A stretch of DNA of 64,000 bases from Isoetes taiwanensis (taxonomy: Eukaryota > Streptophyta > Lycopodiopsida > Isoetales > Isoetaceae), in NCBI GenBank assembly GCA_021234155.1, contig JAJEKV010000013.1, positions 14,051,877 to 14,115,876 on the forward strand. The letters are read 5' to 3'. Made by a program: the position numbers and the translations under genes. This document shows positions 1-64,000 of this stretch, piece by piece. Each line of letters opens with the position of its first letter. Positions within the stretch are counted from its first letter, which is position 1. The notes under the pieces are model-generated. The model saw nothing but the letters and a program-made list of their open reading frames with translations. It did no database searches and was not told the origin of the DNA.

Positions 1-345
1 TCATGACAGCGTGCTCCACTACTTGGGCACTTTCGAGCGAGGGAATGGCAGTGTCGCTGGCCGTGCTAACAGACAAGTAGTGGCCCGCCGTGGGTCCCTA
101 CCTTTGGGTCTTACGCTTCTTGGAGGAGCTTTGACCCGCCGTAGCTGTGGATCCCCTCTTCTTGGGAGTGGCCAGTGGGGCCTCGCCCTCATGCAGCAAG
201 TATAGACCTGTGTGTCTGCCAGGCACATGAAAGCGGGGATTTGGAATAACAAAAATGAAAGGGTGTCCCTATAAATGTAGACTCGTTATCGGCCTTTTGT
301 ACAGCATACTATAAATGTAGCCCTTTTTGTACATATACATTTTGA
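1..345. other. No gene seen
   Basis: I see no recognisable gene. A short motif, CTATAAATGTAG, occurs twice around 270-320, close to GTACAT-containing sequence of the kind that recurs at 1.8-9.4 kb. Short open frames on both strands resemble nothing I know. Confidence 0.4.
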
Positions 346-742
346 ATGCACATTTTTGGAATGGCCATCATGACCAGCTATAAAAGCGCCATGATTAATG
401 GCTATCCACTATCCCGAACCATAATTCGGATTTTGAAATTCTTTCCCAAATTCTTTCTTGGTTTTGCCTCTCGTTCACTATCCTTTTGGATTCCGATCAC
501 GAATTCTTCATCTAGCTATGGCCCCAAAACGCCCTTAAAGCAAGATGCCGGTGCCCCGGTGGAATTTTACCTCAAGGAGTTTACGTTTGGGTTACGAGGT
601 GATCAAGCCAAAGACCTCCGTGAGAAACATGCGAGAGGCCCACATACCCAACCTAGAGATGGTTATGAGCGAGGTATGGGGTGAAGCTCCAAAAAGCGAG
701 GCGAGGATTCAAGGAAGGGAGAATCGACGCATGGAAAGATGA
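346..742 (+). other. Unrecognised open stretch with TATA-like box
   Basis: A TATAAAAG motif lies at 379-386, and overlapping open frames follow, ending at 684 and 742. The predicted peptide from 545 is polar and charged with no family I recognise. It precedes a coiled-coil remnant on the same strand and may be the first exon of the same lost gene or a transposon accessory gene. This is speculative. Confidence 0.15.
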
Positions 743-959
743 TTTTTAAATATTATGAATTGGTTTATGGCAAAACGGGTTACAAACCATTATATTTCAA
801 CCTATTTTGCGAGCATTTGCTCTTCACTTGAAGGGGCGGCTTGTTGATTGGATGGGCGTGGCTAGGACCGCCAAAGATCTTGCCAAAACCCTCGATTCGA
901 GGGCGTTCTGAGAGGACCCTACAACAGGTAAATCCTCAACTATCAAACAGGGACATCGT

Positions 960-1430
960 ATTGCGGTGAGAATATTAGAGCCACAGCTTATTCTAGATCG
1001 GATGTTGACACAATAAAGCGATTACTTAAGCATGGGTTGGAGGAGAAAACTAACCTATTGAATGAAGTAGAAACCTTTGGAAGAAAAAGGAGGGATGCAT
1101 TGAAGGTCATCAGCCGGATTGAGGGTAGAAAGGATATGCTATCAGAAGATCTGCGGCCAGATCTGCCGAGAAAATAGATGAGACAAAGCAGGAATTTGAC
1201 AAATTGTCCCGGGATCTGCTGGAAATCTTTGTTATGTTAGGGTGTTGAAGTACAAGTTGGAAGACTTGGTTATGAGTAGACATGATAAAGAACAACACTC
1301 TTCTAAGCTAGAAATTGGTTTTGCGAGGAAGCAACTAAAGACATTGAAAGGCATGAAATCTCAATTGAACAAGCAAAGGAAAAACTTAATTGCATTGAAT
1401 TGGTTCGGAAAGGCATTCACAGTTTTTGGA
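960..1430 (+). pseudogene. Coiled-coil protein remnant
   Basis: Translating successive frames gives a charged, heptad-like protein (short motifs: HGLEEKTNLLNEVETF, KVISRIEGRKDMLSEDL, IDETKQEFDKLSRDLLEI, KQLKTLKGMKSQLNKQ). The frame changes at about 1170 and 1240, so the reading is broken by at least two indels. No catalytic domain is visible and no family can be assigned. It lies in transposon debris and may be an accessory protein of that element or a captured host fragment. Confidence 0.3.
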
Positions 1431-1764
1431 TTTCATGGGGAGAGCAGGACCTATTGTTACGCACCCGAGGCCCTACTGTAGGAGCTACTTCTATAAAGCG
1501 AGTTCATCACATTCGGTTCATGTACTGTTGTGGCCAAGGCTTTGGCAAAAGCGGGTTTGTTCTTTACTAGCTCCATGCGAGATGCTTATTGCCTCTTCGC
1601 TTGTGTTATCTAGTCCATGAAAGGCAATTGCATAAAAGGTTGCATCTGGGATGAGGGCATTGAATTCAGCTTGGTTTCCCCTCTTTGTGAAAGGTATGCA
1701 TTGCTCTCAACTAATTTAAACTTATATTTCTCTTCATTCATATTTGTTATTGTAATCTGCATAG

Positions 1765-2225
1765 TTCTACATGTATGGCTTTCAGTGCATTGCTATTCCT
1801 TGTACATGTATAACTTTTAGTGTACATCTCATATGAGGTACATAGGCATATATTTGCTTGTTTATTGATGCTTTTATTTTTGAGCTTGGACCTGCGGTTG
1901 TATCAGTTGTACATGTCTCTAATGGAGTCTACATCGCAAATAGATGTACATGCATTTATCTTTAGAGTGCATCGTAGATGGATTCATAAGTATGTGCATT
2001 TTTTACATATATGTGCTTTTTTTTTTGGCATAGATCTACATTCCCTAGCTTGGATACTGGGTACATCCGGGTACATCGGTGTACATCCGGGTACATTGAT
2101 GTACCTTTATGTACATTGAGGAACATGTACATGTACATTTGGCTATAGTTAAATGTAGTTACTTACATTTGGTACATTCTATGTACATGAAATGTACATG
2201 CTTGGCAGGATGTACCATATATTTC
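1765..2225. repeat. GTACAT-motif cluster A
   Basis: Many copies of (T)GTACAT(C/T) occur at irregular spacing, including GGGTACATC, GGTGTACATC, GATGTACC and ATGTACATG forms between 2065 and 2205. ATGTACAT is its own reverse complement, so each copy reads on both strands. The same motif recurs in clusters near 5.9, 8.1 and 9.4 kb. Subterminal arrays of short motifs are a known property of several plant DNA transposons; that these belong to one is inference. Confidence 0.6.
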
Positions 2226-2299
2226 TCATTAGTTCTGTTTTCATGTTCTTTTTATGTCTATTGAAATTTAGATCATTTGTTTGTTTTGCGAGATGATTT

Positions 2300-4145
2300 G
2301 TTCCTATCGAGCGGCTTTAATGGCTGATGTTCTTGAGCCATCTGCATCGACTCTCTTCTGATTTTCTTGAGCATAATAAGCGGACCGAATCGTAGACCCT
2401 CTACCTTCCAGCTCCAGATCACCAATGACATTTTCGGTGCGGTAATAGAACAACCACTTGATTGCACCTTTCGAACATGGCAAAGTGAAGTTGAGGAAAT
2501 TGAGAGGATGGCACTTGAGAAAGCTAAAGCGGTGCGGTCGCGAGCCTTCAATGGCTTGCCGCAGCAAGAAAATCTTTCATCACCAAGTGCTAAATTAGTA
2601 ATTGGAGAAGCTAAGAAAGATTAACACGTCTCGGCATCATCTGCGAGGTCCCAGCCGGACCTGTTCTGAGAAAGCTACAAAGGACACAGATCAGATTTTA
2701 ACCCGGGGAGATACGGGGAAGAGGAAGCTGAGTTGGTAGTTGAGTCCACTCAAAGAGGAGGCAAAAGAATGCTGGTGATGGCACTCCAAAAGGAAAAAAA
2801 CAGGCAAAATCTCCAGCAACAAAAAATGTCCTCCGAAAAGAAAATCTCCAGGCAAAAAAGTGCCACCACCACCTAGAAAGAGGTATGTCCAAGATGAACT
2901 AATTTTGTTAAACATCTGATTTATGGTAATTAACCACATTTTTTTTGTGCATAGGACACGATCATGGGCCGTGAAGGAAGTCGATCCCGATCCTTACGAA
3001 GTCGGAACAGGAAGAGGAAGAGGATCTACAAGCAACTATTGATGTGATAACAAATAAGGTGCTGGCAGATCCTCGAGAAGATCTTTGAAACAGTGATGAA
3101 TTTACAAGGTGAGTAATATACAATTGATTACAATAGATATATTCTTTTGCTAATGCTGTTGTTTCCTTATGCAGTTTAGTGAACCCGTGAAAAGGTTGGT
3201 TCCATTCACTCCTTATAGGGATTTGTCCTCCTAAGCCCGCACCCTCTATCTTTCAAAGTGATGTTGACGAGTTCTGGAAAGCTGGACTTGACCTCTAAGA
3301 TGGTAGATGTCTATGGGAGGTAGGCTAGCATTTCAACATATTTATGTTATTTCATTCCCTAAGTCACTCATCTTATGTATTAATATGTAATCTGGATTTG
3401 TGTGCGGTACCTTTGTAGCGATCTTCCATCGATTGGAAACACAAGTTTTTATGGTTCGAAGGACACCTTCGAATTTTGTGAATTCCCTCAAGAGCGAGGG
3501 GGGATGCGAGAACACTAACATAAAGGAAGGGCTGGATGGCATTTTGATTGCAAGATGCCAATACATATTTGTTCCAATTCGCAAGGCCCAAATGTGGCAT
3601 TGGCAATACTTGTGCTTCTTTGGTCCAATGAAAAGCTCTTTTCCATCTATAGCTAGCCCAAGTATCTGAGATCCTCTCTCTGTCAAAGGCTATGTACCGG
3701 ATGCTAAAGTGGTCGAAGTAAGTATGAGTTCTGTTTTGTTTTATGATTTGATTATTCTCATATTGCAATTTCTTATGCTTGATTTATTCTCACATTGCAA
3801 TTTTTGCGGGTTTCATAAGCTTGTGATCAATAACATGATGCTCGGATCCAACGGCTTAAGCCATGGTAGGAAGAACTTTGATGCTCGTGTTACGTCCTAA
3901 AATGCGAAACTAGTACCAGCAACCCTTGCATGTACATTGTGGCTTACATGCACAAATTCATAGATGCCGTGGTTGATGCCGACCAAGCTCCATTTTTGTA
4001 AGTAGAACATGTTATTTTCCTATTAGTTATTTGTTGGTATAGTCCTCTAATACTTGTGCACCATGCGAGATGACACCCGGTTGGTTCAGCGATGCCTATG
4101 CCAAGTCACGGAGGGATCATCTAATGGAGGCATTAATTGTATAAG
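2300..4145 (+). pseudogene. Degenerate Ulp1-like (C48) protease gene, probably transposon-borne
   Basis: Several exon-like blocks appear in order. One around 3535-3620 reads ARCQYIFVPIRKAQMWHW, matching the pattern of the Ulp1 histidine region (hydrophobic-IPI followed by HW). A block at about 3905-3995 reads SNPCMYIVAYMHKF, resembling the region after the catalytic cysteine. A final block near 4075-4140 reads SRRDHLMEALIV before a stop. Splice-like borders are visible (donor GGTGAGTAA near 3109, acceptor TTATGCAG near 3174; donor GTAAGT near 3718). Frames are broken by stops and shifts, so it cannot encode a whole enzyme now. C48 proteases are often carried by plant Mutator-like and CACTA elements. 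The family call is tentative. Confidence 0.35.
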
Positions 4146-4399
4146 GCGAGATGAATATACAAGCGGTTGTTCCTACGGGGTAGATAGTCCCTTTGACTTG
4201 TTTGTAAATTACAGTTTTGTATGAGCCATGCTCAGAGCTTCTTTGTACTCAATAAGTAATGAAAAATTAATTTATTTGTCTCACTTACACTGTGCAAATA
4301 ACAATCGTGTAATTATCAATGTGTTTTCTCAATTGTGTAATGCGAAATGTAATTATAAATTGTGAATCTCAAGTGTTTTCTTGGCGACGGTGAATCATC

Positions 4400-5015
4400 T
4401 AATTCAGGGAGAAAGCTCGTTATCTTTGACTTAAATTACGTGTTGGGCAAGAGTGTGCACAAGAATGAAAATATTAACTCAAGATACCCAGATCCGAGAA
4501 AAGATGAGCTTCAATTTAATATAGGAAACAGGTTTTTTCTTTGCGGGCGGGGTTAGCATCCTTTGTTAGCATTTGTAAGAGAAGGGTTTGATGTTGCCAT
4601 CTGGTCTTCACTCACTTCTAAAAATCTTCAACCAATTGTGGAACATATTTGTGATGCTTTTTCCATAAAAGCTGAAGTTTGTTTACAGCCGGGGGCGGTG
4701 TTGGACTCGCCACACAAACACCCTACTTGAACCTCAAAGGGGTTGTTTGTGAAACCATTAGGCGTGGTATGGAAAGAGTACCCAGTACTATGGACATACA
4801 GTTACGATCGACGACGAAAGATACAAATCCACTTTGAATCTGTAGGAAGCTACATATGTCCTTTCTCTTGGACACTGAGATATTAGCTAGTGACGGATTG
4901 CTTGTCATGGAGCTCATTCCATGGCTTAATGGATTCAAAATGGCGAAGATGGTATAGTTTATGTGAAAGAGCATCCAATGACTAATGCGGCCAGATGGCA
5001 TATCGAGGCGGGTGG
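4400..5015 (+). pseudogene. Degenerate FCP1/NIF-type HAD phosphatase fragment
   Basis: Successive frames give blocks in the order expected of plant FCP1-like (NLI-interacting-factor-like) phosphatases: RKLVIFDLNYVL at 4410-4445 (HAD motif I position), LAFVREGFDVAIWSS at 4566-4610 followed by TSKNLQPIVEHI, KPLGVVWKEYP at 4752-4784, then YYGHTVTIDDERYKSTLNL at 4786-4843 (the paired Asp motif), and LNGFKMAKMV then YVKEHPM at 4928-4983. At least three frameshifts separate them. Motif I reads DLN rather than DLD. It lies directly downstream of the Ulp1-like remnant on the same strand, so it may be a host gene piece carried by the same transposon. The family call is fairly secure because block order and spacing agree. 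Confidence 0.6.
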
Positions 5016-5916
5016 AACAGATTTTTTTGGCAAACTATGGCGACAACTTGGGTGCTCTATTTGCCTAAATTTAGTCAATATCACGAACAAGGAATGGAGA
5101 AACCGCCATCATGTTATTGGCCTCTCGGTGGCCCATTGTTGGTCTGAGACTTTTGGTGATGTACAAATTCAAATGTTATGAATATATGTATCAAAGTTTT
5201 TGTTCATTGCACTTGAGTACTCTATTCTTCTTGTCTTTCTTATTGGTACAATTATGAGTGTGTATACATAATTAAGTGATCTTCATTTGCTTTGTAGATG
5301 AATGGACTGAAACACAAAAGACTATTAAGAAACTAAGAGATAGAGATTCTGCACCCGGAGGTAATACAAACCAACACAAGCCGCAAGTACATAGGGTTGG
5401 GGACCGATTATCGCCTCTATCTTTGCTGTTCACGAACTTTGGGAAAAGGTTGAGCAAATTGAAAATTATGAGGAACGAGCAACCATGAAAGGTATATTGG
5501 CGACCAATCACTTGTTGCACAACCCTTGGGGAAGGCACGTGTCTGGAAGATCACGAGGCTATGTAGGATGGAAAGGTTTGCCGATGGCACGTGCTATAGA
5601 AACCGCATGGACTCTTGCTTTAGAGGATATCTCTTGACCTCTCTGCGGGCTGGAAGACATGATGCAATAGTCATAAGATATCAGGGCTCCCCTACCGACA
5701 TTTTGAAGCTTGGTCATGAATTATGAGCCATGCTCATTTTTGGGTGTGTTATATTTATGTCCACAATATAAATAAATCAACCATTTGTACATGAAAACTT
5801 GTCCATTTCTTATCTTTGCCATGGTGAAACCATTTTAGTGTTTATGCAATTCAACTTTCTTGTGTTCAATTCTAATCAACTTACACTTAACAAATTTTTA
5901 TAAGATTTTCGGAATG
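5016..5916 (+). other. No confident gene; short open frames
   Basis: Open frames at 5276-5488 and 5526-5726 continue the plus-strand debris but show no motif I recognise. Confidence 0.3.
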
Positions 5917-5975
5917 TACAATGATGTACATAAGATGTACATCTGTTGTACATCTTATGTACATTGATGTACATA
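5917..5975. repeat. GTACAT-motif cluster B
   Basis: About six copies of GTACA(T) occur in 60 bases, arranged partly as an inverted repeat (AAGATGTACATC facing GTACATCTTATG). The cluster lies at the junction between the plus-strand Ulp1/phosphatase debris and the minus-strand transposase debris. Confidence 0.6.
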
Positions 5976-7982
5976 ATGCACTTACAAGTAGTCCGGTTCT
6001 TGGTTCTTATAACAAAAGTATTACAATATTTCAGGAAAGTACTACAGATCGACTTAGTCCATGTCATCTACAATTCTTTGGAAGTTGTGATAACAATGTC
6101 TCATGGACTTCATCGGCAAGTGAAATCTTTGTGCTTGCCCCCTTGACTTGTGTTTTACTTTCTTGAATGGGATTGAACCCCAATCCACAGATTCTGCGGT
6201 ACCAAAACATTCTTAGTAGGAAGCGGTTTATACTTATTGTGGCGACACGGGATTAGTTCATAATATTGTCCTTCAATGACACTAGTGCCAGCCAGAGTAT
6301 TCATTTCCATAGTCATCAATTGAATCTTCTTCCAATGCATGCTTTTCCCCGGTGCACATGAGAACATAGTATGAAACACCTTCCACATTGTGCGGTCTTT
6401 GCAAAAGACACAAATACATCAAAAAGCGGCTTCGGTGTCATCTAAACCAGCCTCGTCCCTCTGCATACAAAACTTCCACATCATTTTCAGCTTCAAACAC
6501 GAGAGGCAATATGATGCGTGGGCTCCAAACTTTTAGAGACCATTCTCCACAATGTTTAATGTTCTCACAATTCAACCAATTGAAGTTAATGCAAGCATCA
6601 CAAAAGCACGAGAGTGGTGCGCATAGCAACTTTGTTGGATCTCTTTGGGTTTATAGTTGACCTGAGAATGTATCTGGCGAGTACCGGGTAAAGTCTTGCA
6701 ATTGAATGCTTCTGCTTTGTTCACATCTGTTTTTCCAACCTCCCAAAACACCCTTTCACAATCCGATTCCTTGGCCCTTAAAAGCGCACAAATTTGTTTA
6801 CGCTTTTTGTCAGCGGCATGCCATTTTGTTTTCTCTGCCGCTCTCAAGCCACAACTTTGCTATACCCAGCCTCGCCATCATGTGTGCCTTTCCCATGGCC
6901 GGATCCAAAGAAATTCCATATCACTTTCGAATTTTATTTTCAACATGGTATCTCTGATTCCATACCATGCACGCGTCTTGATTTGAATTGAGATGCACAA
7001 CCATCCGACCACACATAATGAAGGTTTATGTGTCCACCTCCATTATTCTTAAGCCACCCCAAATGTAATTTAAAACCATGTTGCACAAAATGAGTGTCAT
7101 GCTTCTGTCATCACGAAACATAGAAATGCCTTTGTTTTTTTAAGCTTACCTTCTATTTTCATCATTGAAATATGGACCAAAATACTAATTTGATCGGGAT
7201 TCCAATGCTTTCGGATTGCACTTACGTCCCCTGGTTTCAATGTGTAGTTCTCTGCAAAGTCAACAACGGACAACACACTATTATCCGGGAGTTTCTCAAC
7301 ACATCTTTTAAACTGTTTGCTCTCGCCCGGTGTCTTTTGTAAAGTTATGATCGTAAACTTAGCAAGCTGATTTTTCATGTTCTTTAACAAAGCAGATGCT
7401 TTGTCATTCGATCAACTAATCTAAGCCTTATACGGATGTACCTTTTTGGATGGCTCATTGACATATGCATATACTTGCCGGTCCACATTGAATTCCATCT
7501 TCCTCGTTTGGACGGATGTCTAATTTCTTCACTCCACATTCATCACATTCGCCTTTGATGCATTTTAGTTTATGCCATTCATCCGTCACATATTTCTACC
7601 AAAGCTGTTGACCTCCACAAGATACTAACATTATCAAAAGTTTTCTTGTTTGCTTGACATACTCCATTGTTTTCTTTGGGATGCCACGAGACACTACAAC
7701 CCCCGCAAGTGCAATTAACATGTAGGGATCTCCTCATATCATTGAAGGCCTTTACGTACGGATACGCTTGCTCATGTTTGACACAACAACATGTGTTTCT
7801 CTCCTTCAATTTCCTTATGCAATCGGGTTTGGATACTTTGAAGCGTCGAAGGCGAATTTTGGTATCGGGATTACGATATACAAACCGTTGATAAAGCTCG
7901 GTCGCAATAACAAAAGCATTAAAGACCATGTTAGCAAAATGATGTCGGCAACCGGATGCCAAAAGAGTATTGAACTATACTA

Positions 7983-8350
7983 TTGTACAATTAATGTATG
8001 TTCTATGTACATAAAATGTCCATCCAACAGTTCCAGCGATGCATTCTTGTACATCTAATGTACATCTAATGTCTGCAGATACATCTAATGTACGATACAG
8101 TTCCTTGAACATCAATGTACATCCAATGTACATCCAATGTACATCAATGTACATCTAATTAATGTTCCAATATTAGTACATCACATTAATGTTACAATAT
8201 TAGTACAACTAATGTACATATGTACGATTTGTTTGGCTTCATTACGAAAGTACACTAAAATGTAGAATGATGTAATTTTGATATTCAAGTACATGTAAAT
8301 GCGGTTTGCATGGACATGTAAGCTGATTAATGGATGTACATCTAAAAAGT
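7983..8350. repeat. GTACAT-motif cluster C
   Basis: A dense run of TGTACATC(C/T)AA units, e.g. several consecutive ATGTACATC(C)AATGTACAT forms at 8040-8155, with further copies to about 8345. It is the largest cluster in the window. Confidence 0.65.
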
Positions 8351-8458
8351 ACCTAATAGCACATCACCGCAAGATTTACGCTACTATATAAACAATGTAA
8401 AATGCAATACATTTCATGAGAACCATGTGTATTCATTAACAGGTCACTTTCGAACGAG

Positions 8459-8512
8459 AACTAGAATGTCTGAGAATGTACTAGAATGTCTGAGAATGTA
8501 CTAGAATGTCAT
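8459..8512. repeat. 20-bp tandem repeat, about 2.5 copies
   Basis: The unit ACTAGAATGTCTGAGAATGT repeats head to tail without mismatch, with a third partial copy. Confidence 0.85.
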
Positions 8513-9375
8513 GAAAGAATTTTGGAAGAAAACATAAACTCCAAGACTGAATTGATTCAATTACAAGAGCAAACCCGTGAGATATCAAGGTATTGTATTG
8601 CTTGTGTTCTCCTCTTTATGACATCTCTAACCTTTGGTGAAACTTTGGTATTGTCAAGCCAAAATTCACGAACACGACATTTGATTGAATCATCGATTCT
8701 ATTTGATCTTGGCATCCTTCCGCCAAAGCCCATACATTTGCTCCACTTAATGACATTATCTTCCTTCTTCTGCAGCTTTGGATAAATTTCTTGGTCAGTA
8801 TCTTTAGCAATTTTGAAGAAACATTCTTGTTTATATCTCCTTTTTTCCAACAATCATTGATAACGATGAATGTTTTGCGACCAATTTATCTTTGCTATTA
8901 GCGGACTTTACTTCTTGAAGTCCATCTTTCAAGTTTCGATCATTGATTTCATAACAATAACCGGAAGGATTTCCAATTACGGGTTGAAAAACGAAAAAAG
9001 CGTCATCTTGCAACAAGCGATCACAAAAACTAATCTTTGATCACGGACGAGGCGTTTACAAGAAGCGAGGATGCAATCCACCGACACTGTCAACACGCTT
9101 CTTTATTTGTTTTGTGGCATAACACGGCCAATGTCGGCATACTTGCGCTTACAACCATCACTTCCATTGGAATTCTCACCCTCCATGAGCAGTTGACATG
9201 TGTTTGCTTCCGAAATTCCTTGATTGTTCTTCCTGTGAAAGGGGAATTTCAGAAAGGGAGGGACGGATCCATTCAATTTGGTTCGGTGGTTCGGTGGTTA
9301 ACCAAGAATTTCGGGGGGAATGTCAGGGATGATCTTGCAATCATTGCATATCTGACACAAAACGACAAACCATAG

Positions 9376-9460
9376 TATCTTGATGTACATCTAAAATGTA
9401 CCCCAAAAAAGCACAAATTCGTCCTTCAATTCAGTACGATGTACGTACACCCTTTCATGC
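9376..9460. repeat. GTACAT-motif cluster D (weak)
   Basis: A few GATGTACATC, AATGTACC and GATGTACGTACAC copies form the rightmost recurrence of the motif, after which it stops. This may mark the right limit of the transposon debris. Confidence 0.35.
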
Positions 9461-10010
9461 TTTTACCCGCATCCACCGGGCAAAGAGGGAATTGCATCCC
9501 AAAAAGCTTACCCTTATACATCTAAATCTGATCCTTGCTCTTTCGGACGGAAGTGACCAACAACAAACTTAAGATTTCCGGTTTTGTGCTCATGGGAAGA
9601 CCACCCTAAGAGGGGATGAAATCGTGGAATTTGTGTTCAATAAGAGAAATGTATTTGAGGAATGAAATAAAATTTTGCAGCAATGATGGCAAGTTTGACC
9701 ATTTACATTATGTGAATCCACCACCTAGATTATTTTGGATAGAATTGGTCAGGCAGGAAGTGGTACTAGACTAGAAGAGATGACAAAAGATGGTGACGGG
9801 GGCGCGTGATGTGGCAATTCTTTTGAATGTTCATTGTGTTTAAGGAAGGGTGCCCATGAACCGCCCACTTAAGGACACAAATGTTATTACGATGGACTAA
9901 ATTTTTTATAACTCCTCCTTTTAACATATCATAGTGAAGTTTGGTTCTTTAGCTTTGAATTGATCCCACACACTAAAGTCTACGATAAATTTGGAGTTCA
10001 CTACAAAGAG

Positions 10011-10134
10011 TTTAAGTCAAGAGGCTAATTTAACCCAATAGATCACATGCACCCTTCAAATGGTCCAAAGAATTTAAGTCAGGAGGCTCATTTAACCCAA
10101 CATACCACATGCACCCTTCAAATGGACCACATAG
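10011..10134. repeat. 62-bp tandem duplication
   Basis: Two adjacent copies starting TTTAAGTCA at 10011 and 10073, each containing ACATGCACCCTTCAAATGG, with a handful of differences. Confidence 0.8.
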
Positions 10135-11129
10135 GATCTTTAATAGCCAACTGCTTACTTGCGAGGTAATAAAAATTATACATCATTTCTTTTTCTAGAT
10201 TTATGTCTTACACTATTCTAGAGGATTGGCATGGCCCTAAATCTCCACCATAGCTGTGAGGAGTTCGACCTTCATGGTCTAACAACAAGCTATAAACCAT
10301 CCAAACAGCACATCTTGTTCCACAACCAAAGCATGACCAAAATGTTTACACATGCGAGAAATAATTTAGAGAAGTATTGGTACGAAGATACGACCCTTTT
10401 ACTTCTCAAACAACAATTGAAAAACAATGTATTTCAGTATTTTTACAGTGGATTCTTATTCAAAATAGACACAAGAATCAATATACATCAAAAAATAAAT
10501 GCTTGGTTGAACCTAATATATCACTGAAACAAATATCAGTGAATCGACTAAACTTAATATTGATATACAATTCAAAAGTTCAAATGTGTCAACTCTAGAA
10601 ACACACCAACTACTCAAGCAAACTTTGTGATCTTCCTATATAACGAGGAATGTTCTTTTAACATGTTCAATGATATACTATCTTCTACCCTATTCAATGA
10701 TGTACTGCCTTTGTCATTTGTGACAATGTAAACTTGTTTGCATTCATGCCCTCTAATTTCATTCTAACTATATACATGCTCTCATGCTGCCAGAATTTCT
10801 CGTGTAAGCTTAGGGTCTCCACCACTGTAATCAGTAAAAATTTCAGACCCCTATCTATCTATCTTAAACAGGCCAGCCAGCTTCTGCAACTTGTCACATG
10901 ATGACTTCTTATCCCACCACTGCCACAGGACACAGAGTGGCTAATTTAGGAATTGACCATTGATGTTTTTCTCTAACAAGTTGGTTGCATTTCATGCAGT
11001 ATGAGACAAATCTGAAATCTGTCTGATATGAGAGAAGAATTTTACCATATTCTCTGGATGAAGGAAATCTGCAGGTACGACAAACATGACTATAAATTTG
11101 TGCTGGATTAGCTAATAATATCTGTATTA

Positions 11130-12070
11130 TTTAATAATCACTGAAACTGCATTTGTGCTACTTCTGCTTCCCTGTCTAGCATGTCTGCTAACTTCTCCCC
11201 ATGCAGGTTCTGTGTTCGGCTTGTTTTTCTGCCCTCAGGGTCAAAGGAGAAGAATCTAAGTTACTGTTATCCACAGTTTTCTCTAATGACATATCCTCCT
11301 CGCAGCTTTAGATGTTTCCATATTCCCTGGACACTGCAAGGCCATCAGTTAATCGGTTAGCTGAACAGTAAAGACCATAATAATCACTAATGAATAGTTC
11401 ATCACCTGCCATTTCATAACTAGAATAAAATTGGATGTGACTTAGCTCATCACCATATTCACCAACTTAAAATTCACCTGCGTTATTTCTGCTTCTCTGT
11501 CTAGCAAGCTTTCTAATGTTGCTACAGGCATAGTCTGTGTTGTACATGTTTCTTTGTCCTTGAAGTCCAAAACACAAGCATTTAACAAGTTGTGTGCAAA
11601 TTTTGCTCCTGTGCACTATCCTCATTGCACTATTCTCTTGCACTGAGATGTATCTGTATTTGGCCTCTGAGATGCAATCAGATTATGTTAGAAACCATTT
11701 GCAATTTTAACACTACCAACTAAATTAGGTCAATGAACCTACCAATCAATGATGCACTTGTTCTATTTCTAGTTTTCTATTTAACGGTCTTTCTTCTCTG
11801 TGCCTGATACCCAACTTGTGCCAGTCATTTACAAATCCATATCCTCCTCATTGCTATCTCCACTTGCCGGATGCTGATACAAATGATACCACATCCATCA
11901 GACCAGCAATTGACCAAGCCTTAGAAGCACATTAGGGAAATGTATTCACCAATTGAAACTGCAATTGTGCAATTTTGGGTTCTCTATCCACTGGCTCCAT
12001 TAACATTGGCATGTGCCTGGTCTTTGTTTGGCTTGTTTCTTTGTGTTTCCTAACAAAAACACCAGCATCT
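11130..12070. repeat. Diverged tandem units of about 200-330 bp
   Basis: Four related units can be aligned by eye, anchored on CTGTCTAGCA-like sequence at about 11172, 11497, 11778 and 11983 followed by a CTGTGTT...GTTTCTTTG-like stretch. On the minus strand three of the units can be read as a shared peptide of the type LLDREAEIxQVxF. Whether they were ever exons is unknown; splice sites are not clear. Confidence 0.4.
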
Positions 12071-13150
12071 CTACTTCTGTACACAGTTTGCTCCAACGCC
12101 AGATTTTCGTCCCCACTCCATTAAGATGCATCCCCATCTGGTGGACCCTGGGATGTGCTCGATCTCAACGTTAGCAAAATTCCTTGAGCAATCAAGTTGG
12201 GCAAGCAAACTACAAAGCTTTTTTTTGCTGTATGTGAATGTATGTACTGCTTGGAGAAAGAGGCATGCAAAAGTATGTAGACATCTGAGATGAAAAGAAT
12301 GACAACTTAAATGCCATGGCTCAGTTTTCTAATTTACTGCAGATAACACGAGGGGACAACTAACAAGCTTGCACTTCCAAGTTGCTCATCAGTCGTAACA
12401 AATAGGGTATTTTTGAGCTTTAATCAGGCAGGATGTTGCATGAGCAATTGGACAAGTGACGCTCCTCATAAATAATCACATTGGGCCTCGGTGGTTTTGG
12501 TATTTGGTCCATTAGCTTGTATTCAGGAATACATCGAACTCTATCTGCCCTTAACAAACAACAGATAAATCCCATAACACAATGCATGGGGTGAAACAGC
12601 TCAAATTTCAGATCATACATCTAAATCCCATTATTTCAAAGAATATAAACAAAAACGACGATTTTCGGCTCATCCATGATGCACTTTTTCTTTCTATTGA
12701 TATAACTTGATGCTGTGGTAGTGTCCCAGCTACTAACAGATCAGTGCTAAGTTAGAAAAATGGTGTAAGTGATAAACCCTGGCTCAAGGTTTCATGACCG
12801 CGCAATTAAAAACACAAAGAAAAGCCTAAATTATAAGCTGAAGCAGCTCAAATTGCTAAGAAATAAGCAAAGGAAGGTAGTCACAGTACTTGTTTCGGAT
12901 GACTAAGCTGAGCGCCCCTCGCCAGAAGCAGAAATTCAGCACGAGGGTATATGATAAGAAGTGAAGTAGTTTGCGTTACTAAAGGGGCTAAGACCGTAAG
13001 AGACATCCACGTCGTGTTATAATGGCATGCCTCTGAACAAAAAAAACAGAAGTCAATAAAAACCGTAGAGCCACACGCCCTAGCACTCTGCACGATCTCT
13101 TGGTGACGAAAGCAGAGCTCCTTTGCCAGCTATGGCATTCAACTTCGCCT

Positions 13151-13160
13151 TATATATAAA
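13151..13160 (+). promoter_or_regulatory. TATA box of peroxidase 1
   Basis: TATATATAAA lies 63-72 bases before the start codon at 13223, a normal plant spacing with a short 5' leader. An ATG at 13132 lies upstream of this box and out of frame, so I do not use it. Confidence 0.7.
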
Positions 13161-13222
13161 TCCTTCGCCACAGAACCAACCATTCAGCTGCCATTTTCTC
13201 GCCAGTTTTTCTCATCCCAGAT

Positions 13223-14527
13223 ATGGATCTGCTGCACATGCTCTTTCGTTTTTTGGCCTTCGTTTTGCTCCTCACTTGCCCTTCCTTGGCCCATCAACCA
13301 AACGATCCCCATAATATTTTCTATCCCCTTCAGCTCGATTACTACAAATATTCATGCCCCAATGCTGAGAAAATCATCCAACAAACTGTCACGAAAATTG
13401 TCTCTTCTGATAAGGGCTCTGCCCCTGAGCTTCTCAGGCTCCACTTTCATGACTGTTTTGTCAGGGTACTTCTTCTTTCGACGTTGGTTGATAGTATTTT
13501 GTTGTAAAATGTAATTAATGTAAGATTCACTTTGTGGGTTTTTTTCTTCCTTTCAAGGGCTGTGATGGATCCATTCTTCTCAACTCAAGTGCCAATATCA
13601 AGGTTGAGAGAGATTCTGGTCCAAACTTGAACCTCCAAGGCTTCGACCGCATTGATGAAATCAAGGCTAAGTTGGAGAAAGCATGTCCTGGAGTAGTTTC
13701 TTGTGCTGATATTCTTTCTCTAGCAGCAAGGGATGCTGTTGGTATTGTAAGTGTGTTGATGCCTTTGACATTATGGTGGTTAGCATTTTAACATAATAAA
13801 CAAAATCTTGACACAACCATCATCTTCTTCTTCTTTCTCTTTTGACATTATTTCGCAGCTTGGAGGACCTTCCTGGGTCGTTCCAACCGGAAGAAAAGAT
13901 GGGAGAATATCAAAGAAATCTGAGGCAGATGCACTCATTCCAACTCAAGACATGGATTTCTCAGCTCTACTATCCCTCTTCAAATCCCAAGGCCTAGACA
14001 AAACAGACCTTGTGGCCCTCTCAGGTCACTAGAGGCACAACCTCAAATCAAATATGAACAATGCAATTCAATTCAATTCAATTTGATCCATTATAATTTG
14101 CTAAAGATTGTTCTTTACAGGTGCTCACACAATTGGTGATGCTCATTGTAGCTCGATCGAAGATCGACTCTACAACTACAAGGCAACAGGAAAGATGGAC
14201 CCAGGATTGGACCCTATATATGGTGCCAAGTTGAGGAAGTTGTGCAAAAGAGGAGACATTACCACCAAGGTGTCTATGGATCCCTTCACGGAACTTAAAT
14301 TTGATAACAAGTTTTATACTGCAGTGGAGACAAGAAGGGGGCTCTTCCATAGTGATCAAGAATTGTTGACAGATCCCCAAGCCAAAGCAATGGTTGATGC
14401 AGATGCTAGTAGCCCTAAATTCCCTTTCTTTGACCAGTTTTCACACTCCATGACCAAGTTGAGCCTCCTTAAAGTGCTCACTAGTTCCAAAGGAGAAGTT
14501 AGGAAAGATTGCAAGTTTGTCAATTGA
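13223..14527 (+). CDS. Class III (secretory) peroxidase 1, four exons
   Basis: This is a haem peroxidase of the plant secretory pathway that oxidises phenolics with H2O2 in wall or vacuole (family knowledge). Exons are 13223-13465, 13558-13746, 13859-14024 and 14121-14527, giving 334 residues, typical for the family; all introns are GT-AG and the three junctions keep frame. Residues 1-25 look like a signal peptide. Visible family residues are distal Arg72 and His76 in RLHFHDCFV, proximal His202 in GAHTIG, and the eight disulfide cysteines ([30 protein letters not shown]). The TATA box is 63 bp upstream. It is the first of a tandem pair with the gene at 15524; exons 2 and 3 have identical lengths in both. 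No defect is seen, so it is likely functional. The substrate cannot be told. Confidence 0.95.
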
Positions 14528-14547
14528 AAATTTGACCACATTTTTTC

Positions 14548-14560
14548 AATAAAGAATAAA
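14548..14560 (+). terminator. Polyadenylation signals of peroxidase 1
   Basis: AATAAA at 14548-14553 and again at 14555-14560, about 20-30 bases after the stop codon. Confidence 0.55.
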
Positions 14561-15379
14561 TATAGAACTTTATATTGCCACAAAATAGGTTATTTCGTCT
14601 TGAGCCCCATGTTAAAGAAGTGTTGGAACATAAGATGCTCACTTGCATTAATTATATGGCCTAACTAGTTTTCATGTGGAAGACGATTGGGAAAGGGCTA
14701 TTTTAAAACGTACTATGACACCACTAACAAAAGACAATTATACAAATCATTGCACCTTGCAAATAAAACATTAGACCCCAAAAAATCCATGTTGAAGAAT
14801 TATCAAAGCAAGGGGTGTGAAGGTTTTATGGCATATCTTATTTTGATGTGCTTTGACCGTTCATATAAGAGGATTGGGAGGGGAAGTGGGCTAGGAAAAT
14901 ACATATGGCCTGCACAATGCTAGCTGAGCTCTTCATTTTCATTTTGTACCGCATGATAGGAGCAGGATGGTAATGCTAAGACATTGTCTATTAATTGCAT
15001 TATTGTAATATCTCATGTGAACCACAATTTTATGCCTCTTCTTGTATATATAGTTCGTTCGTTTAAATGCATGTCTCATATCAGTAGCATGTTGGTCAAT
15101 CATCTTCAAATATAATAAATCATGTCACATAAGGCTATAATTATCTTATCTGATAAGTTGCAGGTCCATTGCATAGCCCCAAACAATGCATTCTCATGAT
15201 TGGATTAAGGAAGTGATAGCAACATCTGCTTGTCTTGAATGGTAAGTCTATATGGATATATCCCAATATGAGATGGCATGAATGTTAATGCACTCTTCAC
15301 AATAGTTGAGTAGGAAGTTCAGGTTCCAACACCTAAAAGCTTCTATCAAGACAAGTATATTCCATGGAGGGTCTACAAT
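14561..15379. other. Intergenic spacer between the peroxidases
   Basis: No gene seen. This spacer of about 0.8 kb probably carries the promoter of peroxidase 2. Confidence 0.5.
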
Positions 15380-15412
15380 ATAAAAGTTGAGACTTGCTTG
15401 TCATATAAAAGT
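15380..15412 (+). promoter_or_regulatory. Two candidate TATA boxes of peroxidase 2
   Basis: TATAAAAG occurs at 15380-15387 and at 15405-15412, within a short imperfect direct repeat, 112-144 bases before the start codon at 15524. Either could position transcription. Confidence 0.5.
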
Positions 15413-15523
15413 TTGACGAATGCTAGGTATAGGCTTCTCCTTTGAGGAATCTTAGTATAATCCATGGTCACATTATCTTTGGCATAAATAACTATTAGTT
15501 TCATTTTGCAAGAGGAACTTACA

Positions 15524-22529
<7,006 letters not shown>

Positions 22530-22559
<30 letters not shown>

Positions 22560-22687
22560 GGGAAATTTATTGGATTGCCTAAGTAACTTGCCATGTAGAA
22601 ATTTAAACGTTCACAAGAATTGCAAGTTTCTCAACTAGGGGAAATTTATTGGATTGCCTAAGTAACTTGCCATGTAGAAATTTAAAC
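22530..22687 (+). repeat. 79-bp tandem duplication across the peroxidase 2 stop codon
   Basis: Units 22530-22608 and 22609-22687 differ at one position (TTCCTC against TTTCTC). The first copy holds the last codons and stop of peroxidase 2; the second is in the 3' untranslated region, so the protein is unchanged. Confidence 0.95.
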
Positions 22688-22749
22688 TTCATGACGCATT
22701 TCATTTTATTCTTTAATATTGTTTGTAATATTATCTTGGGGAAAAAACA

Positions 22750-22781
22750 AATAAACAAGATGGAGAATTTTCACGAATAAA
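22750..22781 (+). terminator. Candidate polyadenylation signals of peroxidase 2
   Basis: AATAAA at 22750-22755 and 22776-22781, about 190-220 bases after the stop codon. Confidence 0.4.
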
Positions 22782-22790
22782 AGCAATGAT

Positions 22791-22960
22791 GGAAGTTTCA
22801 ACAATTGCATTTAATATTAAAATTACACCTTATTATTTAATCCTGACAGTAATCTGTTTGTTGTACTCTTTTTTATTGGGTCCTATAGGCCAGTTGGTCA
22901 GTTGGTCTCTGTGGACGATAAAACTCCATTCAATTCAAATCAATCTTATGGATTGTCACC
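22791..22960. repeat. 170-bp direct repeat, copy 1
   Basis: Starts GGAAGTTTCAACAATTGC and ends GGATTGTCACC. It matches 23244-23413 with scattered substitutions, about nine in ten positions by eye. The two copies are separated by 283 bp. Confidence 0.85.
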
Positions 22961-23243
22961 CCTGCGAGGCTGCCCATTTACGGGCTGTAACAGATGAGCA
23001 GAGGTGGTTGAGCCCTTTAACCGACAGGACCACCAACTCTCACACGCCAGAGCTGGATTATCCCGCCCATACCTCCACCCACATCAAGATTATCATACCA
23101 AAGCAGGATTATCGGCACAGATTATCAGCAGCCACAACTGGAACCGAAGCAAATCCAAGAATTCTGAATTGGGCTGGAGTTTTCTTGTCACAGGATTGGG
23201 ACTAACGGTGGAGATGAACTGGATCACAAATCCTGCCGATTAA

Positions 23244-23413
23244 GGAAGTTTCAACAATTGCATTTAATGTTAAGTTTACACCTTTATATTTAATCCTGAT
23301 AGGAATCTGTTTGTTGTACTCTTTTTTATTGGGCCCCATTGGCCAGTTCGTCAATTGGTCTCTGTGGACAATAAAACTCCATTGAATTCAATTTAATCTT
23401 ATGGATTGCCACC
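23244..23413. repeat. 170-bp direct repeat, copy 2
   Basis: Second copy of the repeat at 22791. The paired arrangement could be a small terminal-repeat element, but the ends are not TG...CA and no target duplication is evident. Confidence 0.85.
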
Positions 23414-24365
23414 TAGTATAACACTGCATATATTGGAGTTAAGTTGTGATGGCTGCAATTCTATTTCATAGAAGGAGAACCTTGTAGTATCTTCGTGGAA
23501 TCTCTAATCTGATAGTTGCAATATTATCTTAATGGATACCCCCAAAATACTCAAGATGAATCTATTTACCTGATCTAAACTTTAGATGAAATAAAATTCG
23601 ACTTAACCTCTTACTAGTTATGGTGCCCGATGTTGTCGGGTGTAAATACAATTTTATTGTAGAAATCATATGAATAAAATGTGGGATTTAGAAACATACA
23701 TAGGGTTGTCAATCATGCTTCTTTTGCGTTATTGTCCAAGTTGGATGTTTATTCTATATGGTATATATGTGCATGGTTTATAGGTATTTATATTTATATT
23801 AATGTGTTGGATATGTGGCATATATGTACATGGTTGATAGTTGTTTATGTGTGTATTGTTGTTGTATTGGATAAATATGGAAATAACTGCTTGTTTTTAC
23901 ATGCTCGTGCGCACAGGAGCCTATGTCTTCTTCTAGAGAATTCAGGGGTTTGGAGATGTACATGTCATTTCCAGTTGTTGAAGTGTTGCCAAACATTTGC
24001 AACTATTGGAAGGTCAAACAATTGCAACTATTGAAAATTCAACTACTATTTTCTTCATGGCATTTGGTTCCATGCAATATAGTTAAAGATCCAATGTTTT
24101 CCATTGTATGAGGACACGTGGTTGCAATTTCGGCCATGGGTATCACGCTTTGAATTATTTTGAACAGTTGTGTGCCCAGTTTTGCTTCACAGGCCATTCC
24201 CCTAGCGTTAATTTCTGGCTAACTAGTACTAGCATGGAGCTTAGAGTTTACACAGCCCAGTTCAGCTAGCATAGACCTTTGAGTTACTAGCATAGAGCTT
24301 AGAGTTTATACAGATTCTGCACCCAGCTTGAACGCTGTCTGTTTGTTTGAGAATTTACAACATGC
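23414..24365. other. Intergenic, no gene seen
   Basis: Nothing recognisable on either strand. Confidence 0.45.
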
Positions 24366-25255
24366 TTGCAAGCCAAAGCCCCACTGCTCCAATATCTCAT
24401 GGCTAAGCATCGTCAACGCCGCCATAACTTCGCTGGTGTGGAGCTTTTGCGTGTCACATGGCTTGAACATTTCTCGCTTCCAGAATTTGATCTCATAAAC
24501 CAGCACGCCTCTCTTCAAGCACGGGTCCTTCCGCTCTTGCCCTCATCAGACCAGCATCTTCTTCTGGGCACCTTGCGGAACGCATCTCTTGCAGGCCCGA
24601 CGATTTCCTTGGACGGTAAGCTTTTGTTTCAGATACTGAATTTGCTCTACTCTGCCATCTTGTCATCTCCCACCTCTTGCCCAAAATTCTGCATTAATGC
24701 CCAAACCCAGACCCTGGAGAGCACATGCACTGATGACGGGATGCAAACAGAGACCTATGGGACTGCCGATGTGGAGATGACAAAAAAAGATCATGATGGA
24801 GCACAAGAGTAGGAGCAGGATCACAGTCGCAGGCAGGATAAGGACCCTGGGAACACGCAGGGAGCAGAATTCGCTCAGACGGCAGTGGACAGAAGCTTGA
24901 ATTTGCGCATTGTCGGTGTGCCAGAGACAAATCCTACCTTGGATGCGGAACAGGTAGCTAACTTCTTTACAGATGTTATGCATATTCAGAGGCCCGCCAT
25001 TGTTACAGCACGCAGGGTTGGGCTCAGAGGCCAGACCGTCCCTGCCACATCATCGTGCAGTTCAATAGCCCACAGGACAGGCTGTATGTCCTTCAGCATA
25101 GAAGTCATCTAAAGGACAGACAGTTCTCAGTTCAGGTGGATCTATCTCCGCTTCAGCTGACCAGACGCATCCAGGAGTTGTATAAGGTGCGAGAGGCTAG
25201 GCTACAACAAAAGTGGGCAGTGTACCAGGGAGGCACAACTATTATCCGAGATTAG
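24366..25255 (+). pseudogene. LINE (L1-type) ORF1-like remnant
   Basis: One frame runs from 24366 to about 25040 with a single TAG at 24810-24812, then continues in another frame to 25255. The core reads LRIVGVPE, a VxxFFxDVM stretch, TARRVG, then IIVQFNSPQDRLYVLQHR, LKDRQFSVQVDLSP and REARLQQKW. That order matches the RNA-binding plus C-terminal domain of L1 ORF1-type (Transposase_22) proteins. No endonuclease or reverse transcriptase follows, so this is a fragment. No poly(A) tail or target duplication was found. Confidence 0.55.
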
Positions 25256-27458
25256 TGGCCCCAGAACCCATGGTTTGGTTACCTTTAGATAAATTGCAAA
25301 ACTATAGAGAATCAAGCATTAGTACTATACTAATAATTGCCCAAAATAAAGCAAGGGAAACAAAGCCCTATTTCAAGGGTTGCGCAAGAAAGGCCAGATG
25401 TGGCATGGACTTTAGATGACCTAAAATCTGCATATAAAATCACATGTATTGTCACAAATATTCAAGATTCTAAAATAGATCACATGCTTCCAAATGAGCA
25501 TAAACTTGTATGATCTATTCTCAAGAGTATCACCCTAACTTCAAACCAGAGCAAATGCTGACGCATTTAATGAATTTGTAGTTGAGAAGCTCGACTATTT
25601 ACAGCTTGTAGGAGATGCATATCACGATGCCCTTAATTAGTTGCATATGGCTCAAGATCCATACGGAAGGGTGAAGTTTGGTGCATATCTGGCCCATTAT
25701 GTGCTTGACGACAAATATTGCACTTAAGAACTGCTTTAACTACAACTACATGTTTAGACCATATCCTAAACAGTTGTAGATGAGATATTGGCACTATTGA
25801 CTTGAACAATGCGACTGCAACAATGACTTTACAAAGTATGGAGAAAGGCTCACTAAACTTATCTATCTTTGCATTTATTCTTCTCCCCCCCCCTCCCTTT
25901 CTTCCCCCATGTGCAAACAAAAAAGATATACGAACTAAACATAGGAAAGAAATGCATAATATGGTATCCTATGGGAAAAATCCACCAGCAGCATACAACA
26001 AATAATGCTAGCACCTACAAAATACATTTCATCCAATACACATAGCAACGAAGATACAATTTATCCCACATAAACACAATACGAACAAATATAACGTCAG
26101 ATACAGTTGAAGTTTTCAAATTCATATCAGCCAAAAGGTAGATGAAGCTGGTTTGGAAACATATCTGGAAACTCTAAATGAATTCATAGTAGTGATTCGT
26201 GTTCAATATGGAATGCAACAACAGAAGCACATATATCAGATTATTCAACTGACTTTATATACAATAAAGCTTATTAGAAAAAATAGCATAGGCATGTTTC
26301 TCATGCCTTGTCAATGACAAGAGAAATGGTGTAACATGCTTCCGAACTATTTGCTCCACCTCCATAGGAAGCATCAACGAAACAACACTATAGCTTGGGC
26401 TCTTCTTGCATAGTTAGGGGTCAAACAACCTCGACCATGCATCCACATCTTAGCTTATTATCTTTAATGTAGATTTGCAAGAAGTAGAAATTAAGATATT
26501 AAAAATGCTATAATGAGAGCATGAATGCAAAGAGCATGACAATTTGAAATATCAGATCATGCAAGAAGAAGAAAATAAAAGAAAACATTAGAAGTAAAAA
26601 ATGCTAGAATGAGAGCATAGTTAATGAGTGCAAAGAGCGTGAACATACCAAAAACATGTAATTCGTCGATTAAGGAAGAAGCACCAAACTTGCATATCAT
26701 ATATCACAACTATAAAATCAATTTCTAAGCTGCAATAAAACTCCAATAATTTCTAATGCCAAATGCAATAGATTATTGCAAAATAAAGAATGCAGACGCA
26801 ATCTAGGTGTAATCTTCATTTGCTTGCTAACTAACAGAGAATTCTGTAAATTCCTATATAATCTACGTATCTAAAATGGTAGTTTGAAGAAAACAATATA
26901 ACCAAAGTAACGAATGGCACTTCATGCAACTGTTCAACCTCTACAGCTATGGTTTTCCAATAGAGATTGAATACACGAAACAACATGTGCTACATAAGAT
27001 CAAGTAGAGATGCAAAATGTGGTTTTGTACCTGGAATTTGCAAGAATCTTCTGGTACAAATCATCATAAATGAAGATGAAAACACATGGTTTGCAAGCAA
27101 GATGCAAATGATTCTTGCATAATCCCTACCAGACACTTGAACTTCTTTTGCCATGTTCCACAAAAGCCAAAAGCAAGTGTTCTCTGTCCATACCACAACA
27201 GAAGAAAAGAAATAGACGTAAGAAACCAAGGACTATTTCTGCCTAATGTAAAGGAATCCAGCATCCTAAAGCAAGCTGGATCATTTCAAAATGCCTTGTA
27301 TTTCAAAGGAAATTACAAAATTAAACAGCAGTGCAAGAAACACAAAAGCTTTAAGGTTTTTTCAAATTGATGCCCTTATTTTCAAGGGTCCTCATTTTTT
27401 TGCTCTTTTATGTTGAAGGGCAAATTTTTTTGTTGCCCTTATAAATAATGGCTCCTAA
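25256..27458. other. Intergenic, no gene seen
   Basis: AT-rich sequence with a C/T-rich run near 25880-25910 and a loosely repeated AATGAGAGCAT...GCAAAGAGC motif near 26510-26640. No coding evidence. Confidence 0.5.
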
Positions 27459-27496
27459 GAATAGAATAGAATAGAATAGAATAGAATAGAATAGAA
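27459..27496. repeat. (GAATA)n microsatellite
   Basis: About seven to eight uninterrupted copies of a five-base unit. Confidence 0.95.
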
Positions 27497-27621
27497 AATC
27501 CCCTTAATTGGAAGGGTTGGAGGAATATTTAAGGGTAGGCAACGTTGTAAAGTTGATCATTGGGGAAGAAGGATGTTGGCAGCTATCGCTAGATCTCAAG
27601 GTGTTGGCAGCTATCTCAAGA

Positions 27622-27748
27622 TGTTGGCAAGGAATGGATCTACCTTAGCTGCAGCTGTCAGTGCGACTCCTCACCGTTTCCACACGAAGCCCATGGTGAG
27701 GCGTCGCACTGACAGCTGCAGCTAAGGTAGATCCATTCCTTGCCAACA
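27622..27748. repeat. Near-perfect 54-bp inverted repeat with 19-nt loop
   Basis: 27622-27675 pairs with 27695-27748 with one mismatch (27668 against 27702), leaving a 19-base loop. The stem begins TGTTGGCAAGGAATGGATC. RNA from either strand would fold into a long precise hairpin, as in young MIRNA genes or other hairpin-siRNA loci. Just upstream, GTTGGCAGCTATC occurs twice. It ends three bases before a foldback element. Confidence 0.9.
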
Positions 27749-27753
27749 CCTTG

Positions 27754-28486
27754 ATGACATATTTAACAAAATTTGGACTTATTCAAATTTAATAAATATA
27801 TTTTTAGCTTTTATTAATTTTAATAATAATTTGTTCTGTTTATCTTTAGATAAAAAATATGATACTTACTAAAGTTTAAAGTTGCTTTCTAAACTAATGG
27901 TTCCATCTATTTAGAATTAAATTTTCATCTAAGATAGCCCTGTATAATTAAAATGCCATTTTTTTAAAATATTTAAAGAAAGTTTTACATTGAAATTAAT
28001 TAAATGATTACGTTTATGTTTGATTAAAATATTTTTATTTCATCAATAATAAATTATTTAATAGTCATTATTAAACCAATAACTTTATATCATTTAATTA
28101 ATTTCAACCTAAGACCTTCCTTAAAGTATTTTTAAAAGTGTAAAAGTTTGTAAATTGTGAAATTCTAATAATAGTTTTAAGTCAATCGCTAATCAAACCA
28201 TCAGATTTCATTTAATTATCATGATTGCTAAATCTTGAATCTGTTAAATCAATAAAAATTGAAATTTTTATATTCTTGAAATGTCTAATTCTAAATAGAT
28301 TCAAATAAAAATTAGTTTGAAAATCAAGTTTATTCTTTGATAACCATTATAGTTTTAATTTAAAGATAAACTTATAAAAATTATAGCAATCAAGAAGAAT
28401 CACACAATACACATATTCTTATAATGGCGTTCGTGAAGTGTTATCTATTAAATCTGAATAAGTCCAAATTTTGTTGAATATGTCAT
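27754..28486. mobile_element. 733-bp AT-rich foldback (MITE-like) element
   Basis: The ends ATGACATATT...AATATGTCAT are the outer part of inverted repeats of about 45 bp (27754-27799 against 28442-28486), containing ACAAAATTTGGACTTATTCA on the left and its complement on the right. Inverted similarity continues inward (e.g. TCTATTTAGAATTA and TTAATTAATTTCAA), so the whole element can fold on itself. TTG flanks both sides and may be a 3-bp target duplication. It is non-coding. The superfamily is uncertain; a 3-bp duplication would suggest Harbinger-like. Confidence 0.7.
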
Positions 28487-28489
28487 TTG

Positions 28490-29866
28490 ATGCAAAATTC
28501 AGGATTACTATTCTCTGTTGAGTCATGTGATTATGCAAGAGTTATAAGTCAAATATCACGTCAATCCAAAGACCCAAACATTTGGCCTGATTACTAATCA
28601 ATTCGCTGATCCTTTGATCCTTTACTCAAAATACAATGCATCTAAAGGTGTCCAGAATATCAAAATAAATGATCACCATTTTGAAGAGTTTTCAGAGTCA
28701 CTCACCTGTGTAATCTTGGTTGCAGAGATCTTTCAGAAAGCTAAGTAAGACTATTCAACCTTGTTATGTAAGATTATTCAGATGTTTGTAAACCATAAAC
28801 GACATATTAGCGCGTTCTGCCTTGGCGTCCAACAGTATGTTGCCATATGGCATTTTGGGCACACTTTCTTTTCCAGGAAATTCATAAATTCATCTATTAA
28901 CATTCCTTTTTTCTGTGACTTTTTTGCTGTGACCATCCGATTGGCAACACGTAGCACATAACAAATGCCTATCTGTTGTCCATGTCATAGGGAAGTTTCT
29001 TGCTGTGTCAACATACCTCCACACGACATTTGTGTAAGGAAACTGAAGGCACCGATGTTGTCTTGTAATAGCAGGCTATTCCGCCCTGCTGTGTCAACCT
29101 GCCTTCGGCCTTCGCGCTATTGCGCATCGACAGGTTTCCAAACTAGGAAAGTCTTGTAAGGAGGCATTCATATGAAGACATAATAAAGGCTCGTTTATTT
29201 GGATACAAACTTAAGATAGTTCCAACAACAAGGCATTACATTTTGGATATAGTGGTATTAAAAATTTGCAAAGCTCTTTGCCTTTGAGCCTAACCCTTAT
29301 GTTCTATGACTGTCTTTTAGAACTACAGACAGACCCACTATATAACCATGTTGAAATTAGAAATAGGAAAAATTCTTGACACCAGCAATGTGGGGAATTT
29401 CCTGGCTCATGTTAAGAGTTCATTGAAAAGCATCGATCAATGCTAGTTATTGATTGTATTGTTTTTGGGCCTGTTTTTATTTCAAACATACATGCTTTCC
29501 TTTTAGATTTCCAAAACAGAGGATTAGGAATTCCTTCAAAGTTGCTCATCAAGCTACTATATGTTCTTGTAACCCTCAACCTAAGATGCGTTTTTACTAC
29601 GAGATACCAAGGCATGCAAATGGCACAATGCAGCTAAAGCGCAACAGACCTATTCAATCTTGACTGTTTAGGATATTCAATGTGGCTGTTTGGGATGCCG
29701 CATAAACCGTGTCAAAACCCCCACAATATATAAACAATATCTGGCCGTGTGATAATAACCTATAGAGAGTTGCATCTACATCTTGTGCTGCGTCAAGGTT
29801 TAAAACATTGGATCCTCAAAACAGCTTGGAGTAGATGCAAATATATATTGCCCTGCAGGTTATCTC
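28490..29866. other. Intergenic, no gene seen
   Basis: No confident coding. C-terminal exons of the HEI10-like remnant could lie here on the minus strand but I could not recognise them. Confidence 0.4.
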
Positions 29867-30610
29867 GGGCCCATGTTTTCTTTGTAAACTGGAGCAATGG
29901 AACGTTGTTTGCCGTATCGTAATCACTTCTTAAAACTTCATACAATTCTTCTAGCTTCCTTTTCTGCCTGTAAGTAGGCAGTAAACATTGTCAATAAAAT
30001 TAAACTAACTTGTCCAAAAATAGAACAGTCTCACTCAATACTTCACCTTGACTTATCTGCATACTTCTCTTCCAATTCTGCTTTGTCTTTGACCAGACTT
30101 TCCTTCTCTTGTTCTAACATCTGAATCTTTTCTTTTTCATAGCTTTTTGATATGCTGTATCACTGCTCTATCTTTTGCATGTATTTGTTCTGCATCTCGG
30201 CATAATTTTGACGCAATTGGACTGCCTTGCTCACTGTGAATTGAGCCTCCACATCCTTTTGGCCTATCCAAAAGACTACACCCTTGAAGGCACTTTTCAT
30301 TACTGCTCGTAGTCAAGTACTTTTGCATTTATTAACATGTAACTAAAGCATTATAGGATTTTCTGAGGCTTAGTTAGGATACTGCAATGTGGGGGAACTC
30401 CTGCCATGATCATCTGAAATGTGTTATAATCAGATTTTGGAAAATCCCATATATCCTTATTTACATGCCTAGGATGTGCTTCATCAAACTTCTAGAGATG
30501 AAAAATGCCAAAGACATTCATATTCATCGCTTTTAAAGATTTGACCTGAAGAATACAGGAATTTAAAACAGGAACTTACATTGACCCACTCATCGTTGGG
30601 GTTCAATTAC
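29867..30610 (-). pseudogene. HEI10: HEI10/CCNB1IP1-like gene remnant
   Basis: HEI10 is a RING/coiled-coil SUMO or ubiquitin ligase that promotes meiotic class I crossovers. Minus-strand exons keep its order: NPNDEWVN with a GTAAGT donor (30606-30580); MIMAGVPP after a TTTCAG acceptor (30413 downward); a main exon (30302-30047) reading MKSAFKGVVFWIGQKDVEAQ, then LRQNYAEMQNKY, LEQEKESLVKDKAELEEKY; and an exon from 29967 reading RQKRKLEELYEVLRSDYDT. The last junction splices in frame. A TGA at 30160-30162 interrupts the main exon, the second exon has lost its frame, and I see no N-terminal RING exon. The introns are retained, so it is not a processed copy. It may be a broken ortholog or a piece captured by a transposon. 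Confidence 0.75.
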
Positions 30611-30810
30611 GCCTCTAAAAATCTCGCAAATCCTTTCCCTTCCAGAGTGCTTCGGCAAAAGCTTTACCAGTGGCTTAAATCTTAGCTTGCAAAGCCGATC
30701 TCAAAAGCTTGCTGCATGTTCTTTAGGACTAATCAATCTCTTATTTCTACAATATTTTAATTGTTGTATATTCTATTTTTCTCTCTGTGACGTGTTTAGT
30801 ACTGATGCAG

Positions 30811-30863
30811 CCGAGTTACCTGTACACCAAGTTCTCAATATGCCTGCTCTCTCACCTACAATG
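30811..30863 (+). pseudogene. Exon-like fragment of a pyruvate dehydrogenase E2 lipoyl domain
   Basis: After an acceptor-like GATGCAG, one exon-sized frame reads ELPVHQVLNMPALSPTM and is followed by GT. The MPALSPTM start of the lipoyl domain is highly characteristic of the E2 (dihydrolipoyl acetyltransferase) subunit. I cannot find the flanking exons, including the lysine that carries lipoate, so this is a fragment rather than a gene. Confidence 0.5.
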
Positions 30864-31618
30864 GTACTCATATCTATCTCGTGTGATTTTCGTTTATTTT
30901 GCAACCTGAATGTCCCGTTGTCAACCCATGAAAAAGCAATAACCCAAGACATGGAAAATTTGCAGGAGCCAGATCTTCATCCCTCCCCAGTGTCTACTCT
31001 TTGACGCCAATAACGAATGCTCTGACCATGGCTATAGCAGGAATAAGGCTCCAAATATCTATGGCGGCAGCAACAGCATTGCATAGAATACATGCCCAGG
31101 GTGCCGGTTAGCCAGTTTCCACACCAGCCGCCCAGCAACAATCGCGACCGCGAGTTTACAGCCAAGAGCAGGTTTGGAGCAGTCATCAGCATATCCTAGG
31201 TATATTCTAGCATATACTTAGGATATGCCACAAACCCACATAAACAAGAGTTTCCCCCCCCTAGGGGCAACCCAAAAACACTCACTTCCATATAACTACA
31301 ACATCATAGAAGCAGTGGCATATACAACAAGGGCTTGTAAAAATAGGAAGCACGAAGCTGCACACAGTATGGAAAAGCATTTCGGGTTTCGGAGTCGGGG
31401 CGACGTTTTGCAACAGGCACGATCCGCTATTTTTCTCAACCGTCCCTTCCCCTAGATCAAAATCTTCGCGCTAGGTGAACGTTCACGTTGAACTCTAAGA
31501 CACGTGGATAGCCTAGGCTTTCAGGTAAGCTATTGGGCTGGTGCGCTAAAAAAAAAGTTCAAAAACATGCGAATTAAACAAGCACATTGACTAAAAATGG
31601 TCCATTGCATTTATAGAG
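30864..31618. other. Upstream region of the Toc159-family gene
   Basis: No confident gene. It includes the likely promoter. A short plus-strand frame starting ATGGCTATAGCAGG near 31029 could be a transit-peptide-like piece but stops quickly. Confidence 0.35.
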
Positions 31619-31628
31619 TATATAAAAG
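31619..31628 (+). promoter_or_regulatory. TATA box of the Toc159-family gene
   Basis: TATATAAAAG lies 111-120 bases upstream of the start codon at 31739. Confidence 0.6.
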
Positions 31629-31738
31629 ATTAAAATGGGTAAAATAAATATGGTTCAAATAACGCTTAATTAAACCTTGGGGGGCAAGAAGAACGTTGAA
31701 CATCTGCACAACCCTAGAAATTAGGATGGAGGGAGAAA

Positions 31739-34021
31739 ATGTGCCACTTCCCACAGCCACCAGCTATGGAGGAAGCCGGAGAAGAGGATAGCCATAGCCA
31801 ATCCGCACCAAGTATCCTCCATTTTCTACCCATTTCTAGTCTCCGAGCCGCTGCATCTCCCCCCCCATCTCGACCAGCCCCTCCTTCAGACATGGGCGAC
31901 GAACTCTGTGACTTGATGCAGGCAATTAGGGTTAAATTTTTGCGACTTGTGTACAGGCTCGGCGAATCGGCTCATACAGGTGTGGTTGCTCAGGTTTTGT
32001 ATCGTTTAGAATTGGCAGAACAGCTTAGGGTCGGACAAACAGGAGGACATGCAGGAGTTAGTCGATCTGGAGGTTTTATGAAGGCCAACGCCTTGGCTAT
32101 GGAGCAGGAAGCAGAATCAGGTGAATTAGATTTTACTTGTACAATGATGCTCATTGGAAAAACTGGTGTTGGAAAGAGTTCTACTGTGAATAGTTTGTTT
32201 GATGAGAAGGATAGAGCTCCTACTAGTTCTTTTGAAAAGGCTACCAGAAAGGTACAGTTATTTGAAGGTGTTGTTAAGGGGACTAAATTAAGAATTATTG
32301 ATACGCCTGGGTTGTCAGGATCTCTGGCAGATCGGAAGGAAAATGAGAAGACTTTGAGAGGCATAAAGAGATTTGTTCGGCGTTATCGACCAGATATTGT
32401 GCTTTATTTTGACAGGTTAGATATGCAGGGTAGAGACCTAGGGGACCTGCATTTGCTCAATTCAATTACCAATATCCTTGGATCTGCAGTTTGGTTTAAT
32501 ATGATTGTTGTATTGACTCATGCTGCTTCAGCTCCTCCTGATGGTCCAGATGGTGTACCTCTTAGTTATGAGATGGCAGTTGAGCATCATTCCCATATTA
32601 TTCAGCAAATGATTAGGCAGGCTGCAATGGATACAAGGTTGTTGAATCCAGTCTTAATGGTTGAGAATCATTCTGACTGCAACACTAATAGGGCAGGGGA
32701 GAGAATGTTGCCCAATGGACAGGTATGGAGGCCTCAGTTGCTACTGCTGTGCTTTGCATCCAAGATCCTAACAGAAGCCAATGCACTGCTTAAGTTGAAG
32801 GATAATACACTCGGTAGGCCTGCTGATAGAAGAGGTAGAGTACCTACGTTGCCATTGTTGCTTTCTTCTATTCTCCAGCCCAGATCATTGTTAAAAAATT
32901 CTGAAGAAGATACAGGAGGCCTGGATGAATTTGATGAAGACCCAGATGATGCAGATAATTCGGATGGAGAAGCAGATTATGATGAGCTGCCACCATTTCG
33001 TAGATTGTCTAGAGACGAATTGAACCAATTGGATAGGAGAAACAGGACTTTGTATTTTGAGGAGCTTGCATTGAGAGAGAAACTTTTCCAAAGGAAGCAA
33101 TGGAAACAAGAGCTAAGAAGGCGAAAAGAAAGAAGGAAAAACATATCAGGGAAGACTGATGATGAAGTTAAGGAAAATGAACATGGTGAAGAGGATAACA
33201 ACCCAATACCAATGGCATTTCCTGACAACTCTATACCACCAACATTTGGTTCAGATGACCCATCTTATAGATATCGTTATCTGGAATCTAAAAGTCACTT
33301 GGTGGTACGGCCAGTTTTGGGAAACCAGGGATGGGACCATGACAGCGGATATGATGGTGTCAATGTAGAGGCATTACTTGTGTTTAGAAAAAAGTATCCA
33401 GGATCTCTGATGGGGCAGATCATAAAAGACAAGCAAGATTCAAACGTGCGCCTGGAGTGCTCAACATCTTTGGCACATAAAGATGGAAAAACTACAATTG
33501 CAGGTCTTGACATGCAGACAGTTGGAACCGAGCCTTCTTATACATTAAGGACAGAAACCAGATTTTACAATTCAGGATGGAATAAGGCTGTTGCTGGTTT
33601 AGCCATGTCCATCTTAGGAGGGAAAATTGCTGCAGGTATGAAGCTGGAGGATAGGGTGCTCATAGGAAAGAGACTTAAACTCCTGGTTAATGCCGGGGCC
33701 ACTTCAGATGGTGGAGATATCGCATATGGTGGTTCTCTTGAGGCCACCTTGAAGGATAGAGATTATCCAATTAATCAAGTTTGTCATACAGCTGGATTGT
33801 CAATTATGAATTGGCATGGAGATATGTCAATTGGTGCAAACCTTCAATCTCAGTTTGTCCTTGCAAGGACATTGACCACGGTTCATGCTAACTTAAACAA
33901 TCAAGGAGCTGGGCAGATAAGCATAAAGGCTTCTAGTTCTGAACAGTTGTACATGGCCTTCATTGGCATCATTCCTTTCGTGAACTCTTTTCTGAACTGG
34001 CTATCAAGTCAAGGAAAATAA
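31739..34021 (+). CDS. Toc159-family chloroplast outer-envelope import receptor GTPase
   Basis: A receptor GTPase of the TOC complex that recognises transit peptides at the chloroplast surface (family knowledge). It is a 760-residue single open frame. There is a short N-terminal region (about 1-130) instead of the long acidic A domain of Toc159, as in the Toc90 type. The GTPase domain follows: P-loop GKTGVGKSS at 140-148, DTPGL at 188-192, THAASAPP from 260, and a VENH G5-like motif. An acidic linker (about 385-420) precedes the membrane domain, which starts with LPPFRRLSRDELNQL and a basic coiled stretch (KQWKQELRRRKERRK) and is predicted beta-rich to the C terminus. I chose the first ATG; a second in-frame ATG 27 bases later is an alternative. 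It is intact, has no intron, and is very likely functional. Confidence 0.95.
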   Translation: MCHFPQPPAMEEAGEEDSHSQSAPSILHFLPISSLRAAASPPPSRPAPPSDMGDELCDLMQAIRVKFLRLVYRLGESAHTGVVAQVLYRLELAEQLRVGQTGGHAGVSRSGGFMKANALAMEQEAESGELDFTCTMMLIGKTGVGKSSTVNSLFDEKDRAPTSSFEKATRKVQLFEGVVKGTKLRIIDTPGLSGSLADRKENEKTLRGIKRFVRRYRPDIVLYFDRLDMQGRDLGDLHLLNSITNILGSAVWFNMIVVLTHAASAPPDGPDGVPLSYEMAVEHHSHIIQQMIRQAAMDTRLLNPVLMVENHSDCNTNRAGERMLPNGQVWRPQLLLLCFASKILTEANALLKLKDNTLGRPADRRGRVPTLPLLLSSILQPRSLLKNSEEDTGGLDEFDEDPDDADNSDGEADYDELPPFRRLSRDELNQLDRRNRTLYFEELALREKLFQRKQWKQELRRRKERRKNISGKTDDEVKENEHGEEDNNPIPMAFPDNSIPPTFGSDDPSYRYRYLESKSHLVVRPVLGNQGWDHDSGYDGVNVEALLVFRKKYPGSLMGQIIKDKQDSNVRLECSTSLAHKDGKTTIAGLDMQTVGTEPSYTLRTETRFYNSGWNKAVAGLAMSILGGKIAAGMKLEDRVLIGKRLKLLVNAGATSDGGDIAYGGSLEATLKDRDYPINQVCHTAGLSIMNWHGDMSIGANLQSQFVLARTLTTVHANLNNQGAGQISIKASSSEQLYMAFIGIIPFVNSFLNWLSSQGK

Positions 34022-35390
34022 ATCTTGGGTAAGAGAATTGTCCTTACTTGTGGTTGTTTGCTATTGTCCTCCTTGAGCAGCAACATGATGTGTGTACTGT
34101 GCATGAGTTATTCATGCTAACTTGTTCGTTTACAGGTCATGATTTGATACAAGTTATTATTAGATCATGCAAGGGCAGGCCGGAACCTGTGAAGAATTAA
34201 GCTAAAGGTGTAGAGTTTTGCATTGCAAGTTTCTTGGTTATGGAATATTTGAGTAAGCAGGGGAGCTTTTGACATCAAAGATGTCAAGGTTGTGTTATAA
34301 TATTTTTCCCCGTTTCTCAAATCTATTGTATGTATTACCATGAGCTTATTCTTGTTTTCTAACATGTCTGTACAGTCTTTGCCCGGGAAGAGAAATCTCA
34401 TTTTTTTTTTTCATGCACATTCTCATGGATACACTTGTCTCGGTAGCATCCTCACATTCTTTCCTTTGTTTGGTAGTATCCTTTGATTTATATATGTATA
34501 TATATCTCTAAATACGAGGAGCTTCTTGTCAAGTATAGGGGTCTATTTCTCTTTTCGATTTCACGAATAGAGGACACTAAAAACCCGTACCACTCAATGC
34601 AAAAGCTATGGTTATAGGTCTGGCCGAGGCCGATAACCGAAAATGCGTGACCGAGGTTGTACGTTCGTTCGAGGCCTTATGTGCCAAACATTTGGCCGAG
34701 GACGTACATCCGAGGTCTCCTGGATTAAGGAACATCCCAACAAGGAGTATTCGCCATTTTATTATTTTACTTGTGTCTTTATTATCTTATTTTATCTTAT
34801 CTTATCAGTATTTATTCAAGTGTTACTCCTGCTGTCACCCTGGCTCGTTCCATCAGCTACTATAGTATTTCCGTTCAGGAAGAGTGTTAGTATGACTACA
34901 GATTCCTCCTTTTCCTTCCGCGATTAGAAGCTATAAATTCCTACCTATTACCCACAAAATTACTACAAGACTTCGTACTGTGTTTATATTATCAGGTTTC
35001 ATACATATTAGATAATATGCATTTGCCGAGAACTAGAGCTCGGGATGACATTTGGATACTACCTGATTAGAAGCAAGGATTTATAACTTTAAAAAGCAAA
35101 ACAAAACAAAAACAAAATGGAAGAAAACGGCCTTGGCTCCCCCATTCCTTCATGCCACTTTGCTATTCATTTCTTATCTTATCATTTACCCACCGTCCTG
35201 CCCGTAGAGGTTTTCCCAATTTTCTTTTTCTTTTCAACATTTCTAGCCAATAAGGCTCTGCAAATATACTCGGAAGGGTTCTTTTCACAGTAATTTACAC
35301 AAATTTTCCCAAAGCCACCTATCAGCAAATCATGCTGGTAGCTATTTGATTTCTGTATTCCCGCATTAATCTGCAGCCAGTTGAAGTAAT
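34022..35390. other. Intergenic, no gene seen
   Basis: It contains a short TA-rich run near 34485-34505 and several GGCCGAGG-type words at 34610-34725, then a CTATAAATT box near 34930. This could be an old solo LTR, but I find no matching ends. Confidence 0.35.
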
Positions 35391-35711
35391 CTAGTACCCG
35401 TTCTTATCCGCCAGTACCCCTATAATTTCCAGCAACCGGAGATTGTAGCCCATATCTTTCATCGTCTGTGCGTGATGGACTCTATCACAAAAGAGGCAGT
35501 GCACCCGGCCACAATTCAGGCACGATGATAGACCCTTCTCCAGACAAAGGCATCCGTCTTCATAGATGCACCACGTCCCCGCTTCTTCTAGCTCTGAATT
35601 CCAATTTCCAAGGGACCGTGAGGTTCCCTGGAGTTCCCGATCTTGGCCTCTTCCTCGATCCTGTATCTGCATGCTGCTGTTCCTCCACGGCTTTCTTACC
35701 CTTCTCCATCT
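35391..35711 (-). other. Unrecognised minus-strand cysteine-rich reading frame
   Basis: An ATG in good context (GCAAGATGG, at 35709 on the minus strand) opens a basic 49-residue frame that includes KGKKAVEEQQ and VPWKLEFRARRSGD. In another frame 35391-35672 stays open for 93 codons and ends with a cysteine-rich stretch (CLCLEKG, SSCLNCGRVHCLFCDRVHH). If real it needs an intron or a frameshift. I recognise no family. Confidence 0.2.
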
Positions 35712-37224
35712 TGCCGCCCTGGTATTCTGGAGCCGCAGCTAATGCTAATGTTTGGCTGAGCTCCTAAACTGTCCGCCTTCCGTTAGACTTAAGAACCCTA
35801 ACCCTCGGACTGGAAACAAGCCTTCGTCCCGTGAGTTTATGCTTTAGAACCAGATTAATTTTAGGGTTAGCTTTTTCTTCCCGCCCTCTCTTCCAGGTAC
35901 GCCTCTATTAATTATAGGGCTTGTCTTGTCTTGTCTGATACCGCTAATTATAATTTCATAATTGTGTAGGAAATATCGTAGTCTCACATTAACTGCTTTT
36001 ACTGACATATGCCCCCTGAGCTTCTCGCTCCAGGGCAATCATTAATGGTTATCATTCCATTCGTACGGGTAACAGCTTCTAGATTTCTAGCTCAATATTT
36101 AATATTTTGTGCCCCCGCGAGTCCTCATCGGCTTCCCTCATCCCCATTATCTGCTTCTATGTATGCCATGTCATTCTTCTCCTATCAGTCTAATCAAGTC
36201 TCTATATTTGATTAAAATGTCAACTATTTTCTTTATTTTCCTGTTCGCTATTTATTTAATATCTTGTACCAGTGTTATTACTACTATAAATTCTTGTTTC
36301 TTGCACCCTTGCGTTCCACCCATCAGCCTCCCCCGTCCCCGTTGTCTGCTACTATAGACGCCACGTCACTCCACCCCTATGGACCTAATCAAACTTACAT
36401 TTATATTTGAATTAAGCTTAAATTCAAGTTAGTTGCATGTACGCCATATCCGATATTTGCTCAACGGTACTAAGTTCAAAATTTGAATCTTCATCTCAGG
36501 GTCGCTTCAACTATTTAGAGCTGTAATTATAGGCCCACATCCAGTTTGATTCAATGATAAGGGCGTGAGAAACTAAAATTGAAAATATACTCATTTTATC
36601 TATTCTTATGATCATAGTGTAATCCAATCTGATCATATCTCCGAAATTCGAACTAAGAACAAAACAAAAATTTGAGAACTCTGCCCATGATGATGTCTCT
36701 AATGTATTTTATATTTATCCAGTAAACATGATATTGAAGAAGCTTTTGCTAGCTGTTATATGCTGTCAAACTGTGTCCCGTGATTGGCAGCTGGACTCGC
36801 ATATCTTGAAGCACAGCTACATCCACTGAGATATTCTCAGGTTTGTTCTACCTACACAAATTCTAACACATGATGCACGTTTATACCCAGTTGTTAAAGA
36901 TAAAGGGCGTTATTGTAGTAGCAGTATTAATGCTATTGATAAGTAATTTACTTCACATTTTGCTTTGTTAATACAAATCTAGATTTGGAGGATGCTTTAA
37001 CTCAATTAATGGTTCATGTTGCTGGAATAAAGAAAAGATAGTTCTGCAGGAGTACACCTACATTTAAGAGCTGTTATGTGAATGGCAGCATGAATCTACA
37101 TGACAAGATAGATTAGTAACTCTAAATGGTAGTAAGTCCCCTAAGAATTTATCATGAGCTACTACGAGTTGAGATAAGCCTGGCCTATGTATAGTTGGAT
37201 AGACACCAATCTTACCATCCTTAT

Positions 37225-37440
37225 TGCATTTTTTGCTTCTGATTAGGTTATATCTAAAGTAAATGCTTAACATATAATTGTCACTTAGGCGATATGCTTA
37301 TACTAGATGCATCTCTTGGATTCTTCTGCTTATTTAAAGAGATTGTGATACTGCATTTTTTGCTTCTGATTATGCTACATCTAAAGTAAATGCTTAACGT
37401 ATAACTATTAGACAGGCAACATGCTTCTATTGGATTACAA
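37225..37440. repeat. 127-bp imperfect tandem duplication
   Basis: TGCATTTTTTGCTTCTGATTA occurs at 37225 and 37352, each followed by ATCTAAAGTAAATGCTTAAC, giving a 127-bp period with moderate divergence. Confidence 0.75.
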
Positions 37441-40400
37441 CAAGAACTATGTTTGCGGGGGAAGGTGTGAATGCACAAAGAGCTGCCCTCTTCCTCAATA
37501 TAGTTGTTATCGTGTTTAATTGATATAACAAGGTACTAACGCATGAGGCAGACAAATAATTTAGTAGTGCTATTAATGCTTTACCCCTCGCAGAGAAATA
37601 TATCAATAGCACACTTACAAGTAATGATTATAGATAATTTCTTCACATATAACAAAACAATCATTGATTTATTGATTTTTGCAGATTCAATTGCACGCTT
37701 ATGGTATGAAGTTGTCCATAATGCAGCTGTTACTCGAAATTTAATGCTTCAAATAAATATTTGCTAATCAAAAGAGCTATAGGTTCCTCTAAACTACATG
37801 AATTCTTAACATGAAGAGGAGTTAATTTTTAGACATGGCTAGTAGACAAGCCCTTTTCCAAGCCTTCAAAAGAATTGGGAACCATTTTGTTCATGATTCA
37901 TGAAATCATGAATGAATCATGAATGAATCATGAATTGATTCTCATAACATGACTTTGAACTATGATTTAAGCCACTTCACCCTCCGGCCATAGAGGGCAA
38001 CCCTCCGTGTGCAGCATCTTGTTTCATATTGTCCTCAATGCATACTCGCATATTTCTAGCTCCTCCTTCAATATCCATCCTCATGCATAAACCTCTCTTC
38101 AAATTGTGCTCGCCTCTCATGTAGTAGCTGGTAATAGCCTGTCTATTTATCTAATGCTGCCTATACCCATTTTTTGTATAGTGTGTTTAATCTGTTTATC
38201 CATTCCATTTTCATCGTATTTGCCACCACAAGAGCCTCCGCTATATGCGCAATGGGGAAGGGAATAAGATTCCATGATTATGGGGTCTTGAGGTAGTGGC
38301 AGCTTACTTTTGCTTGTTTTGTTTGGCTTGTCTTGCTTTGTTTAATTCTATTATTGTGGCCTTCTGAAGATTGTGGGAATATATAAAGCGTTGCAAATAA
38401 TGGTCCTCTTTGGTCTCCTCCTGCAAGTAACACTCCCCCTGCATCAAACGTCATTATGTAGGTTCTTAGAGTTAGTATTGGTTGGCCTGTCTGGTTGCAA
38501 AATACATTGCCATTATGTTAATTCATGTAGAAGATTTGAGGTTTAGTAGGGCATAGAGTACTTTGAGTGTCGACTCTTCTGATTATTAGAACTTAAATAG
38601 CTACCAAAGTCAAACACCACAGAAGCCTGTGTCTAAATGGAGTTCCAATAATTTTGTGAAAAAGTTGCGCACCACAATGGATAAGGAGCACAATGACTAA
38701 GGACCAATTTCTTAAGCATGCTAATAAACATATTTGGGTGGAATGGTTGCAATATAGCTTATCATTTAAGTGCTAATGCAAAGCCGTTCTTGTCTATCCC
38801 CATCATGTTCTGTCATGCTCAGTTGTATGGTTGCTAATGAACAATGGAATGGAGGAGAAACGGATATTTTTGGTAACCTAGGAAACGTCAATTATGGCCT
38901 TTTGAAAAAAAAGTCATTTATGAGTATTAGAATGATAAAGTAGAATTGCTAGTTGTGTGGGCATATAGTGCCTATTCACCTTCTAATCTAACCAAAGAAT
39001 ATGCCCAATGTACGTGTGGTACTCAGAGGTCTGGGCAGTCTGTATATACATTTTGAAGATACCCTTCTCATTATTTTCTTAGTATCATAACCTAGTTGTA
39101 TCTGCTTCAAACAAATAAATGCTTGAAACCTTTGATAGATGCAACTAGTAATGCCAAGTGGCGAATGAGCTATATTGCTTATGAACCATCAAGTTGCCTT
39201 TAAATTTTAGAAGAGCTAGATCTCAATACAAAAATCATTACCTGGATCGATACGATGCGACTCATAAAGTGCCTTCTATAAGCAATAAGGTGCACTTGGC
39301 ATGATTTAAAATAAGTTTGATGGCATCTTTATATATGCTAAAACGATTTTGAGTGTATGTGATCAACTTTTATGTTTGGCCGTTAAATAGTTTTGATGTA
39401 AAAATTCTTATTTTGATCCCTTGGATTATTATTAGGGATTTTTGATCGTCAAATTATTCATGAGGAGGGTTTAGATTGAATTAAGGTTGTAAAAAGGTGT
39501 TTCAACATTTTCTCTTCGATGCAGTTGCATAGGGCTTGATTCTTGCCTTATCTGATAGATTCTAGGCCGATCATTCAATCTTCGGTGCTATAAAGCAGTT
39601 GTTTTCTTTTTGCTTTCATGTTCTTTCAATCTTGGGTGCTATAAAGCGGTGGCTTTTTTTCTCTCTTTTATCTAAGCATCTTTATTTTTCTTTGGCAGAG
39701 GAGTACGTTGTGAGCATCACCTCTATGCATTAATGTTTGTATTTGAGTACGAAGAATACTAAAAAGGGTTTCAATGTAGTTATGGCAGCAACTTGAAGTC
39801 ACAGGCGCAGTTTCTCAAGCATCCTTGAGGCAATAGCATTCAACTTAGGGAAAATCGTGGGTAGGGGCAATAGATTTGGAGCCAGACCTTATGGGTTTCA
39901 TATCTGAAGATGAAGAATTCAGTGATTGCATAGAGATTGCATAGAGCGTCGATTGCATAGGTGTTCTGTTAACTCTAGAGACAAGGAAATAGAGATGGAT
40001 GGGCAAGACAGAGGCCATGGATTTGATTCAAAACGTGGATATGCTAATAGCCAAAAAAAAAAATAAAAAAAAAATACATTCACTTCAAGAAGAACAAACA
40101 ACAGAATTTTTGCCAAGAAGGCCCATCGGCTCATAACTATGTGTCACAGACTCAAATAGATGATGATTTTGAACAAGAACATGAAAATTTTCAGCTACAT
40201 GTGTTTCTTTGCCAATTGTCCTTTCTTTGTCTTCTTGATCAAGTACATTAGAACTGGATAATGATACCAAATATTATACAAACGTTTTGGATGCAATAGC
40301 AGATTGCAAGGCAGATTTTCGAAAAAATATTTTGTGTAAGAATTAAGGTATGATATTGAACTAGGGAATGAAAATAGAAGTTGCTGAACTATGAGAGATA

Positions 40401-41884
40401 TCATGATGTTCCAAAAAAAACAAATTGTGGCTTTGGTTTGTTTATATATGTTTCACAAAAAGGAAAAGGATTCTTTAAGTACAGATTTTGGTCTGATATT
40501 AGCAAGCCCAATGTATAACTACATGTACTATTTTGAAAATACAGCAATGATATTATATCAAAATTACAAAGCATACTAAACGGGTTTTTAGAACAATGTT
40601 TGGAGGGGTTGGATCTGTCAACAGAGTTTCTAAGATTAGGGTATGATGGGGAAGACAGAAGATTCAGTAATCAAGGTTTATTTGCAAGACGGGCAAATAG
40701 TGTCAAGAGGTCTGTGATAAGTATTCCAACAAGCTGTTCTTTACATTTAAGGCGGGGCATGTCCCAGCGACTCTCGGATCCCTCAAAAGCTATTGTAATT
40801 GGCAACGTGGCAATTTGGAATGGATTTTTTTGTTAAAAACTTTTGCTTGCTTACTCTGCTGGTCTTGCTGGGTTTTCAATTGGACATGCTAATCGGTCTA
40901 TGGGCGAGCTCCAATGGTGACTGTTACCCTATTGGATATTATGTATTTCTTTGGAAGCAGTGTTGTCAAGCGCCCAACAATGAAGCAAGACACTGCATGG
41001 ATGACACCTTAGCTTGGCCATGGCTATCCTTTTGAAGTCGTCAAATGCACCTAAAATCTTTGTTAATGTTAAATTGGGTTATTTGCAACCTTAAACTGTG
41101 GAATCAATCCCCATAGCATTGATGTCACTCCTATTTGAATTTTACTGCGGCATCCATTTGCATCACGAGGAATAATGGAGATTCTAGTGCAATAAAGCTC
41201 ATCTTTTCTTGCAGAACCACTTCCATGAATCTAGACTATATGGTTCATCTGGGACTATGTTTCCATCAACTTCTTTCATTGAAATTTTTCATGAATAAGA
41301 AGTACTTGAATGAGCGTAATCCAGCTATGGCTTCTGCACATAATGTTTGGACATAACATTACAGATTCAGAACAAGTAAGATATTTCAAGTTTGTTGCAA
41401 GGATGTTTAATACAACACTAAGTTACTATGTGCTTCTTATGCAGCCGACCTATCGGAGTACAAGAGATTCTAAACTTATTATAGTCAAGATCTGTGTCTC
41501 TATAAACATGGGATTTACCTATGATCTCACTTGGAATGTTTGGCAGAGATAATTGCATCCACTACAACTATATCAAGGTTTTCTCAAAGTTTCTTCCTTA
41601 TAAGGTTCAAGTTCCTATTTTCCAGCTAAGGGTTGCATTGCATGTAGTTTATGCTCGCTTGCAATTTACGATTAGTAAAGAAGGAAAGATTATCTGATAT
41701 AATTACGTTTGTGCTAAAGGAGATGACATTAGGTGATTATGTTTATTGAGTAGGGATACCCAGTGGATGCAACTTAAAGATTTGAGCTTTGAGGTGTTTG
41801 GATATTTAGTCTGAATATGGCTTATAATGGTCATTTTAATATATGTTTTAGAACCTACAAGCACATTGTACATTCTTTTCTGCC

Positions 41885-41970
41885 CTTTCAGGCCAGCTCT
41901 ATATGACAAACGTAGCTTCAAGCTGCTCTTTCAGGCCAACTCTATATGACAAACGTAGCTTCAAGACTTT
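41885..41970. repeat. 43-bp tandem duplication
   Basis: CTTTCAGGCCA(G/A)CTCTATATG begins at 41885 and again at 41928; nearly identical. Confidence 0.9.
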
Positions 41971-42644
41971 TAAACTCGGCTTTTATGATGAAGTCCAGCC
42001 CCATATACTTACTCCAAGTCATTACTGATGTATATGTGGGTTTACTCTTAAACTATAGAGTCTCTTGACAATTTGAACATGCAGATAGATTACACTTGAT
42101 AATTGATTTAGAGTCTATTCATTCTGAAGCAAAATTTTTGTGTTTATGTTAATATTTGCAGCCAAACCTCATCTTCACACTGTTAAATCTTAAATGCACA
42201 TAAAGAAAGGCATAGGCTGAAGCGTTTTATGTTCCAGGTAAAATATTCATCTTTCTTCGTGGTTGCATTGTAGTAATGCATAAGATCTACAAAACTTTCA
42301 TCTCTTAGGACTGAAAAGGTTTGCTCAGTCTTATCTGCTGTAGTTTTCATTTCTTTGAAAATTTTAAACTTACCTAATATAATTGTACAAGTAGTCTGCT
42401 AAGACCTTTTGCTATTTCGTCAATAAATTGCATGCTTTCCTGCTTTTTTCAAATACTGTTAGCACATTCTAAATTCCATTGCTTTAATCACACAGGGTTC
42501 ATTGAAGGACGTCGGCCTTGCCTTCCTCATGGCTTCATAAGAAACCTATGGTTGAGAAGTTCTAACATGTTTATAGCATGCGCAGACCGGCATATAAAAT
42601 GCATCAAAGACATATTCAAGCTTAGGCTACACATGAAATGCAGG

Positions 42645-42649
42645 CATTT
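42645..42649. repeat. Target site duplication CATTT (left)
   Basis: Identical to 55954-55958 right of the 3' LTR. Confidence 0.93.
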
Positions 42650-44329
42650 TGTGACGTTCCACGTATTTATACGGTATACGTAACGTATTTATATGGTAAT
42701 TATACGGTATACCTATAAATGTACTGACACGTCACCCGATAAAGGTACGCCATCATGGGGTATTGTAACATAGGGGGTTGACCTAGAAGGGATTAAATTA
42801 GCTATGCTAATTTAATCATTAAGGATAATAACCTAGGGATTAATATTAAATGGGTTAATTAGACCAATAAATGCTTTGGGAAGGCGCCACCTGGCCTAAT
42901 TCGATTGGCCAGCATGGGGATTTCCAAATTGGGCTGTCAACCTGATCCCTATTGCTAATTGACTCCCAAAATTCGTCCAAGAAGGAGCAGGAGCTGAGCG
43001 CCTACCCCTGTCACGCTGAGCGCCACCAGACCAAGTACTTTTTACCTGTGTAGCTGAAGTTGAACACCAAGATCAAGAAGATGGAGATCCCCAACGACAA
43101 TGGATCGAAACAAACACAGGTGGGTGGCTAGTGTAGTTGTGAATTCTAGGATAAGCCCTGTTGGGTTTTTTGTTTGGGTTGTGGTCTATTCTCTCTTTGT
43201 GTTTACTCGTAGGAACTAACCCTTGATTGTAAAGGTAGGTTCTCTCTATATATTTCGATCGGGTTCTCGCTTGTAATGGATGGATTGGTGGTTGTTAGCC
43301 TAGTGTTACTCTGGAAATGGGGAATTAAGGGGGTAGAGACCTCGAGGCTATTTATTGTAGTATGCTCCTAGATAGAGCCCCCTGTATTATCCCGTCATAT
43401 ATGCGGCTGTGCACAAGAGCCCACCGGTCATAGATGCTATGGTAACCGGCTTAGCACCGGACAAGGAACACAAGTGGTGAAGTGGAGGTGGGGTCTTGCA
43501 CGAACATAAAAGGCTCCTGGGACTCCTATAGCGAGCTAGGGCGATAGCCGGTCCACGAGGAGGGCGGGTATGGGTCCGACACTCCCCAGGTGGGAAGGTG
43601 TGACCCGTATGGGGCACCTTGCACTTTGAGTAGATTTAGGGCGCAGTAAGCCTGCATGCGGATGCGGGGTCGCTGATGCGTGCGCGTATTCTCTAGCTTC
43701 GCCCATGGAGCCTTTGTGATTCTCGAAGGGGACGCCTTCCCGACCTGCCTCATCGGACCAGAGGCTTCATGAACCCGGAGTAGGCTCAGCGAGGATGATG
43801 CCTCGAGCCTGCGTCTCCGAGGAAGGCTATAGCGGCGCCATAGCGTGAATTGAGCCATCCGCAAAGTGTGCATGGGAGGGGCGGATGGAGTGGACAACCC
43901 TAGCCAATGTTCTATGCCCCAAGCGCCATGTCAAGATTAAATGTCGCTGATCTCTTGAGGCCCGGCCGTCGGTCGATCCTCACCGGAGTGCGGACGGGGT
44001 AGAACCATGGGTTTGGGGTGTTTTCTTAGGTTTAGATGCATATTCTTTGCCGTTGGTATTTGGATGGATATGCCACCCTTCGTGGTGGTTATTTATATGT
44101 GATTTATCTTTTGTGTGCTAACCCTTGTATTCACGCTTCCCATGACGTAGGAGCCCCATTGAAGGCGTGGGCGAATGACCCCTTCGTGTCCTTCTTTTCG
44201 GGCATCATTATTATAGATGGCCCGAAATAGACGGAGGGAGCCCCGCCATGGCGAAGTTGGTCGCCATGGGAGGGGAAAGTCCCGTATGTATACGTCCGGA
44301 GGGTCGATATGTTCGGGTGGAGCGCCACG
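42650..44329 (+). repeat. 5' LTR (1680 bp)
   Basis: Begins TGTGACGTTCC; its 3' end CGCCACG is a mutated form of the CGTCACA that ends the 3' LTR. TATA-like CTATATAT lies at 43256-43263. It differs from the 3' LTR by many short indels and scattered substitutions, mostly in GC-rich places. Confidence 0.93.
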
Positions 44330-44330
44330 C

Positions 44331-44345
44331 TGGTATCGAGCATGG
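44331..44345 (+). other. Primer-binding site (initiator tRNA-Met, one base deleted)
   Basis: TGGTATCGAGCATGG starts one base after the LTR and matches the usual initiator tRNA-Met complement apart from a missing A and a small difference downstream. Confidence 0.8.
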
Positions 44346-44490
44346 TTCTGGGAAGCCAAACTATTGCACTGGCCACATACTAACTCGATAGATCGTTAGC
44401 TAGAGAGTGAGGATTTTTGAGTAGTATGAGATTTGGGGTGGAGTATTAGATGTCGTCATGATTGCTTTAACGTGGTTTAAGAGTAAATAA

Positions 44491-44500
44491 GAGGTGAGTA
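44491..44500 (+). other. Candidate major 5' splice site
   Basis: GAG|GTGAGTA matches the plant donor consensus, with GT at 44494-44495. It lies between the primer-binding site and the first ORF, the place where retroviruses keep their major donor. Its use is inferred. Confidence 0.55.
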
Positions 44501-44899
44501 CCCGGTACCAAACCCTAACCCTAAGTGGCGGGCAGGGGGTACCCGGGTGTCATTTGGCGCAGAGAGAAACCTCGGGGTAGGGGTGCCCGCCAAAAAAAAA
44601 AAAAAAAAAAACCCTAAGTGGCGGGGCGGGCTGGGGTACCGGGCCACTGGCGCCAAATGGGCGACGTCGAGGTAGGGGGTGCCCGCCACCTCGAAAAGCG
44701 CGCTCCGCCACTTTTTCATAAAAAGTTTTTTTAGGGTTAAAATTTTAAAAGTGACTTTTTCTTTCACTTTTCTAGAATACCTAGCGCCCTTTTGAGCTCC
44801 GCCTAGCCGCCATAGCCGCCGGAACTAGAAGGAGGCCTCCGCCATAGCCAAACCTCGGCCTTCACCTTCTTCCCCCAAGCGCCTGCCCAGCGGCCGCCT

Positions 44900-44916
44900 A
44901 GCGCCTACCTTTCAAG
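44900..44916 (+). other. Candidate 3' splice site before ORF1
   Basis: CTACCTTTCAAG ends one base before the ORF1 start codon (ATG 44918), downstream of a C/T-rich stretch. Confidence 0.4.
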
Positions 44917-44917
44917 G

Positions 44918-45730
44918 ATGGAGACACCCAAGCAAGTCTATAAGCGCAAACCTCGTCATTCTCAAACCCCTATAGAGTTCTTAATGGCTGAGCTGATGCC
45001 ACAACAAAACCCAGCGCCAGACGCAGAAGCAAAAACTGAAGAAATACTAGAATATTTCGTGAAGCGCTTCTACGAAGGGGTCAGAATACCATACCCGCTC
45101 TTTTGCTACAATGAGCGTTTTGTATTTAAGCTCAACGCCATTCGGGAGACCTGCATGGTAGTTGAACAGGAAGATGGCGTCCAGAAGTATGCCCGGTTCT
45201 TCCCGCCAGCAGGGGATGAACAAGCTGAGGAGGAGGCCCTACAAACGCAGGCCCAAAACAGTTTGCAAATGGCCCAAGAGGCGGACCTACAGTGGCTAGC
45301 ATTGGATGATCCGGCTTCAGGATACCGCTACCTGGGAAACGGCATGTGCCTCTTTGATGGGGGAGCCTACACTCTCCCATCGTTTTCATATGAAGAGGAG
45401 ACCAACCGTATCCTCTGGGAAGCAGGATCACCCTCGTATTTCACAGATCACTTTCAGCGGGCTGTTGAACGAGACATGCAAGCTAATCCTCCACGTTACT
45501 TCATAGAGCTTACAAGAAGAACAGAGATTAGAATAGCTAAAGAGAAGCAAGCAGAGGAGCAAGCCACACCGGGCAAGAAGTACGTAAGGCAAACACAGCT
45601 TGATCTGAGGAGGCCGCCAAGCTTCGGAGGATACTATTCATCAAAGAAATGTAGAACAAGAGCAAAATCAAGAGAATGCGGACGGCAAGAGGAAAGAGCA
45701 AGAGAGGCAACCGGGCCGGAAGGAGCCTAA
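44918..45730 (+). CDS. ORF1 of the histone-bearing element: unknown domain upstream of H3
   Basis: A 270-residue open frame from a good ATG. The N terminus is basic (METPKQVYKRKPRHSQTP), followed by a mixed globular-looking part containing EEILEYFVKRFYEGVRIPYP, an acidic Gln/Glu-rich stretch around residues 105-130, an aromatic region (GYRYLGNGMCLFDGGAYTLP), and a basic C-terminal tail. I recognise no family. The same frame continues, across two TAA codons at 45728 and 45779, into the histone H3 domain. ORF1 and H3 may therefore have been one protein of about 450 residues, comparable in size to the next ORF. Confidence 0.7.
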   Translation: METPKQVYKRKPRHSQTPIEFLMAELMPQQNPAPDAEAKTEEILEYFVKRFYEGVRIPYPLFCYNERFVFKLNAIRETCMVVEQEDGVQKYARFFPPAGDEQAEEEALQTQAQNSLQMAQEADLQWLALDDPASGYRYLGNGMCLFDGGAYTLPSFSYEEETNRILWEAGSPSYFTDHFQRAVERDMQANPPRYFIELTRRTEIRIAKEKQAEEQATPGKKYVRQTQLDLRRPPSFGGYYSSKKCRTRAKSRECGRQEERAREATGPEGA

Positions 45731-45781
45731 TCGAGGAAGGAAGAGGAAGAAAGGCATCGGCAAGAGCAACCACCGCAGTAA

Positions 45782-46270
45782 GTCCGTGTTCCCGCCCAAG
45801 ACAAAAAGAAGACACCCCAAAGATCTGGTGTTCAGTATAAGGATCAGCTTAGGGCTCGAGGAGGAATCGCTAAGGCTGCAAGGGATAACCGGCGGGACAA
45901 CATCATCCGTAAAGCCCGGCATCCTGGAACAGCAGGGAAGACTCTACCCGGAGCTGCACCCCAACCTAGGAGGAGGCATCGTTACAAGCCTGGTACCGTG
46001 GCACTTCGAGAGATAAGGAAGTACCAGAAATCCACTGAGTTTCTGTTACGAAAACTTCCTTTCCAGCGTCTGGTCCGAGAGATTGCCCAAGAATTTAAGA
46101 CGGACCTTCGTTTTCAAACTCATGCCATTCTAGCACTACAGGAGGCGGCCGAGGCTTACTTGGTGGCCCTCTTTGGCGATGCAAACCTATGTGCCATCCA
46201 TGCCAAGCGAGTAACCATCATGACAAAAGACCTACAGTTAGCACGCCGGATCCGTGGGGAACGGTCATAA
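45782..46270 (+). CDS. Histone H3-like domain inside the retrotransposon
   Basis: A 162-codon frame with no ATG of its own before the fold. From residue 66 it follows canonical H3 without gaps: [62 protein letters not shown] and [10 protein letters not shown]. By hand I count about 15 differences from plant H3 over roughly 95 fold residues. The H3-H3' and H3-H4 contact residues Cys110, His113, Arg116 and Asp123 (H3 numbering) are kept; Pro121 is Thr. The loop lengths are those of H3, not centromeric CENH3. The tail (residues 1-65) is Lys/Arg-rich but lacks the ARTKQ start and the K4/K9/K27 contexts. Expression would need readthrough of, or splicing around, the upstream TAA codons. The family call is secure; function in the element is unknown. 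Confidence 0.95.
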
Positions 46271-46541
46271 TTATGTACATCACAATTTTGTATCTATGTA
46301 AATCGGTATATATAATAATACAAAACTGTTTTGACTTCTTATTTTGAATTGTGAATTTTCCTACAATTAAAAAATAAATAAATAAATAAAATAAAAATAA
46401 TAATAACTGAAAAAAAAAAAAGAGATGATGAGCTGGCGCCTCGAACGCCGTGCCCAGCAAGTTAAATACTCAGATTCATTTTTAGGGTTTCATCATTTCT
46501 TACTCCTGTTTCCTTCTTCCTCCCATCTTCCGCCTGCAGTG
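46271..46541 (+). other. Spacer between H3 and the H4/H2A ORF, with AT-rich tract, A12 and acceptor
   Basis: Very AT-rich with overlapping AATAAA words at 46374-46395 and a run of 12 A at 46410-46421, resembling the end of a polyadenylated message. Then comes a long C/T-rich tract ending CGCCTGCAG (AG at 46538-46539), a strong acceptor-like sequence two bases before the next ATG. Confidence 0.6.
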
Positions 46542-47951
46542 ATGGACTACGCTGGCCGACTAGCATGGTACATGGGAGGCGAGCAATGGGATCCCCAGGT
46601 TCCTTACCCTCTCTTGGATCCTATGTTGCAGAGTTCAGTCGACCTCATCGACAATATGCGCGCCCACCCTGACTATGCGACCTTTGTAGAGTTCTATGAT
46701 GAGGAAATATTGCCTGAAGCGGAATTCTTTGGGGAACCGCCCCAACCTTATCTTCACAGAGATATTGTGGAGCATATGTTGGGAGATGATCGCCACAGCT
46801 ATGACATCCTCAAGGGCATCATCAGACGTGCTAAGCACGCTCCCATTATCGATTGTGGCTCTAATGGGCTATACTTTGAAGCCCAGTTTGCCCTTGCTCT
46901 TATTATGGACAGGTATGTTGATGGTACTGACACCGCTTTAGAGCAAGCTAAGGCCCCACTTCCTCCAGATCCAGAGGAGGACGAGCAGATAAACTTTGCT
47001 GATTTTGAACGATGGAAGGAGTTAGCTAAAGAGAGGCCTTTACCTCGTAGTAAGGGCCAAGCACTTGTGGGATTGAGTTCGCTTGCTACCATCAAGGTTG
47101 GGGATCAAGATTACTTGCTGCTGAGCGACATTCAATGGGCGTATCAGCATATCGCCAATAAGGGTAAGCAGAGGACCGCTCACCTTCTTTATGAGCTGGC
47201 CGAATATTGTCAGGGTCAGCATGATTTCATTGATTACTCTCGCCCCAATTATGCGCCAGAGATACATCAACTGCTCAACTATCAACCCCTTGATGTTGAG
47301 CCTATCAGCACACTCTTGTCCTTGCGCCAGTTAATGATTCAGGGTACCCCATCTTCAGTTCCTGAATCGGCTTTCCAGGCTACGGGGCCACATGTGCCCA
47401 ACATCAACGACGTCGTCGTCAAGCTGGAGGACGACCCAACCATGGAGGATTTATGTGATGAGAGTCAGTATGCTCAGGAGGAGAAGGATTTTGCCATGGA
47501 GGAGGAGCTGCCCCGGAACTTGGAGTCCGAGTTGGCCTCTTCAACCCATCCGATGGTTCAGGGGTTGAAATGCCATATTACTCGATTCTTCCTGTCGGCT
47601 TTTACAAGCAGACAGGTTCTCTTCTTTGCTAAGGCAATTGCCCCTGAAGCAGAGGCGGCTGTATGGGCATTAAGGGCACTTTCCACCACAGCCGGCCACA
47701 AGAAGTTAGCTCCTAACCTTGAGCAGATCATCCTAGTGAACCGTGATCTTGCCATTGCAGTGTTTGACCATGAGATTGGTTCTTGGATGAACATGAGTCT
47801 GCTGGTTGCGGCGCCATTGGCTACAAATGTTCCTCCAGAAATAGCTTCATCAGCTGCCTCATCAGTTAATCCTAGCGTGTTACTCCTACAGCATCGACCA
47901 GAGCCCCAGTTTGATACTCAAGCACAAGATGTTGACGGATCGACCTCTTAG
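46542..47951 (+). CDS. Histone H4-like/H2A-like fusion protein
   Basis: A 469-residue intact frame. Residues 88-137 align without gaps to the first two helices of H4 (12 identities of 50 by hand), including IRR at 94-96, Y111, E113 and the T/E/A spacing of TALEQAK. After an insertion of about 55 residues, SDIQWAY at 195-201 matches H4 helix 3 (MDVVYAL). Residues 341-430 match H2A: GL, then APEAEAAV at 367-374 for H2A's APVYLAAV, and NRDLAIAVFDHEI at 400-412 for PRHIQLAVRNDEEL (11 identities of 49 from residue 365). The 1-80 and 210-335 regions are unassigned and acidic. I chose ATG 46542 rather than 46425 because the acceptor-like CTGCAG lies directly before it. Most DNA-contact arginines and the H2A acidic patch are not conserved, so it may not form ordinary nucleosomes. 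Profile searches are needed to confirm. Confidence 0.65.
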   Translation: MDYAGRLAWYMGGEQWDPQVPYPLLDPMLQSSVDLIDNMRAHPDYATFVEFYDEEILPEAEFFGEPPQPYLHRDIVEHMLGDDRHSYDILKGIIRRAKHAPIIDCGSNGLYFEAQFALALIMDRYVDGTDTALEQAKAPLPPDPEEDEQINFADFERWKELAKERPLPRSKGQALVGLSSLATIKVGDQDYLLLSDIQWAYQHIANKGKQRTAHLLYELAEYCQGQHDFIDYSRPNYAPEIHQLLNYQPLDVEPISTLLSLRQLMIQGTPSSVPESAFQATGPHVPNINDVVVKLEDDPTMEDLCDESQYAQEEKDFAMEEELPRNLESELASSTHPMVQGLKCHITRFFLSAFTSRQVLFFAKAIAPEAEAAVWALRALSTTAGHKKLAPNLEQIILVNRDLAIAVFDHEIGSWMNMSLLVAAPLATNVPPEIASSAASSVNPSVLLLQHRPEPQFDTQAQDVDGSTS

Positions 47952-48198
47952 TTTTAGGTTTCATTGGGTCATCGTATGAAATTTTGTTAATTTTGATTGG
48001 CATTACCTCTAGTGGGCCAACACCAAAATCTATGTACTGTTTTCAATTTTATATATATTCAGGATATCTTCTTATGTTTCTTGCACTGTTGAAAACCATT
48101 GAATTGTTTTCTCCTTTCAATGCTTAATTATCTTCCTTAAAGTTCGAGTGGAAGGAAATTGTTTCAATGTATATATAATTATTCCTGTCGTCTTGCAG
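47952..48198 (+). other. Spacer with acceptor before the H2B-like ORF
   Basis: AT-rich non-coding sequence ending in TTCCTGTCGTCTTGCAG (AG at 48197-48198), a good plant 3' splice site. No donor is obvious inside this spacer, which favours splicing from an upstream donor. Confidence 0.55.
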
Positions 48199-48245
48199 AA
48201 GAAACACTTGAGGAATACCAGGACAGGATCACCGATCTGATAAGA

Positions 48246-48659
48246 ATGGATGAACAGGGACCTTCTGAACAGGACTATGGGGAACGATACAACGAGTATC
48301 CTGAACGGGAAGTTGACGATGACATAGCGGAGCTTAGGGTGCCGGAACAACCTTATGATCCTGACAAGGGCATGGAAGCAGTTACTCTTCTTCGAGAACG
48401 TGCTTACGATGATCTGAAATGGACTCTTTCCCGTACTTGGGATTATTGGAATATGACCCCACATCAAGCTTTTGATGATGCTAATGATCATCTCTGGCAA
48501 ATCTTCTACGCACTGCGAAGGCTCTTCAACCTTCTGATTATTAGCCCCACTTGGGATTATCAACCCGTTATTATCCAGGCTTGGGCACGTTACAAGCTCG
48601 TCAGAGCTGTGCGTGAGAGTGTGCGCTATGCCGTCATGTATCCCTACGCAAACCCTTAA
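48246..48659 (+). CDS. Histone H2B-like protein
   Basis: A 137-residue frame starting at the first ATG after the acceptor at 48198; its length is like that of H2B. The N-terminal 45 residues are acidic, unlike the basic H2B tail. From residue 53 it aligns to H2B without gaps through helix 2: AY at 53-54, MTPHQAFDDANDHLWQIFYAL at 70-90 against H2B's [20 protein letters not shown] pattern (shared A, N, IF, L), then IIQAWAR at 109-115 for the EIQTAVR of helix 3, and AVRESVRYAV at 121-130 for the AVSEGTKAV of the C-terminal helix. Identity is low, so the call rests on position and pattern and on its place next to H3, H4-like and H2A-like sequences. Confidence 0.55.
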   Translation: MDEQGPSEQDYGERYNEYPEREVDDDIAELRVPEQPYDPDKGMEAVTLLRERAYDDLKWTLSRTWDYWNMTPHQAFDDANDHLWQIFYALRRLFNLLIISPTWDYQPVIIQAWARYKLVRAVRESVRYAVMYPYANP

Positions 48660-48910
48660 GCCGCAATTTCCAGTTTTGTGTGTTCCTATGCTTCACTATG
48701 GCTAGGAAATGGCTTGTATCAGGCCTCTTTATGTATTATATAACTATAAGTTTATAACTGTGTTCCATATGAACTTCTTTGATGTAACCGTTATCTCGCT
48801 TGTAATTTGAATCTTCCGTCCTTTTTCGTGTTCACTTGTGTTTCTTGATACTACTCAAAATGACTTTGTTATAACACTTACTGTTATCGTACTCTTTCTT
48901 ATATCATCGT
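48660..48910 (+). other. Spacer between H2B-like ORF and gag
   Basis: AT-rich, non-coding. A pyrimidine-rich stretch with TAATATAG at 48917-48923 lies just inside the gag frame and could be another acceptor. Confidence 0.4.
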
Positions 48911-49681
48911 ATGTTTAATATAGACGGTGCACGCAATGCCGCCTGGCAGACACCCTCAAACGCCAGTCGGTTAACACCCGAACAAGAATTGATGCTGATG
49001 AAAAGACAGTTAGGCGAATTACAGGCCTACGTCTTGCATGCTAACCCACCACAGCATGTACAACAGGATGCACCGGAGTTACCTCCGTTGCCGCCTAGTC
49101 CACCTACACAGCAGCCGTCCCCAACACGAACCAGTCCTGTACCCGTGCGAAAGAGGTCCCACTCTAAACGCCGACGGAGCTCCTCTAGAGACAGTGCCAC
49201 CTCCTCAAAGTCTGCCACTTCAGTGTCATCTGAATCATCCGCATCATCTGGTGGCCATGCAAAGCGCCGAGATAAGGAGTACCGCAAGACAGTTGATACA
49301 ACCATAACTAGTATATGGAAGAATAGGAAATTGGCCCAGTTTGATGGGAAATCTAGAGGCGGCTTGAATGCCGAATCCTGGCTGGACGAAATGAAGGAGT
49401 TCGGCAGGTCCTATGGCATGACAGAGAAGGATACAGGAAAGGTTGCCACCACAAACCTTACCGGAGCTGCCCGTATTTGGTGGAAGGGCTATGCCAGAGC
49501 CAAACATCTGGACAGGAGTAGATGCAACTTCAGAAAGTTTGCCAAGGCCTTCAAATCGCATTATGTGCCTCGTGCACATAAATGCCAGCAGATCCAGACT
49601 TTCTACAGGTTGGAGCAGAAGAGTATGTCCGCATGTGCTTACACGGATGAGTTTATACCGAGACCGTATGTACCGGTATGA
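48911..49681 (+). CDS. gag of the histone-bearing element (N-terminal part)
   Basis: A 256-residue frame. A Pro-rich then Ser/Arg-rich region (KRRRSSSRDS at about 75-85) precedes the conserved Ty3 capsid-type domain, with FDGKSRGGLNAESWLDEM, AARIWWKGY and NFRKFAKAFKSHYVP. It is cut short by a frameshift near 49660; remains of the rest follow, with a degenerate zinc knuckle (CYMCMRPDTSCENC, about 50037-50080). Confidence 0.85.
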   Translation: MFNIDGARNAAWQTPSNASRLTPEQELMLMKRQLGELQAYVLHANPPQHVQQDAPELPPLPPSPPTQQPSPTRTSPVPVRKRSHSKRRRSSSRDSATSSKSATSVSSESSASSGGHAKRRDKEYRKTVDTTITSIWKNRKLAQFDGKSRGGLNAESWLDEMKEFGRSYGMTEKDTGKVATTNLTGAARIWWKGYARAKHLDRSRCNFRKFAKAFKSHYVPRAHKCQQIQTFYRLEQKSMSACAYTDEFIPRPYVPV

Positions 49682-50224
49682 ATGAGAAAAGGGCGTGGAG
49701 GGCTATATTGAGGGTTTGGCACCATCGATCAAACGGATGGTTAAGGCCATCGACCAAATCGGGATAGTGCGGCCGAGGCTAAAGCATTGAGCCTCGAGGA
49801 GGACATACCAAGGAATCAAGATCCGCCCCGCTCCTTACTCGCAGACCACGGCCGCCCACACCTTACAAACCCCGCTCTCCAAGTCAGGGGCCCTCTTAGC
49901 GTAACTCTTCACGGCCGCCGTGAGAAGAAAGTCGCTTTTAGCACGCCGGATAAGCGAGCAATTTGGTAAGGAAGTTCAAACCCTCTTGCAGTCCATTCCT
50001 AAAGAGGCCGAAGAGAACACCGCTAGGGATAAGGCATGTTACATGTGTATGAGGCCGGACACTTCATGCGAGAATTGCCCATATGTTACCCGTGACGCCC
50101 GGTGGCCATGGCCGACCTTTGGCGGGATGATATTGAGTCAACATTACTGGCCGACGAGGACGCCCCGAAGTACATTCACGGTCGCGCCTCATATCCTTGC
50201 AGCTATAGAAACCGGCAATCTTTG

Positions 50225-51585
50225 AAAGTCAGCCTGCTGTCATTTCCACCATAGGCCAAATAGACAGTAAGCCTTTTGTAATTCTTATGGATACGGGGAG
50301 TACACATAATTTTGCTTCTCCTAGAATGGCCCAGGTCCTATAACTGGAAACCCTAAGGTCACGACCGAGACCTGTCACTTTAGCCAGTGGTAAGGTTAGA
50401 CATACTCATGGTCGTCGCATCAACCTTAAGATGCAGTTGCCAGGCGCACCAGTTGCTATGGGTGCCGAGTTAATGGATATTGGCAAATACGACCTCATTG
50501 TTGGAATGGAATTCTTGGCATCTGCAAAAGCCAACATAGACTGCGAGAAGAGAGAAGTTACCTTCAACGCAGCTAATGGAGCCCGTGTAACTATAAAAGG
50601 TGAACCATTCAACCCTATCATGCAGTCTATGTCCATTCGACAGTTAGATAAAGCTATACGCAAGCAAAAGCTCTTCTGCGTTATTCGACTTGCTTCCATT
50701 GAGTCAGATGCTAAGCAAAACCAAGTAATCAACGCCTTGCCACAGGGGATTGCCAGTATTCTCCATGAATTTAGCGATCTTTTCCCAGACGAGATCCAGA
50801 AGCTTCCTCCTTTTAGAGGGGTAGAATGTGAGATAGCTTTAGAGCCAGGCACTAAGCCTACCAGCAAGGCCCCGTACCGGATGAGTCCCCCAGAGTTGGC
50901 AGAGCTTAAGAAGCAACTTCAAGAGCTGCTAAACCTAGGTTTTATTCGACCTAGCGTTTAGCCCTTTGGCTCCCCTATTCTTTTGTAAAGAAAAAAGGGC
51001 GGCTCCTTGATAATGTGTATTGATTATCGGCAACTCAACAAGCATACCATCAAAAATCGCTATGCTTTGCCGAGAGCAGATGATCTAATGGATCAGTTGC
51101 AAGGGGCCAAATATTTTTCAAAGATTGACCTTCGCTCGGGATATCATCAGATAAGGATTAAAGAGGAGGACATCCATAAATCTGCTTTTCGCACTAGATA
51201 TGGGCATTATGAGTTTACCGTTATGCCTTTCGGATTAACTAATGCCCCATAGCGTTTATGCGGTTAATGAGCGGTGTTTTCCGACAATACTTGGATGATT
51301 TTGTTGTCATTTTCTTTGGACGACATTCTCATCTACAGTAAGACTCTAGAAGAGCATGAGAAACATCTTAAATTGGCCCTACAAAAGTTAAGACGTCATC
51401 AGCTTTTTGCCAAGTTCTCTAAGTGCAAGTTTGCCACTCCAAAGGTTGACTATTTGGGCCATATCATTTCTGCAGAGGGAATTGCTACAGATCCAGCAAA
51501 AATAGAGGCCGTAAGGGAATGGCCTATTCCAGAAAATGTCTCCGAGGTCCGAAGTTTCTTGGGGCTAGGGGATACTACCTAAAAT
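50225..51585 (+). pseudogene. Protease and reverse transcriptase of the histone-bearing element, broken
   Basis: Protease active site DTGS at 50290-50301; the IGKYDLIVGMEFL motif at about 50475-50520. RT blocks: QLLNLGF-type start, [20 protein letters not shown] at 51013-51072, [23 protein letters not shown] at 51220-51250, [14 protein letters not shown] at 51316-51360. Interruptions include a stop near 50340, stops near 50961 and 51252, and a shift near 51290. The YxDD-type box is damaged. Confidence 0.9.
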
Positions 51586-51639
51586 TTGTGAAGGATTTTG
51601 CAAAGATTGCAGTCCCTCTTACAAATCGACCAAGCATGA

Positions 51640-52130
51640 GAAGGTAAAGGATTGGATGGAGCACTGGAAGACTAAGGTTCAGGGAAGTTTCCAGCAGCTT
51701 AAAGATGCCTTAACCTCAGCACCCGTTCTCACGTTGCCCGATCCTGATAAGGATAAACTAGTGGCCACAGATGCAAGTAAAATCGCCACTGGTGGGGTTC
51801 TAATGCAGGAGGGGAGGGTTATTGCTTATGATTCAAAGAAGATGAACGAGACGGAACAGCGATATCCTACCCATGATCAGGAGTTGTTAGCTGTTGTTCG
51901 CGCCTTGCGAATATGGAGACACTACCTCCTTGGTAAAAGATTCCAATTGGACACGGATCACCAAAGTCTCCGTTATTTATCCACCCAACCGAACCTCAAC
52001 CTCCGTCAGAGGAGATGGATGGAATGTCTTGAAGAATATGATTTTGACATCATGTATAAGCCTGGAAAGCACAATGTGGTTGCGGATGCATTGTCACGCC
52101 ACCCCCAGAAACCGAACCCATTGTAATGCA
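51640..52130 (+). pseudogene. RNase H of the histone-bearing element
   Basis: VATDASKIATGGVLMQ, TEQRYPTHDQELLAVVRAL, TDHQSLRYL and the closing GKHNVVADALSRHP are in one frame (51656-52126). It is connected to RT by a frameshift near 51580-51650. Confidence 0.9.
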
Positions 52131-53000
52131 ATTTCTACACTCACAAGTGAGTTTGGGAAACAGATAGAACAGACCTTGGCCACGGATCCCGAGTTCTGTG
52201 AAATCTGGGCTAGTTTGAGTAAGGAAGCACGCACAGATAAAGAACGCGAAGCTTTCCGTTCATATAAGAAAGAGGGCAATTTGTTGTATCACAAGGATAA
52301 GTTGTGTGTACCTCGACCTCCGGGTGCGAAAAGTTAATCCTCCATGACACGCACAACAGCCCTATAGCTGGACATGCGGGTTTTATGAAGACCTATTTTA
52401 AAATCCGCTCTAGTTACTTTTGGCCTTCCATGAAGAAGGATATTGCTAGATACATTAAGCAGTGTCAAGTGTGTCAGCAAACCAAGGCGGAGCAACTAAG
52501 AGTTCCAGGAGAGCTGCAGCCTTTGGATGTGCCCCATAAAATGGGAAGTAATAACCATGGATTTCATTGTGGGCCTTCCACCGAACTCTCCGTGGCTATG
52601 ATGCACTAATGGTGGTCGCCGACAAATTATAAAAAATGGCTCACTTCTTGCCATGTCGCATTAACCGCAAACCGCCTTCGACACCGCCTTGCTTTTCGCA
52701 AAGGAGATCTTCAGGTTGCACGGAATGCCACGGGTTATTGTATCTGACAGGGATCCCAAATTTGTAAGTGCATTCTGGAAGGATTTCTTCACCACCATCC
52801 AGACCAAGCTTGCTATGAGTACCGCATATCATCCTCAGACAGATGGTCAGACAGAGCGTACCAACCGTATCATAGAGGATATGCTACTTAAGCTAATATG
52901 TGTGGAGTAAGCAATCCCAATGGGGGTGACTATATTTATCTAGTAGAGTTTGCCTATAACAAAAGATGAAACGAGGAGTCTTCCAGGATGTCTCCTTTCA
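52094..53000 (+). pseudogene. Integrase of the histone-bearing element, broken
   Basis: Zinc-binding region HDTHNSPIAGHAGF and CQVCQQTKAEQ at 52340-52500; then frames are lost across the first catalytic Asp (52550-52690). The later core is readable (IFRLHGMPRVIVSDRDPKF, HPQTDGQTERTNR) at 52700-52870, and a stop follows at 52910. Confidence 0.88.
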
Positions 53001-53695
53001 TGATAAATTATGGTTATCAATGCCTTACTCCTGACACATGGCACAACCCCGTGTCGAAAGTGGAGGTTTCTCAACAACTCCTCCTGGAGATGCAAGCTTT
53101 GGTCGACGAGGTACGTGGTTACTTGCTAGCTGCACGCAGTCGTCAAAAGAGTGTAGCAGATAAGCACAGGACCCCACGAGTCTTCCAGGTGGGTGAATCG
53201 GTTTGGCTTAAGATTAAAGTAAAACAAGCCAAGCTTAAGATTGGTAATTGCAAAAAGTTGGCACCCAGATGGGCTGGACCGTTCAAAATCACGGAACGTA
53301 TTGGGGAGCAAGCATATTGCCTGGACTTGCCACCCCGCTTAAAGATCCACAAGGTTTTTCATGTGAGTCTTCTAAAGCAGCACACCCCTGATCCAGAGGA
53401 GGTTTTGGAAACCCCAACCCTCCTGGAAATGACAGAGGAGCAGCTAGAGATAGTACCTGAAGCTCTTCTTGATCGAGCTTATAAACAGACCAGGAGGACT
53501 CAAATGCTGCAATACTTAGTCAAGTGGAAACACTTGCCAGTGGAGGATGCTACGTGGGTGATGCAAACAGATCTTGAGAAGCACTACCCGGATTTCATGC
53601 GCGAATCTCAAGGCCGCACCATCAACGATGCTATCAACCCCGCTCCCGGCGGTAAGCTTGAAGACTTGATTCGCCGAGAATCAGTAGAGGGGTAG
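52988..53695 (+). CDS. Integrase C terminus and chromodomain of the histone-bearing element
   Basis: A 235-residue frame covering the end of integrase (KLAPRWAGPFKI, VFHVSLLKQH) and a chromodomain (QYLVKWKHLPVEDATW followed by LEKHYPDF). Chromodomains in chromoviruses bind modified histone tails and bias integration (family knowledge), which is notable in an element that also encodes histones. Confidence 0.9.
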   Translation: MSPFMINYGYQCLTPDTWHNPVSKVEVSQQLLLEMQALVDEVRGYLLAARSRQKSVADKHRTPRVFQVGESVWLKIKVKQAKLKIGNCKKLAPRWAGPFKITERIGEQAYCLDLPPRLKIHKVFHVSLLKQHTPDPEEVLETPTLLEMTEEQLEIVPEALLDRAYKQTRRTQMLQYLVKWKHLPVEDATWVMQTDLEKHYPDFMRESQGRTINDAINPAPGGKLEDLIRRESVEG

Positions 53696-54266
53696 ATGCA
53701 TCGTAGTTAACAACAGTTACCGATGATGGGATCACCTTCGTGTTCCTTAGGACGTGGTGTACTGTCAATGTGGACACGACCACGAACTGCTTGTAAAGCA
53801 TGAACTTCCTTACGCCGCAATGAATTGCGAATCATAGGCATAATAGGTTCCTTGTAGATAAATTTTCTTTCATTTCTTCTAGGGGGTGGACCCTTCAACC
53901 ACAACCTAATTATTTTTATTTGTGAAAACTGATATATTGACATGTGCAGGCCAGTGAGCAGTACGTGACCTGCCCATGTATAGAGGGTTGCTGATGACCC
54001 GACTTTTCGGATTCGCTTGTTTTACATGTCTTATTTTCGTCGTCTATGATGTTTTAAAATCAGACTCCGTCCTTGAACTTCGTCTGTTGATAAGTTTGTA
54101 AAATGCACCTTGGTGCTGACACTTTGTTATTCTCAACTTCAATGCATTACTGTTTGAAATAATAAGTTATCTTCCTTTCTTAACTATATTCTTCCTAATT
54201 CAGTTTTTTTGTAGGTAACTGTCTCTGATTAATTAACCCCAATGCTGAGGACAGCATTATTTTTTT
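53696..54266 (+). other. 3' untranslated region of the element
   Basis: No coding potential seen between the end of pol and the polypurine tract. Confidence 0.5.
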
Positions 54267-54279
54267 AAGGAGGGGAGAA
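54267..54279 (+). other. Polypurine tract
   Basis: AAGGAGGGGAGAA directly before the 3' LTR. Confidence 0.85.
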
Positions 54280-55953
54280 TGTGACGTTCCACGTATTTAT
54301 ACAGTATACGTAACGTATTTATATGGTAATTATACGGTATACCTATAAATGTACTGACACGTCACCCGATAAAGGTACGCCATCATGGGGTATTGTAACA
54401 TTGGGGGTTGACCTAGAAGGGATTAAATTAGCTATGCTAATTTAATCATTAAGGATAATAACCTATAATCTAGGGATTAATATTAAATGGGTTAATTAGA
54501 CCAATAAATGCTTTGGGAAGGCCACACCGGCCTAATTGATTGGCCATGATGGGGATTTCCAAATTGGAACATCCACACGATCCCTATTGCTAATTGACTC
54601 CCAAAATTCGTCCAAGAAGGAGCAGGAGCTGGCCCTACCCATCACCCGTGCGCCACCGGACCAAGTACTTTTTAATTGTAGGTAGCTGAAGTTGAACACC
54701 AAGATCAAGAAGATGGAGATCCCCAGCGACAATGGATCGAAAAAACAAGTGGGTAGCTAGTGTAGTTGTGAATTCTAGGATAAGCGCCCCTGTTGGGCAC
54801 CTGTTTGGGTTGTGGTCTATTCTCTCTTTGTGTTTACTCGTAGGAACTAACCCTTGATTGTAAAGGTAGGTTCTCTATATATTTCGATTCGGGTTACGCT
54901 TTGTAATGGATGGATTGGTGGTTGTTAGCCTAGTGTTACTCTGGAAATGGGGAATTAAGGGGGGGTAGAGACCTCTGAGGCTATTTATTGTAGTATGCTC
55001 CTAGATAGAGCCCTGTATTATCCCGTCATATGCGGCCTGTGCACAAGAGCCCACCGGGTCATAGATGCTATAACGGCTTAGCACCGCACAAGGAACACAA
55101 GTGGTGAAGTGGAGGTCGGGTCTTGCCACGAACATAAAAGGCTCCTGGGACTACTATAGCGAGCTAGACCTGATAGCCGGTCACGTAGAGGGCCGGGTAT
55201 GGGTCTGACACTCCCTGGGTGGGAAGGTGTGACCCGTATGGGGCACCTTGCACTTTGAGTAGATTTAGGGCGCAGTAAGATGCACGGATGCGGGGTCGCT
55301 GATGCGGCCGTGCGTATTCTCTAGCTCTCGCCCATGGAGCCCTTTGATGATTACGGAAGGGGACGCTTCCACCTGCCTCATCGGACGGGGGCTTCATGAA
55401 CCCCCGGAGTAGGCTCAGCCGGGGTGATGCCTCGAGCCTGCGTCTCGGGAAGGCTATAGCGGCGCCATAGCGTGAATTGAGCCATCCGCAAAGTGTGCAC
55501 GGGGGGAGGGGCGGATGGAGTGGACAACCCTAGCCAATGTTCTATGCCGCCAACGCCATGTCAAGATTCTCGTCTGCTGATCTCTTGAGGCCCAGTAGTC
55601 GGTCGATCCTCACCGAGTCCGGATAGGGGGTAGAACCATGGGTTTGGGGTGTTTTCTTAGGTTTAGATGCATATTCTTTGCCGTTGGTATTTGGATGGAT
55701 ATGCCACCCTTCGTGGTGGTTATTTATATGTGATTTATGCTGTGTGCTAACCCTTGTATTCACGCTTCCGCGACGTAGGAGCCCCATTGAAGGCGTGGGC
55801 CGAATGACCCCTTCGTGTCCTTCTTTCGGGCATCGTATTATAGATGGCCCGAAATAGACGGAGGGCCCTGCTCATGGCGCGTTGGTCGCCATGGGAGGGG
55901 AAAGTCCCCGTATGTATACGTCCGAGGGTCGTATATGTTCAGGGAGCGTCACA
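54280..55953 (+). repeat. 3' LTR (1674 bp)
   Basis: TGTGACG at the left and CGTCACA at the right are a perfect 7-bp inverted terminal pair. It is followed by CATTT (55954-55958). Confidence 0.95.
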
Positions 55954-55958
55954 CATTT

Positions 55959-56845
55959 TGTGAGCCTTTTCTTTGATCCTTCACCCATATTAAGTACATG
56001 CTGCTACAATTGCTGATTGAAGAGAATTCTTCGATGATATGTGAAATTGATGCAATTTTGACACACGGAGCCATACTCATGTAGGAGATTAGATTTAAAG
56101 TGTTGTTCTATTACTTCCATCGATTGATATTTATAGAAAATGACATGGTTTTGGTCCTTTAAGCCAAGTGATTGCATGTTCAAACTTTAATTGTGATTAC
56201 ATTGGCTAAAATGATTCATCCTTGAAAATCGCATTTCATATACTGTAAAAATCTATGTTATGCCAAAGCTTGGTCTTTACATTCTAGAAAAGAGCAACAA
56301 TATAGTCTGCACACCCACAAAACTTTCAGTAATTTTCTTGTAATAACTATCTAACTGGCACTTTGTTTTCTAGAAGTTGTGTAAACTTGGATCTACTTCT
56401 TAAATGAAATCAATTACAATAACATTTAATGTTTAATATTTATCCATAATTGCAAGGTGGTTGTTGTTTTCCCTTGAAGAAATGAAAAATTAAAATTTAT
56501 GGGTAATTTAATTTAACATCCACTATCATCCAAAACCATTGAACTATAGAAGCCTCGAATTTATTCAAGAATTTAAGCCTCGAATCCAAGATTAAATGAT
56601 GAAACGGACCTGCCCCTTGGCCTAGGCCGTTGCACTAAATAACTCGAGTAGAGACAATCAACACATCCGAAACTTCTATTCACAACCAAATAATCACAAC
56701 TTCCATTGATAAAGTTTGGGTACAATCAAATAATTTACCTAGGCCCAAGGCCACACATGCTTGGAAAAAAAAATTCTCTTTTCGCCCATATCAAAATACA
56801 CACATAACATACACAACACCCAAGCCAACCCCTTCACCCCCATGC
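55959..56845. other. Intergenic, no gene seen
   Basis: AT-rich host-like sequence to the right of the element; nothing recognisable. Confidence 0.45.
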
Positions 56846-57109
56846 TTAATTGGCCCTTTGATCTTCCCCCTCCTCGGAAGTGACCGAGGAGGAGTCGCCA
56901 GAGCTACCCTCGGAAGACTCTCCATCCGTCTCCGGGTCTTGGGCCTCAATCTGGGGATGCCTTTGCGCATAATACAACTCCCTAAACGAAGATATTAGGA
57001 TCTCATAAACTCGCTCCTTAGACATTAAAGCCGCTCGGCCTCTGTCTCGTTGAACTACCAAGTAACAAAAGAGTCTAGGTCCAACACAATCGTGGCTTCA
57101 GGACGTGCC
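56846..57109 (-). other. Unrecognised minus-strand frame with acidic Ser-rich C terminus
   Basis: An ATG at 57109 (minus) opens a frame (MARPEATIVLDLDSFVTW) that stops after 18 codons. Reading continues in another frame from 57061 to 56846 and ends in an acidic tail (DGESSEGSSGDSSSVTSEEG). It could be the N-terminal ORF of another retroelement. No family recognised. Confidence 0.2.
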
Positions 57110-58651
57110 ATCTTACAACACAGCAAACATCGGGGGTTAGTCCACAAGGACTAAGTGGGGAGGGACATTGGGATCATCAAATTCATGCATAACAATAAAA
57201 ATAACAATAATACGTGATTTACCTGGTACGTTGATACTCCCCTGCAAGGTTAGTACATTCTATGACTACCATTTTCCATGCATACTATATGCCAAGCGTA
57301 ATCCTTGGGTGGCGACCCCAAGGAGACCACTCTCTCCATCTGTACGTACAGGGTTCAACTCATCCGTCAGGCCATCTGGCACGGATGCGGAGTTACACGG
57401 TGGGCCGTTGAATGCACCCCACCCCTCCGAAGGTGGGCCGTTGAATGCAATGCACAACATTCTTGAAACAAGTGCACTACATCCATAATACCATCTCAGA
57501 TACATAAGACAATTCCGTAAGGTGCCCCCATACCCCATTCATACTTATAGAGCAATCTTAAATGCACACATAGACATCCCACATCATATACTAGCTAGGC
57601 AGATTCTTTCCCCTAATCCTGGACTGGCACACATTCAATGGCATCTTGGTCTTATGGGATTTATTTACCTAGCGGGTTGGTAGAGGTACTACAATTTGTA
57701 GACAACTTAAGGGTTTTAAGCTCTAACTTATAAACAACTTAAAGGTGTTAAGGTTTAACTTTAAAATAAGGTTTAAAGGTCTGGGGATCCTGGACCCTGG
57801 TATCCCCCTGCAATGAAAATCAGAAATTCACTGTAATAGTTTCGTGGGCGCCAACAGCGGCCCCTTTTTGGCTGGCCGACCAGATCCACAAGCTCGCCTC
57901 AGGCAGAGGATCATGTCCAAATACATTCAGCGTGCACGAAACTAGCTTTAGAGTAGGAACCAGAGTGAGAAGACAATCGATAGGCTTTACTAGGGCAAGG
58001 TGATAGGCAGACAGAAAGAAAGTGTTACAGCATACCAAAGCAAGAGTGGGTTCATAAGATCGGATGATCGAGTTCAAGCAGAGCCTGCCGGATTTGGGAG
58101 CACAAAACTAATGGGCATGACAGATTTTATTTACGAACTGGAGTTTGGCTTACATGCAGATGGCGGCATGCTTCAGGAACTCAGCTCTACATAATCCGTC
58201 TCCAATCAGGCCGAAAATCAATACAAAGATCAAATCCCCACCTTAGTTTTAGCTTTGAACTCTTGTTTTCTTGCTGCGCTTCCAATTTGATCAGCCCAAC
58301 CGAATCTGCTTACTTCTCCTTTAGCCCATCCGGCTACTCCTTCTGCTCTTAAATACTTTTTGCCCTAAGAACACTTGGCAAGATCAATTCCAGGATCAGG
58401 CCAGATGGTGCCTTGGCATGCCACATGCATCTCTGAGCGGATTCTTTCAGCCACGATTCTTTCCTTCCCCTGATTTTAGTGTGCTCACACTTTTAGCATT
58501 CAATTTATTAAGGTTTTAAGTTACCTTAGCTAAAGTTTTTATTTGGATTTAAATGGCGCCCCCAACACACCCATAGAACATATCAACACAATCCGATACT
58601 GACAACTAGAACATGCAACTATAAGCTAGTCCAAGCGACTAGGTTCGTTAC
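57110..58651 (-). other. Region holding the 3' LTR of the minus-strand gypsy; far end unresolved
   Basis: Read on the minus strand, a purine tract (AAGGTGAGAA) is followed at 58652 by TGTAACGAACC, a typical LTR start. The LTR extends leftward, but I could not fix its other end or a target duplication. GGTGGGCCGTTGAATGCA is duplicated at about 57399-57443. No gene seen. Confidence 0.5.
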
Positions 58652-60960
58652 ATTCTCACCTTGTAAAAATCAACTCATGTCCTCATGAGTTATGGGAAAG
58701 GTCGGATATAACTTCTTGAACTTGTCAGCGTCTTCCCATGTCGCATCCTCTTGCGGATATTGGACTAGGTATTTCTCTATGGTGCGATTCCTCAGTACCC
58801 TAGTATCAACTCGCAAAATTGCTTGTGGCTTTATTGCGAGTGTCTCTTCTACTGCAACCAAATTATCCTGAGGCAATATATGTGATGGATCACTGAGATA
58901 CTTGCGTAAGTTGCTAACATGGAATACATTATGGACCTTGATGTCAATAGGCAATTCCAAACGGTATGCAGCCTTGCCGATCCTCTGTATGATTCTAAAA
59001 GGACCTGCATATCTAGGTGCTAGTTTGCCAGCCTTCTTAAACTTCAATGTACCCTGCTTAGGGTTAATCTTCAGGAACACCATATCATTCTCCTGGAATT
59101 CTAAAGGTCTTCTCTGTTTATCTGCATACTCCTTTTGTCGGTTCTGCGCTTTGGCAATATTTTATCTAATAATTCGGAGCTGTGTCCCAATATCCTCTCC
59201 CATGGTCTGGACCAAATCAATTTTACACTGCGGACTACACCAAGTCAAGGGATATCAGCATTCTTGCCCATATACTGCTTCAAATGGGCTCATCTTTATG
59301 GAATCTTGATACGTATTGTTGTAGGCAAACTCAACTAAATGCAGATAAGATTCCCGAGTGTGCGGATGTTCAGGAACATACATCCGGAGCATGTCCTCGA
59401 CAACCTGCTTAACTCTTTCAACTTGACCATTGGTTTGAGGATGATAGGCTGTACTCATCCGTAATTGGGTTCCAACCCCGTGGAATAATGCTTGCCAAAA
59501 CTAGCCAACAAAGCGCGTGTCTCGGTCTGACACAATAACCTTAGGCATACCATGCAGACGGAATATATCCTTGATAAAAATCTTAGCAATATCTGCAGCA
59601 GTAGCCGTGATTTTGGTTGGCATAAAGTGGGCTTGCTTGGTGAGACGATCCGTTACTACATAGATGGAATCATATCCTGCTCGTGTCTTGGGCAATCCCA
59701 CAATAAAATCCATACCTATACTTTCCCATTTTGTGTCAGGAATATCCAATGGTTGCAATTCCCCTGGAACCTTTTGGTGAGAGGCTTTCACCTTCTGGCA
59801 TGGTAAACATCTGGTTACATAGCTTAAGATTTCCTTCTTCATGCTAGTCCAAAAGAACTGCTTACGGACCTTACGAAGAGTTTTCTAAACTCCTGGATGA
59901 CCCGATACTGGACTATCATGAGCTTCTTTCATAATCTGTTGTTTAAGCTCGGCATTATCTGGTATGCACAACCGATTGTGGTAGAATAACTTGGATGCTT
60001 CAATCTTATAGGGATTCTTGTTTTCTCCTTGCTCAAGTGCTGCTACTATAGGCTGAAAATACGGATCCTCCCGGATCAACTTCGTGAGATTGCTGTCCCA
60101 TTGCGTATTAGCAACACTAACGGCGGCACAGTATGATCGTCGGGACAACGCATCTGCAATTACGTTATCTTTCCCGGGCTGGTACATTATGGTGAGATCA
60201 TACTCCTGTAGTAGTTGCATCCATCGTTTCTGGCGATTATTTAGCTGAGGCTGCGTTAGGAAATACTTAAGACTCTGATGATCAGTCTTGAGGAGAAATC
60301 TTCTACCCAAAAGGTAATGCCTCCATAATTTTAAAGCATGCACACGTGGGTTAGGTAATTCCGTTCAGCTGGATTAAGTTTCTTTGATGCATACGCACAC
60401 ACATGGCCATCTTGTAATAAAGCACATCCAATCCCAGTGCCTGAGGCGTCAGTTACCACACAAAAGTCCCGCTCCATAGATAGAATCTTTAAAATGGGTG
60501 CATGCGTCAGGGCATCTTTTAAGATTTGAAAACTTTGGTCACATACCTCTGACCATTGGAATGCTAACTCTTTTTGAAGTAGGGTGGTCAATGGAGCTGC
60601 TTTCCTGGAAAAATGCTTTACAAACTTGCGATAATATCCAGCTAATCCTATGAATGCCCGGATTTCCCTTACAGATTGAGGTTGCGGCCATTCTTGTATA
60701 GCTTTTACGTTTTCAGGATCCGGCTCAATTCCCTTGTTGGAGACAACATGGCCTAAATAAATCAACTGCTCTTGAGCAAAACTGCATTTGGAAAGCTTAC
60801 CATAAAGCTTATGTTGCCTTAAAAGCTTTAAAACTGAGCGCAAATGTTCAACGTGCTCTTCAAGTGTTTTGGAATAAATCAGAATATCGTCGAAAAAAAC
60901 AAGCACAAATTGGTCAAGATGGGCCCGAAAAATATCATTCATAAGCCTCATAAAAGTAGC
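58652..60960 (-). mobile_element. Ty3/gypsy element fragment, minus strand (RT to 3' end)
   Basis: Minus-strand pol runs from mid-RT (60951, [15 protein letters not shown]) through FDDILIYSK, RNase H ([18 protein letters not shown]), integrase (CLPCQKVKASHQ, MDFIVGLPKT, SDRDTRF, HPQTNGQVERVKQ) to a GPF domain and a chromodomain-like end (EKYLVQYPQEDATWED) at 58690-58790. It has stops or shifts between domains (near 60340, 59870, 59480 and 59160). The element is truncated at 60960, where a plus-strand copy of the same family begins. Confidence 0.92.
59813..60960 (-). repeat. Left arm of 1.15-kb inverted repeat
   Basis: Reverse complement of 62840-63987 with only scattered differences (e.g. 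in the RNase H block about one or two substitutions per 70-80 bases). The spacer is about 1.88 kb and holds gag, protease and the start of RT of the plus-strand copy. Confidence 0.9.
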
Positions 60961-61033
60961 TTGGTTAAAAGGGATCGAGTTTTATTTTCAAGTTAAGAAA
61001 ACTTCCGACCTATTAAAGGCAACCATTGCCGAC

Positions 61034-61891
61034 ATGTTATTAACTGGACCCGCCAAGATCTGGTGGGAAGAGTATAAGAAGGCTAACCATCTTCTTCTGA
61101 GCCAGATCACGTGGAGTACCTTCAAGGTAGCATTTAAACTCCATTATTTACCTGCTGGGTTTGAGCTAGAGCAGATGAACAAGTTTCAGAATTTGGTTCA
61201 AGAAGATACAGTAGAAGTATACGCCAATGCATTTAGGGCATTGCAACCGTATGGACCCACTATGACGGTGGCCCAATTAGCTGACAAGTTTATTCGTGGG
61301 ATTAAGCCGGAGTTGACTTTGTTAGTTAGAGGGGTAACCTATTCCAGTTTAGAAGAAGCTATCCGAGTCTCCAAGTTCAAAGAGCAAGTCCAGAGTCGGA
61401 TCACCAAAAGCCGAGAGGAAACCGCCCAAAAGGAGTACCCTCATAAGCAGAGAGAAAGATCTTTTGTGGCTTCTGGAGATACTCGGGGAAATACACGTCC
61501 TACTCAAGAGAGGCGGTCAAATGGACCAAGCCGGATGAGTTCCGAGGAGCAGGAACGTTGCCGCCGAGAAAGATTGTGTTATTATTGCAAAGAAGCTGGG
61601 CATATTTCAGCTCGCTGTCCTAAGAAGTGGCAAAATAGGGGCAATGCAGGACCGCAAGCTAGCGGGAACCCGAGAGACTGGAATAGGCCCGTAGTGAGTA
61701 CGCCAAGTGCTAGTGGACCTCGGAATACTCGTACAGAGGAGAGGCCTACACGAGCTAAAGCAGTCACATTGGAGGAAGCAGGAGCAGCACCAATGCGTGC
61801 ATACGCCATTGGTGGAGATCCTGCTGAGTATATTGCTACTGATGTTATCCATCTACCAGGTAGCATTCGAACGCAACTTTTTCATTTTTAG
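61034..61891 (+). CDS. gag of the plus-strand gypsy fragment (5'-truncated)
   Basis: Capsid-type domain with TGPAKIWWEEYKKANHL and ADKFIRGIKPEL, then an Arg/Ser-rich linker and an intact zinc knuckle CYYCKEAGHISARC (CX2CX4HX4C) at about 61578-61620. It ends at a TAG two codons before the protease IDSGST motif. The open frame begins upstream of 61034; the true gag start is lost at the junction. Confidence 0.88.
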   Translation: MLLTGPAKIWWEEYKKANHLLLSQITWSTFKVAFKLHYLPAGFELEQMNKFQNLVQEDTVEVYANAFRALQPYGPTMTVAQLADKFIRGIKPELTLLVRGVTYSSLEEAIRVSKFKEQVQSRITKSREETAQKEYPHKQRERSFVASGDTRGNTRPTQERRSNGPSRMSSEEQERCRRERLCYYCKEAGHISARCPKKWQNRGNAGPQASGNPRDWNRPVVSTPSASGPRNTRTEERPTRAKAVTLEEAGAAPMRAYAIGGDPAEYIATDVIHLPGSIRTQLFHF

Positions 61892-63811
61892 ATTGACAGT
61901 GGTAGCACACACAATTGTATTTCGCCTAGATTGGTTGCTCAGATGGGTTTGAATGTCATTGCACGGAATCCTAGATCTGTAGAGTTAGCAGATGGTGTGA
62001 TTAAGATGTCGGATGGGTTTGTGCCTCGCTTGGACTTTAAACTTTGTGGGCTAAAGTTTCATACTAACTTTGAAGTCCTTGATCTGGGTAAGTATGATTT
62101 AATCCTCGGAATGTCCTGGTTGAAAGCCGTAGGGGCCTACATCGATTGTAAAGGCAAGGCTGTCCTTTGCACCTTGTCAAATGGTTCTATCAAGAGATTG
62201 GGTAGTCGCCCTATGCTCTCTGGGCCTTCCGTGTTGACCTGCAAGCAGGCAAAGCGCTATTTGCGCAAGGGAGGAATCATGTATGTTGGAATGATAAGTA
62301 AAGCTGCAGAAATACCAGAAACTATTATTCCAAAAGCTATTCAAGAGGTGTTAGAAGAATTCAGGGACGTGTTTCCTAACAAGTTAACAGAACTGCCTCC
62401 CTTTCGTGAGGTGAATCACGATATTGAGTTGCTTCCAGGATCTGCACCACCTTCGTGACCTCCTTATCGCTTTAATGTGGTAGAGATGGCAGAACTTAAA
62501 AAGCAGCTTGAAGAATTGGTAGAGCAAGGCTTTATTAGGCCTAGCACATCTCCATTTGGAGCTCCTGTCTTATTTGTAAAGAAGAAGGATGGAAGTCTGC
62601 GTTTGTGTATAGACTATAGGCTGTTAAATCAGGTAACCATCAAGAATGGTTACGCTTTGCCACGAGTGGATAATCGATTTGATCAATTAAGTGGCAGCAA
62701 GTTCTTTTCAAAAATTGACTTGCGATCTGGCTACCACCAGATCCGGATTAAGGAAGAGGATATCCCTAAAACTGCTTTTCACACCAGATATGGCCATTAT
62801 GAATTTGTGGTAATGCCATTTGGACTTACCAATGCACCAGCTACTTTTATGAGGCTTATGAACGATATTTTTCGGGCCCATCTTGACCAATTTGTGCTTG
62901 TGTTTTTCGACGATATTCTGATTTATTCCAAAACACTTGAAGAGCACGTTAAACATTTGCGCTCAGTTTTAAAGCTTTTAAGGCAACATAAGCTTTATGG
63001 TAAGCTTTCCAAATACAGTTTTGCTCAAGAGCAGTTGATTTATTTAGGCCATGTTGTCTCCAACAAGGGAATTGAGCCGGATCCTGAAAAAGCAAAAGTT
63101 ATACAAGAATGGCCGCAACCTCAATCTGTAAGGGAAATCCGGGCATTCATAGGATTAGCTGGATATTATCGCAAGTTTGTAAAGCATTTTTCCAGGAAAG
63201 CAGCTCCATTGACCACCCTACTTCAAAAAGAGTTAGCATTCCAATGGTCAGAGGTATGCGACCAAAGTTTTCAAATCTTAAAAGATGCCCTGACGCATGC
63301 ACCCATTTTAAAGATTCCATCTATGGAGCGGGACTTTTGTGTGGTAACTGATGCCTCAGGCACTGGGATTGGATGTGCTTTATTACAAGATGGCCATGTG
63401 TGTGCGTATGCATCAAAGAAACTTAATCCAGCTGAACGGAATTACCCAACCCATGATTTGGAAATGCTTGCAATTGTGCATGCTTTAAAATTATGGAGGC
63501 ATTATCTTTTGGGTAGAAGATTTCTCCTCAAGACTGATCATCAGAGTCTTAAGTATTTCCTAACGCAGCCTCAGCTAAATAATCACCAGAAACGATGGAT
63601 GCAACTACTACAGGAGTATGATCTCACCATAATGTATCAGCCCAGGAAAGATAACGTAATTGCAGATACGTTGTCCCGACGATCATACTGTGCCGCCATT
63701 AGTGTTGCTAATACGCAATGGGACAGCAATCTCACGCAATTGATCCGGGAGGATCCGTATTTTCAGCCTATAGTAGCAGCACTTGAGCAAAGAAAACAAG
63801 AATCCCTATAA
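61892..63811 (+). pseudogene. Protease, RT and RNase H of the plus-strand gypsy fragment
   Basis: Protease DSGSTHNCIS directly after the TAG; GKYDLILGMSWL; one TGA at 62456. RT is otherwise complete: [47 protein letters not shown] and [15 protein letters not shown]. RNase [29 protein letters not shown] and [12 protein letters not shown]. This is the most complete RT in the window. Confidence 0.92.
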
Positions 63812-63987
63812 GATTGAAGCATCCAAGTTATTCTACCACAATCGGTTGTGCATACCAGATAATCCCGAGCTTAAACAACAGATTATGAAAGAAGCTCATG
63901 ATAGTCCAGTATCGGGTCATCCAGGAGTTCAGAAAACTCTTCGTAAGGTCTGTAAGCAGTTCTTTTGGCCTAGCATGAAGAAGGAAA
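62840..63987 (+). repeat. Right arm of 1.15-kb inverted repeat
   Basis: Pairs with 59813-60960. Similarity appears to stop just before the window end (GAAGGAAAT followed by different sequence), so another break may lie at about 63990. Confidence 0.85.
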
Positions 63988-64000
63988 TGCAGTAGAAGAG

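Follow-up and report, generated by a model that had tools for sequence, protein, structure and literature searches.

Transposon silencing has histones as its substrate, and a transposable element that carries a histone sequence of its own raises the question of which histones it encodes and what it could do with them. Such an element, a Ty3/gypsy chromovirus with histone H3 between its primer-binding site and gag, lies in Isoetes taiwanensis, within a window of 64,000 nucleotides (the whole stretch of DNA analysed here; contig JAJEKV010000013.1, positions 14,051,877 to 14,115,876). The initial annotation, made from the sequence alone, had proposed a histone-encoding LTR retrotransposon family, and our analysis upholds this: the histone is present in many copies, fused to another element protein, old and under selection.

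Architecture of the element and its copies

The window copy contains the following features (window positions; strand in brackets, where one applies):

42645..42649: left target-site duplication CATTT, pairing with CATTT at 55954-55958
42650..44328 (+): 5' LTR, beginning TGTGACG, aligned to the 3' LTR
44331..44349 (+): primer-binding site (TGGTATCGAGC..), read from the sequence and presumably resembling the initiator-Met type
44492..44499 (+): putative leader splice donor AG/GTGAGT, read from the sequence
44918..45730 (+): ORF1, which supplies the N-terminal domain and the linker of the ORF1-H3 fusion, by comparison with the uninterrupted fusions L069-L082; its end is interrupted in the window copy
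45782..46270 (+): tail-side basic segment and histone H3 fold (the fold beginning near 45992; Pfam, PDB), C-terminal in the ORF1-H3 fusion
46508..46541 (+): pyrimidine tract and CAG, a splice-acceptor-like site ending 2 bases 5' of the ORF3 ATG
46542..47951 (+): ORF3, a conserved 469-aa element protein (multi-copy, purifying selection), initially claimed as an H4/H2A fusion
48180..48198 (+): splice-acceptor-like site TTGCAG 5' of ORF4, recurring among the copies listed
about 48199..48659 (+): ORF4, a conserved helical element protein (copies, selection, weak AF2 model), initially claimed as H2B
48911..49681 (+): gag (Pfam Retrotrans_gag, 6.5e-10)
50431..50961 (+): protease (Pfam RVP_2, 1e-05)
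50893..52126 (+): reverse transcriptase and RNase H over three frames (tblastn to a different Ty3 pol in the window; RNase H Pfam 2e-33; RT identified by visual inspection)
52334..52886 (+): integrase, split over two frames (identified by visual inspection; tblastn to a different Ty3 frame in the window)
52988..53695 (+): C-terminal part of integrase, with SH3-like domain and chromodomain (Pfam 1.7e-21 and, for Chromo, 2.2e-09)
54267..54279 (+): polypurine tract AAGGAGGGGAGAA, read from the sequence
54280..55953 (+): 3' LTR (aligned with the 5' LTR as far as 55952; final base taken from the sequence)
55954..55958: right target-site duplication CATTT, pairing with the left CATTT

The two LTRs are identical at 1572 of 1629 aligned bases, with 64 gaps, and CATTT flanks both ends, so that the LTR pair and duplication first reported are borne out. 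Gag, protease, RT-RNase H and integrase follow in Ty3 order, and Pfam matches to the gag, protease, RNase H, SH3-like and chromodomain frames confirm the assignment to the Ty3/gypsy chromoviruses. The window copy is decayed: stops lie between ORF1 and H3, pol is broken across several interrupted frames, and the segment at 45782..46270 has no in-frame ATG.

The host genome holds many copies of this H3-bearing family. Among 30 ORF3 loci, the window locus included, H3 was found at 26, ORF4 at 27 and gag at 27; 30 ORF4 loci had ORF3 at 29 (on the opposite strand at one, L063) and gag at 29. The gene order common to the copies is ORF1-H3 / ORF3 / ORF4 / gag, and such multi-copy loci rule out the alternative raised at the outset, a chance capture of H3 only. 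The copies all come from one genome, that of Isoetes taiwanensis, and the sole outside relative is P0001, for ORF3. The splice-acceptor-like sites recur as well: CAG, 2 bases and ATG at the start of ORF3 were seen in 27/27 copies among the matches listed, and TTGCAG 5' of ORF4 in 42/46 among the matches listed (hand count). ORF4 is possibly a second exon.

The H3 domain and its fusion to ORF1

The H3 of the window copy matches the Pfam Histone family with an E value of 1.8e-37 (3.4e-43 when the upstream segment is included) and H3.3 in the PDB with 5.6e-47. The identity of the H3 claimed between primer-binding site and gag therefore stands; its reading as a stand-alone frame does not, the H3 being the C-terminal domain of an ORF1 fusion. 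ORF1 reads into H3 as a single protein of 411-464 aa in all 14 fetched copies (L069-L082), a biased count since these were selected for long open frames, and in L073 the open frame continues beyond the H3 end until the fetched sequence stops. Open frames of at least 400 aa hold at least 36 of the 135 H3 matches not beginning at model position 2 (hand count; part of the 135 inspected). Three N-terminal types, with 28-35% mutual identity and one of them found in L082 alone, share the ORF1-H3 arrangement. In the window copy this fusion is broken, and we are almost certain that the family encodes an element protein with H3 as its C-terminal domain. Neither PHROGs nor NCBIfam yielded a substantial match; in NCBIfam, an archaeal histone model overlaps the H3 part in two fusions, at a score under the model's cut-off. 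A long N-terminal extension of this kind could block normal nucleosome assembly.

Purifying selection on the H3 fold is very strong, with a median dN/dS of 0.028 (31/91 pairs with dS 0.1-1.5), and the N-terminal part of the fusion has a median of 0.142 (26/91 pairs); synonymous distances between types are saturated, and these ratios therefore rest on within-type pairs. Element and host H3 are 85-89% identical, with saturated synonymous sites (host copy compared: L001). R49, K56, R69, R72, K79, R83, C110, H113, K115, R116, D123, L126, R128 and R129 are the same in 15/15 element H3s, and R63 is present in 14/15, with C there in one copy; the conserved residues are what we take to be DNA, H4 and H3-H3' contact positions. 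P121 is replaced by T in 7/15, and HAIL or FAIL stands at the chaperone-recognition site. Element H3s have in common I89 and A107 (15/15) and L124 (14/15) where host copies have V89, T107 and I124 (8/8), which suggests a single capture, and the sequences together suggest that a host H3 was captured once, long ago, by the chromovirus family. Capture via RNA was considered and dropped: intact host H3 copies are likewise uninterrupted, so the absence of an intron in element H3 shows nothing.

The canonical H3 tail, with its K4, K9, K27 and K36 contexts, was not found in the fusions, where 15/15 element H3s do not score above shuffles beyond the junction (78-305/500 shuffles reach the score). Traces of a tail are seen: the Pfam alignment begins at model position 5 in L082 and near position 20 in other fusions, and when a profile was built from 11 fusions, its alignment to H3 began at about residue 20-27. 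The recognisable H3 tail appears largely to have been lost from the fusion.

ORF3 and ORF4 as candidate histones

ORF3 and ORF4 are conserved syntenic genes with many genomic copies and are under purifying selection, with median dN/dS values of 0.091 for ORF3 (466/666 pairs) and 0.153 for ORF4 (478/1035 pairs), in sets where a few elements are counted twice. P0001, 42% identical to ORF3, was the sole return of a two-sequence ORF3 profile search, and a search with the ORF3 sequence pair gave no relatives in viral contigs or prokaryote genome contigs. A protein search with ORF4 (48246-48656) yielded no relative among 5 candidates.

The initial annotation had seen in ORF3 an H4-like/H2A-like fusion and in ORF4 an H2B-like protein, so that the element would encode all four core histones as a nucleosome set of its own; viruses with fused histone sets do exist (PMC9145170). 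Sequence profiles gave no histone match for 46542-47951 or 48246-48659: with E up to 10, Pfam returned no family for ORF3 and, for ORF4, DUF matches alone, far below cut-offs. No histone was among the matches of either protein to PDB sequences, and the re-examined PDB matches of ORF4 are helical bundles. In hhalign both proteins reached a probability of at most 0.5% against histones, in a test of little power, where the true pairs H4-H2A, H4-H2B and H3-H4 reached 0.5%, 0.4% and 0.9%. Shuffling placed ORF3 against H2A at chance (score reached by 0.37-0.905 of shuffles, 7 copies) and likewise ORF4 against H2B (0.325-0.98, 6 copies), while the H3 fold against H4, H2A or H2B gave 0-0.06 in the same test. 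What speaks for a histone is a weak H4-like stretch at about ORF3 residues 89-137, with a score that 20/500 shuffles reach for the window copy and that, in 7 copies tested with 200 shuffles each, a fraction of 0.005-0.165 reach, a range overlapping the 0-0.06 of true H3 folds against H4. It lies at the same ORF3 place in 6/8 related sequences; in L052 and P0001 the alignment falls at other places, for P0001 with a chance-level score, and none of the four core histones scores above chance in P0001. AlphaFold (AF2) models are of low confidence (mean pLDDT 35 for ORF3 and 53 for ORF4); that of ORF4 is helical, as the claim would have it, with helices of 32, 21 and 31 residues, unlike a short-long-short arrangement. 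Genome searches with H4 (all 69 candidates scored) and H2A (all 106) produced short lists of gene-length or fragmentary matches and no large fusion family. We therefore find no support for the four-histone set and consider it very improbable; a weaker version, with a single diverged H4-like segment in ORF3, is likelier, if still improbable. A division of ORF3 into two related hairpin-helix modules was also not supported (profile comparison 0.4%, best other window of the protein 2.8%, no Pfam match on four slices).

A possible action on host chromatin

The best explanation overall, and in our judgement probably the right one, is that a captured H3 was made the C-terminal domain of the chromovirus first protein, which acts in host chromatin. 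The H3 domain would pair with host H4 and host H3 chaperones would load it; the element N-terminal region of ~300 aa would then sit on nucleosomes or tetrasomes in place of the host tail with its silencing lysines, and the fusion would serve to remove the tail lysines. Spliced RNAs may give rise to ORF3 and ORF4 as partner proteins. To judge from sequence, incorporation into chromatin has a little under an even chance of being the use of the element H3, and the likeliest benefit would be shielding element chromatin from silencing or anchoring element complexes on chromatin. More tentative, and less likely than not, is the complete scheme in which ORF1-H3 and host H4 form nucleosomes via host chaperones, the modifiable H3 tail gives way to an element-encoded domain, element chromatin cannot acquire the usual K9/K27 silencing marks and the fusion offers a docking platform for element complexes.

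The H3 domain could instead be a chaperone or H4 decoy, or bind element cDNA in the particle, without assembly into host nucleosomes, which we think unlikely. A pure decoy would have no need of R49, R69, R72, R83 and R116 (same in 15/15) and R63 (14/15), presumably DNA contacts, nor of C110, H113, D123, L126 and R129 (15/15), presumably the H3-H3' interface; in favour of this reading, the H4- and chaperone-facing surface is conserved and the long N-terminal domain may hinder nucleosome assembly. For viral single H3s, the review leaves it unclear whether the role is on the viral genome or on host chromatin (PMC9145170). Transposable elements with decayed histone fragments are known, such as the Culex Helentrons (PMC4067079), and the H3 might be an inert fragment hitch-hiking with the element as in gene-capturing transposons; the dN/dS of 0.028, the saturated synonymous sites against host L001 and the open fusion frames in three N-terminal types make this highly improbable. 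We give least credence to the ORF1-H3 module being a host gene family or an assembly artefact beside an unrelated element. The assembly is nanopore-based and Illumina-polished (PMC8566536) and the window copy is interrupted, but the module is enclosed by LTRs with a target duplication and is repeated at many sites together with ORF3, ORF4 and gag, their order unchanged.

Action of the fusion in host chromatin, the reading we prefer, can be set beside known systems. DNA viruses including Manila clam xenomavirus, Dishui Lake phycodnavirus and Sylvanvirus carry single H3s with folds 73-87% identical to a possible host H3, and for those with SAIL or TAIL the formation of nucleosomes together with histones of the host is considered likely (PMC9145170). 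As in these viruses, one H3 was captured with no accompanying H4, H2A or H2B detected, the N-terminal tail is altered (extended or altered in several viral cases) and the chaperone site is changed (SAIL/TAIL in three viral H3s, HAIL/FAIL in the element); the element differs in being an LTR retrotransposon, in the fusion of H3 to a conserved region of ~300 aa and in having kept H3 through diversification into several types in one genome (PMC9145170). The hAT DNA transposon of Pyrenophora tritici-repentis similarly multiplies an H3-like gene, H3L, adjoining an uncharacterised ORF, but in 26 very similar copies of a stand-alone H3 in a fungal DNA transposon, whereas ours is an old, selected fusion in a retrotransposon (PMC3538342). 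Giant viruses (Marseilleviridae and others) are also parasites encoding histones, theirs being divergent H4-H3 and H2B-H2A units, whereas H3 alone is detectable in the element (PMC9145170). CpBV-H4, an H4 of a polydnavirus (bracovirus) rather than an H3 of a retrotransposon, offers a model in that it joins host nucleosomes and alters expression via its N-terminal tail (PMC5423620). Orchid Ty3/gypsy elements with an m6A demethylase likewise show a plant Ty3/gypsy lineage fixing an extra protein domain, a different one; the sections covered of that screen of 121 angiosperm genomes report no histone (PMC9289625).

No LTR retrotransposon encoding a histone is described among the matches listed, in a search with preprints and most subscription journals outside its scope, and the main text of the 2022 viral-histone review contains no word starting with 'retro' (PMC9145170). 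Our results extend parasite-borne histones from DNA viruses and one DNA transposon to retrotransposons. ORF1-H3 is a natural H3 with a constrained fold and a free tail, and the two accompanying conserved proteins, ORF3 and ORF4, are further leads. If incorporation of ORF1-H3 is true, we know of no other LTR retrotransposon that rewrites the host nucleosome. A fused H3 under such strong selection suggests that the parasite acts on host chromatin from inside, and with an element H3 kept for so long, its tail replaced by a foreign domain, transposon action on silencing at the level of the nucleosome becomes directly testable.

Structure and surroundings of the element

The histone-bearing sequence lies in a Ty3/gypsy chromovirus, and its initial annotation as a genuine LTR retrotransposon was borne out. 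Its LTRs agree at 1572 of the 1629 bases aligned (64 gaps), CATTT flanks the pair on both sides, a polypurine tract directly precedes the right LTR, and Pfam recognized five domains of the expected kind. Compared with the other Ty3 elements of the window, its RT, RNase H and integrase are spread over more than one frame and the window copy is therefore decayed.

Features of the element and of the surrounding window (strand where assigned)
42650-44328, 5' LTR, from alignment to the 3' LTR
44918-45730, ORF1, in the same frame as H3
45998-46270, histone H3 frame
46542-47951, ORF3
about 48199-48659, ORF4
54280-55953, 3' LTR, from alignment to the 5' LTR
gag, Pfam 6.5e-10
protease, Pfam 1e-05
RNase H, Pfam 2e-33
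SH3-like integrase domain, Pfam 1.7e-21
chromodomain, Pfam 2.2e-09
17127-21487, one more Ty3 element; its pol frames are long, and the last of them is 41% identical to the integrase-chromodomain part of the present element
21903-22559, frame resembling part of a class III peroxidase
31739-34021, 760-aa frame resembling the TOC159-type GTPases of chloroplast import in plants
59885-60951 (-) and 62477-63811 (+), pieces of another Ty3 element in opposite orientation, with pol proteins 95-97% identical

Genome searches covered 1,658,258,908 bases in 1110 contigs, where the window is C941:14051877-14115876. The published Isoetes taiwanensis assembly is described as 1658.30 Mb in 204 scaffolds and 909 contigs, for which nanopore reads, Illumina reads and optical maps were combined (PMC8566536).

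The H3 domain and its fusion partner

The frame at 45998-46270 matches the Pfam Histone family at 1.8e-37, improving to 3.4e-43 when read from 45782, and its closest solved structure by sequence is histone H3.3 (5.6e-47), confirming the H3 proposed initially. What did not hold was its reading as a separate frame. In the window copy no start codon precedes the fold within the H3 frame, which opens downstream of a stop at 45779; ORF1 terminates in the same frame. We searched the genome with the histone family and scored 150 of 8705 first-look candidates; 15 were canonical-tail H3 beginning at model position 2. In the remaining 135 the match started at positions 4-25, and 36 of them lay in open frames of at least 400 aa (a hand count on the part inspected). 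In all 14 long-frame copies that we fetched, the upstream ORF read through uninterrupted into the H3 fold; having been chosen for their open frames, these copies give a biased fusion count. From these uninterrupted frames we infer that H3 is natively the C-terminal domain of a fusion protein with ORF1, and that the window copy is a broken fusion. The fetched fusions measure 411-464 aa from the first Met, and in one (L073) the frame continues past H3 as far as the fetched stretch reaches. Their N-terminal parts fall into three types, one seen in a single copy (L082), that are mutually 28-35% identical; the H3 fold is 83-92% identical between types.

Selection was estimated from Nei-Gojobori distances using only pairs with dS of 0.1-1.5. 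Median dN/dS came to 0.028 in the H3 fold (31 of 91 pairs) and 0.142 in the rest of the fusion, its N-terminal part with the linker (26 of 91). ORF3 gave 0.091 (466 of 666) and ORF4 0.153 (478 of 1035), a few elements being counted twice for these two. The element H3s are 85-89% identical to a host copy (L001), with synonymous sites saturated (proportion 0.80-1.06). They have I89 and A107 in 15 of 15 sequences and L124 in 14, where all eight host copies have V89, T107 and I124. The low dN/dS, the saturated sites and these common residues point to one old H3 capture followed by long constrained evolution.

Seventeen residues are unchanged in all 15 element H3s (R49, K56, R69, R72, K79, R83, C110, H113, A114, K115, R116, T118, D123, L126, R128, R129 and R131) and R63 is kept in 14; these residues have roles in DNA, H4 and H3-H3' contact. 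The N-terminal tail has mostly been lost as a recognisable tail. None of the 15 showed similarity to the host tail above its own shuffles (78-305 of 500 reached the score) in a test that omitted the last 8 residues ahead of the fold. Traces are seen in L082, which Pfam aligns from model position 5, and in a profile of 11 fusions whose alignment with H3 begins near residue 20-27. At the chaperone site, residues 87-90, the element H3s read HAIL or FAIL; three viral single H3s have SAIL or TAIL there (PMC9145170).

ORF3 and ORF4

ORF3 and ORF4 are both real genes. ORF3 has at least 97 genome matches with 91 of 7509 candidates scored, and a relative from outside this genome (P0001) is 42% identical across 96% of its length; ORF4 has at least 150 matches with 150 of 2789 candidates scored. 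Other family members do carry the set: among 30 ORF3 loci, counting the one in the window, H3 is found in 26, ORF4 in 27 and gag in 27, and among 30 ORF4 loci ORF3 is found in 29 (in L063 on the opposite strand) and gag in 29, H3 falling outside these stretches. A CAG acceptor-like site stands 2 bases ahead of the ORF3 ATG in 27 of 27 listed copies, TTGCAG precedes ORF4 in 42 of 46 (counted by hand, with a few elements appearing twice), and the sequence upstream of these sites varies between subfamilies. A donor-like GTGAGT lies in the leader at 44494, and together these sites suggest that the ORF3 and ORF4 RNAs may be spliced. ORF4 is probably a spliced exon, since in the aligned part the first Met common to all copies comes no earlier than residue 57, though the preceding residues are conserved. 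In four loci (L052, L056, L061 and L062) compared with window 46542-48659, ORF4 is 91-93% identical where identity between the ORF3 proteins is no more than about 45%, a difference suggesting that modules were exchanged between subfamilies. One locus (L064), with an ORF1 N-terminal piece close to ORF4 and no ORF3 match between, is a probable deletion derivative.

The initial annotation had read ORF3 as an H4/H2A fusion and ORF4 as H2B, giving the element all four core histones. This reading is not supported, because neither Pfam, nor PDB sequences, nor the H2A and H2B shuffle tests gave a histone match. Pfam matched no family to ORF3 and only DUFs far under the cut-off to ORF4, and PDB sequences yielded no histone for either, whether searched with single sequences or with profiles. 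Local alignment scores were reached by 0.37-0.905 of shuffles for ORF3 against H2A (7 copies) and by 0.325-0.98 for ORF4 against H2B (6 copies); this test applied to the H3 fold found H4, H2A and H2B at 0-0.06. Profile comparison of ORF3, ORF4 and the ORF1 N-terminus with histones gave at most 0.5% and has little power, as true pairs score hardly better (H4-H2A 0.5%, H4-H2B 0.4%, H3-H4 0.9%). The AlphaFold models were too poor to settle either fold (ORF3, mean pLDDT 35; ORF4, mean pLDDT 53, with helices of 32, 21 and 31 residues). A strongly diverged histone fold could still be present, above all in ORF3. Its residues of about 89-137 resemble helices 1-2 of H4; 6 of 8 related sequences show this resemblance at one shared position, and 0.005-0.165 of shuffles reach the score (7 copies), a range overlapping that of true H3 folds against H4; the other two, L052 and P0001, align to H4 elsewhere, P0001 at chance. 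That ORF3 contains a single H4-like segment, a weaker form of the original claim, seems improbable to us.

A large family of H4 or H2A fusions was not apparent in the genome with all 69 and 106 candidates scored. H4 gave 43 matches, 16 of them full-length genes at 99-100% and the remainder fragments, and H2A gave 78, many in two pieces. Seven places, among them G000:C1056:28775855, C1026:2608975 and C1054:2773958, share a short stretch similar to H2A, which covers query residues 12-65 at 48-54% identity and has one stop, as if another repeat carried an H2A piece. A short stretch similar to H4, in a 59-aa frame and covering query residues 36-79 at 59-61% identity, occurs at four places (G000:C1036:275145, C667:942054, C1077:713411 and C1049:2622662).

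Possible role in host chromatin

Parasite-borne H3 is already known in DNA viruses, whereas the carrier here is an LTR retrotransposon. It is known too from a fungal hAT transposon, whose H3L occurs in 26 closely similar copies (PMC3538342), where the present H3 is fused and borne by an LTR element; histone fragments in Helentrons are reported as decayed (PMC4067079), and added domains are known in plant Ty3 elements (PMC9289625). The literature searched contained no account of a histone encoded by an LTR retrotransposon, nor of this fused architecture.

The main alternative to incorporation into chromatin is that the element H3 might act as a decoy or bind the element's cDNA, which we consider rather unlikely. 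The fold and its contact residues are frozen, the tail is replaced and the N-terminal domain is under looser conservation; this combination would be expected of a variant incorporated into nucleosomes with a new domain on its tail side. The six viral single H3s are considered likely to assemble nucleosomes together with host histones (PMC9145170), bracovirus H4 is reported as a parasite histone that enters host nucleosomes and acts through its tail (PMC5423620), and plant transposons are reported to encode anti-silencing proteins, the VANCs (PMC12859917). We tentatively consider incorporation into chromatin the likeliest single reading; there the element H3 would serve anti-silencing or tethering.
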